From assembly GCA_030431935.1 (NCBI GenBank), contig JAUIIC010000003.1:1-48322 (forward strand): 48,322 nt of DNA, in the 5' to 3' direction. Shown here piece by piece: positions 1-48,322 of the stretch. The notes under the pieces were generated by a model. It worked only from the letters and a program-made list of their open reading frames with translations. It was not told the origin of the DNA and searched no databases. Source of the stretch: Alphaproteobacteria bacterium. GTDB taxonomy: Bacteria; Pseudomonadota; Alphaproteobacteria; Rhodobacterales; Rhodobacteraceae. The translations under genes and the position numbers were made by a program. Within the stretch, counting starts at the first letter, position 1. Each line of letters begins with the position of its first letter.

Positions 1-292
1 GGCACAGCGTGGAGAAGTCTGGAACGGGCCAGTCCAGCCCGGCGAGGCGCAGGAGGCTGGCGACCATCCCGGCGGTCTGCCTGAGCGGCAGCTTGAATAG
101 CACCTTGATCGACAGGCAGAACTGGATCGCCGTATCCGAGAAGACTGGCGGGCGTCCGGGGCGGCCCTCATGCGGGGCGTGCCAAGCCATCTCCTTGTCC
201 AGCCAGATCAGCAGAGACCCGCGCTTCGTCAGCGCAGCGTTGTAGGCGGACCAGTTCGTCGTGCGGTAGCGGGCGGGCTTGGGCTTGCTCAT
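1..292 (-). mobile_element. IS5-family transposase, N-terminal part, runs off the left edge
   Basis: Minus-strand translation from ATG at 292 reads MSKPKPARYRTTNWSAYNAALTKRGSLLIWLDKEMAWHAPHEGRPGRPPVFSDTAIQFCLSIKVLFKLPLRQTAGMVASLLRLAGLDWPVPDFSTLC, a typical IS5 (IS427/IS1031-like) N-terminus. Not in the ORF track because it is open at the window edge. Confidence 0.9.
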
Positions 293-340
293 GACGCCCG
301 TCTAACCGCCTGGATTCGTGATGTGAATCCTTCACAGTGA

Positions 341-357
341 GAGTTCTGCAACAACCC
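341..357. repeat. Probable terminal inverted repeat of the IS5-family element
   Basis: GAGTTCTGCAACAACCC about 50 bp upstream of the transposase start; resembles IS5-family ends (GGGTTGTTGCAGA...). The other end is outside the window. Confidence 0.55.
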
Positions 358-509
358 CGCAATGACATAGGAAAAAGCCGTGGAACCGACCCGATACGCG
401 GAACTTCACGGCGCCACACAGGCATTGCCCGGTGACGGGATACGCGTCCATGTCCAACCTCCTTCGCCTGCGTTTCGAACCATGCCCGGACCCGAGACCT
501 TAGGTTCGT

Positions 510-810
510 GATCTCACCGCCAAACCCGGCCGACCTGACGGAAGGGTTCTTCTGCTTCGATCCGGGTGTCAGCCCGGTGATGCCCCCAATGCGTCAGCGG
601 GATCGGGGTCTTGTGTCCGATCACGACGTGCGGCGGTTCCGCGTTTTGATATCGACCAGAAACCTCCGGCTTTTCGACGGCATCCGCAAGCGTGATGGAC
701 CGGGTGCTGGTTCGGACATGCCATTCGGAAGCGGCCGGTGGACGCCTCGATGCACGCATTGTCTATCGATTTCTCCCAGCGTGACTCGTCTTGGATGTCG
801 TCGTGCATAG
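510..810 (-). pseudogene. Frameshifted remnant of an IS3-family OrfB transposase C-terminus
   Basis: Frame 569..886(-) contains SIDNACIEASTGRFRMACPN and frame 514..759(-) contains SITLADAVEKPEVSGRYQNAEPPHVVIGHKTPIPLTHWG. Together they match the IS3 motif DNAFIEAFNGRFRAECLN...TLADAREKLEDWRRYYNEERPHGAIG.. split over two frames. Confidence 0.8.
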
Positions 811-1008
811 GGGGCCGGAGGTCCATGCCGCGCGGAAAGGACACGACGCCCTCCGCACCACTTCGGTATGACCATCTTGACCGCAAACCTGCAGCGGCAA
901 GCGGCGATCGCGCAGGGAGTCTCAGGTTCCGTTACGCGGGATAACAGGCCGTGAGATTGGCTCGTGGTCAAGGCGGTGGGACAACGCCATGGGGCACTGT
1001 ATCGGAAA

Positions 1009-1024
1009 ATACAAACGATTGTAT
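1009..1024. promoter_or_regulatory. LacI-family (XylR-like) operator upstream of xylBA
   Basis: ATACAAACGATTGTAT, one mismatch from the perfect palindrome at 19729; followed directly by TTGACG, a -35-like sequence. Confidence 0.8.
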
Positions 1025-1082
1025 TGACGTTGCCGTTGATCCGAAGGCATGCTGCGTCACAAAGCAGGGAGAACCCACCATC

Positions 1083-2522
1083 ATGTATCTCGGGCTCGAC
1101 CTTGGCACCTCAGGGGTCAAGGCATTGGTGATCGATGACGACCAACGCCTTGTGGCACAGGCGACAGCGCCACTGACAGTCGATCGCCCGCATCCCGGGT
1201 GGTCTCAACAGGCGCCGTTTGACTGGGTGGCGGCAACGGAGCGGGTGCTCGACGAGCTTGCAGGGGCAGGTGCGCTGCGCCACGTCAAAGGGATCGGCCT
1301 TTCGGGACAAATGCATGGCGCGGTCATGCTGGATCGGGCGGATCATCCGATCGCACCGTGTATCTTGTGGAACGACACGCGCGCCCAAGCAGAAGCCGCG
1401 GACATGGATGCGGATCCCGACTTTCGGGCAATCACCGGCAACATCGTGTTTCCCGGCTTCACCGCGCCCAAGCTGGCGTGGCTCCGCAAGGTTGAACCGA
1501 CCACTTTCGGTCGACTCGCGAAGGTCCTTCTTCCAAAGGATTTCCTGAGACTTTGGCTCACTGGTGAGCATGTCGGCGAGATGTCGGATGCCGCCGGGAC
1601 GAGCTGGCTCGATACGGGCGCGCGGGCGTGGGATGCGGGGCTGCTGGCAAAAACCGGTCTGTCGCTTGATCAGATGCCGCGGCTTGTCGAAGGGTCCGAG
1701 GTGTCCGGTCACCTGCGCGGTGATCTTGCCGCGCGGTTCGGTTTGCCCGCGGGCATCCCGGTCGCCGGGGGTGGCGGAGACAACGCGGCGACAGGCATCG
1801 GCATGGGGACCGTCGCTGCGGGGCAGGCTTTCGTCAGCCTTGGAACCTCGGGCGTGCTGTTCGCCGCGAATGACGGCTATCGGCCCGATCCTGCGACGGC
1901 CGTCCATACCTTCTGCCATGCCTTGCCCGAAACCTGGCACCAGATGGGCGTCATTCTCTCGGCAACAGACGCGCTCAACTGGTTCGCGGGGTTGGTGGGG
2001 GAGGACGCTGCCACGCTGACAGGGGGTCTCGGACCGCTCAGGGCCCCCGCTCGCACGCTGTTCCTGCCCTATCTCGGGGGCGAGCGCACGCCGCTGAACG
2101 ACGCCGCGGTGCGTGGGGCCTTCACCGGACTGGAACACGCGACCGACCGTTCCGCCGCCACCCGCGCGGTGCTCGAAGGCGTCACCTTCGCGATCCGCGA
2201 TTGCCGCGATGCCCTGGCGGCGACGGGCACGCACCTCGAGGCGCTGACCGCGACCGGCGGTGGGGCGCGGTCGGAGTACTGGCTGGCCGCGATTGCCACG
2301 GCACTGGATGTGCCCGTCATCTTGCCCGAGGCCGGAGATTTCGGCGCGGCTTTCGGGGCCGCGCGGCTCGGCCTCATGGCTGCCGTGGGCGCAGGACCCG
2401 GGATCGCCACCCCACCACCCACCGCTCGGATCGTCGAGCCCGATCGGCACCTTGTCGATGCCTATTCCGAAACCCACGCGCGATACCGCGCGGCGCAAAC
2501 TGCAATCCGAGGACTGACATGA
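1083..2522 (+). CDS. xylB: Xylulokinase
   Basis: [19 protein letters not shown]...[13 protein letters not shown]...WNDTRAQ: FGGY kinase signatures. ATG at 1083 preferred over the longer ORF start at 951. Confidence 0.95.
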
Positions 2523-3820
2523 CCGATTTTTTCAAGGGTATTCCACCGTTGGCCTACGAAGGCCCGGACTCGTCCAACGCCTTCTCGTTCCGCCACTACG
2601 ACCCCGCGCGAAAGGTCATGGGCAAGACCCTCGCCGACCACCTGCGCTTCTCGGTCGCCTATTGGCACAGCTTCGCCTGGCCCGGCGGCGATCCTTTCGG
2701 CGGGCAGACCTTCGAGCGTCCGTGGTTCGGCGATACGATGGACCTGGCCAAGCTCAAGGCAGATACAGCCTTTGAGATGTTCCGCATTCTGGGCGTGCCC
2801 TTCTTCTGTTTCCACGACGCGGATGTCCGCCCCGAAGGTGCCGACTTCGTGGAAAACACCGCGCGCCTGGAAGAGATCACGGACTATTTCCTGGAAAACA
2901 TGGAAGACACGGGGGTGCGGCTGCTTTGGGGGACGGCCAACCTGTTTTCTCACCGCCGCTACATGGCCGGCGCCGCCACGAACCCAGATCCGGATGTGTT
3001 CGCCTTCGCTGCGGCCACGGTGAAATCCTGCCTCGATGCGACCCACAAGCTCGGTGGCGAGAACTACGTGCTCTGGGGCGGCCGCGAGGGGTATGAGACG
3101 CTGCTCAACACCGACCTTTCGCGCGAGAGGGCGCACGCGGGCCGCTTCCTTCAGATGGTGGTCGAGTACAAGCACAAGATCGGCTTTCCGGGCACGATAC
3201 TGATCGAGCCGAAACCGCAGGAGCCCACCAAGCACCAGTACGATCACGATGTCGCGACGGTCTATGGCTTCCTCAAGGAGTTCGGTCTGGAAACCGAGGT
3301 GAAGGTCAATATCGAGCAAGGACATGCGATCCTTGCCGGTCACAGTTTCGAGCATGAACTGGCGATGGCTGCGAGCCTCGGGATTTTCGGATCGATCGAC
3401 ATGAATCGAAACGATTACCAATCGGGTTGGGACACGGATCAGTTTCCCAACAGCGTTCCCGAGGTCGCGCTGGCCTATTACGAGGTGCTCAAGGCGGGCG
3501 GCTTCACCACGGGGGGGACGAACTTCGACGCGAAACTGCGGCGCCAGTCGCTCGACCCCGAGGATCTGATCCTCGCCCATGCCGGCGCCATGGATGTCTG
3601 CGCGCGCGGTCTCATGGCGGCCGCCGCCATGCTCGAGGACGGCGGGCTGGAGGACATGCGTGCCGCGCGCTATGCGGGCTGGAACAGCGATGATGCCCAA
3701 GCCATGTTGGGGGAGGATCTCGCTTCGATCGCTGCGCGCGTCACGCGGGATGGCATCAACCCCACGCCCGTCTCGGGTCGTCAGGAACGTCTGGAGAACT
3801 GGGTCAATCGCTTCGTTTAG
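2519..3820 (+). CDS. xylA: Xylose isomerase
   Basis: [29 protein letters not shown]...[12 protein letters not shown]...[18 protein letters not shown]...[17 protein letters not shown] overlap with xylB. Confidence 0.97.
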
Positions 3821-4842
3821 GCCTGGAAGATATGAGACTGGCGCAGGAGCGGCGTGGGCTTGATCTCATGCCGCTCGAACCCGCCGGACTGCGCTGGATC
3901 AGTCGCGTCCAGGCGCCGGATCATGACCTTGCTCAACAACTCTGCGACCCGGGTGTCTTCGGTCGAAAAGGTCGAAAGGGGTGGGGCGGTATGTTCCGAA
4001 CCGGGAAAATTCTGCCCACCAAACACCGTCAGGTCACGGCCTACGACACGACCTGCGAATGCCGCTGCGCGAAAGACCCCGAACGCTATGGAGTCCTGGA
4101 TGCAGGCGAATGCCACGCGTTTTCCACTTTCCAGAATTCGGGCAGCGGTCTCTTCGCCCGCCTTTTCCGTCATCTCGATGCGCCAGACCGTCGGCGTCGG
4201 ATCACCTCGAGACGCAGCCTTTTGCAGGGCTCCAAGCACATAGTTATCGGCAAAGTTCAGACCCTCCGGCGCACTGAGGACGTGCGTTTCCTCGGCTGGG
4301 GTTTCGCCAAGCGCCCCGATCGCGATCCGGCCGGCTTCGGCGTAGTCGATCTCGACAAGGGGATGGCGATCGGGCCAATCGGTGGTGCCGAAGGTGATGA
4401 AGGGAAGCCCCGCCTTCAAAAGCAGCTGCACCCGCTCATCTTCTGTCCGCGTGCGCCCGAGGATCAGGCCATCGGCCAGACGTTCGTCCACGATCTGGCG
4501 CACGATGCTGGCCTCCTCGTCGCGCGTGCGGGCGGCGAACACGGCAAGGTGCAAACCCTTGTCGCGCAGATGCTGGTCGAGCGTGGACAGGAGCTCGAGA
4601 AAGATCGGAGACGCGAAACGTTGCTGCGGGGGGGAAAGAAGCACGGCAACGCGGCCCGATTTGCCCCCGCGCAAGGCCCGCGCCGCGGCATTTGGCCGGT
4701 AATCGTAGCGTTGCGCGAGATCTTGCACGGCGCGGCGGGTCTCGGACTTGACGCGCGGGTCATCACGCAAGGCGCGCGACACGGTCGAGACGTCCACGCC
4801 CAACTCTTCGGCCAGCATCTTCAATCCGACCGGTTTATGCAT
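3817..4842 (-). CDS. LacI-family transcriptional regulator, probable xylose-module repressor
   Basis: [58 protein letters not shown]: LacI helix-turn-helix; followed by a periplasmic-binding-protein-like domain. Confidence 0.93.
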
Positions 4843-4855
4843 CTGCGAGCGTCCT

Positions 4856-4871
4856 TTGAAAGCCTTTGTAT
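4856..4871. promoter_or_regulatory. Possible weak secondary LacI-type operator next to the regulator start
   Basis: TTGAAAGCCTTTGTAT retains the TTTGTAT half-site; 55 bp from the strong site at 4911-4926. Confidence 0.35.
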
Positions 4872-4910
4872 GCAACAAGATAGCCGGGCCGCCCGCAAAG
4901 GAAAACACAA

Positions 4911-4926
4911 ATCCAAACGTTTGTAT
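4911..4926. promoter_or_regulatory. LacI-family operator in the divergent regulator/EthD promoter region
   Basis: ATCCAAACGTTTGTAT followed by TGACGT; shares TTGTATTGACGT with the xylB promoter. Confidence 0.8.
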
Positions 4927-4979
4927 TGACGTCAGGCCCGGAATCGGCGTCTCTTTCATGACAGGGAGGAAGAAACCAG

Positions 4980-5315
4980 ATGATCAAGCTCGTCGCGCTT
5001 GTGACAAGGAAACCAGGCCTGTCGCCGGAGGCATTCCGCGACTACTGGTTGAAAACCCACGCGCCGCTCGCCGCGGCAATACCGGGGCTTCGGGGCTACC
5101 GCATCAACATCGCGGGCGACCCGGGCGAGCAGCCGCCGGCGCCCTATGACGGGTCAGCGGAGCTGTGGTTCGACGACCTTGCCGCCATGACTGCCGGCCT
5201 GGGCTCTCCCCAGGGTGGGGTGGCAGGTGAAGACACGGCGCATTTCGCGGCCTCGATCGAGTTTCTCGTGACGGAGGAACATGTGATCCTGCCATCGCCC
5301 GAGGTATCGGCATGA
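4980..5315 (+). CDS. EthD-domain protein
   Basis: MIKLVALVTRKPGLSPEAFRDYWLKTHAPLAAAIPGLRGYRIN: EthD / dimeric alpha-beta barrel pattern. Confidence 0.85.
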   Translation: MIKLVALVTRKPGLSPEAFRDYWLKTHAPLAAAIPGLRGYRINIAGDPGEQPPAPYDGSAELWFDDLAAMTAGLGSPQGGVAGEDTAHFAASIEFLVTEEHVILPSPEVSA

Positions 5316-6067
5316 GCGCGCGCATGTTCCCTGTGCCGGGCCGCCACAAAGGCCGTGTCTACGTCATCACCGGCGGCGCGCAAGGGATCGGTCGCGCCTG
5401 CGCCGAGCGTTTCGCCGCCGAGGGCGCGCGGGTCATGATCGCGGATATCGACCCGGCGGGTGCCGAGGTGGCCGAGGCCGTCGGCGGCGCTTTCACACGC
5501 ACCGACATGTCGGACCCGGAGCAGGTCCGCGGTCTCGCCGAGGCGGCGGTCGCGCATTTCGGGCGGATCGACATCTGGCACAACAACGCCTTCGCCGCAG
5601 TGTTCAAGCCGATCCATGAGCAGACCCTTGAGGAATTCGACACGATCACCGGCGTCGGCATTCGGGGCTACTGGATGGGCGCCAAGGTCGCGGTCGAGCA
5701 AATGCGGGCGCAGGGCGGGAAGGGTGTGATCCTCAACACCGCGAGCGTCCAGAGCTTCGTGGGCGAAAAGGGGTTCTCGGCCTATCAGGCGACGAAAGGG
5801 GCGGTTCTGGCGCTGACGCGGTCTCTGGCCATCGACCATGCGCCCGACATTCGGGCCGTCGCCCTTGCACCCGGCCTGATCGCAACGGATGCCATCAAGG
5901 GCATTCCCGAGGATGTCATGCAGGGCGTGCTCGCAGATATTCCCGCAGGCCGCGCCGCCGAGCCTGCGGAAGTCGCAGCGCTGGCTGCATTCATCGCCTC
6001 TGACGAGGCCGACTACATGTCCGGCACCGCTGTCATCCTCGACGGTGCCTATCTGGCGATCGGGTGA
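5312..6067 (+). CDS. SDR-family oxidoreductase
   Basis: GRVYVITGGAQGIGRACAERF (TGxxxGxG), YQATKGA (YxxxK), NTAS; C-terminal SGTAVILDGA. Confidence 0.95.
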   Translation: MSARMFPVPGRHKGRVYVITGGAQGIGRACAERFAAEGARVMIADIDPAGAEVAEAVGGAFTRTDMSDPEQVRGLAEAAVAHFGRIDIWHNNAFAAVFKPIHEQTLEEFDTITGVGIRGYWMGAKVAVEQMRAQGGKGVILNTASVQSFVGEKGFSAYQATKGAVLALTRSLAIDHAPDIRAVALAPGLIATDAIKGIPEDVMQGVLADIPAGRAAEPAEVAALAAFIASDEADYMSGTAVILDGAYLAIG

Positions 6068-8154
6068 ATGGAATGACGGTTTTTTCCGAAGTCGATGGCG
6101 GCCTCGAGATCCGCTTCATGGGCGAAACGTTGCGGATCCTGCCCTGGGGACCGAATGCACTGCGCGTGCGGGCGCGACCCGGCAGAGAACTGGCCGCTCC
6201 GCATGTCGACGCCCTCCTGCCTGCGTCGCAGCAGGCCGGCGTCGTCGTGATCGGCGAGACCAGCGCGCGGGTCATGAACGGGCGTATCGCGGCGGAGGTC
6301 ACCCTCAAGGAGCGATATGGGGCCGACATCAAGCGCGAGGCGGTGATCCGCTTCGTGCGGAGCGACACCGGGGAGGAGTTGCTGTCCGAAACCCGAAGCC
6401 ATTTCGCAGGCCCCAGAACGCGCAACTTCAAGGCATTGGCCAGCGGGTCATGGCGCCTGGAGCAGCAATTCAGCGCCTACGAGGACGAAAGCCTGTGGGG
6501 CTTGGGGCAGCCGCAGCATGGTGCGATGGACCTCAAGGGCGTGTCCACGACGCTTCTGCAACAAAACGCCCATGCCGTGATCCCCTTTGTCGTCTCATCG
6601 CGCGGCTACGGCTTTCTCTGGAACAACCCCGCTGTGGGCCGGGCGGAGTTCGCGCGCAACGTGAGCCGTTGGACAGCCGAGGCCACGAACTGCCTCGATT
6701 ACTGGATCACCGCCGGCGACACCCCGGCCGAGATCGTCCGCGCCTATGTGGATGCGACAGGTCATTCGCCTCAGGCACCGGACTGGATCACCGGTTTCTG
6801 GCAATGCAAGCTGCGCTACCGCAACCAAGACGAGTTGATGAGCGTCGCGCGGGAGTACAAGCGCCGTGGCTTGCCGCTGTCGTGCATCGTGATCGACTTC
6901 TTTGCATGGACCCGGCAGGGAGAATGGAAGTTCGACCCCACCGAATGGCCCGATCCCGAGGGCATGGTCGCCGAGCTGGACGCGATGGGCGTGGAGCTCG
7001 TGGTGTCGATCTGGCCGACGGTTTCGGCCTCCTCCGAGAATTACCGGGCGATGACCGAACAGGGGCTCTTGCTGTCGACCGAGCGCGGCGTGCCAGTGGT
7101 GATCCCGTTTCCTGACAAAGACCCCTTCGGCGCCGGCTTCTTCACCTACTATGACCCGTTCAATCCCGCCGCACGCGCCTTCCATTGGGATGTGGTGAAG
7201 CGCAACTACGTCGATCGTGGCATCCGCAATTTCTGGCTGGATGCATGCGAACCCGAAATGCGGCCTGCGCATCCCGAAAACGTCCGCACGGCCCTCGGTA
7301 ACGGGGCGGAGATGCTTTGTGCCTATCCGCTCTTGCACGAAGAAACCTACCGGGCCGGATTGATCGAGGCCGGGATACCGCAAGGCGCACTCTTGTGCCG
7401 GTCGGCCTGGGCCGGATCTCAGAGACATGGCGTGATCCTTTGGTCCGGGGATGTCTGGTCCGACTGGGACTGGTTCCGCGCGCAGATCCCTGCGGGGCTT
7501 CATGCCGGCATGGCGGGCATGGGATGGTGGACCACGGACATCGGCGGGTTCTACGACGGCCACGGCGGGTCCGAGGCGTTCCGCGACCTGCTCGTGCGCT
7601 GGTTCGAGTTCGGGGTGTTTTCTCCGATCTGCCGCCTGCACGGCTTCCGCGTGCCTGACGATGTGCCACCCCCCGCCCAGGGCGAGCCGGTGACTTACGG
7701 TCAGGACACCTTCAACATCTTCACGAACACCGGCGGTTCCAACGAGGTCTGGAGTTTCGGAGAGCGCGTCGAGGAGGTGCTGGTCGGCCTGTTGGCCTTG
7801 CGCGAACGACTGCGCCCCTATGTCGAGGCCGCCTTCGCGCGATATGCCCGGACAGGCGATCCCGTGATGTCGCCGCTCTTCTATCACTTCCCCGAGCAGA
7901 AAGAGCTGTTCGACCGAGGGGACGCCTACATGTTCGGGGCCGACATGCTGGTCGCCCCGGTCCTCGAACCGGGTGCCGAGGCGCGAGAGGTGAACCTGCC
8001 GGCGGGCGAGACATGGGTCGACGCCTGGACGGGAGCCGAGCACCCGGGCGGCACCACGCCGACGATGGCAGCTCCGTGGGGCAGGGTGCCCGTCTTCATC
8101 CGCAAGGCACGGGCGCAGGATCTGCGGCCCATCTTCGAGACATCCATCGACTGA
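6064..8154 (+). CDS. GH31 glycoside hydrolase, alpha-xylosidase-like (copy 1)
   Basis: WITGFWQCKLRYRNQDELM, FFAWTRQGEW, nucleophile region FWLDACEPEM, SRSAWAGSQRHGVILWSGDV, WWTTDIGGF. No signal peptide. Confidence 0.92.
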   Translation: MNGMTVFSEVDGGLEIRFMGETLRILPWGPNALRVRARPGRELAAPHVDALLPASQQAGVVVIGETSARVMNGRIAAEVTLKERYGADIKREAVIRFVRSDTGEELLSETRSHFAGPRTRNFKALASGSWRLEQQFSAYEDESLWGLGQPQHGAMDLKGVSTTLLQQNAHAVIPFVVSSRGYGFLWNNPAVGRAEFARNVSRWTAEATNCLDYWITAGDTPAEIVRAYVDATGHSPQAPDWITGFWQCKLRYRNQDELMSVAREYKRRGLPLSCIVIDFFAWTRQGEWKFDPTEWPDPEGMVAELDAMGVELVVSIWPTVSASSENYRAMTEQGLLLSTERGVPVVIPFPDKDPFGAGFFTYYDPFNPAARAFHWDVVKRNYVDRGIRNFWLDACEPEMRPAHPENVRTALGNGAEMLCAYPLLHEETYRAGLIEAGIPQGALLCRSAWAGSQRHGVILWSGDVWSDWDWFRAQIPAGLHAGMAGMGWWTTDIGGFYDGHGGSEAFRDLLVRWFEFGVFSPICRLHGFRVPDDVPPPAQGEPVTYGQDTFNIFTNTGGSNEVWSFGERVEEVLVGLLALRERLRPYVEAAFARYARTGDPVMSPLFYHFPEQKELFDRGDAYMFGADMLVAPVLEPGAEAREVNLPAGETWVDAWTGAEHPGGTTPTMAAPWGRVPVFIRKARAQDLRPIFETSID

Positions 8155-8165
8155 ACAATAACAGA

Positions 8166-8193
8166 CCCCGGCCGCCACGAGGGTGGACCGGGG
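8166..8193. promoter_or_regulatory. Intercistronic hairpin between GH31 and the binding-protein gene
   Basis: CCCCGG...CCAC gagg GTGG...CCGGGG. Confidence 0.5.
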
Positions 8194-8223
8194 CGCAAGT
8201 CACTCACAGCAAGGAGGAAAAGG

Positions 8224-9438
8224 ATGAGCCGCTTCATTGCAACATCCGCACTGGCGCTCACGATCGGTGCGAGCGCCGCCATGGCACAGGACGTGACGCT
8301 CACGCTCTGGACCGAAAGCGCGACCGCCCCCGAGGGCATTTTCGCGCAGGAATTCTCGGAAATGGACAACGGCATCACCATCGATGTGCGCGAAATCCGG
8401 TTCGATGACCTGGTCACCGACACGCTTCGGGCATTCGCCACCGGAACGAACCCCGATCTAATTGCCATCGACAACCCGGATCACGCGGCCTTCGCCAGCC
8501 GGGGCGCGTTTCTCGACATCACCGATATGGTTGCGGGCTCGGATGTCATCGAGATCGACCGGGTCTTTCCCGGCCCGCGCTCCTCGTTGAGCTGGGATGA
8601 CAGGATTTTCGGCATTCCGCGGGCATCGAACACGATCGCGCTTTATTACAACAAGGACATGTTCCGCGCGGCGGGCCTGGACCCGGACAATCCCCCGTCC
8701 ACATGGGATGAGCTTCTCGCGGCCGCACGCACGCTTAACGATCCCGCGAACAATGTCTATGGAATCGCCTTCTCGGCCCGTGCCTCGGAAGAGGGCACCT
8801 TCCAGTTCCTGCCCTGGGCACAAATGGCCGGCGGTACGTTTGACAACATCAACGCCGAAGGCGTGGCCGATGCCCTGGAACTCTGGAACACGTTCCTGAG
8901 CGAAGGCTTGGCATCGCCCGACACGCTGACGCGCGGTCAGTGGGACTCGACGGGCACCTTCAACGGCGGCAACGCCGCCATGGCGATCTCGGGGCCATGG
9001 GAGCTTGGCCGGATGGCATCGGACGCCGACTTCGACTGGGGCGTGACGCTGCTGCCGGTCCGTGCGGAAGGGGGCGAGCGCGCCTCGGCCCTTGGCGACT
9101 TCAATCTGGCGATTTTCGCGAACACGGATCATCCCGACGCGGCCTTCGCCTACCTCGAGTATTTTTGGAGCCAGGCTCACCGGATCTGGCCCGAGTTCAC
9201 CCGGATGCCCGCCATCGAAGGCGTCGAGCTGGCACCCACGGGCGACGCCCGCATCGACGCTGCCGCGGCCGTCTTCGCCGAACAGTTGCGCTACGCGCGC
9301 AATCGCGGGCCTCACCCGGAATGGCCGCGCATCAGCCAGCGCATCCAGGGCGCTTTCCAGTCCGTTCTCACCGGGCAGGAAGAGCCGCAGGCCGCACTGG
9401 ATCGCGCCGCCGAGGAAATCGACGAGATCCTGAACTGA
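8224..9438 (+). CDS. Extracellular sugar-binding protein (family 1, MalE/UgpB-like)
   Basis: Signal peptide MSRFIATSALALTIGASAAMAQD; SBP family 1 patterns (GIPRASNTIALYYNKDMFRAAGLDPDNPPSTWDEL). Confidence 0.93.
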   Translation: MSRFIATSALALTIGASAAMAQDVTLTLWTESATAPEGIFAQEFSEMDNGITIDVREIRFDDLVTDTLRAFATGTNPDLIAIDNPDHAAFASRGAFLDITDMVAGSDVIEIDRVFPGPRSSLSWDDRIFGIPRASNTIALYYNKDMFRAAGLDPDNPPSTWDELLAAARTLNDPANNVYGIAFSARASEEGTFQFLPWAQMAGGTFDNINAEGVADALELWNTFLSEGLASPDTLTRGQWDSTGTFNGGNAAMAISGPWELGRMASDADFDWGVTLLPVRAEGGERASALGDFNLAIFANTDHPDAAFAYLEYFWSQAHRIWPEFTRMPAIEGVELAPTGDARIDAAAAVFAEQLRYARNRGPHPEWPRISQRIQGAFQSVLTGQEEPQAALDRAAEEIDEILN

Positions 9439-9452
9439 CAGACAGCATCAGG

Positions 9453-9478
9453 GCGGGGGCACAACGCCGTGCCCCCGC
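9453..9478. promoter_or_regulatory. Perfect hairpin between the SBP and permease genes
   Basis: GCGGGGGCAC-AACGCC-GTGCCCCCGC, a 10-bp perfect stem with 6-nt loop, starting 15 nt after the SBP stop. Confidence 0.8.
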
Positions 9479-9503
9479 AATTCCCGAGCCGGAGGGCGCG
9501 ATC

Positions 9504-10406
9504 ATGCGAAGAGTGCTGCAATCCATGCGGGACGGGATCGGCTTCGACACGATGCTGGTGATCCTGACGTTGAGCTACCTGCTCGTCTTCGCCGGTCTCC
9601 CGCTGATCTACAACGTCGTCATCAGCTTCCAGACGGTGGACGTCTTCAGCCTCGGCACGTTGATGCACCCCTCGGCCGGCGTCGAGAATTACGTCGACAT
9701 CTTCGAGGACCGTCAGGCCGAGACGGTTCTGCGCAACACCATCATCTTCACGCTTGGGTCGGTCGCGCTTCAGTTCACGCTCGGCTTCGCACTGGCCTTG
9801 TTTTTCCACCAGAATTTCACCGGCGCGACGTGGATCCGCGGGTTGTTCCTTGCGGGTTGGGTGATGCCGGGTCTCGTGGTGGGGGTGTTGTGGAACTGGC
9901 TTCTCTCGGGCGATTTCGGTGTCGTGAATTACGTCCTGGACGGGCTTGGCCTGATCGACGAGCCCGTTTTCTGGCGCTCCAATCCGGAAACATCGCTCTA
10001 TTCCGTGCTGATCGCGAATGTCTGGTATGGCACGCCCTTCAACATGATCCTTCTGGCCGTGGGGCTGAGCCAGATCCCCGAAGACCTCTACGAGGCGGCC
10101 GAGCTTGACGGCGCAAACGCGTTCCAGCGGTTCTGGACCATCACCCTGCCCATGATGCGCGCGACCATCGGGGCGGTCATCGCCCTTGGCACGATTTTCA
10201 CCCTGCAGCAATTCGACCTGTTCGCAGCCATCACCCAGGGCGGACCGGCCGGTTCCTCGACCGTGGCTCAGTACTGGTCATGGGAGCTGTCGTTCCGTGA
10301 GTTCGACTTCGGGCGTGGTGCGGTGATCTCGGTCCTGATGATCATCGTCGTCCTGATCGTCTCGCTCATCTACGTCCGCTCAACGAAGGCGGAGACGCAG
10401 CTATGA
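9504..10406 (+). CDS. Carbohydrate ABC transporter permease (MalF-like)
   Basis: Hydrophobic segments and EAA loop EAAELDGANAFQRFWTITLPMM. Confidence 0.93.
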   Translation: MRRVLQSMRDGIGFDTMLVILTLSYLLVFAGLPLIYNVVISFQTVDVFSLGTLMHPSAGVENYVDIFEDRQAETVLRNTIIFTLGSVALQFTLGFALALFFHQNFTGATWIRGLFLAGWVMPGLVVGVLWNWLLSGDFGVVNYVLDGLGLIDEPVFWRSNPETSLYSVLIANVWYGTPFNMILLAVGLSQIPEDLYEAAELDGANAFQRFWTITLPMMRATIGAVIALGTIFTLQQFDLFAAITQGGPAGSSTVAQYWSWELSFREFDFGRGAVISVLMIIVVLIVSLIYVRSTKAETQL

Positions 10407-11227
10407 GTGTCGTCACGAACCGTGCCCTGCTGCTTGTCGCCATCGTTCTGGCCGCGATCTACCTCTTTCCGCTCTACTGGATGTATCTCACGAGCATCAA
10501 GACACAGTCGGCCATCTTCTCGGTGCCGCCGCAATTCCTGCCCGACACCCCGCAGTGGGGCAACTACGCCACGATCTGGGAACTGGCGAACATCCCGCGC
10601 TACATGTGGAATTCGCTGGTCATCGCCACGGGTGTCACGCTGATCACGGGCATTCTGGGCGCCGGCTGCGCCTATGTGCTGGCGCGGTATCGCAACTGGT
10701 GGATCGACATGGCGCTTTTCACCGTCCTGATGCTGCAGGTGCTGCCGCCGTCGCTTATGGTCACACCGATCTTCGTGGGGTTTTCCTGGGCGGGCTTGCT
10801 CGAGTATCCGCGCTTCGCGGCGGTGCTGGCGATTTCGGCCAAGACGCTGCCGTTCTTCGTTATCCTGTGCCGCGCCGCCTTCATGACGGTCCCGCGCGAG
10901 CTCGAAGAGGCCGCGCTGGTCGATGGGAATTCGCGGGCCGGGGCCTTTGTCATGATCGTCCTGCCGTTGGCACGCAACGGCATCCTGATCGCGGCGCTGA
11001 TCGTCTTCATGCAGGGGTTCGGGGAATACGTCTATTCCGCCTCGATCATCGCCGAAAACAGGCTTCAACCCGCCTCGATCGGGATGACCAACTACCTCCA
11101 GCCGAACCAGGTGAACTGGAATGCAATCATGGCCTATGCGGCCACCTATGTGACGCCGGTGCTCGCCGCCTTCGTCATCCTGCAACGCCAGATCGTCAAC
11201 GGCTTGACCGCGGGAGCGCTGAAATGA
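10403..11227 (+). CDS. Carbohydrate ABC transporter permease (MalG-like)
   Basis: EAA loop EEAALVDGNSRAGAFVMIVLPLA; hydrophobic; ATGA overlap. Confidence 0.93.
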   Translation: MSVVTNRALLLVAIVLAAIYLFPLYWMYLTSIKTQSAIFSVPPQFLPDTPQWGNYATIWELANIPRYMWNSLVIATGVTLITGILGAGCAYVLARYRNWWIDMALFTVLMLQVLPPSLMVTPIFVGFSWAGLLEYPRFAAVLAISAKTLPFFVILCRAAFMTVPRELEEAALVDGNSRAGAFVMIVLPLARNGILIAALIVFMQGFGEYVYSASIIAENRLQPASIGMTNYLQPNQVNWNAIMAYAATYVTPVLAAFVILQRQIVNGLTAGALK

Positions 11228-12300
11228 CCAAGCAGATCGAACTCATCGGCATCCAGAAGCACTACGGCGGCTTTCATGCCCTCAAGGATATCGACCTCAC
11301 GATCCCGCAGGGTCAATTCGTGGCGCTGGTCGGGCCGTCCGGGTGTGGGAAGTCCACGCTCTTGCGGTCGATCGCAGGGCTGGAGCGGATCACGTCCGGG
11401 GAGATGCGGATCGCCGGGGTCGACGTGCGCGACCTGCCGCCCCGCAAGCGCGACCTCGCGATGGTGTTCCAGTCCTATGCGCTCTACCCGCACATGTCGG
11501 TGCGGGACAACCTGACCTATGCCTTGCGGCTCAAGGGGGTCTCCAAGGCCGAACGCGCAAAGGCCGCCGACAAAGTCGCCGGGATCATCGGGCTGGAGAA
11601 CCTGCTGGATCGCAAGCCGCGCGAATTGTCTGGTGGGCAGCGCCAGCGAGTCGCCATGGGCCGCGCGATCATCCGCGAACCCAAGGCGTTTCTCTTCGAC
11701 GAGCCGTTGTCGAACCTCGACGCGGCGCTTCGCGTGCGGATGCGCAAGGAAGTGCGCGGCCTTCACGAGCGGATCGGGGCGACCTCGGTCTATGTCACCC
11801 ATGACCAGATCGAGGCGATGACGATGGCCGATCATGTCGTGGTTCTTCAGGCGGGGCGGATCGAACAGCAGGGTCCGCCGATGGAGTTGTACGACAAACC
11901 GGCCAACCGTTTCGTGGCCGGGTTCATCGGCAGCCCCGCGATGAATTTCGTCGATGGTGTCGTGGGCGAGGACGGGCGGTCGGTGACGCTTTCGATGCCG
12001 GGCACTCCCGTCGTGCGGGTTGCCACGCAGACCGCTCCGGGCCGCGCCGTCACCGTCGGTCTGCGGCCGGAGCACCTCATCGTGGGACCACCCGATGCCG
12101 ACGGCGCGATCCAGGCGCGCATCGGGGCGGTGGAGCCGACGGGTTCGACGACATACCTCTTCACGGAAGGGGCACCCGAGCTGCTGATCACCACCGAGGG
12201 GACGGCACGCCACCGCGCGGGAGACGCGATCGGCCTGACCATCGCGCCCCAGCGCGTGCATCTCTTCGATCCCCAGCGCGGGTCGGCCTTGGCGCCATGA
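11224..12300 (+). CDS. Sugar ABC transporter ATP-binding protein (MalK/UgpC-like)
   Basis: Walker A GPSGCGKST, LSGGQRQRVAMGRAI, Walker B AFLFDEPLSNLDA, C-terminal TOBE-like region. Confidence 0.96.
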   Translation: MTKQIELIGIQKHYGGFHALKDIDLTIPQGQFVALVGPSGCGKSTLLRSIAGLERITSGEMRIAGVDVRDLPPRKRDLAMVFQSYALYPHMSVRDNLTYALRLKGVSKAERAKAADKVAGIIGLENLLDRKPRELSGGQRQRVAMGRAIIREPKAFLFDEPLSNLDAALRVRMRKEVRGLHERIGATSVYVTHDQIEAMTMADHVVVLQAGRIEQQGPPMELYDKPANRFVAGFIGSPAMNFVDGVVGEDGRSVTLSMPGTPVVRVATQTAPGRAVTVGLRPEHLIVGPPDADGAIQARIGAVEPTGSTTYLFTEGAPELLITTEGTARHRAGDAIGLTIAPQRVHLFDPQRGSALAP

Positions 12301-13886
12301 ACACCGAGAGCGACGTCGTCATCATCGGTGCCGGCCCATCGGGGGCGGTGGCCGCGCTCGAATTGCTGCGCGCAGGGATGAGCGTGACGGTGCTGGAGCA
12401 GGGCGATTGGGTGCCGGCCGATCACTTCGACGGGGCGCGTCCGGAATGGGAGCTGACGCAACTCAAACGCTGGCACCCCAACCCGAACGTCCGCGGTCGA
12501 CCCGAGGATTATCCGATCGACACGGCCGCATCGGATGTGAACCCGCTGATGTTTGCAGGCGTAGGGGGCGCGGCATTGATCTACGGGGCGCACTGGATGC
12601 GGTTCATGCCATCCGACTTCCGTGTCCGCACGCTGGACGGCGTCGCGCGGGATTGGCCCTTTGCATACGAGGACCTCGCGCCCTTCTACGGCTATGTCGA
12701 AGAGGCCATGGGGGTCTCGGGCCTTTCCGGAAATCCCGCCTATCCCGATGGGGCGCCATGTCCCTTGCCCGCTTTGCCCATGGGCAAAGTCGGACGCAAA
12801 GCGGCCGAGGGCATGAATCGCCTGGGCTGGCATTGGTGGCCCGGCTCGAACGCCATACCCTCGCGGGCCTATCGCGGCCTTCAGCCTTGCGTCCTGCGCG
12901 GCACCTGCGGAACGGGATGTTCGGATGGGGCCAAGGCCACGCCGGACCGCACCCATTGGCCCGAGGCACAGAAGCTCGGTGTGAACCTCCGGACCGGTGC
13001 GCGGGCTGCCGAGATCGAAACCGACGCGAAGGGCAGGGCGCGCGCGGTTGTCTGGATCGACAGGCGCGGCGCGCGGCATCGGGCGCGGGGGAGTGTGGTG
13101 ATCCTGTGTGCCAACGGGGTCGGAACGCCAAGGCTGCTGCTGATGTCGGGCCTCGGCAACCGATCGGGACTGGTTGGACGGCGCTTGATGATGCATCCCT
13201 ATGCCGGCGTCATGGGAACTTTCGAGGACGACCTTGAGAGCTGGGTCGGACCTGCGGGTCAGATCCTGACGTCGATGCAGTTCTACGAAACCGACAGATC
13301 GCGGGGTTTCCTGCGGGGTGCCAAGTGGAACTGCATGCCCGCCGGCGGCCCCCAGAGTTTCCGCGCCGGCTATACGGGGGGCACGTTGACGGGGGGCTGG
13401 GGGGCCACGCTGCACGATCGCGTCGCCCGGAAGTTCGGACGCAGCTTCGAATGGGGGATCATCGGCGAAGACCTCCCGGACGAGAGCAACCGCGTGGACC
13501 TGTCCGACGCGCTTGTCGACGGCGATGGCCTGCCTGCGCCACGTATCACCTACGCGATATCCGACAACACGCGGAAGATGCTGGCCTTTCACACCGCACG
13601 GGCGGTCGAGGCGATGGAAGCTGCGGGGGCCATCGAAACCGAGGTGACGCCGCTGATCCGCGATTGTGGGTGGCATCTGATGGGGACGGCGGTGATGGGG
13701 GACGATCCCGAGACGTCGGTGGTCAACGCGGTCGGCGCCGTCCACGACGTGCCGGGCCTTTATGTGATGGACGCCAGCACCTTTCCCACCTCGTCCGGCA
13801 TGAACCCCACCGCCACGATCATGGCGGTCGCCGCGCGCTCGGTCCTGGATCTGATCGAGCGGCGCGCGGAGGTGGACGCGGCATGA
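12297..13886 (+). CDS. GMC-family oxidoreductase, sugar/glycoside dehydrogenase-like
   Basis: N-terminal VVIIGAGPSGAVAALELLRAGMSVTVLEQGDW; C-terminal GLYVMDASTFPTSSGMNPTATIMAVAAR. Confidence 0.92.
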   Translation: MNTESDVVIIGAGPSGAVAALELLRAGMSVTVLEQGDWVPADHFDGARPEWELTQLKRWHPNPNVRGRPEDYPIDTAASDVNPLMFAGVGGAALIYGAHWMRFMPSDFRVRTLDGVARDWPFAYEDLAPFYGYVEEAMGVSGLSGNPAYPDGAPCPLPALPMGKVGRKAAEGMNRLGWHWWPGSNAIPSRAYRGLQPCVLRGTCGTGCSDGAKATPDRTHWPEAQKLGVNLRTGARAAEIETDAKGRARAVVWIDRRGARHRARGSVVILCANGVGTPRLLLMSGLGNRSGLVGRRLMMHPYAGVMGTFEDDLESWVGPAGQILTSMQFYETDRSRGFLRGAKWNCMPAGGPQSFRAGYTGGTLTGGWGATLHDRVARKFGRSFEWGIIGEDLPDESNRVDLSDALVDGDGLPAPRITYAISDNTRKMLAFHTARAVEAMEAAGAIETEVTPLIRDCGWHLMGTAVMGDDPETSVVNAVGAVHDVPGLYVMDASTFPTSSGMNPTATIMAVAARSVLDLIERRAEVDAA

Positions 13887-14290
13887 GCCTTTCAGGAACA
13901 GAGCGGAAGCGCCTCGGCGCCCTTGCGCGGGTCATGATCCCCGGTGGCGCAGGGCAGCCCGGTGCGGCTGCCCTCGGCCTCGAGGGCGCCCCGGTGGATG
14001 ACGTGCTGCGGATCGACCCCACGCGCGCCGGGCCACTGCGGAGGTTTCTCGCCCTGGAGGGACCGATCGACACGCTCGCCGGGATCGAGGCGCTTGCGCA
14101 GCACGAGCCGGACGGGTTCGAGGCGGTGTCGGTCGTCCTCGCGAATGCCTATTTCATGCATCCCGAAACACGCGCCGCCATCGGCTATCCGGGGCAGGAG
14201 GCACGAGACGCCTCGGTCGGGCTCGGGGAAGCGGATCTGGCCCTCGTGGATGTCGTGGCAGGGCGGGGCCCCGTGTTCCGGAGGGTCTGA
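13883..14290 (+). CDS. Small protein partner of the GMC oxidoreductase (gluconate 2-dehydrogenase subunit 3-like?)
   Basis: 135 aa, ATGA-coupled to the GMC gene; YFMHPETRAAIGYPGQEARD resembles small-subunit motifs. Family call tentative. Confidence 0.6.
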   Translation: MSLSGTERKRLGALARVMIPGGAGQPGAAALGLEGAPVDDVLRIDPTRAGPLRRFLALEGPIDTLAGIEALAQHEPDGFEAVSVVLANAYFMHPETRAAIGYPGQEARDASVGLGEADLALVDVVAGRGPVFRRV

Positions 14291-14297
14291 GCGCGGA

Positions 14298-15170
14298 TCA
14301 CCAGGCGCGTCCGCTCCGGGTTGTCGTGGCAATGCGATAGAGGGATGTGGTTGCGGTGATATAGAGGTCCGAAAGCTCCGGGCCGCCGAACTCCACGTTC
14401 GTGACCATCTCGGGCACCGGAACATGAGCAATCTCTGTCCCGCCCGCGTCCCAGACATAGACGCCGTCACCGCCCGCGACCCAGAGCCGCCCTTCGGCAT
14501 CGACGCGCATCCCGTCCGGCACCCCCTCGGGGATCACGGCGAAATCACGTTGGGCGGATGCCGTGCTGCCGTCGAAATCCAAAGCGACGATCTTGCGAAA
14601 TGTCGTCGAACTGTCCGAGACGTAAAGGCGCGTCTCATCGGGCGACAGGCACAGGCCGTTCGGCCTGTAGATGTCCGCTACGACAGGCTTTGGTGTCCCG
14701 GCCTCATCGCCCACGGCAAAGACATAGGCACCGTCGATCTCCTGTGCCTGCTGGTAGCCGTGAAGCCCGCCCTCGAGATTGCGCACGCCGAAGGGCGGGT
14801 CGGTGAACAGAATCGTTCCCGCGCTCGTGCAGATCACGTCATTGGTGGAGTTCAAGACGCGACCCTCGTGAGAGCTGGCGAGGACCGCGCGAGGCCCAGG
14901 CATCCCGTCCGGATCGACGCTCAACGCCGTCAGGCTGCGGGTAGAGTGCTCGCAGGCGATCACGCGCCCTTGCCGGTCCCGGGTCAGGCCGATGGCGAAG
15001 TGAGCGTTCCCGATCCAGGTCGATAGGTCCGCGCCGTCCCACTTGAGGATCGCATTGCCGGGAATGTCGGTGAACAACAGGCAGCCGTGATCGGCCAGCC
15101 AGACCGGTCCTTCGGTGAAACTGAGCCCCGTGGCCAGCCGCTCGAGTTTTCCCTGCACAAGCTCGGTCAT
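14298..15170 (-). CDS. SMP-30/gluconolactonase/LRE-family protein
   Basis: MTELVQGKLERLATGLSFTEGPVWLADHGCLLFTDIPGNAILKWD..RPNGLCLSPDETRLYVSDS..DGMRVDAEGRLWVAGGDGV. Confidence 0.95.
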   Translation of the reverse strand: MTELVQGKLERLATGLSFTEGPVWLADHGCLLFTDIPGNAILKWDGADLSTWIGNAHFAIGLTRDRQGRVIACEHSTRSLTALSVDPDGMPGPRAVLASSHEGRVLNSTNDVICTSAGTILFTDPPFGVRNLEGGLHGYQQAQEIDGAYVFAVGDEAGTPKPVVADIYRPNGLCLSPDETRLYVSDSSTTFRKIVALDFDGSTASAQRDFAVIPEGVPDGMRVDAEGRLWVAGGDGVYVWDAGGTEIAHVPVPEMVTNVEFGGPELSDLYITATTSLYRIATTTRSGRAW

Positions 15171-16111
15171 GCTCTTGCCTCCTCTCCGCGGGCCCATCGG
15201 TCGATAAGGACGACCGCCACGACAAGCGCGCCCTTGATCACCTGTTGCGTGTTGAAGTCGACGTTCAGAATGGCGAGACCGTTGTTGAGCACCCCGATCA
15301 GCAGCACACCGAGCATCGTCCGGGGGATCGAGCCGTAGCCGCCGCCGAGGCGCGTCCCGCCGATCACGGCCGCCGCGATGGCGTCGAACTCCAGCCCGAT
15401 CGCGCCATCCGCCCGTGCATTGCCGATGCGCGCGATCAGGATCATGCCGACCAGGCCCATCAACGCGCCGGTCATGGTGAAAATGGCGATCCGCAGGCGG
15501 TTGACCGGTAGTCCCAGCATGGACGCGCTCTCGGCATCGCCACCGAGGGCATAGGTATTCGATCCGAAGCGCGTGCGCGCAAGCAGCCACCACAACACGA
15601 GCGCCACGACCACCAGCCACCAGAACGCCGCGCGGTTCCCCAGCAGGACGCCGGTTGCAAACAGGGTGCGGAACCAATCGGCGTCAAAAAGGATCGTCTG
15701 CCCGCCCGTCAGCGTCAGCGCGACGCCCTGCGCGATGAAAAAGCTGACGAGTGTCGCGATGAAGCTCGGGACGGCAACGTGGACGATCAGAAGTCCGTTC
15801 AGCAGGCCGAAGAGGCCACCCACCAAAAGGCCGACCGGAATGGCCAGGACGCCCCAACCCTGCGAGAGCGCGATGGCCGTGACCACGGCAGCGGCAGAGG
15901 CCACGGCGCCCACCGAAAGGTCGATCTCGCCCGACAGGATCACGAAGGTCATGGCCCCCGCCGCAATCCCGAGAATGGCGACCTGCCGACCAATGCCGAT
16001 CAGGTTTTCGGGATCGCGGAATGCGGGGCTCAGCACCATCAAGCCGCCGATGATGAGGATGATCGCCAGCACGAGGCCGTAATCCGCAAGGTTGGCACGC
16101 GACACGGTCAT
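15167..16111 (-). CDS. Monosaccharide ABC transporter permease (RbsC/XylH type)
   Basis: GAMTFVILSGEIDLSVGAVAS..YALGGDAESASMLGLPVNRLRI..IGGTRLGGGYGSIPRTMLGVLLIGVLNNGLAIL. Confidence 0.95.
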   Translation of the reverse strand: MTVSRANLADYGLVLAIILIIGGLMVLSPAFRDPENLIGIGRQVAILGIAAGAMTFVILSGEIDLSVGAVASAAAVVTAIALSQGWGVLAIPVGLLVGGLFGLLNGLLIVHVAVPSFIATLVSFFIAQGVALTLTGGQTILFDADWFRTLFATGVLLGNRAAFWWLVVVALVLWWLLARTRFGSNTYALGGDAESASMLGLPVNRLRIAIFTMTGALMGLVGMILIARIGNARADGAIGLEFDAIAAAVIGGTRLGGGYGSIPRTMLGVLLIGVLNNGLAILNVDFNTQQVIKGALVVAVVLIDRWARGEEARA

Positions 16112-17079
16112 GGTCGGCCTCCGCTGCTGGCCAGGCGTTCCAGCACCACGGCGACGAGGATGATCAGCCCCTTGACGATGTATTGCGCGTCGATGTTGAC
16201 GTTCATCAGCACCATGCCGTTGTTCAGGACGGCAATCAGCGCCGCGCCCATCAGCGTCCGGACGAGCGAGGCGCGACCGCCGAACAGGCTTGCGCCGCCG
16301 ATGATGACGGCCGCGATCGCATCCAGCGTCAGGGCCGGGACAGAGCCCGGCGCGCCCGAGCCGAGGCGCGCGGCCGACAGGACGGCCGCCAGCGCGACCA
16401 AGACACCCATGATTGCGAAGACCGTGATCTTGCGCCGCCGCACCGGCACGCCGGACAGCCGCGCCGCCGCCGGGTTCGCGCCGACCGCGTAAAGGTGTCG
16501 GCCGGGAACCGTTCGCGTGAGGAAAAGCAGGGTCGCACCGAAAGCGAGGGTAACGATCCAAAGCGGGACCGGCAGCCCCAAGAGACGCGCATCATAGAAG
16601 AGCACGAGGAACGGCTCATTCATGATCGCCACCGAGATCGAGCCGGTGAAGACATAGGCAAGACCTGTCGCAACGGCCATCATGCCGAGTGTCACGATGA
16701 AGGACGGTATGTCGCCGAGGACGGTGACCGCACCGTTCAGAAGGCCGATACCCAACCCGATCAGGAGGACTGCCAGCATCGCCACGGGCCACGATGTGCC
16801 GGCATCCATGATCTGAGCGAGGATCACTGCCAGAAGCGACACGACCGCCCCGACCGACAGGTCGATCTCGCCCAGCAGGATGACCAGGGTCATCCCGCAG
16901 GCCACGAGCATCAGGGTGGCCGAGTCGGTGACAAGACGTTCGAAATTCCGGACATTCAGGAAAAACTCGGACGCAAAGCTGAAAAACACGATGACGGCGA
17001 TCAGCCCCGCATAGGGAAGCGCGTCTCGCAGGAGGGCCGCGAGGTTGCGACGATCCATGGTCGTGGCGTGCGAGGTCAT
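16108..17079 (-). CDS. Monosaccharide ABC transporter permease (RbsC/XylH type)
   Basis: GMTLVILLGEIDLSVGAVVS..YAVGANPAAARLSGVPVRRRKI..IIGGASLFGGRASLVRTLMGAALIAVLNNGM. Confidence 0.95.
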   Translation of the reverse strand: MTSHATTMDRRNLAALLRDALPYAGLIAVIVFFSFASEFFLNVRNFERLVTDSATLMLVACGMTLVILLGEIDLSVGAVVSLLAVILAQIMDAGTSWPVAMLAVLLIGLGIGLLNGAVTVLGDIPSFIVTLGMMAVATGLAYVFTGSISVAIMNEPFLVLFYDARLLGLPVPLWIVTLAFGATLLFLTRTVPGRHLYAVGANPAAARLSGVPVRRRKITVFAIMGVLVALAAVLSAARLGSGAPGSVPALTLDAIAAVIIGGASLFGGRASLVRTLMGAALIAVLNNGMVLMNVNIDAQYIVKGLIILVAVVLERLASSGGRP

Positions 17080-18569
17080 GCGGCTTCGTCTTCCCGGAAT
17101 GCCAGTTCAAGCAGGCCTTCTTCGCTGGCCTCGGCGGCGGCGACCGTGTCCACCACGCGGCCCTGCGCCACCACGGCGATCCGGTCGCAGATCTGCAACA
17201 GTTCCGGCAGCTCCGAAGAGATTGCGAGCACCGCAGCGCCGTCTGCCGCCATCTGTCGGATCAGCGCATAGATCTCGGCCTTGGCCCCGACGTCGACGCC
17301 GCGTGTCGGCTCGTCCAGCAAGATGACGCGCGGTCCTATCGCCAGCCATTTGGCAAGCGACACCTTCTGCTGGTTGCCGCCCGACAAGGTGCCGACGGCG
17401 ACCGACGGGCTTGCGGCCTTCACGCCGAGCCGGGTCATCCAATCGCGCGCGAATGCGCCGATCCGACCCGGCGTCACCAGCCCGCCCCGGGACAGCGCCT
17501 TGAGGCTGGGCAGCGCGATGTTGTCCGCGATCGGCAGTTGCAGCACGAGGCCCAACCCCTTGCGGTCTTCCGACACATAGGCAACGCCCTGGCTAAGGGC
17601 CTCGCGGATGTCACGCGGCGCGTAGGCCTTGCCGAAGAGGCTCATCGCGCCGCTGTCGGGTCTGTCGATTCCGGCGAGCAGCCGGGCGATCTCGGTGCGC
17701 CCGGAGCCCATGAGACCCGCCACGCCAAGAACTTCGCCGGCATGCAGGGTCAGGTCCGCGCCGCGGACCGCCGGATGCCGATGCAATCCCTGTGCCGTGA
17801 GCGCGACCGGCAGGGTGTCGGTATCCGCGCCGTGACGGTCTTCAGCCACGTCGCGGCCCACCATGGCGCGGATCAGGGCCGGGCGGTCCAGGCTCGAGGT
17901 CTCGCCCGTCAAGACGAACCGCCCGTCGCGCAGCACCGTGATGCGATCCGACAGGGCGAACACTTCGGACATGCGATGGGTGATGTAGACGATGCCGACA
18001 CCGTCGGCCCGGAGGCGGCGGATGATCTCGAACAGCCGCTCTTCTTCGGCGCGTCCAAGCGAGGACGTGGGTTCATCCAGAATCAGGACCTTGGGCCGTT
18101 CGGCGCAAGCGCGGGCGATCTCGATCATCTGGCGCTGTCCTGTCGAAAGCGCGCCCGCGGGAGCGCGCGCATCGAGGTCGATCCCGAGGCGCTCCAATAT
18201 GGCCTGGGCCTCCGCCACCATTGCCCGACGGTCGAGCCAAAGACCGCCCGCCTGCACGGGTTCTCGGCCGATCATCAGGTTTTCCGCGATCGAGCGGTTG
18301 GGCAGCACGGTCAGTTCCTGGAACACCGTCTGGATCCCTGCGGCCTTCGCCTCGGCCGGGCTGTCGAAGCTGATCGCGCGGCCATCCAGTCGGATCTGGC
18401 CCGTGTCGGGCGGAAACAGACCGGATGCTATTTTCATGAGGGTCGATTTGCCCGCACCGTTTTCCCCCATGAAAGCATGGACCTCACCGGCCACGAGATC
18501 GAATCGCGCGCCGTCGAGGGCCAGCACCCCGGGAAACCGTTTGGAGATGTCGTCGAGTTCAAGCAGCAA
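17076..18569 (-). CDS. Sugar ABC transporter ATP-binding protein with two ATPase domains (RbsA/XylG type)
   Basis: ISKRFPGVLALDGARFDLVAGEVHAFMGENGAGKSTLMKI; second domain LSGGNQQKVSLAKWLAIGPRVILLDEPTRGVDVGAKAEIY. Confidence 0.96.
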   Translation of the reverse strand: MLLELDDISKRFPGVLALDGARFDLVAGEVHAFMGENGAGKSTLMKIASGLFPPDTGQIRLDGRAISFDSPAEAKAAGIQTVFQELTVLPNRSIAENLMIGREPVQAGGLWLDRRAMVAEAQAILERLGIDLDARAPAGALSTGQRQMIEIARACAERPKVLILDEPTSSLGRAEEERLFEIIRRLRADGVGIVYITHRMSEVFALSDRITVLRDGRFVLTGETSSLDRPALIRAMVGRDVAEDRHGADTDTLPVALTAQGLHRHPAVRGADLTLHAGEVLGVAGLMGSGRTEIARLLAGIDRPDSGAMSLFGKAYAPRDIREALSQGVAYVSEDRKGLGLVLQLPIADNIALPSLKALSRGGLVTPGRIGAFARDWMTRLGVKAASPSVAVGTLSGGNQQKVSLAKWLAIGPRVILLDEPTRGVDVGAKAEIYALIRQMAADGAAVLAISSELPELLQICDRIAVVAQGRVVDTVAAAEASEEGLLELAFREDEAA

Positions 18570-18591
18570 GGGCAGGGTCCTGTCGGACGTC

Positions 18592-18627
18592 GAGCCGGGG
18601 CAGGGGCATCAACCCCCACCCCGGCTC
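18592..18627. promoter_or_regulatory. Hairpin between the SBP gene and the downstream ATPase gene
   Basis: GAGCCGGGG-CA-GGGG-CATCAA-CCCC-CA-CCCCGGCTC: 9-bp outer and 4-bp inner stem, about 20 nt past the SBP stop on the minus strand. Confidence 0.8.
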
Positions 18628-18646
18628 TTCGGGGAGGAGAGGCGGA

Positions 18647-19672
18647 TCAGTTTTCCCACGGAGGGGTGACGCCGGGATACTGGACCTCCCACATCTCGGC
18701 GTAGTTGTCCGCTGTCACGAGCAGGTTGGGCGTGATGATCTCGTCGCAAAGCTCTGCACCGAGGATCGCCTGGGACAACCCTTCGAGTGCGGCGCGCCCC
18801 TGTAGTGCGGCCTGTTGGCCCGACAGGGCGACGATGTTCGTATCGCCCGAGTGCAGTTCCATGTAGCCCGGCACTTCGCTGTCATAGCCCGCGATCAGGA
18901 TATTGCGCCCCGACTGCTCGACGGCCTCGTTCGCCGCATTCACGGCAAGCGACCAGGTGGCGACGATCCCGGCCAGATCGGGATTGGCCTGGATCACGTT
19001 CGTGGCGAGTTCGAGCAGTCGATCCTGGCTGAAGTCGGACTGCAGGGAGATGATCTGCCCGCCTGCGGCGCCGACCGCGTCGAGGACGCCCTTTTCACGA
19101 TCCCGAATGGTCTGAAGCGCGAAGGGAATGCCGAGGATCGCGATCTGGGCGTTGGGCTCTCCAATGGCGTCCATCATCGCAGCCGTGGCATCGAAACTCC
19201 CCTGGTAGGAGGCGGCGTTCATCACCGAGATGACTTGGCCACGGGCCGGCGCTCCGCCCACGATGAACACCGGAATGTCGGCGTCGTTCGCACGCCGCAC
19301 GGCCTGTCCGATCGACCCCGCATCAACGGCGGTGAGGAAAATGCCGTCAACGCCCCGCTGCACCAGCGCATCGAACTGGCTGAGCTGCGTGTTGGCGTCG
19401 AAATCGGCGTTGTTGATCACCAGTTCGACGCCCAATTCCCCTGCGAAGGCTTCTGCGCCCGAGACAAGCGTGCGGCTGAAATCGTCGGACTGGTTGTTGG
19501 TCAGAAAACCGAAGGTCAGCCCGCGCGCACCGATGTCGGCCGCTTGTTCTGGTGTCAGCTGAAGGGCCTCCGCCGTGCCCAGGCATTCCTGGGCGGCTGC
19601 CGTTCCCGTCATGAGTGCGGTGATGGCCAGGGCCGAAACGGCGAGGCCGGGTCTTTTGTGGATGCGGGTCAT
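18647..19672 (-). CDS. Sugar-binding protein (periplasmic binding protein, RbsB/XylF type)
   Basis: Signal peptide MTRIHKRPGLAVSALAITALMTGTAAAQE; GLTFGFLTNNQSDDFSRTLVSGAEAFAGELGVELVINNADFDANTQLSQFDALVQRGVDGIFLTAVD. Confidence 0.95.
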   Translation of the reverse strand: MTRIHKRPGLAVSALAITALMTGTAAAQECLGTAEALQLTPEQAADIGARGLTFGFLTNNQSDDFSRTLVSGAEAFAGELGVELVINNADFDANTQLSQFDALVQRGVDGIFLTAVDAGSIGQAVRRANDADIPVFIVGGAPARGQVISVMNAASYQGSFDATAAMMDAIGEPNAQIAILGIPFALQTIRDREKGVLDAVGAAGGQIISLQSDFSQDRLLELATNVIQANPDLAGIVATWSLAVNAANEAVEQSGRNILIAGYDSEVPGYMELHSGDTNIVALSGQQAALQGRAALEGLSQAILGAELCDEIITPNLLVTADNYAEMWEVQYPGVTPPWEN

Positions 19673-19728
19673 GATGTCCTCCCTCGGATTACCCTGTCTC
19701 ACCAAAACGCGAATCGCGGCCTTTTGCA

Positions 19729-19744
19729 ATACAAACGTTTGTAT
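19729..19744. promoter_or_regulatory. Perfect 16-bp LacI-family operator upstream of the xylF-type operon
   Basis: ATACAAACGTTTGTAT, a perfect palindrome 57 bp upstream of the SBP start. Confidence 0.85.
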
Positions 19745-19757
19745 TTTTGCATACCGA

Positions 19758-21791
19758 TCATCCTGGCAGCAGGTCGATGGATGCGCCCGATCGCAGGAAA
19801 ACGGGGATCCTGTCGATGGGCGTCTCGATATCGACCGACTGCCCGCCCGGCTGTGTCGCGCCCGACCAGGCATCCTTCCAACTGTGTCCGGCAGGCAGAT
19901 AGACGCTTCGGGATTTTGCGGCGGCGGCAAGAACCGGCGCGACCAGCAGATCCGACCCCAGCATGAACTGGTCGTCGATCTCCCAGGCTTCGGGGTCTTC
20001 GGGAAACTCCAGCAAGAGCGGGCGCATCGGTGGCAAGCCGGTCGTCGAGGCGATGTGCATCTGCTCGGTCAGGTAGGGCCGCAGACGTTCGCGCAGGTCG
20101 AGACAGGCGACCAGATGGGCCTCCACCTGGGGGCCGAAACTCCAGATCTCGTTGTCCGCACCGCCGGCGAGAAACTCCCGGCCCAGTCTCGGGTCACCCG
20201 CACTGTCCTGCCGGAAGCCATGCAGGCGGAAGACGGGGCAGAACACGCCATACTGGAACCAGCGGATCAGCAATTCATGAAAGCCCGGATCGCGGATATC
20301 GCCGCCCTTGAAGCCACCGATGTCGGTGGTCCACCAGTGTATTCCGCTCATGGCCATGTTGAGGCCCGCGCGGACCTGCCGGGACAGATCGGCGAAGGTC
20401 GATTTCACATCGCCCGACCAGACCACCACCGGGTGGCGCTGGGTGCCCAACCACGCCGAGCGGGACAGCAATACGCCATCCTCGATCCCATCCGCGACCA
20501 TGTGATCGGCATAGCCCTGCTGGTGAAGCAGCGGATAGGAATTCGTGACCGCCCGACCGTCTCCCGCGTGGTAGCGCATGTTGTCGGGGTGGGTCGGATA
20601 GACTTCCGGCTCGTTCGCATCGAGCCAGAAGGCCTTGAAGCCGTGCCGCACGTAGCCATCGCGCACGCGCGCCCAGTGGTAATCGCGTGCCTGCGGATTG
20701 GTGGCGTCATAGAAGGACAGAGGCACCAACCCGTCGGAATTGGCATCGACGAAAACCGAGGAGGCCTGCACCCCGCGTCGGTGCTCGATCAAGAACCCGG
20801 CATCGCGCATGTCGGCGAAATTCGCAGCGTTCGCGTTGACGGCCGGCCAGACGGAAATCATCGGGCGCATGCCCATGTCCTCGAGCTCGGCCACCATCGC
20901 GCCGGGGTCGGGAAACGCCTCGGGGTCTATCCGCCACTCGCCGCCCTTGGTCCAGTTGAAGAAGTCGATGACGAAACAGCCCACCTTCAGCCCGCGGCGG
21001 TGATACTCGCGTGCAACGCGCAGAACCTCGTCCTGCGAGGCATACCTCAGCTTGCACTGCCAGAACCCCAGGGCCCAGTCGGGCATCATCGGCGGATGGC
21101 CCGTCAATGCTGCGTATTCTCTCAGGATGGTCGCGGGCTCCGGTCCCGCGATCACCACGTAATCCAGCTGCGGGCTGGCATCGAGCGTCCACAGCGTCCG
21201 GTTCGCCGCAAGTTCGACGCGGCCCGTGCCGGGGTTGTTCCACAGAAAGCCATAGCCGCGTGACGAAACAAGGAAGGGGATCACGACCTCGGTGTTCATC
21301 TGCAGAAGGTCGATCACGCAGCCCTTCTGATCGAGGAGCCCGTGTTGATGCTGACCCAGACCGTAGAAGCGTTCATCGTCCTCGGCGCGAAACCGGGTTT
21401 CGATGTGCCACAAGTGCCCATCTTCGGCATCATAGTTCCGGGTGTTGGGATAGAGGATATGCGGCATTTCCTCTTGCAGCAGCACCTTGTCCGTCACCGT
21501 GTCGTGAAAGGACAGTTCGAGCGTGGCCTCCAGACCGCGGGGCATCTTGCGGATCTCGGCACGGAGGCGGCCATTGGTGACGGTGGCAAGCGCGTCGCCG
21601 ATCTCGATTCGCCCCTCGGCGGCAACAGGCACATCGGGCAGGAGGCCGCTGGGAAGCGCATCGTCGAACTCCGCATTCCGCGTTGCCCGCACCCGGATGG
21701 CCCCTTCGCCGATCGGCTCGATCCACAGCGTCTCGCGGCCGATGCGACAGATCAGGCGGCGGTCATCGACATGGAACAGGTCGGGCAGCAT
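19758..21791 (-). CDS. GH31 glycoside hydrolase, alpha-xylosidase-like (copy 2)
   Basis: WALGFWQCKLRYASQDEVL, FFNWTKGGEW, FWLDANEPEVYPTHPDN, SRSAWLGTQRHPVVVWSGDV, WWTTDIGGF. No signal peptide. Confidence 0.92.
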   Translation of the reverse strand: MLPDLFHVDDRRLICRIGRETLWIEPIGEGAIRVRATRNAEFDDALPSGLLPDVPVAAEGRIEIGDALATVTNGRLRAEIRKMPRGLEATLELSFHDTVTDKVLLQEEMPHILYPNTRNYDAEDGHLWHIETRFRAEDDERFYGLGQHQHGLLDQKGCVIDLLQMNTEVVIPFLVSSRGYGFLWNNPGTGRVELAANRTLWTLDASPQLDYVVIAGPEPATILREYAALTGHPPMMPDWALGFWQCKLRYASQDEVLRVAREYHRRGLKVGCFVIDFFNWTKGGEWRIDPEAFPDPGAMVAELEDMGMRPMISVWPAVNANAANFADMRDAGFLIEHRRGVQASSVFVDANSDGLVPLSFYDATNPQARDYHWARVRDGYVRHGFKAFWLDANEPEVYPTHPDNMRYHAGDGRAVTNSYPLLHQQGYADHMVADGIEDGVLLSRSAWLGTQRHPVVVWSGDVKSTFADLSRQVRAGLNMAMSGIHWWTTDIGGFKGGDIRDPGFHELLIRWFQYGVFCPVFRLHGFRQDSAGDPRLGREFLAGGADNEIWSFGPQVEAHLVACLDLRERLRPYLTEQMHIASTTGLPPMRPLLLEFPEDPEAWEIDDQFMLGSDLLVAPVLAAAAKSRSVYLPAGHSWKDAWSGATQPGGQSVDIETPIDRIPVFLRSGASIDLLPG

Positions 21792-21842
21792 ATCTTTGGT
21801 CCTTTCTCTGGATCGGGTGACGGCAACGACGAGAGCCGTGCC

Positions 21843-22466
21843 TCAGGGGCGCAGGCCGCGCAGGACCAGCTCGGTGACTTCATCCGCGATGTGGGTCGCA
21901 TCGAGCGGCGCGTCTTCGGCAAGGCCCAGCATGAAGCGCGCCTCGGTGGCGTGCAGGGCGTAATGCTGGGTCAGTGCCCAGATGTTGAATTGCAGCAGGA
22001 CCGGATCGACCGGCCGGATCAAGTCTTCGGCAATCCAGCGCTCGATCACCTCTGATGCGTGTCGGGTCGCCTCGCGCGACGTGTCCCAAAAGTCATGCAG
22101 GAAGGGGGCGCCTCGCATCACTTCTCCCGTGAACATGCGCGAAACCTCGGGGTGATCGATGGCGTGCCGCACCTTGCGCTCGATGTAGTCGCGCAGGAAA
22201 CGCTCAGGCCCCGCGGTCATGTCGAGGCCATGGAACAGGTCTGCCCAGACTTCGACGATGTGGCGCAAGGCGTCGACATACAGGTCTTGCTTCGAGGGAA
22301 TGTAGTAGTGCAGGCGCGTCTTGCTCATCCCGGCGCGATCGGCGATCGCCTGTGTCGAGGCCCCGTTCAACCCGTTGAGCGCGAATTCGGCGATTGCCGC
22401 CGCGCGGATCGTGCCCATCAGTTCTTCGCGGCGGGCGGCAAGATCGCCGCGGACTGCGCGGCTCAT
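21843..22466 (-). CDS. TetR-family regulator, RutR-like
   Basis: HTH AIADRAGMSKTRLHYYIPSKQDLYVDALRHIVEVWADLF; C-terminal IRPVDPVLLQFNIWALTQHYA..GLRP, matching the RutR pattern IDPQHLIFMIWASTQHYA..GIRP. Confidence 0.88.
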   Translation of the reverse strand: MSRAVRGDLAARREELMGTIRAAAIAEFALNGLNGASTQAIADRAGMSKTRLHYYIPSKQDLYVDALRHIVEVWADLFHGLDMTAGPERFLRDYIERKVRHAIDHPEVSRMFTGEVMRGAPFLHDFWDTSREATRHASEVIERWIAEDLIRPVDPVLLQFNIWALTQHYALHATEARFMLGLAEDAPLDATHIADEVTELVLRGLRP

Positions 22467-22557
22467 CGGGCGCTCCGTGAACGGGCTGTCTCGCCGCGGC
22501 GCATCGGTGCCGGTGGGCGGGTCCTGAAACCTGTGAAGCTGGGCATGTGTTCTCCGA

Positions 22558-23151
22558 TCAGACTTTTCGCATCAGCGCGCCCACTCGATCGAGAAAGCGT
22601 GCGCGTTCCGCATCGCTCCGGTGGTTCATGCTGTAAAGCTGCCTCCAGTGGAAGCGGCAGCGGGGGTGAAAGATCGGGCGCAGCCCGCGGGTCCAGAGGC
22701 TCCGGCCGGGATCACGGATCAGCCGGATCCACCACCACGGCGACCCGGAGGTGGTGACCCCGATGAACAGGCGGATGTTCCGAAGCTTCCCCGAGGGCCG
22801 GTCTGTCACGGATTTCGGGATCTCGAACGTGACGCCCGGCAGCCAGACGCGTTCCAGCCATCCCTTCAGCATGGCCGGAGCGCCATAATACCAGGTCGGG
22901 TAAATGACGATGAGCCCCTCGGCCCAGGTCAGATCGTCGATCTGGTCGGATTGCGCGGCGATGTTCGCCGTGGGTTCCGAGAGATAGCGGTCCCATTCCA
23001 GTCGGCTCATCACGGGGTTGAAGCCCTCGGCGTAGAGGTCTCGGATGCGAAGCGCGTGCCCCGCATCCGAAAGGGTTTGCCGCACGCGCGCCAGGATCGC
23101 GGCCCCGAAGCTGTCGGGGCTCGGGTGGCAAAAGACAATCAGCAGGCGCAT
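22558..23151 (-). CDS. NAD(P)H dehydrogenase (quinone)-like flavodoxin-fold protein
   Basis: MRLLIVFCHPSPDSFGAAILARVRQTLSDAGHALRIRDLYAEGFNPVMS..LIVIYPTWYYGAPAMLKGWLERVWLPGVTFE. Confidence 0.93.
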   Translation of the reverse strand: MRLLIVFCHPSPDSFGAAILARVRQTLSDAGHALRIRDLYAEGFNPVMSRLEWDRYLSEPTANIAAQSDQIDDLTWAEGLIVIYPTWYYGAPAMLKGWLERVWLPGVTFEIPKSVTDRPSGKLRNIRLFIGVTTSGSPWWWIRLIRDPGRSLWTRGLRPIFHPRCRFHWRQLYSMNHRSDAERARFLDRVGALMRKV

Positions 23152-23182
23152 GTGCGGATCTTCTTGTCAGGGCATTCAGGTG

Positions 23183-24175
23183 TCACTGCGGGCGCAACTC
23201 GAGGCCGACGCCGCGGTTCACGAAACGGTCGGTCACGGCGGCGTCCACATCCACCGTGCCCTCGGGGATGATGCCCGCAGTTTCCGCAAGTGCCAGGAAG
23301 TCCGCGACGCGGTCCATGTCCATCGCGCCGATGCCCAGCTCGAGCGCATTGCCGGAATCGACGATCCCAAGCCGCACCATCTGTTCAAATTGCTCGTCGA
23401 GCGAGGCCAGCGTCGCATCGGGATTGTCGCGCATGATCAACTCGTAGGCGGCAGAACGATCACCGTAGAGGAAATTGTACCACCCGATGATCGAGGCATC
23501 GATGAAGCGCTGCACCAGATCGGGGTTCGTCTCGATCAGCTCGGTGCGGGTCTCGATCGTGGTCGAATAGGTCGACCAGCCGTAATCGGCGAGCATGAAC
23601 ACATCGACATCAGCCCCTTGCGCCGCGGCATAAAGCGGCTCGGACGTGGCATAGCCTTGCTGCACGATGGTTTCGTCCTGCAGGAACTGCGCCAGGTTGA
23701 AGCCATAGGGCCGCAGTTGTTCATCGGTGAAACCTTGCGTCGCCGTCAGCCATTGCCAGAAGCTGAATTGCCCGTCACGGCTGATCAGCACGGTGGGGGC
23801 GCTCGCAAGCTCTTCCCAGCTGTCGTATTGGCCGGAATGAGCCATCAGGATCTGTGGGTCGCGCTGGAAGAAGGCCGCGACGACCTGGGTGGGGATGCCG
23901 TTGCGGGTGTTGTCGAAGGACAAAAGGAGGTTGCCCGCCATAAGGAAATCCAACCGCCCGGCGGCCACCAGAGGGCGGTTGTTGACCTGCGGACCGCCCA
24001 TGACGATCTCCACGTCCAGCCCGTATTCGGCATAGGTCCCATCGGCCAGGGCCTGATAGAACCCGCCGTGGCCGGTCTGGGCAAGCCAATTGGTCCCGAA
24101 CCGGACACTGTCTTGCGCCGAAGCGGCCGTGGCCATCAAAGCCGCGGCCAGGGCCGCGATCCATCTTGTCTGCAT
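23183..24175 (-). CDS. ABC transporter substrate-binding protein, NMT1/THI5-like
   Basis: Signal peptide MQTRWIAALAAALMATAASAQD; VRFGTNWLAQTGHGGFYQALADGTYAEYGLDVEIVMGGPQVNNRPLVAAGRLDFLM. Confidence 0.92.
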   Translation of the reverse strand: MQTRWIAALAAALMATAASAQDSVRFGTNWLAQTGHGGFYQALADGTYAEYGLDVEIVMGGPQVNNRPLVAAGRLDFLMAGNLLLSFDNTRNGIPTQVVAAFFQRDPQILMAHSGQYDSWEELASAPTVLISRDGQFSFWQWLTATQGFTDEQLRPYGFNLAQFLQDETIVQQGYATSEPLYAAAQGADVDVFMLADYGWSTYSTTIETRTELIETNPDLVQRFIDASIIGWYNFLYGDRSAAYELIMRDNPDATLASLDEQFEQMVRLGIVDSGNALELGIGAMDMDRVADFLALAETAGIIPEGTVDVDAAVTDRFVNRGVGLELRPQ

Positions 24176-24206
24176 ATCCTGTTCCTCCCTTTTGGTGCAG
24201 TCGCAG

Positions 24207-25586
24207 TCAGTTCGCCGCCACGGGCCGTGCCATATCGGCCGTCCAGCCGCGGGTCTTGCCGGGGTTCATCAGGCCCTGCGGGTCCGCCCGGCGCTTGAAG
24301 TCGATCTGGGTGCTGTCGATCTCCTTCATCCCTCCATCTTCGATGGTGACCACATGAGGGTCGTAGATCGTGCAGCCGTCCAGGCGCTCCATCTCGTCGA
24401 TGATCTCGTAGATCCGCTCGCTCGAGGTCCAGCGCACCAGTGGCAAGGCGAAGATCTGCACGTGGCCGCCCATGCGTGCCATCTCGTGATGGAAATAGAC
24501 CTCGTCGCCATAACGCTGCATCTGGCGCATCACCAACGCGGGGTCGAAAGGGGCGGGATAGGCCACCTGCAGGTAGGTCCAGACACCCGGCTCGTGCTTG
24601 AGCGCTTGCAAGGTGGTGTGGTTCCAGCCGCATTCCCAAGCCGGGGGCAGATTGTCCGCCTCAAGCTGGGTAAGGGTTTTCTGCACGCTGATCCGGCCGC
24701 CATGTGCCGCCACAAGGTCTGCGAAGCTCTCGAGCGTTTCGGGTGCGACCATGGCGAAGACGCCGTCGCGATCCGACGGAAACACGTCCCGAAGACGCTT
24801 GTAGAATTGCGCGATGCGTCGCTCGACGACGGTCAGCAGGTAGGTGTCCATCCCGCCATCCTGTGCCGCCTGCGCAAAGCGCAGCGCCGCGTCATAGCCG
24901 TCGAACAGTGCCACGACATGCCGCCAGTCGGTGCGCGGCACCAGCGCGAAATCCAGCCGGGTGATGATCCCGTTCGTGCCGTAGGCGTGCTGGACCTTCT
25001 GGATGTCGGCTCCGCGCAGCTCGATCACCTGAGGCTCGGGTTCCACCGTCACGACGCGGACATAGGCCACGTTCCCGTCGTCGCGCAGCATTCCGTGGCG
25101 CAGGCTGCCGATGCCGCCCGAGCCTCCGGCGATGAAGCCGCCCATCGTGGCCTGGCGCTTGGTGGAGGGGAACATTGCCAGCATCTGGCCTGTCTCGGCC
25201 ACGGCTTCCTCCACCTTTTCCATCCGCGCACCCGCCTCGCAGATGACACGCCCGGGCGACACCTCGATCACGCGGTTCATCCGCGTGACGTCCAGCACCG
25301 CCCCGCCGTCCAGCGGCACGCATTGGCCATAGTTGCCCGTCCCACCGCCGCGCACGGTCAAGGGCACACCGTGGCGCGCAGCGGCGCGGGCCACGGCGAT
25401 CACCTCGTCCTCGGACTCGGGCATGATAAGGAGCTGCCCTGTCTTTCCGTCCAGTTTTTGGGACAGGATGGGCGAATACCAATAATAGTCCTTCGAGCGT
25501 GCCTCCAGTTGCTTGGGGTCGTCGAAGACGCGGATCGCGCCCAGATCGGAGCGGAAGGCGGCCAGAGTGTCGGCTGAAACGGTCAT
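24207..25586 (-). CDS. FAD-binding oxidase/dehydrogenase (GlcD/VAO type)
   Basis: PESEDEVIAVARAAARHGVPLTVRGGGTGNYGQCVPLDGGAVLDVTRMNRVIEVSPGRVICEAGARMEKVEEAV. Confidence 0.93.
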   Translation of the reverse strand: MTVSADTLAAFRSDLGAIRVFDDPKQLEARSKDYYWYSPILSQKLDGKTGQLLIMPESEDEVIAVARAAARHGVPLTVRGGGTGNYGQCVPLDGGAVLDVTRMNRVIEVSPGRVICEAGARMEKVEEAVAETGQMLAMFPSTKRQATMGGFIAGGSGGIGSLRHGMLRDDGNVAYVRVVTVEPEPQVIELRGADIQKVQHAYGTNGIITRLDFALVPRTDWRHVVALFDGYDAALRFAQAAQDGGMDTYLLTVVERRIAQFYKRLRDVFPSDRDGVFAMVAPETLESFADLVAAHGGRISVQKTLTQLEADNLPPAWECGWNHTTLQALKHEPGVWTYLQVAYPAPFDPALVMRQMQRYGDEVYFHHEMARMGGHVQIFALPLVRWTSSERIYEIIDEMERLDGCTIYDPHVVTIEDGGMKEIDSTQIDFKRRADPQGLMNPGKTRGWTADMARPVAAN

Positions 25587-26749
25587 GCAGGAACCTTTCT
25601 GTTTTCGGGCATGTCCTGCCCTGCGCACAGGACGCGGCGGTGGGCCGGCGCGCGAAGCGCGTCGTGCCAATCGCGTCCCGCGACGAGGAGCAGGTCGGCC
25701 GGCGCGCCAGGGACGATAGGGGGCAACGGGTCGAGACCGAGCGCGCGGGCCGGTGCGGTCGTGATGGCTTCGAGCCAGTCGGCCGGGTCGAGATGCGCCG
25801 CGACACAGGCGAGGCGCAGGGTCTCGAGCGGATCGTAACAGCCGAAGGGATAGAAAGGGTCAGCCACGTTGTCGGCGCCGAACATCACCTCGACCCCGGC
25901 GGCGCGCGCCTCTTGCAGCGGGGCGAGGCCACGCAGGCGGGGCGTGCGGCCATGTTGGCCGTCTTGCAGCCAGAGATTGGTCGGCGGCAGCACGCACAGG
26001 GCCACACCCGCCTTTGCCGCCCTATCGAGGACACGCGCTACCTCGTCTGTCGGTCGGATCGACAGTGCGCAGGCATGCCCGCACAAAACCTGGCCCGTCA
26101 TGCCGTGCCGCGCGGCAAGGCGCACGATCTCGTCAAAGCCCTGGGCTTCAGCCTCCAGCCCTTCATCGACATGGAAGTCGAGGCGCAGCCCATGCGTGTC
26201 GGCAAGGTCGAAGACGCGCGCCAGCTTCGCAGCAAGGTCGGCGTTGCGATAGATGAAGCTGCCAAGGACACCGTCGCCGGTCGCGGCGACATGTGCGGCG
26301 ATGGGCGGGCCCAGCTCCGCATCGCCCAAAAGGTCGAGTGGCACCAAGGGCGCGCGCTGAAGGCGAAGGGGTGCATCTGCCGCCATTTCGCCCAACACGT
26401 CCCAGGCCAGCGGAACGCCCGGCTCGTTCCAGTCCACATGGGTGCGTAGGGCGCGCGTTCCGGCGGCACCGGCCTCGGTCAGGGCGCGTTCGGCGCGCGC
26501 GCGGATGTCTTCGGCCGTCCAGCTCGCCCGGTCTGTCAGCGTGGCCTCGATGGCGGGGAAGAGCCCCGATGCCGGGGGCTTGGCGCGGGGCCACAGAAAG
26601 GTCTTGTCCAGATGCACATGCGGATCGACTGGACGCGGCATCACTTGCCAAACGGCAGGGCCATGTGCCGGCTCGATCCGCGCGATCCGCCCGTCTTCGA
26701 TCTCCAACGCGACAGTGCGGCCGCCGAGGGTGACGCCATCAAGTCTCAC
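25583..26749 (-). CDS. Amidohydrolase, cytosine deaminase-like
   Basis: PRPVDPHVHLDKTFLWPRAKP..LRTHVDWNEP..LRLDFHVDEGLEAEA..CGHACALS..MFGADNVADPFYPFG. Confidence 0.9.
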   Translation of the reverse strand: MRLDGVTLGGRTVALEIEDGRIARIEPAHGPAVWQVMPRPVDPHVHLDKTFLWPRAKPPASGLFPAIEATLTDRASWTAEDIRARAERALTEAGAAGTRALRTHVDWNEPGVPLAWDVLGEMAADAPLRLQRAPLVPLDLLGDAELGPPIAAHVAATGDGVLGSFIYRNADLAAKLARVFDLADTHGLRLDFHVDEGLEAEAQGFDEIVRLAARHGMTGQVLCGHACALSIRPTDEVARVLDRAAKAGVALCVLPPTNLWLQDGQHGRTPRLRGLAPLQEARAAGVEVMFGADNVADPFYPFGCYDPLETLRLACVAAHLDPADWLEAITTAPARALGLDPLPPIVPGAPADLLLVAGRDWHDALRAPAHRRVLCAGQDMPENRKVPA

Positions 26750-27602
26750 GTTTGATCTCGCTTTCGTGCCACCGTCCCAGCACGAGCTTGGAGGCCAGAG
26801 ATGTCATCAGGAAGATGGCCACACCCATCAGCGACACCAGCACCAGGGCCGCAAACATCTTCGGGATCTCGTTGCGAAAGCTCGACTCGATGATGCGGGA
26901 GGCAAGGCCGGTGTTGGTGCCGGTGGCGCCCGCCACGAACTCGGCCACCACCGCGCCGATGAGCGACAGCCCGCCCGCGATCTTCAGCGCGGCCATGAAA
27001 TAGGGCAGGGCCGATGGCGAGAGCAAATGCCGCAACCGTTGCCAGGGCGTTGCCCGGTACAACGAGAACAGATCGCGCAGATTGTGATCGGTCGAGCGCA
27101 GACCGACCACCGTGTTCGACAGGATCGGGAAGAAGGCGACCAGCCAGGCGCAGATCAAGAGCGCGGTGAAGGTGTTGTGGACATAGATCAGGATCAGCGG
27201 CGCGATGGCCACGATCGGTGTCACCTGCAAAATCACGGCAAAGGGAAACAGGCTCATCTCGACGGGGCGCGACAATGCGAACAGCGCCCCAAGCACGACG
27301 CCCCCGATGATGGCGAGCGCGAGGGAGAAAAAGGTCAGCCTGACCGTGAACCACGCCGATTGCATCAACGATGGCCCCTCGGCCAGAAGTGTCGACCAGA
27401 TCAGGCTGGGGGCCGGGATCAGATAATGCGGCACCTCATGATACCAGACCAGGAATTCCCAAAGTCCCACGGCCAGCGCGATTGTTGCGACCGGCAAGAC
27501 CCACGCGAGGATCCGTTGCCGTCTGGCGCGGGCGAGAGCTGCCATGTTGACCGGCGGCGGCGCCTCTTGGGCGCTATCGTCAATGGTCGATGTCGGCGTC
27601 AT
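26739..27602 (-). CDS. ABC transporter permease (Ssu/Tau/ThiX type)
   Basis: EFLVWYHEVPHYLIPAPSLIWSTLLAEG..VAFFPILSNTVVGLRS..LRHLLSPSALPYFMAALKIAGGLSLIGAVVAEFVAG. Confidence 0.94.
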   Translation of the reverse strand: MTPTSTIDDSAQEAPPPVNMAALARARRQRILAWVLPVATIALAVGLWEFLVWYHEVPHYLIPAPSLIWSTLLAEGPSLMQSAWFTVRLTFFSLALAIIGGVVLGALFALSRPVEMSLFPFAVILQVTPIVAIAPLILIYVHNTFTALLICAWLVAFFPILSNTVVGLRSTDHNLRDLFSLYRATPWQRLRHLLSPSALPYFMAALKIAGGLSLIGAVVAEFVAGATGTNTGLASRIIESSFRNEIPKMFAALVLVSLMGVAIFLMTSLASKLVLGRWHESEIKRET

Positions 27603-28392
27603 CGAGCGTCCCTTTCAGTATGGTCGAGACCCGCTTTGCCTCTGCCGAGAATTCGGGCGAGACGCGATATTCCTCGCCGCGCGGCCAGGGCGCATTGACC
27701 GTCAGATCGGCCACGACCCGCCCGGGACGCGCCGCCATCACCGCGATCCGGTTCGACAGGTAGACGGCCTCGTAAACGGAGTGGGTCACGAAGATCACCG
27801 TCAGGTCATGTTCAGTGGCCAGCCGGATCACGTCGTTGTTGAGCTTGGTGCGCGTCATCTCGTCGAGGGCGGCGAAGGGCTCGTCCATGAGCAGGATACG
27901 CGGTCGTGTCACCAGACCGCGGGCGATGGAGACGCGCATCTTCATGCCGCCCGACAATTCGCGCGGGTAGGCGTTCTCGAAGCGTGACAGGCCGACTTCC
28001 ACGAGGGCTGCGCGCACCCGGTCGCTTGCGGCGGTGCGCGACAGCCCGGCAAGCCGGAGTGGCAGCCAGACATTCTCGAAGACCGTGGCCCAGGGCATCA
28101 GGGTCGGCTCCTGGAACACGAAGCCGAGGTCGTGCTCGGTGTCGGTCTGGGAGGGCGCGATGTCGATATGCCCCGCGGTGATCGGCAAGAGCCCGGCAAT
28201 CATCCTGAGCGCCGTGGATTTTCCGCAGCCCGAAGGCCCCAGGAAGCTGATGAAATCGCCCCGTTCAATGGTCAGGCTCATGTCAGAAACAGCGACGATG
28301 TCGCGTCCGAATTCCTTGCGCACCCGCTCCATGCGGATCAGGGGAGCGCCGGTTTTCGAGGGACGCGTTTCAGCTGAGGTGCGGGACGTCAT
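27580..28392 (-). CDS. ABC transporter ATP-binding protein (Ssu/Tau/ThiZ type)
   Basis: Walker A GPSGCGKST, LSGGMKMRVSIARGL, Walker B ILLMDEPFAALDEMTR. Confidence 0.95.
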   Translation of the reverse strand: MTSRTSAETRPSKTGAPLIRMERVRKEFGRDIVAVSDMSLTIERGDFISFLGPSGCGKSTALRMIAGLLPITAGHIDIAPSQTDTEHDLGFVFQEPTLMPWATVFENVWLPLRLAGLSRTAASDRVRAALVEVGLSRFENAYPRELSGGMKMRVSIARGLVTRPRILLMDEPFAALDEMTRTKLNNDVIRLATEHDLTVIFVTHSVYEAVYLSNRIAVMAARPGRVVADLTVNAPWPRGEEYRVSPEFSAEAKRVSTILKGTLDDADIDH

Positions 28393-29213
28393 GGCGCGGC
28401 CCCCGGATTGGCGGGATTGTCGAGGACGGAGAGCGGCAGGTCGGCCACTTCCTGCAACAACGTCACAAGCTCGCGCGCCGCGTGATCGACGAAGGCGCGC
28501 CCCTTTTCGGCCGTGGCGGCGGCGGCATTTCCCATGGCGCCGGCCGGGTGCAGGTCCTGTGCCTGCCATCCCAGCTTGCCACCGGCCCCAAGGCCCAGGT
28601 GGCGTCGCGCTTCGGCAAGGGTGCGGTTGAAGGGCCGGAAATCCCCGGCACGCTCCATCGCCACGAGATCGCCCTTCAGGGTCAGCATCATCGAGGTTTC
28701 CATGTCGCCTGCGTGAACACCGTCCCGCGCTTCGTCTTCATCCAGGAGACCGTCGGGAAGTCCCATCGCGAACCAGCTGGCGGCAACGCAGATCATGTCG
28801 TGTTTGATGCGCAGGTCGCGTGCGACGATGTCCATCGGCGCGATCTGGCCGCCGTGGCTGTTGAGCAGGATCATCCGCAGCACGCCTGCCGCCGCGACAC
28901 TGTCGCCGATGTCGGACCACATCGACATCAGGGTTTGCGCCGACAGGGTCAGGGTTCCGGGATAGCGGGCGTGCTCGTTGCTTTTGCCCACGGCGCAGGT
29001 CGGCAGGAACAGGGCCGGGCAGTCATCGGGTATCAGCGGAATGGCCGCCGAGATGATCCCGTCGAGGATGTCACGATCCACCGACAACGGCAGGTGCGGC
29101 CCGTGCTGTTCTATCGCTCCGACCGGCAGCACGGCAACCAGCGCCTCGCGGTCCAGCGCGGCGAAGTCTGCGGCGGTGTAGTCCGCCCAATATCTGTGCG
29201 AAAATCCGGTCAT
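28389..29213 (-). CDS. Creatininase-family hydrolase
   Basis: AVLPVGAIEQHGPHLPLSVDRDILDGI..NSHGGQ..HAGDMETSMML: metal-ligand motifs present. Confidence 0.93.
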   Translation of the reverse strand: MTGFSHRYWADYTAADFAALDREALVAVLPVGAIEQHGPHLPLSVDRDILDGIISAAIPLIPDDCPALFLPTCAVGKSNEHARYPGTLTLSAQTLMSMWSDIGDSVAAAGVLRMILLNSHGGQIAPMDIVARDLRIKHDMICVAASWFAMGLPDGLLDEDEARDGVHAGDMETSMMLTLKGDLVAMERAGDFRPFNRTLAEARRHLGLGAGGKLGWQAQDLHPAGAMGNAAAATAEKGRAFVDHAARELVTLLQEVADLPLSVLDNPANPGAAP

Positions 29214-31618
29214 GGGCCCGACGACAGCAAGCCGAGTGGGCGCCCGGGTGCCAGGGCGCCGGAAGCCGCGACGATCGCGGCCCGGTCGATCTCGAAATGC
29301 CTGTAAAGGTCGGCGACCGTCCCGGTCTGGCCGAAATGCTCGACCCCAAGCGCAGCAACGCGGTGACCATGCACGGCCCCCAGCCAGGACAGCGTCGCGG
29401 GGTGGCCGTCGATCACCGTCACGATCAGGCAATGCCTTGGAAGATCGGCCAGCAACGTCTCGATATGGGCTTCCGCGTTTTCGCCGTGCATTCGAGCGCG
29501 TTGCGCGGCCTGCCATCCCGCGTTCAACCGGTCGGCTGATGTGACGGCGAGAACACCGACGTCGCGCCGCCCTTCCGCCACATGTGCCGCCGCGGCGATC
29601 GCTTCCGAGGCCACGACACCCTGGTAGGCTATGACGACTTCGGCATTCGGACCGGGTGGGCGCAGCCAGTACCCTCCGTCCACCACCCCATCGCGCAGCG
29701 CGGCAAGCGGGCGCTGCGGCTGCTCCAGCGGTCTTGTCGACAGGCGCAGATAGACCGACCCGCCGCCCGCGTCGCGGCTCCACTCGGCGGTATCGGCCGC
29801 CGCGCCGTCGCGTTGCATGTACTCGAGTGCCCATTCGAGGATGATCGCCAGTTCGTCGGAGAAGGCCGGCTCGAAGGAGGCGAGGCCGTCCTGGCTCATG
29901 CCGATCAGGGGCGTGCCCACGGATTGATGCGCCCCGCCCTCGGGTGCCAGCGTCACCCCCGAGGGCGTCGCCACAAGCAGGAACCGCGCATCCTGGTAAC
30001 AGGCGTAGTTCAGGGCATCGAGACCGCGCGCAATGAATGGATCGTAAAGCGTGCCGACCGGCAGCAGGCGCTCCCCGAACAACTCATGGCTCAACCCAGC
30101 CGCCCCGAGCAGCAGGAACAGGTTCATTTCGGCGATGCCCAGTTCGATGTGCTGGCCATCGGGCGAAAAGCGCCACTTCTGCGTCGAGGGCACACGCTCA
30201 GCGCGGAACGTGTCATCGATCTCTTCGCGTGAGAACAGCCCACGGCGATTGACCCACGGTCCCAGGTTGGTCGAGACGGTCACATCGGGGGAAGTCGTGA
30301 CGATCCGCCGGGCCAGGTCACTGTCCGTCTTCGCAATCTGATCCATCAGCTTGCCGAAGGCCGCCTGTGTCGAGATCTCGCGGTCGGTCGGCGCTTCGAG
30401 CGGCGGCACCGGGACCGCCGGGGCGGTCGTGCGCCTTGGCCCCGCGGCGAAAAAGGGCGCGCGCGCCAGCAGCGCGTCCAGATCGGCGTCGGACATGTCC
30501 AGACCTTCGGCACGGTCCCACTCGTGACCCGCGCGGATGCCATGTGCCGCGCGAAACTCTTCCATCTGCGCGGGCGTCATCAGGCCGGCGTGGTTGTCCT
30601 TGTGTCCGGCCAGCGGCGTGCCCCAGCCCTTCACCGTGTAGGCCACGAAGGCCGTGGGCCTGTCATCTCCCGCCGCATGGTCGAACCCGTCGAGCAGGGT
30701 TTCGACGCAATGGCCGCCGAGATTTTCCATCAGGGCGGCGAGGTCTTCGTCGCTGCGGCGATTCAGCAGTGCCGTGATCGGCCCCTGGTCGCCAAGGTCG
30801 TCCATCAGGCGTTTGCGCCATGCTGCGCCACCCTGAAAGATGAGCGCCGAATAGAGCGAGTTGGGGCAGGCGTCGATCCAGTCGCGCAGCGCCGCGCCGC
30901 CCGGTTCGTCAAAGGCCGCGCGTTGAAGGCGGCCGTATTTCAGGTTGATCACGCGCCAGCCGAAGGCCCCAAAGATCGCTTCGATCCGCGCCGACAGGCC
31001 TTCGCGAACCACACCGTCGAGGCTCTGACGGTTGTAGTCGATGATCCACCAGCAGTTCCTGAGCCCCTGTTTCCAGCCCTCCTGAAGGCACTCGTAGATG
31101 TTGCCCTCATCCAGCTCGGCATCGCCCACGAGAGCCACCATGCGCCCCTCGGGCCCGCTGCCCCAACCGCGGGCGCGGATGTAATCCTGCACGAGCGCCC
31201 CGAACGCGGTGATGGCGACGCCAAGCCCCACCGAGCCGGTCGAAAAATCGACATCGTCCACGTCCTTGGTGCGCGACGGGTAGGATTGCGCGCCGCCCCA
31301 GCCGCGAAAATCCTCGAGTTTCCGGCGCGGCATTCGGTTGGCCAGATATTGTAGGGCGTGAAAGACCGGACCGGCGTGCGGCTTCACGGCCACCCGGTCC
31401 TGTGGTCCGAGGACGGCACCGTAAAGCACCGTCATCAAGGTCGCCATGGAGGCGCAGGACGCCTGATGGCCGCCGACCTTCACCGCGTCGGCCTTTGGCC
31501 GCAGGTGGTTCGCATGGTGGATCGTCCAGGCGCTGAGCCAAAGCGCCTTGCGAGCGAGGGCCTCGAGCTCGGGCGTGGTCAACCTGTCTTCGGCCGGGAT
31601 CCGGGCGTGATGAGACAT
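29210..31618 (-). CDS. Transketolase / homodimeric pyruvate-dehydrogenase-E1 (AceE)-like TPP enzyme
   Basis: 802 aa; HYxxRPKADAVKVGGHQASCASMATLMTVLY..GGAQSYPSRTKDVDDVDFSTGSVGLGVAITAFG..ALVGDAELDEGNIYECLQEGWKQGLRNCWWIIDYNRQSLDG..YTVKGWGTPLAGHKDNH. Confidence 0.9.
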   Translation of the reverse strand: MSHHARIPAEDRLTTPELEALARKALWLSAWTIHHANHLRPKADAVKVGGHQASCASMATLMTVLYGAVLGPQDRVAVKPHAGPVFHALQYLANRMPRRKLEDFRGWGGAQSYPSRTKDVDDVDFSTGSVGLGVAITAFGALVQDYIRARGWGSGPEGRMVALVGDAELDEGNIYECLQEGWKQGLRNCWWIIDYNRQSLDGVVREGLSARIEAIFGAFGWRVINLKYGRLQRAAFDEPGGAALRDWIDACPNSLYSALIFQGGAAWRKRLMDDLGDQGPITALLNRRSDEDLAALMENLGGHCVETLLDGFDHAAGDDRPTAFVAYTVKGWGTPLAGHKDNHAGLMTPAQMEEFRAAHGIRAGHEWDRAEGLDMSDADLDALLARAPFFAAGPRRTTAPAVPVPPLEAPTDREISTQAAFGKLMDQIAKTDSDLARRIVTTSPDVTVSTNLGPWVNRRGLFSREEIDDTFRAERVPSTQKWRFSPDGQHIELGIAEMNLFLLLGAAGLSHELFGERLLPVGTLYDPFIARGLDALNYACYQDARFLLVATPSGVTLAPEGGAHQSVGTPLIGMSQDGLASFEPAFSDELAIILEWALEYMQRDGAAADTAEWSRDAGGGSVYLRLSTRPLEQPQRPLAALRDGVVDGGYWLRPPGPNAEVVIAYQGVVASEAIAAAAHVAEGRRDVGVLAVTSADRLNAGWQAAQRARMHGENAEAHIETLLADLPRHCLIVTVIDGHPATLSWLGAVHGHRVAALGVEHFGQTGTVADLYRHFEIDRAAIVAASGALAPGRPLGLLSSGP

Positions 31619-31686
31619 GTCTGGTCCTGTCGCGTCGTTCGCCTCGAGTGAGCAACGGAAACCCCCGATCTGTCAATCCATTTGGT

Positions 31687-31702
31687 TTGTGCAGATGGTC
31701 AA
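31687..31702. promoter_or_regulatory. Candidate RutR-type operator upstream of the transketolase operon
   Basis: TTGTGCAGATGGTCAA against the E. coli RutR consensus TTGACCAnnTGGTCAA: right half exact, left half 5/7. Confidence 0.6.
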
Positions 31703-31956
31703 GTCTGGCTTTATGTGTGTTGCGGGGCCTGACGATGAGAAAGCTGTGTCATCGATGGCGTCGGATGCAGCCAGCCACTCCGTTTGGTTGGTTGACGCCC
31801 CGCGAGTGGCCAGCCGGGGTTCCTTCTGGCAACACATCATGGGGGCGGGCCAGACGTGGTCCTGTGGCTCTTTCTTGCACCCTTGCACCGTCCGGGCATG
31901 GTCATGGGGTTCTTGTGCAGTGTCGTGCGTCCGGCACAGCAAGGTACCTCGCACAC

Positions 31957-31972
31957 CGGGGGAAAACCCCCG
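31957..31972. repeat. Perfect short hairpin at the IS6 left boundary
   Basis: CGGGGG-AAAA-CCCCCG, ending 3 bp before the proposed IS6 left end. Confidence 0.6.
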
Positions 31973-31975
31973 AAC

Positions 31976-32791
31976 GGCAGTGTCAGAGGAAACTCGGCTT
32001 GAGGTGGGGCAGGGGGCTATCTAGCGTCTGCGCATGCCCAAGCGCTCGCCCTTCAAGTACTTCAAGACCAGCCCTGAAATCATCCGCCTGGCGGTGATGC
32101 TCTACGTCCGGTTCCCGCTTTCATTGCGAAACGTGGAGGACCTGCTCCACGAGCGCGGCGTCGAGGTCAGTCACGAAACGATCCGGTACTGGTGGAACAG
32201 GTTTGGTCCACTGTTCGCTTCCGAGATCCGGAAGCGCCGAATTGAAGGCATGCGATCCAGCCGGTGGCGATGGCATCTCGATGAGATCTTCGTGAAGATC
32301 AACGGCGAGATGCACTACCTCTGGCGTGCCGTCGATCATGAGGGAGAAGTGCTCGAAAGCTTCGTCACCAAGGCGCGGGACAGGAAGGCTGCTCTGAAAT
32401 TCCTAAGGAAAGCAATGCGCAAGCACGGTAAGCCTGAGACGATTGTGACCGACAAGCTGAGATCCTATCGCGCGGCGCTCAAGGAAGTTGGTGCTGGCTT
32501 CCGCCAAGAAACGGGACGCTGGGTCAATAATAGAGCGGAGAACTCACACTTGCCGTTCCGACAACGCGAGCGGGCCATGCTCCGTTTCCGGCGCATGCGA
32601 AGTTTACAGAAATTTGCCTCTGTCCATGCCTCTGTCACCAACCACTTCAACACCGACCGCAGCCTCTCCAGTCGACCGCACTTCAAGCTGAACCGCACTG
32701 CCGCACTCGACGAATGGCGCTGCCTCTTCGCGGCATAAAGGGCAGGGCGGCTGTCTTAGTGGAGACTGGTTCGAATTAGTCTGACAGCACC
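31976..32791 (+). mobile_element. IS6-family insertion sequence (boundaries approximate)
   Basis: Intact IS6 transposase flanked by imperfect inverted ends: GGCAGTGTCAGA (31976-31987) and TCTGACAGCACC (32780-32791; reverse complement GGTGCTGTCAGA), 9/12 identical. Confidence 0.7.
32034..32738 (+). CDS. IS6-family transposase (IS26/IS6100-like)
   Basis: MPKRSPFKYFKTSPEIIRLAVMLYVRFPLSLRNVEDLLHERGVEVSHETIRYWWNRFG..WRWHLDEIFVKINGEMHYLWRAVDHEGEVLESFVTKARDRKAALKFL..VTDKLRSYRAAL..NNRAENSHLPFRQRERAM. Confidence 0.97.
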   Translation: MPKRSPFKYFKTSPEIIRLAVMLYVRFPLSLRNVEDLLHERGVEVSHETIRYWWNRFGPLFASEIRKRRIEGMRSSRWRWHLDEIFVKINGEMHYLWRAVDHEGEVLESFVTKARDRKAALKFLRKAMRKHGKPETIVTDKLRSYRAALKEVGAGFRQETGRWVNNRAENSHLPFRQRERAMLRFRRMRSLQKFASVHASVTNHFNTDRSLSSRPHFKLNRTAALDEWRCLFAA

Positions 32792-32805
32792 CTGTGTTGC
32801 GACCG

Positions 32806-33504
32806 CTATTCGACCAGCGCTGCCTGGTAGGCCATCACCTCTGCCACGCCGAAGAAGGCGCCCATCTCCTCCATCTGCGACAGCGCGCCGAGCGCGGACA
32901 TGAAGGACGCCTGATCGTCCCAGCCGATCAGAACGGCCTGCCAGCCGTCCGCGGTCACGAATTCGCGGTGGAAGATGTAGCCGGGCTGCTCGGCCACGCG
33001 GGCGAAGAAAGCGTCCCGCGCGGGCGTGTAGGCCTCCTCCTGTCCGGGCTGCGCGCGACGGACCGCGGCCTCGATCACCTGGCCGGGCGCGTTGATGTGG
33101 TCCTCCAGAACGAACGGCTGGCCGTCCGCGGGGGACATCTGCACGAAGGCCTGCATGGTCACGGTCTCGAAGAAGCCGCTGGCCTCGGGCGTCGGCATCA
33201 GCGCCTCGGCGGCCGCGGCGAAATCGGCCATGCGCGACCACCGCGTGATCCCGATGTAGACCGGGTTCGGGCCGGGTTCCGGGAACGTGAAGAAGGCGGG
33301 AAAGGTCCAGTCGGCCTCGTTTCCATCACGCTCGCTCAACAGGTCGAGGAAGGCGGCGCGCCGCTCGGTCCACGCGGCCTCCATCCCGGGGTTCACCTCC
33401 TGGATGGCGAGTTCGTAGATCGGGTCCGTCATCGTGGTCTCCTGCGCCTGTGCCGTGCCCGCTGCCAATGCGAGGGCCATGGAAAGGGTGAGGGTCTTCA
33501 GCAT
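32806..33504 (-). CDS. Secreted protein with tandem ABM/NIPSNAP-like (dimeric alpha-beta barrel) repeats
   Basis: Signal peptide MLKTLTLSMALALAAGTAQAQE; two related halves (IYELAIQEVNPGMEAAWTERRAAF.. and VIEAAVRRAQPGQEEAYTPARDAFFARVAEQPGYIFHREFV). Confidence 0.65.
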   Translation of the reverse strand: MLKTLTLSMALALAAGTAQAQETTMTDPIYELAIQEVNPGMEAAWTERRAAFLDLLSERDGNEADWTFPAFFTFPEPGPNPVYIGITRWSRMADFAAAAEALMPTPEASGFFETVTMQAFVQMSPADGQPFVLEDHINAPGQVIEAAVRRAQPGQEEAYTPARDAFFARVAEQPGYIFHREFVTADGWQAVLIGWDDQASFMSALGALSQMEEMGAFFGVAEVMAYQAALVE

Positions 33505-33598
33505 CGCTTCCTCCTGTCATGTCGATGACCGAAAGCTTGCACCACGCAGCCGAAATTCGCTATTTACGTTTTATCACAGTGATTGTTAGCAATAGACG

Positions 33599-34483
33599 AT
33601 GAGTGACCTGGATCTCCTTCGCCCAGTTCTGGCCTTCGCGTCCGTGGTCGATAGCGGTAGCTTCCGCGGTGCCGCCGAGCGGTTGGGTCTTTCCGCGCCC
33701 TATGTCAGCCAGATGGTTTCGGACCTCGAGGCGCGTCTCGGGCGGCAGTTGCTCTACCGCTCGACAAGGCGCATCGCTCTGACTGCGGAAGGCGAGGTCC
33801 TGCTGCCGCACGCCCGCGCCATGGCGGATGCCTTTGGAGAAGGCCTCGACACCGTGCGGGACATCCGCCGCGGGCTGGCAGGGCGGCTACGTGTCTCGGC
33901 GCCAACAGTTCTTGCAAGCCCCGTTTTTGCGCGCGTCGTAGATGACTTCGCCGCCAGACATCCCGACATGCGGATCGAAATCGATCTCGACGACCGGGCA
34001 GTCGACCCGGTGGGTGCTCAGGTGGACCTTGCCCTGCGGATCGGCGATCCCGGAAATGACCCGCGCCTGTCTCGCAAACTCTTCGTGACGCGCGGCATTC
34101 TTTGTTGTGCGGCGCAAGAGGCGCCGAACCTCAAGCAACCCGGAGACTTGCTGGGGCTGACTTGGTTGCGCTCTCCTGCTACGTCCGACCGCCTCGTGTT
34201 GCAGGGACCTTCGGAAGAAGCGTTCTCCGCACAGCCCGAGAGGCAGATCGTCGTCAACAACGCCGCTCTCATCCGGGCGATGCTGGCGGAAGGACAGGCC
34301 TTCGCGCTGCTGCCCGAGTTCACGATCCGGGACGCTATGGCGGCCTGCGAACTCGGTGTCGCTTGCGCTGGATGGCATGTCGGTCTGGTTGGCGTCTATG
34401 CACTCTATACCGAGCGCCGGACGGCGCTTTCGAACGCGCGCGCTTTCGTTGATCATTTGAGTGCGGCGATGAACCCTGCGTGA
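33599..34483 (+). CDS. LysR-family transcriptional regulator
   Basis: LLRPVLAFASVVDSGSFRGAAERLGLSAPYVSQMVSDLEARLGRQLLYRSTRRIALTAEGE. Confidence 0.95.
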   Translation: MSDLDLLRPVLAFASVVDSGSFRGAAERLGLSAPYVSQMVSDLEARLGRQLLYRSTRRIALTAEGEVLLPHARAMADAFGEGLDTVRDIRRGLAGRLRVSAPTVLASPVFARVVDDFAARHPDMRIEIDLDDRAVDPVGAQVDLALRIGDPGNDPRLSRKLFVTRGILCCAAQEAPNLKQPGDLLGLTWLRSPATSDRLVLQGPSEEAFSAQPERQIVVNNAALIRAMLAEGQAFALLPEFTIRDAMAACELGVACAGWHVGLVGVYALYTERRTALSNARAFVDHLSAAMNPA

Positions 34484-34588
34484 CTGGCGGGCAGAAAGCG
34501 GTTCTGCACGTGCCTGGTCGTGCCGGGCGATATCGGCCACCACCGAAGCTGGAATGGCTGATATTGACCGCCGGCATCATCGTTCCCC

Positions 34589-35557
34589 TCACGAATGGCG
34601 CCTTGGGGCGATCGTCGGCCGGATCCGCGTCTTTCCGATAGGATAACCGAATGCTTTGCGGAAAGACTTGGACAGGCTGGGTGCGCCGGAGAAGCCGCAA
34701 CGGACGGCGATCTCCGAAAGGTCCAAATCCGTTTCGACCGCCAACTCCCGAGCGCGCGACAGCCTCAGGAGCTGATAGTATTGTCCGGGCGGCATTCCGA
34801 GCTCCGCAAGAAAGAGTCGGTTAAGCGACCGGGTGGACAAGCCCGAACGCTTCGCCAGTTCGTTCAGGGGCAACGGCGTTTCGGTGTGCGTGGCAATGTC
34901 TCGAAGGATTGTACTCAGTTTCGTTGATGATCTGCCTTTTAGCCGAGCTGGACCGCAGCTCGTGGCTTCCTGACGGGCGGCGTCGTGCAGAAAAAGCGTT
35001 GACACATCGAAGGCACTGGCCGCTCCGAAACGGCCTCCGATCAGCTGAAGCATCAGATCAAGGGCAGTCGAAGCTCCGCCGCAGGTCCAGACGCGCCCAT
35101 CCATGACGTACCGGTCGTGGACGACATCGAGTTGGGGAAACGCTTCGGCCAGTTCGGACAGAACCTGCCAGTGAACGGTCGCGCGACCTTCCGTGAGAAG
35201 CCCCGCAGCCGCGAGAAGCCATGCCGCGGTATCGGCGCCCAGAACGGTTTCGGCGCGCCGCGCGAGCTGACCGAGGATACGGGCGTTCCGACGCTCGGCG
35301 TGGCGCTGGTACCCGTAGCCCGCTACGACGATGAGCAGATCGACCCTGTCGATGTCGGAGCAAGGACTGTCCGGCGTGATGCGAAGGCCGCTGGAACTGC
35401 TGGCCGGTGCGTCGTCGCTTGTCACGACCGTCCAGTCGATCTCGACCCTTCCCTGATCGCGTAGCGCGCGCAGGGGCTCCAACAGGCACGCGAGCACCAT
35501 GTTGGAGAACCCCGAATAGATCAGGACGGCGACCGAGAAACGTCGGCTCTTGGCCAT
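34589..35557 (-). CDS. GlxA-type AraC-family regulator (carnitine-regulator CdhR-like)
   Basis: DJ-1/PfpI-like N-terminus (RRFSVAVLIYSGFSNMVLACLLEPLRALRDQ) plus C-terminal AraC HTH (LNELAKRSGLSTRSLNRLFLAELGMPPGQYYQLLRLSRARELAVETDLDLSEIAVRCGFSGAPSLSKSFRKAFGYPI). Confidence 0.92.
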   Translation of the reverse strand: MAKSRRFSVAVLIYSGFSNMVLACLLEPLRALRDQGRVEIDWTVVTSDDAPASSSSGLRITPDSPCSDIDRVDLLIVVAGYGYQRHAERRNARILGQLARRAETVLGADTAAWLLAAAGLLTEGRATVHWQVLSELAEAFPQLDVVHDRYVMDGRVWTCGGASTALDLMLQLIGGRFGAASAFDVSTLFLHDAARQEATSCGPARLKGRSSTKLSTILRDIATHTETPLPLNELAKRSGLSTRSLNRLFLAELGMPPGQYYQLLRLSRARELAVETDLDLSEIAVRCGFSGAPSLSKSFRKAFGYPIGKTRIRPTIAPRRHS

Positions 35558-35664
35558 TTCAAACCTATATTTGGCAAGATAAGACAATCCGGCTTCTTCT
35601 TGCAAGGCTAGCCTTCGATTGGTCGGCGCGCGTCGCACGCGCGGGATTGTCAGAAGGAAAGTCC

Positions 35665-36576
35665 ATGCCGCTCACCATGACCCGCGAGGTCTTCATCACC
35701 TGCGCCGTCACAGGCTCGGGCGCCACGCAGGACCGTAGCCCGCATGTGCCCCGAAGCCCCGAAGAGATCGCCGCGAGCGCCATCGACGCCGCGAAGGCCG
35801 GTGCGGCGATCGTGCATTGCCATGTCCGCGACCCCGAGACCGGAGCCCCGTCGCGGCGGCTCGATCTTTACCGCGAGGTCACCGACCGCATCCGCGACGC
35901 CGAGGTGGACGTGGTGCTGAACCTCACGGCCGGGATGGGCGGCGACATCACCTTCGGCTCCACCGAGGCGCCCCTGCCGCTCAACGCGGCCGGCACGGAC
36001 ATGGCCGGCGCGGCCGAGCGCGTGGCTCATGTCGCCCAGTGCCTGCCCGAGATCTGCACGCTCGATTGCGGCACGATGAACTTCGCCGAGGCCGACTACG
36101 TGATGACCAACACGCCCGGCATGTTGCGCGCGATGGGCGCAATGATGACGGAACTGGGCGTCAAGCCCGAGATCGAGGCCTTCGACACGGGCCACCTGTG
36201 GTTCGCGAAGGAGCTGGTGAAGGAAGGCGTGCTGGAGGCCCCGGCGCTGGTCCAGCTTTGCATGGGCGTGCCGTGGGGTGCGCCAGACGACCTCAATACC
36301 TTCATGGCGATGGTCAACAACGTGCCGGAGGACTGGACCTTCTCGGCGTTCTCGCTCGGGCGCAACCAGATGGCCTATGCGGCGGCCGCGGTGCTGGCGG
36401 GGGGGCATGTGCGGGTGGGGCTCGAGGACAATCTCTGGCTCGAGAAGGGGGTTCTCGCCACGAACGCGCAACTCGTCGAGCGCGCCGTGGGCATTGTCGA
36501 GGGGATGGGCGCGCGCGTTCTGGGGCCCGCCGAGGTGCGGGAGAAACTCGGCCTGACGAAGAGGGCGCCGGCATGA
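35665..36576 (+). CDS. BKACE-family beta-keto acid cleavage enzyme (dehydrocarnitine cleavage-like)
   Basis: REVFITCAVTGSGATQDRSPHVPRSPEEIAASAIDAAKAGAAIVHCHVRDPETGAPSRRLDLYREVTDRIR..LNLTAGMGGD; next to a carnitine-dehydrogenase-like gene. Confidence 0.93.
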   Translation: MPLTMTREVFITCAVTGSGATQDRSPHVPRSPEEIAASAIDAAKAGAAIVHCHVRDPETGAPSRRLDLYREVTDRIRDAEVDVVLNLTAGMGGDITFGSTEAPLPLNAAGTDMAGAAERVAHVAQCLPEICTLDCGTMNFAEADYVMTNTPGMLRAMGAMMTELGVKPEIEAFDTGHLWFAKELVKEGVLEAPALVQLCMGVPWGAPDDLNTFMAMVNNVPEDWTFSAFSLGRNQMAYAAAAVLAGGHVRVGLEDNLWLEKGVLATNAQLVERAVGIVEGMGARVLGPAEVREKLGLTKRAPA

Positions 36577-38018
36577 CGCGCGCGGCGATCATCGGTGGCG
36601 GTGTCATCGGCGGCGGCTGGGCCGCGCGGTTTCTACTCAACGGCTGGGACGTGTCGGTGTTCGATCCCGACCCGGATGCGGAACGCAAGATCGGCGAGGT
36701 TCTCGCCAATGCTCGGCGCAGCCTGCCGGGCCTTTATGACGTCGCGTTGCCGGGTGAGGGACGCCTGACATACTGCAAAGACCTGACGGAGGCCGTGGCG
36801 GCGGCCGATTGGGTGCAGGAGAGCGTACCCGAACGGCTGGATCTCAAGCACAATGTTCTGGAACAGGTGATGGCCGCGGCGCCGCCGGCGGCGATCGTGG
36901 GATCGTCCACTTCCGGGTTTAAGCCGTCCGAGCTCAATGCGCTGGGCGCGCGGGCCATTGTCGCGCACCCGTTCAATCCGGTCTACCTTCTGCCGCTGGT
37001 TGAGCTGGTCGGAGACGCAGGGATCTGCAGTCGTGCCGCTGACGTGCTGCACGGCCTCGGCATGTTTCCCCTTACGGTTCGCAAGGAGATCGATGCCCAT
37101 ATCGCCGACCGGCTTCTGGAAGCGGTTTGGCGCGAAAGCCTCTGGCTTGTGAAGGACGGCATCGCCACGACCGGCGAAATCGACGAGGCGATCCGGATGG
37201 GTTTCGGCCTCAGATGGGCGCAGATGGGCCTCTTTGAGACCTACCGGATTGCAGGCGGAGAAGCGGGAATGCGCCACTTCCTCGCGCAGTTCGGACCCGC
37301 GCTGCAGTGGCCCTGGACGAAACTGATGGACGTGCCGGAATTCACCGACGAGCTTGTCGATCTGATCGCGGGCCAGTCCGACGCGCAATCGGGCGGGATG
37401 GGCATACGCGAACTCGAACGCCTGCGAGACGACAACCTCGTCGCAATGATGCGTGCGCTCAAGCGAAACGGGAGCGGTGCCGGAGACGTAATCCGCGCGC
37501 ATGAAGCGATGTTGCCCCGACCACCTGACGAGGCGCTTCCCATGACCCTGGACCGACAGGTGCCGACCTCGTGGACCGATTACAACGGCCATATGAACGA
37601 GGGTTGCTACCTCGAGGCCAGCGCAGCTGCGACGGATCGATTCATGGAGCTGATCGGGGCCGATGAGGCCTACGTCGCCGGCGGCCATAGTTTCTTCACC
37701 GTCGAGAGCCACGTGCGGTTCCTGGCCGAAGCGCATGCAGGTGACCGGATCCGGGCGACTACTCAGGTTCTGGGCGGGGATGGGCGCAAGCTACATCTGT
37801 TTCATCGGATCGAAAGGAATGATGGGACCGCCTTGGCGACCGTCGAAACCATGCTCGTGCATGTGGATCTGAATACCCGTCTAAGCTGTCCGCCCGAGCC
37901 CGCGATCACCGGTGTGTTGGGAAGACTGGCGGCCGAGCATGCCGCGCTGCCGCTGCCATCGGGCGCCGGAGTGGGTGTTGGAAACAAGATACGTCAGCCC
38001 GAACGCGAAGCCTCGTGA
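36573..38018 (+). CDS. L-carnitine dehydrogenase-like 3-hydroxyacyl dehydrogenase fused to a thioesterase domain
   Basis: Rossmann AAIIGGGVIGGGWAARFLLNGWDVSVFDPD, AHPFNPVYLLPLVELV; C-terminal hot-dog thioesterase-like VPTSWTDYNGHMNEGCYLEASAAATDRFMELIG. Confidence 0.92.
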   Translation: MTRAAIIGGGVIGGGWAARFLLNGWDVSVFDPDPDAERKIGEVLANARRSLPGLYDVALPGEGRLTYCKDLTEAVAAADWVQESVPERLDLKHNVLEQVMAAAPPAAIVGSSTSGFKPSELNALGARAIVAHPFNPVYLLPLVELVGDAGICSRAADVLHGLGMFPLTVRKEIDAHIADRLLEAVWRESLWLVKDGIATTGEIDEAIRMGFGLRWAQMGLFETYRIAGGEAGMRHFLAQFGPALQWPWTKLMDVPEFTDELVDLIAGQSDAQSGGMGIRELERLRDDNLVAMMRALKRNGSGAGDVIRAHEAMLPRPPDEALPMTLDRQVPTSWTDYNGHMNEGCYLEASAAATDRFMELIGADEAYVAGGHSFFTVESHVRFLAEAHAGDRIRATTQVLGGDGRKLHLFHRIERNDGTALATVETMLVHVDLNTRLSCPPEPAITGVLGRLAAEHAALPLPSGAGVGVGNKIRQPEREAS

Positions 38019-38062
38019 ACGGGCGAGCGCAAAACAGGAAAATGACACCAGGGAAGGACAAT

Positions 38063-39649
38063 ATGATGACACGAGAACTCGATGCACTGACCCGGAAGGT
38101 GCTGCAGGGCAAGATCAGCCGACGAGATTTTTTTTCGCGAGCCGCAGCTTTTGGCCTGACGGCGAGCGCGGCCGGCGCCCTATTGGGGCAAAAGGCGACG
38201 GCCCAGCCGGTGCGGGGCGGGACACTGCGCATGGGATTGGGGGGCGGGGAGAGCACCAATTCACTCGACCCTGCCGCGGCTCTCAGCCAGGTTCCATTCC
38301 ACACCTCGCGCTGCTTCGGGGAGACGCTTCTGGATGTGAATCCCGACGGCACGTTCGACTTCCGCCTAGCGGAATCTGCGGAGCCGAGCGCTGACGCCAC
38401 GACATGGGCTTTCCGCATCCGCAGCGGCGTGGAATTCCATGACGGGCGCACGATGACCCCCGAAGATGTGTTGCAGACGATGCGCCGGCATTCCGACGAA
38501 GATACGCAGTCCGGTGCGCTGGGGGTCATGCGCGGCATCGCTGACATGCGGGTGGACGGCGACATGTTCATCATTGAGAGCGCCACGCCCAATGCCGACC
38601 TTCCCTATCTGATGGCGACCTACCAGTTGGCCATTCAACCCAATGGCGGTTTCGACGCGCCTGCTGCGGGCATCGGGACGGGGGCATACCGCGTCACCGC
38701 CGAGGAACCTGGCGTCCGTTACATGTTCGAGCGTTTCCCAAACTACTGGGATGACAGCCGCGGGCATTTCGATGCCGTCGAGATGCTGGTGATCAATGAC
38801 AGTACGGCGCGCAACGCGGCGCTGCAGTCCGGTCAGGTGCATATCGTGAACCAGGTCGATCCGCAGGTCGCCCGTCTTCTTGATCGCGCGCCGGGCCTCT
38901 CGGTGAAGAGCGTGGCGGGACGGGGTCACTACGTCTTTATCATGCATTGCGATACTGCGCCCTTCGACAACAACGATCTGCGCCTTGCGCTGAAGTACGC
39001 GATCAACCGCGAAGAGATGGTGGAACGCATTCTTGGCGGCTATGGCTCTGTCGGCAACGACATTCCGATCAATGCGGCCTATCCGCTCTTCGACGACTCC
39101 ATCCCGCAGAGGACCTACGACCCGGAGCTTGCGGCGGAGCATTATCGCCGGTCCGGTCACGATGGTTCTCCCATTGTGCTTCGCGTGTCCGAGGTGGCGT
39201 TTCCTGGCGCCGTCGATGCCGCGCAGCTCTACCAGCAGAGTGCAGCAGCGGCTGGCATCCCCATCGAGATCCGACGCGAGCCGGGGGATGGCTACTGGTC
39301 TGAAGTCTGGAACAAGCAGCCGTTCAGCGCCTCTTATTGGGGCGGGCGTCCCGTGCAGGACCAGATGTACTCCACCGCCTATCTGTCCAGCGCCGACTGG
39401 AACGACACCCGTTTCTTCAACGAACGTTTCGACACGCTTCTCATCGAGGCGCGAGGCGAGCTGGATCAGGATCGTCGCAAGGCGCTCTACAGTGAAATGG
39501 CGTATATGGTGCGCGACGAGGGAGGCCTCATCTGTCCGATGTTCAACGATTTCGTCGAGGGTGTCCGCGACGAGGTTCAAGGGTGGGAGCAGAACGGGAT
39601 CTGGGAAGTCATGAACGGCTCGGCGCCCTCCAAATGCTGGTTCTCCTGA
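38063..39649 (+). CDS. ABC transporter substrate-binding protein, family 5 (peptide/opine type), Tat signal
   Basis: SRRDFFSRAAAFGLTASAAGALLG twin-arginine-type leader; LRMGLGGGESTNSLDPAAALSQVPFHTSRCFGETLLDVNPDG..WAFRIRSGVEFHDGRTMTPEDV. Confidence 0.93.
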   Translation: MMTRELDALTRKVLQGKISRRDFFSRAAAFGLTASAAGALLGQKATAQPVRGGTLRMGLGGGESTNSLDPAAALSQVPFHTSRCFGETLLDVNPDGTFDFRLAESAEPSADATTWAFRIRSGVEFHDGRTMTPEDVLQTMRRHSDEDTQSGALGVMRGIADMRVDGDMFIIESATPNADLPYLMATYQLAIQPNGGFDAPAAGIGTGAYRVTAEEPGVRYMFERFPNYWDDSRGHFDAVEMLVINDSTARNAALQSGQVHIVNQVDPQVARLLDRAPGLSVKSVAGRGHYVFIMHCDTAPFDNNDLRLALKYAINREEMVERILGGYGSVGNDIPINAAYPLFDDSIPQRTYDPELAAEHYRRSGHDGSPIVLRVSEVAFPGAVDAAQLYQQSAAAAGIPIEIRREPGDGYWSEVWNKQPFSASYWGGRPVQDQMYSTAYLSSADWNDTRFFNERFDTLLIEARGELDQDRRKALYSEMAYMVRDEGGLICPMFNDFVEGVRDEVQGWEQNGIWEVMNGSAPSKCWFS

Positions 39650-39658
39650 GGCGGGCCC

Positions 39659-40618
39659 GTGAACGGACTCGTCCTACGCTTCGTGGCTCAGCGCGTTGCG
39701 CTGAGCCTGCTCCTGCTGCTGCTCGTTTCGGTGTTGATTTTCGCAGGCACCCAGATCCTTCCCGGCGACGTTGCGGCATCGATCCTGGGACAGTCGGCGA
39801 CACCGGAGGCCCTTGCCAACCTTCGGGAAGAGCTAGGCCTGAACCAACCCGCGTGGTGGCGCTATCTCGCCTGGCTCGGCGGGCTGCTACAGGGCGATTT
39901 GGGCACCTCGTTGACCAATGGACGCGATATCGGCGAGGCAATCGGCCAGAGGTTCTCCAACACCCTGTTTCTGGCGGCGACGGCGGCCATCATCGCCGTG
40001 CCGCTGGCAATCTTTCTTGGGCTCGTGTCGGTCTTATACCGTGAGCGCTGGCCGGACAAGGTAATCTCGGGTATTTCCCTAGCCTCGGTCTCGGTGCCCG
40101 AATTTCTGATCGGTTATATCCTGATGTTCTGGATTGGCGTTCAGCTGGGCTGGGCGCCCTCCGTGGCGATCCTGAATGAGGGCATGGGTTTCTGGCAGAA
40201 GCTGCATGCAATCTCCTTGCCGGTCGCCGTACTGACGCTGGTGGTGCTGGCGCACATGATGCGCATGACACGCGCGGCGCTCCTGAATGTGCTGCAGTCT
40301 CCCTACATCGAAACGGCCGAGTTGAAGGGGCTCAGCCAAATGTCGGTGATCTGGCGTCACGCCATGCCGAACGCGATTTCGCCGGTGGTGAACGTCGTGA
40401 TGCTCAATCTCGCCTACCTCGTCGTCGGCGTGGTGGTGGTCGAGGTCGTCTTTGTCTACCCGGGCATGGGTCAGTTCCTGGTTGATCACGTCTCCAAGCG
40501 CGACGTGCCGGTGGTACAGGCCTGCGGGCTCATTTTCGCGGCCGTCTACATCGGTCTGAACATGGTCGCCGATATCGTGTCTATCCTCGCCAACCCGCGG
40601 TTGAGGCATCCGAAATGA
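39659..40618 (+). CDS. ABC transporter permease (DppB/OppB type)
   Basis: FVAQRVALSLLLLLLVSVLIFAGTQILPGDVAASILG..MRMTRAALLNVLQSPYIETAELKGLS; no ATG near the 39659 start, which is GTG. Confidence 0.94.
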   Translation: MNGLVLRFVAQRVALSLLLLLLVSVLIFAGTQILPGDVAASILGQSATPEALANLREELGLNQPAWWRYLAWLGGLLQGDLGTSLTNGRDIGEAIGQRFSNTLFLAATAAIIAVPLAIFLGLVSVLYRERWPDKVISGISLASVSVPEFLIGYILMFWIGVQLGWAPSVAILNEGMGFWQKLHAISLPVAVLTLVVLAHMMRMTRAALLNVLQSPYIETAELKGLSQMSVIWRHAMPNAISPVVNVVMLNLAYLVVGVVVVEVVFVYPGMGQFLVDHVSKRDVPVVQACGLIFAAVYIGLNMVADIVSILANPRLRHPK

Positions 40619-41430
40619 GGCGCATTCCCATACCCGCCATTTTCGGACTCGTCATGACTGCGCTGTTTTTTTCGATGGCCATCCTCGCGCCGCTTATCGC
40701 GCCCTACGGTGTCGGAGAGATCGTGGGCGACGTTTGGGAGACGCCGTCTCGCGCGCATCCGCTGGGGACAGACAATATCGGTCGGGACTTGCTGACGCGG
40801 ATGATCTACGGCGGTCAGACCACAATCCTCGTCGCGACGCTGGCCACCGCGATCAGCTTCGTGACCGGTGCCTGCCTGGGTCTCTTCGCGGCTGTCATCG
40901 GTGGCTGGGTCGACCAGGTTCTTTCGCGGGGCGTGGACCTGGTGATGTCGATCCCGACCCTGATCTTCGCCCTCGTGGTGCTGTCGGTCATGCCGGTCAC
41001 GCTCCCGGTGCTGATCCTTGTCATGGGCCTGCTGGATGCTACCCGGGTCTACAGGCTGTCGCGGGCCGTGGCCGTCGACATCAGAGTGATGGACTTCGTC
41101 GAGGCCGCCGTGCTGCGTGGCGAGGGGCGCGGCTGGATCATCTTCCGAGAAATTCTGCCTAACGCGCTGTCGCCGCTGGTGGCTGAGATGGGGCTGCGTT
41201 TCATCTTCATGGTCCTCTTCGTTTCGACCCTGTCCTTTCTGGGACTTGGGGTGCAGCCTCCTGCAGCGGATTGGGGCGGAATCGTCAAGGAAAACAAGGA
41301 TGGCATTGTCTACGGCATCGGCGCGGCGCTGTGGCCGGCGGCTGCCATCGCGGTGCTCGCAATCAGCGTCAACCTGGTCGCGGACTGGATCCTTGGTCGC
41401 ACCACAAGCCTAAGGGGAGGGCGGGGATGA
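40615..41430 (+). CDS. ABC transporter permease (DppC/OppC type)
   Basis: HPLGTDNIGRDLLTRMIYGGQTTILVATLATAISFVTG..VYRLSRAVAVDIRVMDFVEAAVLRGEGRGWIIFREILPNALSPLV. Confidence 0.94.
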   Translation: MRRIPIPAIFGLVMTALFFSMAILAPLIAPYGVGEIVGDVWETPSRAHPLGTDNIGRDLLTRMIYGGQTTILVATLATAISFVTGACLGLFAAVIGGWVDQVLSRGVDLVMSIPTLIFALVVLSVMPVTLPVLILVMGLLDATRVYRLSRAVAVDIRVMDFVEAAVLRGEGRGWIIFREILPNALSPLVAEMGLRFIFMVLFVSTLSFLGLGVQPPAADWGGIVKENKDGIVYGIGAALWPAAAIAVLAISVNLVADWILGRTTSLRGGRG

Positions 41431-43064
41431 CTGATGCCTTGCTCAGGGTCCGCGACCTCCGGATCGGTGCCACCATCTATCCACCCGGCGCAAAGGCGCA
41501 GGATATCGAGATCGTGCATGGGGTCAGTTTCGACCTCGAAAAGGGAAAGGTGCTCGGCCTCATCGGCGAGTCCGGGGCAGGCAAGTCCACCATTGGTCTT
41601 GCTGCTCTGGCGTACGGCCGAGGCAGCGTGCGGATCACCGATGGCGAAGTCTGCCTGAACGGCCGCGACATCCTTACGCTTGGATCGCGCGGGCACAGGG
41701 CCCTGCGCGGCGCGGAAGTCAGTTATGTCTCGCAGTCCGCGGCGGCATCCTTCAATCCTGCCAAACCGATCCTCGCGCAGGTAATCGAGGCTGCGGTCCG
41801 TCACGGTCGCATGTCGCGGCGCACGGCCGAGGCGCGGGCTATCGACCTCTTTAGGCAACTTGGCCTGCCTGAGCCCGATAGGATCGGGGACCGCTATCCG
41901 CATCAGGTCTCGGGAGGCCAGCTGCAGCGCTGCATGACGGCGCTGGCGTTGTGTCCCGAGCCCGATCTCGTCGTGTTCGACGAGCCGACGACCGCGCTTG
42001 ATGTCACCACTCAGATCGACGTGCTCAAGGCGATCAAGGACGCCATCGCAGCCACCGGCGTTGCCGCGCTCTATATCACGCACGATCTTGCCGTCGTGGC
42101 GCAGGTGGCGGACGAAATCATGGTTCTGCGTGGCGGTCAGACTGTCGAGCATGGCGCGACCGAGCAAATCATCAATTCCCCTCGGGAGGACTATACGCGC
42201 GCGCTCGTCTCCGTCCGGTCCATCCAGCACCCGGCACAGCCCGAGCCGCCAGCGAAAGTGGTCGAGATAGAAGGGATCTGCGCAAGGTATAAGGGGCTCC
42301 ATTTCGATATTCTGTCGGACATCAATCTGGCATTGTCGCCGGGGCGCACTCTCGCCGTGGTTGGCGAAAGCGGATCAGGCAAGTCTACGCTGGCGCGTGT
42401 CATGACGGGCCTCTTGCCACCGCGCGAAGGGCGCATCCTGTTCGAGGGCCGGGCACTCGTCCCGGAGCAGCGCGCTCGCCCGCGCGAGGATCTGCGCGAG
42501 ATCCAGATGATCTACCAGATGGCTGACGTGGCGATGAATCCGCGTCAGTCTGTAGAGACCATCATAGGACGTCCGCTTGAGTTCTATTTTAATCTTAGGG
42601 GCGCCGAAAAACGGCGCCGGACCGTCGAGCTTCTGGACGCGATCGATCTGGGCGCCGCGTATCTTGACCGATACCCCGCTGAGCTGTCTGGCGGGCAGAA
42701 ACAACGTGTCTGCATCGCCCGCGCTCTCGCGGCCAGGCCCAAGGTCATCATATGTGATGAGGTCACCAGTGCGCTTGACCCACTGGTGGCGGACGGGATC
42801 CTCAAGCTTCTGCTGGACCTGCAGCGCGTCGAAGGCGTCGCCTACATGTTCATCACCCACGATCTCGCAACGGTGCGCGCGATTGCCGATACCATAGCAG
42901 TGATGCACCGCGGGCGCGTGGTGCGTTACGGCCCGAAATCACGGGTCCTGAGCCCACCTTTCGACGACTACACCGATCTCCTCCTCGGCTCGGTGCCTGA
43001 GATGCGCATCGGCTGGCTCGAAGAGGTTATCGCCCAACGCAAGATGGAAAGTGCGGGGAACTGA
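41427..43064 (+). CDS. Fused double-ATPase dipeptide/oligopeptide-type ABC transporter ATP-binding protein (DppD-DppF)
   Basis: Two Walker A sites (GESGAGKST, GESGSGKST) and two signature motifs (VSGGQLQRCMTAL, LSGGQKQRVCIARAL). Confidence 0.96.
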   Translation: MTDALLRVRDLRIGATIYPPGAKAQDIEIVHGVSFDLEKGKVLGLIGESGAGKSTIGLAALAYGRGSVRITDGEVCLNGRDILTLGSRGHRALRGAEVSYVSQSAAASFNPAKPILAQVIEAAVRHGRMSRRTAEARAIDLFRQLGLPEPDRIGDRYPHQVSGGQLQRCMTALALCPEPDLVVFDEPTTALDVTTQIDVLKAIKDAIAATGVAALYITHDLAVVAQVADEIMVLRGGQTVEHGATEQIINSPREDYTRALVSVRSIQHPAQPEPPAKVVEIEGICARYKGLHFDILSDINLALSPGRTLAVVGESGSGKSTLARVMTGLLPPREGRILFEGRALVPEQRARPREDLREIQMIYQMADVAMNPRQSVETIIGRPLEFYFNLRGAEKRRRTVELLDAIDLGAAYLDRYPAELSGGQKQRVCIARALAARPKVIICDEVTSALDPLVADGILKLLLDLQRVEGVAYMFITHDLATVRAIADTIAVMHRGRVVRYGPKSRVLSPPFDDYTDLLLGSVPEMRIGWLEEVIAQRKMESAGN

Positions 43065-43167
43065 TGCGTTCGCACCTCTCCGTGTTCCGTCGACATGCGT
43101 GGTTTCGGTTGCAGCGCATGGATCTCCCGTTCCCAGTCTTCTCTCCCCTCCTGCAAGGATTGCTGTA

Positions 43168-45648
43168 ATGACGACCCGCCCGCTTTCCCATATCCGGGTT
43201 CTGGACTTTGGGCATTACCTCGCCGGCCCCATGGTCGGCATGATGCTCGCCGATCTGGGCGCTGAGGTCATCCGGATCGACCCGCCGGGCGGACCCCGCT
43301 GGTCGGACCCTGCCTTCGACATGCTTTCGCGTGGCAAGCGGTCTCTCGTGCTGGATCTCAAGTCGGAAAAGGGTCGTCGCACTGCGCTGGATATGGCAAT
43401 GCGCGCCGATGTGGTGATCGACAACTTCCGCCCCGGCGTAATGGCGCGTCTGGGCCTTGGGCCGGCCGACCTGCGCGGGGTAAATCCCGGCATCGTATCG
43501 CTGTCCTTGCCCGGTTTTGCTTCGACGGACGCCGAACTCGCTCCGTTGGCGGCTTGGGAAGCAGTGATCGCGGCGCGCACGGGACAGTTTACCGACATGG
43601 GGCTGAACCGGCAGCTGATGGGGATCAATCCATCCTTCACGCCGCTGGGGCTGGCATCCGCGTATGGCGCGGCCTTTGGGGCCATGTCGGTGCTGTTTGC
43701 ATTGGGTGCGCGGAATCGGATGGGCGGCGAGCATATCGAGGTTCCGCTCGCCTCGGCGCTGTTCGAGGGGCTGGTCTACAACTGCGAGCACGTCGAAGAT
43801 TATCCGACGCGATACAAGTCCCCACGCGAAGTGGAATTGGATCGCCGCCGCGCCGAGGGCTTGCCGCTGAAGCTCGATTACGCGGATCTGGGCGCATTTC
43901 TCGACCCCTTTTATCGGACTTACCGTTGTGCCGACGGGCGGGGCTTCTACGTCGTCTCCTGCTCGATAAAAACCCACCCCCGCAGGGCGCTGAAGGTGCT
44001 TGGTTTGGACGATCTGGCTGCGTCGCTGCCTGACTTCGACGCCTATCTCGATCGCAAGGATTGGCCGGACGAGTGGGCGATGCGCAACTACCCGGTGGGC
44101 GATCGTGACCGTGCCCGTGTTTCCGAAGCCATGCAGGCAGCGTTTCTGACCCGGCCGTCATGGGAATGGGAGGCGCTGTTCGGCGAGGCCAAGGCGCCCG
44201 CCAGCGCGCAGCGCAGTTCGCGGGAATGGCTTGCCGATCCGCACGCTCTGGCCGCGGGGCTGGTGCTTGAAGTGATGGACCCGAGATATGGCCCGATGCG
44301 GCAGCTAGGCAATCTCGCCTGGCTGGCGGAAGACGCGGGCGCTATGGACAAACGGCCCGCGCCCTTGCCGGATGACTTCCGCGCCGAACTGCCGTCATTG
44401 CTGGCCGAGCCGCCGCGCCCCACGCCAGAAGGCTCCGGCACGGGTGGATGGCTTGACGGCGTGAAGGTGATTGACCTGACGAACGTGATCGCCGGTCCAA
44501 CAATTGGGGCCACTTTGGCGCGGTTCGGGGCACAGGTGACGTCGGTGCAGCCGGTCACCCCCTCCGTCGATCCATGGAACGCCATCGTCTTCGGACTCCA
44601 TGCCCACCGTGGCAAGAAAAGCGTACTCCTGGATCTCGGATCCGTAGATGGCCGCACTGCGATGGAGCGGCTTATCGAAGGCGCGGATGTAATCACTGTC
44701 AATGGTACTGACGAGCAGCGCGACGCCCTCGGCTTGTCTCGCGAGCGCCTGTCCAATCTGGCGCCCAAAGCGATCCTCGTCCAACTTGACGCTTGGGGCG
44801 GTCCACGACGCGGACCAAAGTCGGACCACCTAGGATATGATGATACCGCGCAGGCTGCGACCGGCGTGATGATGCGCTTCGGCGGTGGACCGGAGACGCC
44901 CGAAGAGCATGCCCATTTCGGCACAATCGACGCGCTTACGGGATATGCGGCCTGCGTGGCTCTAGGAGCCGCCCTCGAAGAGCGGCGGCGAACTGGACGG
45001 GGCGGCGTGGCGCGCGCGTCCCTTGCCGGCTGCGGAGCGATGATCCAGGCGCAGTTCATGTATGACTTCGACGGGCGCGCGCCCTTCGATGAGCCCTCCG
45101 GCCGGCAGGCCCGCGGATGGGGGCCATATTATCACTGCTACCGCGCCGCGGACGGATGGCTGTTTTTTGCGGCCCCGACGGAGAAAGATGCGGCGCTGAG
45201 GCGCGTGCCGGAATTGTCCGATCTGGCCGGGCGTTGCGACGAGGGGCTGGTCGACGCCTTGGCCGACAGGTTCGCGCAACAACCCGTCGCGCACTGGCAA
45301 CACCGCTTCCGTAGCGGATCCGCCAGCGTGGTGCCGCTCGGATCGCTTTCCTCGAACCGCGAGGAGAGCCTGCAGCGCGAAAGCGATGGTCCGGCCGACA
45401 TCCGTTGCGCGACGTATCGCGCGATCCGGCATGACCAGCATCCGATGGGACGCTGGGTGGATCTGGTGGCGCCCAACGCGGTCCGGCCCGCCAAAGCCGC
45501 CATCACCATTCCTGGCCACGCGCCCAAGCCCGGCGCGCATACGCGGGCTGTTCTGTCAAACCTCGGATATAGCGAAGAGGAGATTGTGGCCATGATCGAG
45601 AGTGCGACCGCCGGTGAGGGCTGGTCCGAAAAGTATTTGCCGGAATAG
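43168..45648 (+). CDS. Tandem-domain CaiB/BaiF (class III) CoA-transferase, DddD-like architecture
   Basis: 826 aa with two CaiB starts: LSHIRVLDFGHYLAGPMVGMMLADLGAEVIRIDPPGG (N-terminal) and LDGVKVIDLTNVIAGPTIGATLARFGAQVTSVQP (from about residue 430). Confidence 0.9.
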   Translation: MTTRPLSHIRVLDFGHYLAGPMVGMMLADLGAEVIRIDPPGGPRWSDPAFDMLSRGKRSLVLDLKSEKGRRTALDMAMRADVVIDNFRPGVMARLGLGPADLRGVNPGIVSLSLPGFASTDAELAPLAAWEAVIAARTGQFTDMGLNRQLMGINPSFTPLGLASAYGAAFGAMSVLFALGARNRMGGEHIEVPLASALFEGLVYNCEHVEDYPTRYKSPREVELDRRRAEGLPLKLDYADLGAFLDPFYRTYRCADGRGFYVVSCSIKTHPRRALKVLGLDDLAASLPDFDAYLDRKDWPDEWAMRNYPVGDRDRARVSEAMQAAFLTRPSWEWEALFGEAKAPASAQRSSREWLADPHALAAGLVLEVMDPRYGPMRQLGNLAWLAEDAGAMDKRPAPLPDDFRAELPSLLAEPPRPTPEGSGTGGWLDGVKVIDLTNVIAGPTIGATLARFGAQVTSVQPVTPSVDPWNAIVFGLHAHRGKKSVLLDLGSVDGRTAMERLIEGADVITVNGTDEQRDALGLSRERLSNLAPKAILVQLDAWGGPRRGPKSDHLGYDDTAQAATGVMMRFGGGPETPEEHAHFGTIDALTGYAACVALGAALEERRRTGRGGVARASLAGCGAMIQAQFMYDFDGRAPFDEPSGRQARGWGPYYHCYRAADGWLFFAAPTEKDAALRRVPELSDLAGRCDEGLVDALADRFAQQPVAHWQHRFRSGSASVVPLGSLSSNREESLQRESDGPADIRCATYRAIRHDQHPMGRWVDLVAPNAVRPAKAAITIPGHAPKPGAHTRAVLSNLGYSEEEIVAMIESATAGEGWSEKYLPE

Positions 45649-45653
45649 GGCGC

Positions 45654-47282
45654 ATGGCGACCGAAGGCTGCGGCCCCGCAATCACACCGCGCACCCGAGC
45701 CCGTGCGCGGCACATTCTCGACCATTATTACATCGGACCGGCGCGCGACCCGAGCGTGCTGGAGATCTGGGGCTATACGCCGAGGATGTCGTATGCGCCG
45801 GGGGATGAGGTGGTCTTGCATGTCTCGACCACTGCCGCGCGATGGTCCTACGAGGTGAGCCGCGACGGGCTGCGGTACGAACGGCTTCTTAAAGTCGATG
45901 ATCTGCCGGGACAGCATCACGAGACGCCTGCCGATTGCTCGGTCGCAGGATGCGGTTGGCCGGAAGCCGCGCGCTTTACCGTGCCGAAGGACTGGCGGCC
46001 CGGCGGCTACCTGATTACCTTGGTCGCGGAACGCGATGGCGATCGCGTCGAGGAGCACCATCTCATTTTGGTCCGACGGGCCCCGGATCTGCCGCGCGCG
46101 CCATATCTGCTGGTTTGCGCCACCGGGACATGGGTTGCCTACAACTGCTGGGGCGGGTCCAACCACTACGAGGGCATCGCCGGTCCGGAGGGCGACCGTT
46201 TCTCTCCGGTTCTTTCCACGCAGCGACCCTGGACGCGCGGCTTTTGCAAGTTGCCGCCCGGTGCCCCGCGCGCTTTGCCCGATCAGCCTCCGAAACCGGG
46301 CGAAATGGTGCGGTACCCCTACATGGAGTGGGCTTATTCCTATGGGTATTCCAAGAAATACGCCTCGGCCGGATGGGCGAGCTATGAACGCCATTTCGCG
46401 CGCTGGGCCGAGGCGGAAGGCTATGACCTGGATTTCGCCACGCTTCACGATCTCGACGCTGACCCCAAGCGACCGACCGAAAATTCGTGCGCGATCTTCG
46501 TGGGGCACGACGAATACTGGAGCGCGCCGATGCGGGACGCCGTCGACGCCTATGTCGAAGGCGGCGGTCGGGTGGCGCGGTTCGCCGGCAACTTCCTTTG
46601 GCAGATACGTTTGGAGGATGAGGGCCGCACCCAGATCTGCCACAAATACGCTGCCGAGGACGACCCGATGGCCTCGAGCGTTACGCCACGGATGACCACC
46701 GGTGCGTGGGAGGCGGAGCCGGTAAATCGCCCGGGCGCGCTTAGCTTCGGAGTAAACGCGCTGCGGGGAATTTATGCGGGGCTGGGGCGCTGCGCGGGCA
46801 GTGGTTCGGGGGGATTCACGATCTATCGCCCCGCGCATTGGGCGTTCGACGGGGCCGGCCTCGGATACGGCGACGTGCTGGGCGCGGCATCTCGGATCTT
46901 CGGATATGAGGTGGACGGGCTGGACTACCGGATGGAGGACGGCCTGCCTTTCCCTGCATGCACGGACGGCGCGGTGCCCGAGATCACGATCCTTGCGATG
47001 GGGCTGGCGACAAATGTGGAGGTGGACGCAGGCGTCTGGGGCGAGACACTCTACATCGGAGACGCGGACGCAGCCTTCAAGGCCAGGGCGCTGTGCGGCC
47101 AGGTCACGACCGACACGCTGGATGCCAGTTCGCGAGGAAATGGCATGATCATCCATTGGCAGAAGGGCGCTGGGGAGGTCTTTACCGCTGCGACCTGCGA
47201 ATGGGTTGCGGGACTGCTTCGCGGCGACGCGCAAGTCATTGCGATCACCCGCAACGTGATGGATCGTTTTGGCACGCAATGA
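45654..47282 (+). CDS. N,N-dimethylformamidase large (beta)-subunit-like protein
   Basis: 542 aa; VLEIWGYTPRMSYAPGDEVVLHVST..YNCWGGSNHYEG..TQRPWTRGFCKLP..DFATLHDLDADP..AIFVGHDEYWSAPMRDAVDAYVEGGGRVARFAGNFLWQIRLED..IIHWQKGAGEVFTAATCEWVAGL. Confidence 0.82.
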   Translation: MATEGCGPAITPRTRARARHILDHYYIGPARDPSVLEIWGYTPRMSYAPGDEVVLHVSTTAARWSYEVSRDGLRYERLLKVDDLPGQHHETPADCSVAGCGWPEAARFTVPKDWRPGGYLITLVAERDGDRVEEHHLILVRRAPDLPRAPYLLVCATGTWVAYNCWGGSNHYEGIAGPEGDRFSPVLSTQRPWTRGFCKLPPGAPRALPDQPPKPGEMVRYPYMEWAYSYGYSKKYASAGWASYERHFARWAEAEGYDLDFATLHDLDADPKRPTENSCAIFVGHDEYWSAPMRDAVDAYVEGGGRVARFAGNFLWQIRLEDEGRTQICHKYAAEDDPMASSVTPRMTTGAWEAEPVNRPGALSFGVNALRGIYAGLGRCAGSGSGGFTIYRPAHWAFDGAGLGYGDVLGAASRIFGYEVDGLDYRMEDGLPFPACTDGAVPEITILAMGLATNVEVDAGVWGETLYIGDADAAFKARALCGQVTTDTLDASSRGNGMIIHWQKGAGEVFTAATCEWVAGLLRGDAQVIAITRNVMDRFGTQ

Positions 47283-47477
47283 GAGGCGGCGATGGCCTGC
47301 GTGCGTACGGCGGGCGCGGTGTCTCGACCGCGTGCCGGATTATCTCAGCCCATCCGGTTCCGCGCAGAAACTCGACGCGCGGTATTGGCGACCCCTACTT
47401 GCCCGGCAGCGTTCAGGGGGCAAACTAGCCGTCCCGAAGCTGACCAAAAAACCTGTGACGCGGCGACTGCGCGGCAA

Positions 47478-48137
47478 TCACCTCAATTCCGACAGAAGGT
47501 CGGCATGGGGGTTCGAGGTCGCGAAGAAAAGGCTTACATCGAGCGATACAAAGCCGTATTTCTCCCCAAGATTGACCAGCTTGCCCGACGTCAATTGATT
47601 CACACAAAGCGAATGAGGCACCCAAGCCACACCCATGCCCTCTTCGGCAAAGCGCAGGGCGGCCACCGTGAACGCTGTCTCGATGGCCAGTACGGCCCCG
47701 TCCGCCCGCAGATCGGCATCGGTATCGTCCCGCGCCAGCATCCGGCCAAAATGGCTGTCGGCCGGGTATCCGATCAAAGGGACCGATCGGATCAGCCGCC
47801 CATCGGGCCCGAGCATATGACGCAGGCCGCCGCCGCATACCGGCACCAAGGCATCCCGCATCCAGACTTTTCGGCGAATGGTGTCGTCAAACGGCAATGG
47901 CGGTAGGCCCCTCGCCTCGTAGATCATCACGATGTCCGCGTCGCCATGGACGAAATAGGTGATGCAATCCTCGCGGTTCATGGTCCTCAGACGCAACGTG
48001 GGGGAAGGTGCTCGCTGGTCGCGCAGCGATGCGTAGATCTGCGGCGCCACGGACCCGGCAAGGGCATGCTGAGTCGCAAGCACGATGCGGCCGGGTCCGG
48101 ACACTCCATCCCGCAGTCGCTGACGAAGCGCGTTTAG
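47478..48137 (-). pseudogene. LysR-family regulator missing its HTH domain, truncated by IS1380
   Basis: Minus frame reads LNALRQRLRDGVSGPGRIVLATQHALAGSVAPQIYASLRDQ..IGYPADSHFGRMLARDD..VAALRFAEEGMGVAWVPHSL: effector domain only. Similarity stops at about 48137, where the IS end begins. Confidence 0.85.
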
Positions 48138-48322
48138 CCCGCCTTATTCATCCAAATCGCTTGGAAAGGTTGCGTGCGCCTGAAGGCGCTTTAGGTTCAA
48201 GCTGCTACACTGAAACCCGCAGTAGCTACGGACGCACGCATGGGTGAAAACCTACAGCCGGTCATACCGGGGTTCAACAAGTCCCTGCGGGTCGAGAGCC
48301 GATCGGATCGGCTGACCGGTGA
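48138..48322 (+). mobile_element. IS1380-family element, left end and transposase N-terminus, runs off the right edge
   Basis: CCCGCCTTATTCATCCAAA end-like sequence, then ATG at 48240: MGENLQPVIPGFNKSLRVESRSDRLTGD, a typical IS1380 N-terminus. Confidence 0.85.

Follow-up and report, generated by a model that had tools for sequence, protein, structure and literature searches.

According to a study of vitamin B2 degradation published in 2025 (PMC12746152), the catabolic pathways that are well characterised are limited to those for B6, NAD and riboflavin. In the lum cluster of Nocardioides simplex, which is responsible for lumichrome catabolism, hydrolytic breakdown of the pyrimidine ring is followed by the action of a TPP enzyme on a heterocyclic 2-carboxylate; the gene set includes a P450, a xanthine oxidase, and Rieske and catechol dioxygenases, and LumK and LumL are two small subunits of 20 and 23 kDa (PMC12746152). 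The bacterial route of folate destruction is not yet worked out. One solved structure, PDB entry 6V42, bears the title 'flavin oxygenase ... involved in folate catabolism', the folate assignment being that of the depositors and taken here from the PDB title. The operon described below may bear on this gap.

The stretch of DNA that we analysed (hereafter the window) comprises 48,322 nucleotides from a member of the Rhodobacteraceae. As originally predicted, it contains nine collinear minus-strand genes, all of which we confirmed and which occupy positions 21843-31618, packed tightly or overlapping. In the order of transcription, the operon and its control region consist of:

31687..31702, minus strand: RutR-type operator, first dyad TTGACCATCTGCACAA (12/14 match, shuffle p=0.002)
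31674..31689, minus strand: second dyad CAAACCAAATGGATTG, overlapping the first and 13 bp away (offset analysis of Rhodobacterales promoters)
29210..31618, minus strand: AceE/transketolase-like TPP enzyme (TK), 802 aa, first gene of the operon, non-core (Pfam Transketolase_N, PDH_E1_M, Transketolase_C_1)
28389..29213, minus strand: creatininase-family metallohydrolase, presumed cyclic-amide hydrolase (PF02633, 1.5e-69)
27580..28392, minus strand: ABC importer ATPase (PF00005; kept across clusters)
26739..27602, minus strand: ABC importer permease (PF00528)
25583..26749, minus strand: CodA-like amidohydrolase, a metal-dependent deaminase or hydrolase, with a GTG start (PF07969)
24207..25586, minus strand: FAD-binding_4 flavin oxygenase/oxidase (FADox; match to PDB 6V42, E=1e-123)
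23183..24175, minus strand: NMT1/THI5-type substrate-binding protein (PF09084)
22558..23151, minus strand: Flavodoxin_2 NAD(P)H-dependent flavin/quinone reductase, presumed electron donor (PF02525)
21843..22466, minus strand: RutR-like TetR regulator (PF08362; TIGR03613, 139.8 bits)

ATGA overlaps join TK to the creatininase gene, the creatininase gene to the ATPase gene, and the CodA-like gene to FADox. The ATPase and permease genes overlap by 23 bp and the permease and CodA-like genes by 11 bp; the other intergenic gaps are 31, 31 and 91 bp. An IS6-type transposase gene lies upstream of the operon, and a search for its terminal inverted repeats found none.

The nine genes are a real and widely conserved operon, and the window is not unique in having it. 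Dozens of alpha- and betaproteobacteria share its core, which consists of the creatininase, the ABC importer, the CodA-like protein, the FAD oxidase, the NMT1-type binding protein, a RutR-like TetR or a LysR regulator and, usually, RidA. Loci that keep this core number 46 in clade A and 28 in clade B, and hundreds of genomes have related clusters. Culturable relatives that carry the cluster include Alloyangia pacifica and Paracoccus litorisediminis. Gene presence in the sister clusters was scored by tblastn. The creatininase gene is present in 42 of the 46 clade A and 25 of the 28 clade B clusters, and the CodA-like gene in all 33 FADox-bearing relatives, almost always adjoining FADox. The permease is 70-84% identical in the sister alphaproteobacterial clade A clusters. 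In clade A, a ferredoxin/ferredoxin-reductase pair is absent from most of the clusters that bear Flavodoxin_2 (p=0.01). RidA, which belongs to the superfamily of RutC, is missing from the window operon and present in many sister clusters. The conserved co-occurrence is thus borne out, and so is the idea, put forward from the sequence of the window, of a catabolic operon for a cyclic nitrogen-containing compound.

What might that compound be? On balance, we think it probable that the operon serves, under the control of a RutR paralogue, to import and degrade a pyrimidine heterocycle that is either fused or substituted; the likeliest candidate is a pterin or some other pteridine derived from folate. 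This reading draws first on FADox, which is homologous to 6V42 over its full length (E=1e-123, residues 9-449; TM 0.87 and 44% identity for the predicted model). The gene neighbourhood of 6V42 was read through a relative that is 86% identical to it, the FADox of Hoeflea cluster L160, which has the same gene set as the window's cluster type: creatininase, RidA, binding protein, ATPase, permease, CodA-like, FADox and flavodoxin genes. The operon had been called undescribed, which holds only in part: a structure exists for one member of the FAD oxidase family, placed by its depositors in folate catabolism, and that member comes from a cluster type of matching gene content. Searches of the open-licence literature on the gene set, 6V42/6V43, folate catabolism clusters and mdeB yielded no paper on this pathway. 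Several points count against the pterin reading: the folate assignment of 6V42 comes from its PDB title, no gene for p-aminobenzoyl-glutamate or other folate-specific function was recognised near the operon, and the window operon lacks the RidA gene of many sister clusters.

The pterin reading draws also on the CodA-like protein and the binding protein. The HxH, H, E, H, D pattern of CodA is kept in the window protein, and the metal and catalytic residues (H61, H63, H214, E217, H246 and D313) are kept in 45-46 of 46 cluster members. The residues for recognition of cytosine are lost: Q156 is kept in none of the 46, D314 is asparagine in every one, and W319 is replaced throughout. The binding protein is nearest in fold to pyrimidine binders, its best PDB matches being ThiY (3ix1, formyl-aminopyrimidine), a thiamin-binding protein (4nmy) and Thi5. 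The creatininase-family protein retains the metal ligands of its fold (E, H, D, H) and scores 85.1 bits against the TIGR04448 equivalog model, below the cut-off of 235.

Some of these same observations would fit a similar operon for another pyrimidine-type substrate, such as the thiamin pyrimidine (HMP), a flavin breakdown product, a purine derivative or a xenobiotic, which we regard as a serious if less probable possibility. The folds nearest to the binding protein are those of thiamin-pyrimidine and thiamin binders, and some sister clusters also contain Rieske, ferredoxin or VanB-type oxidoreductases. Moreover, since the window FADox and 6V42 fall into different clades, only 44% identical, and one relative (G062) carries both, their substrates may differ. 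However, the whole gene set and the changes in the CodA pocket are common to both clades, which favours related substrates.

A further element of the pterin reading is the regulator. As the original prediction held, the TetR protein is RutR-like: it has a TetR_C_3 domain, its best PDB match is E. coli RutR (3loc), and its recognition helix reads SKTRLHYY as against SKTNLLYY. Its score of 139.8 bits against the RutR equivalog TIGR03613 is below the cut-off of 368. The anticipated operator likewise proved sound. The 16-mer at 31687-31702 lies shortly before the start codon of TK and matches the RutR operator TTGACCAnnTGGTCAA at 12 of 14 fixed positions, the best in the window, and a score of 12 or more arose in 0.2% of dinucleotide shuffles of the promoter. 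Sites with two or fewer mismatches are no commoner across the genome than those of a reversed-pattern control (22 versus 20), so that by itself the operator lacks genome-wide significance. It was therefore assessed by phylogenetic footprinting, and it convinces only because of where it lies and because relatives conserve it. Indeed, an unseeded motif search recovered TTTGACCAATTGGTCAAA in front of 37 clusters. In the Rhodobacterales, the window included, there are two such dyads 13 bp apart: when 60 offsets were compared across 14 Rhodobacterales promoters, +13 and -13 bp took the first two places. The second dyad (31674-31689) had escaped earlier notice.

A RutR-like regulator, a RutR-type operator and a CodA-like enzyme are also what one would expect of an operon for free pyrimidines (uracil, thymine, cytosine or 5-methylcytosine), the version entertained in the original prediction. 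Plain pyrimidine catabolism by the window operon is nevertheless unlikely, and we would give this version very little credence, because the genome has a separate locus (C18) with its own RutR, a 1-mismatch operator, a dihydropyrimidinase, an amidohydrolase and an importer, and because Q156 and D314 of CodA are lost in all 46 cluster members. (The C18 RutR, at 240 bits, is also below the TIGR03613 cut-off of 368.) Nor is there a RutA: across the genome (84% complete), the best score was 47.9 bits against a curated cut-off of 498.3. That pyrimidines have a locus and a RutR of their own elsewhere in the genome counts in favour of the pterin reading, as does the RutR-like regulator with its conserved tandem operator.

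From these comparisons we infer the substrate, the order of steps and the inducer, as follows. The RutR paralogue would repress from the tandem operator and be released by the substrate or by a uracil-like intermediate, for example a lumazine. The compound would enter by the NMT1-type ABC importer; the CodA-like enzyme would hydrolyse an exocyclic amino group of the pyrimidine ring (a conversion of the pterin-to-lumazine type); the FAD oxygenase would oxidise the ring and be reduced again by the Flavodoxin_2 reductase; the creatininase-family enzyme would open a cyclic amide; and a RidA protein encoded elsewhere would remove imines. Finally, the AceE-like TPP enzyme could decarboxylate or ligate a 2-oxo acid or heterocyclic 2-carboxylate product.

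The place of the TPP enzyme in this scheme is more tentative. TK scores 185 bits against NCBIfam aceE (cut-off 860), its alignment with E. coli PDH E1 begins at residue 63, and no E2 or E3 gene lies within the operon. Creatininase and CodA-like genes were found to be conserved together, as expected of the proposed trio; the transketolase falls outside the core, membership in which is ruled out by its absence from most clusters and by the TK tree. TK could be a bystander, co-transcribed by chance and related to methionine gamma-lyase-linked enzymes of 2-oxobutyrate metabolism (mdeB-like), a suggestion that is compatible with the pterin reading for the other eight genes and that we consider unlikely but worth keeping in mind. 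In favour of it, several close relatives of TK adjoin methionine gamma-lyase and Lrp genes, most clusters have no TK, and a second copy in the genome sits with an Lrp gene; no methionine gamma-lyase is linked to the window TK. Against chance, TK heads the operon in the window and three relatives, the operonic TKs of the window, L086 and L010 group as a single clade (100/98), L013 has the same gene order, the operonic label requires at least three changes on the tree, and another, long AceE-type enzyme adjoins the cluster in L076, L091 and L120. TPP enzymes have been recruited to the cluster repeatedly, and TK is an accessory gene; such recurrence is one more argument for the pterin reading. 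The fullest version, in which the RutR paralogue senses a pteridine and controls catabolism of the pterin (folate) ring while the AceE-like enzyme decarboxylates the heterocycle independently of LumK/LumL, strikes us as rather improbable as a whole. Were it true, a pyrimidine sensor would have been redeployed for a larger ring, possibly with a new TPP enzyme reaction. A conserved cluster with one folate-linked enzyme and a clear operator and regulator makes folate/pterin breakdown directly testable.

How, then, does the operon compare with described systems? TK has the domain order of mdeB-like/AceE-type homodimeric 2-oxo acid dehydrogenase E1 enzymes, and relatives beside methionine gamma-lyase, but has a shorter N terminus, a score far under the aceE cut-off and no E2/E3 partner in the operon. 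The likeness to the lum cluster is one of chemical analogy, ring hydrolysis and then a TPP enzyme, whereas TK is a single AceE-like chain rather than two small subunits, and gene set and substrate differ. The CodA-like protein shares the fold and all metal and catalytic residues of E. coli CodA but departs from it at Q156, D314 and W319 and scores under the NCBIfam cut-offs. The regulator resembles RutR in family, TetR_C_3 domain, near-identical recognition helix and operator type, yet it is far under the equivalog cut-off, is not found with rut or pyd genes, goes with tandem dyads 13 bp apart, and has a nearer RutR relative elsewhere in the genome. Finally, the window differs from the 6V42/6V43 cluster (Hoeflea/Mesorhizobium type) in its FADox clade, in having a RutR-like TetR rather than a LysR or unknown regulator, and in having a TPP enzyme first and no RidA, but shares with it a homologous, full-length FAD enzyme and, RidA apart, the neighbours of that enzyme: a creatininase, an ABC importer, a CodA-like protein and a flavodoxin-type reductase.

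All nine minus-strand genes of the original prediction are present, each with the description given there:

29210-31618, minus, AceE/transketolase-like TPP enzyme (TK), first gene of the operon
28389-29213, minus, creatininase
27580-28392, minus, ABC ATPase
26739-27602, minus, permease
25583-26749, minus, CodA-like protein
24207-25586, minus, FAD oxidase (FADox)
23183-24175, minus, NMT1 binding protein
22558-23151, minus, Flavodoxin_2
21843-22466, minus, RutR-like TetR

Five junctions overlap and three are gaps of 31-91 bp, a pattern as for one transcript. Just upstream of the promoter lies an IS6-type (DDE_Tnp_IS240) transposase gene (32034-32738), for which a search for terminal inverted repeats found none. 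Downstream, directly after the TetR gene, a separate operon starts, with a GH31 glycosidase and a ribose/arabinose-type sugar ABC importer (16108-21791). A separate catabolic locus (34592-45648) encodes a GbdR/AraC-type regulator, a dipeptide/nickel-type ABC importer and a class III CoA-transferase.

Scanning GTDB genomes with a FADox profile yielded at least 590 confirmed relatives. Across the best 80 of their loci and ten plasmid loci, a core set of creatininase, ATPase, permease, CodA-like protein, FADox and binding protein is found repeatedly. Among loci with sufficient flank, the window-like FADox clade (clade A, n=46) has creatininase in 42, ATPase in 40, permease in 41, CodA-like in 42, binding protein in 41, TetR in 35 and RidA in 19; clade B (n=28) has creatininase and CodA-like in 25 each, RidA in 21 and TetR in none. 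Across 196 related genomes the CodA-like gene occurs in all 33 that have FADox, almost always adjacent, and in 36 altogether. The prediction would have been refuted by a gene set that is not conserved, and that refutation thus fails. We judge it very probable that the operon is genuine, is conserved and serves the catabolism of a pyrimidine-type heterocycle. A TK-headed clade A cluster (C2:72000-90000, L176) and a clade B CodA/FADox pair (C54) occur together in one genome (G062). Rieske VanA-type oxygenase genes lie near the cluster in L137, L126, L146, L153 and L157, and ferredoxin, ferredoxin reductase or VanB-type reductase genes in other loci. In clade A, Flavodoxin_2 and a ferredoxin/ferredoxin-reductase pair mostly substitute for each other (Fisher p=0.01, among related loci), a suggestive replacement that fits an electron supplier role for both.

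The prediction's pyrimidine reading is supported in part: a pyrimidine-type heterocycle is very probable as the substrate, ordinary pyrimidines are unlikely. The roles of the metal and catalytic residues and of Q156, D314 and W319 are known for E. coli CodA. The metal and catalytic residues are kept in 45-46 of 46 cluster proteins, whereas Q156 is kept in none and D314 and W319 are N and F in all 46; cytosine deaminase activity is therefore unlikely, judging from these residues. Meanwhile, another locus of the same genome (C18:890-8843, L190) encodes a closer RutR relative (240 bits), divergent from amidohydrolase, dihydropyrimidinase and NMT1-type ABC importer genes, with an operator between them (CTGACCATTTGGTCAA, C18:1625-1640, one mismatch), so that ordinary pyrimidine catabolism is probably served there. 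The operon creatininase scores under the creatininase cut-off. The nearest folds to the binding protein model (pLDDT 93) are those of ThiY, Thi5 and a thiamin-binding protein, all of thiamin-pyrimidine metabolism; at only 16-19% identity, these matches are a weak lead to its ligand.

The operon is predicted to be under the control of a RutR paralogue. E. coli RutR is the nearest match to its TetR, which at 139.8 bits nevertheless falls far below the RutR cut-off of 368. Promoters of TetR-bearing clusters (n=37) outscored shuffles against the RutR operator consensus, 21 of 37 matching at 11 or more of 14 positions versus 1.3% of shuffles, and an unseeded Gibbs search with palindromic symmetry recovered TTTGACCAATTGGTCAAA. 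In 14 Rhodobacterales-type promoters, -13 and +13 bp were the best two of 60 second-site offsets; the window promoter has TTGACCATCTGCACAA, then CAAACCAAATGGATTG 13 bp further. The single 16-mer shows no genome-wide enrichment (22 sites versus 20 in a control).

TK relatives usually lie beside Lrp genes and often beside methionine gamma-lyase. TK is operonic with the cluster in the window, L086 (overlapping the CodA-like gene by ATGA), L010 and L013, and near it in L075, L081, L082, L100 and L025; a long AceE-type enzyme is nearby in L076, L091 and L120. The operonic copies of the window, L086 and L010 form one clade (support 100/98), and the association requires a minimum of three changes on the tree, which could be gains or losses. 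This repeated association suggests that TK acts on a 2-oxo acid or similar product, outside the core steps. The alignment of the window TK to E. coli PDH E1 starts only at residue 63, and it has no E2/E3 partners, so it could plausibly be a non-oxidative decarboxylase or ligase. As an analogy only, LumK/LumL is a case of a TPP enzyme able to decarboxylate a heterocyclic carboxylate once the pyrimidine ring is hydrolysed (PMC12746152). A second TK copy in the same genome (C214:5249-7600, L174; 70% identical, beside an Lrp-type regulator) belongs to another clade than the window TK. The AceE-like TPP enzymes of L010-L044 represent a large alphaproteobacterial family whose genes often neighbour those for methionine gamma-lyase and Lrp and, in annotated examples, apparently lack E2/E3 neighbours.

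Finally, the nearest solved protein to FADox is 6V42/6V43 (E=1e-123), and 6V42 is the top fold match of its confident model (pLDDT 85; TM 0.87, 44% identity). In the PDB this entry bears the title "Crystal structure of the flavin oxygenase with cofactor bound involved in folate catabolism"; a search of the openly licensed literature found no paper on it. We lean towards a pterin/folate-derived substrate. Among cofactors, only B6, NAD and riboflavin have been listed as having a well-characterised route of catabolism (Begley group 2025, PMC12746152). The Hoeflea sp. BAL378 enzyme is 86% identical to 6V42, and its cluster has the same partner genes as the window operon. The operon, predicted to be undescribed, is a new variant of its kind but not a categorically new system, the kind having already been touched by a PDB deposit.
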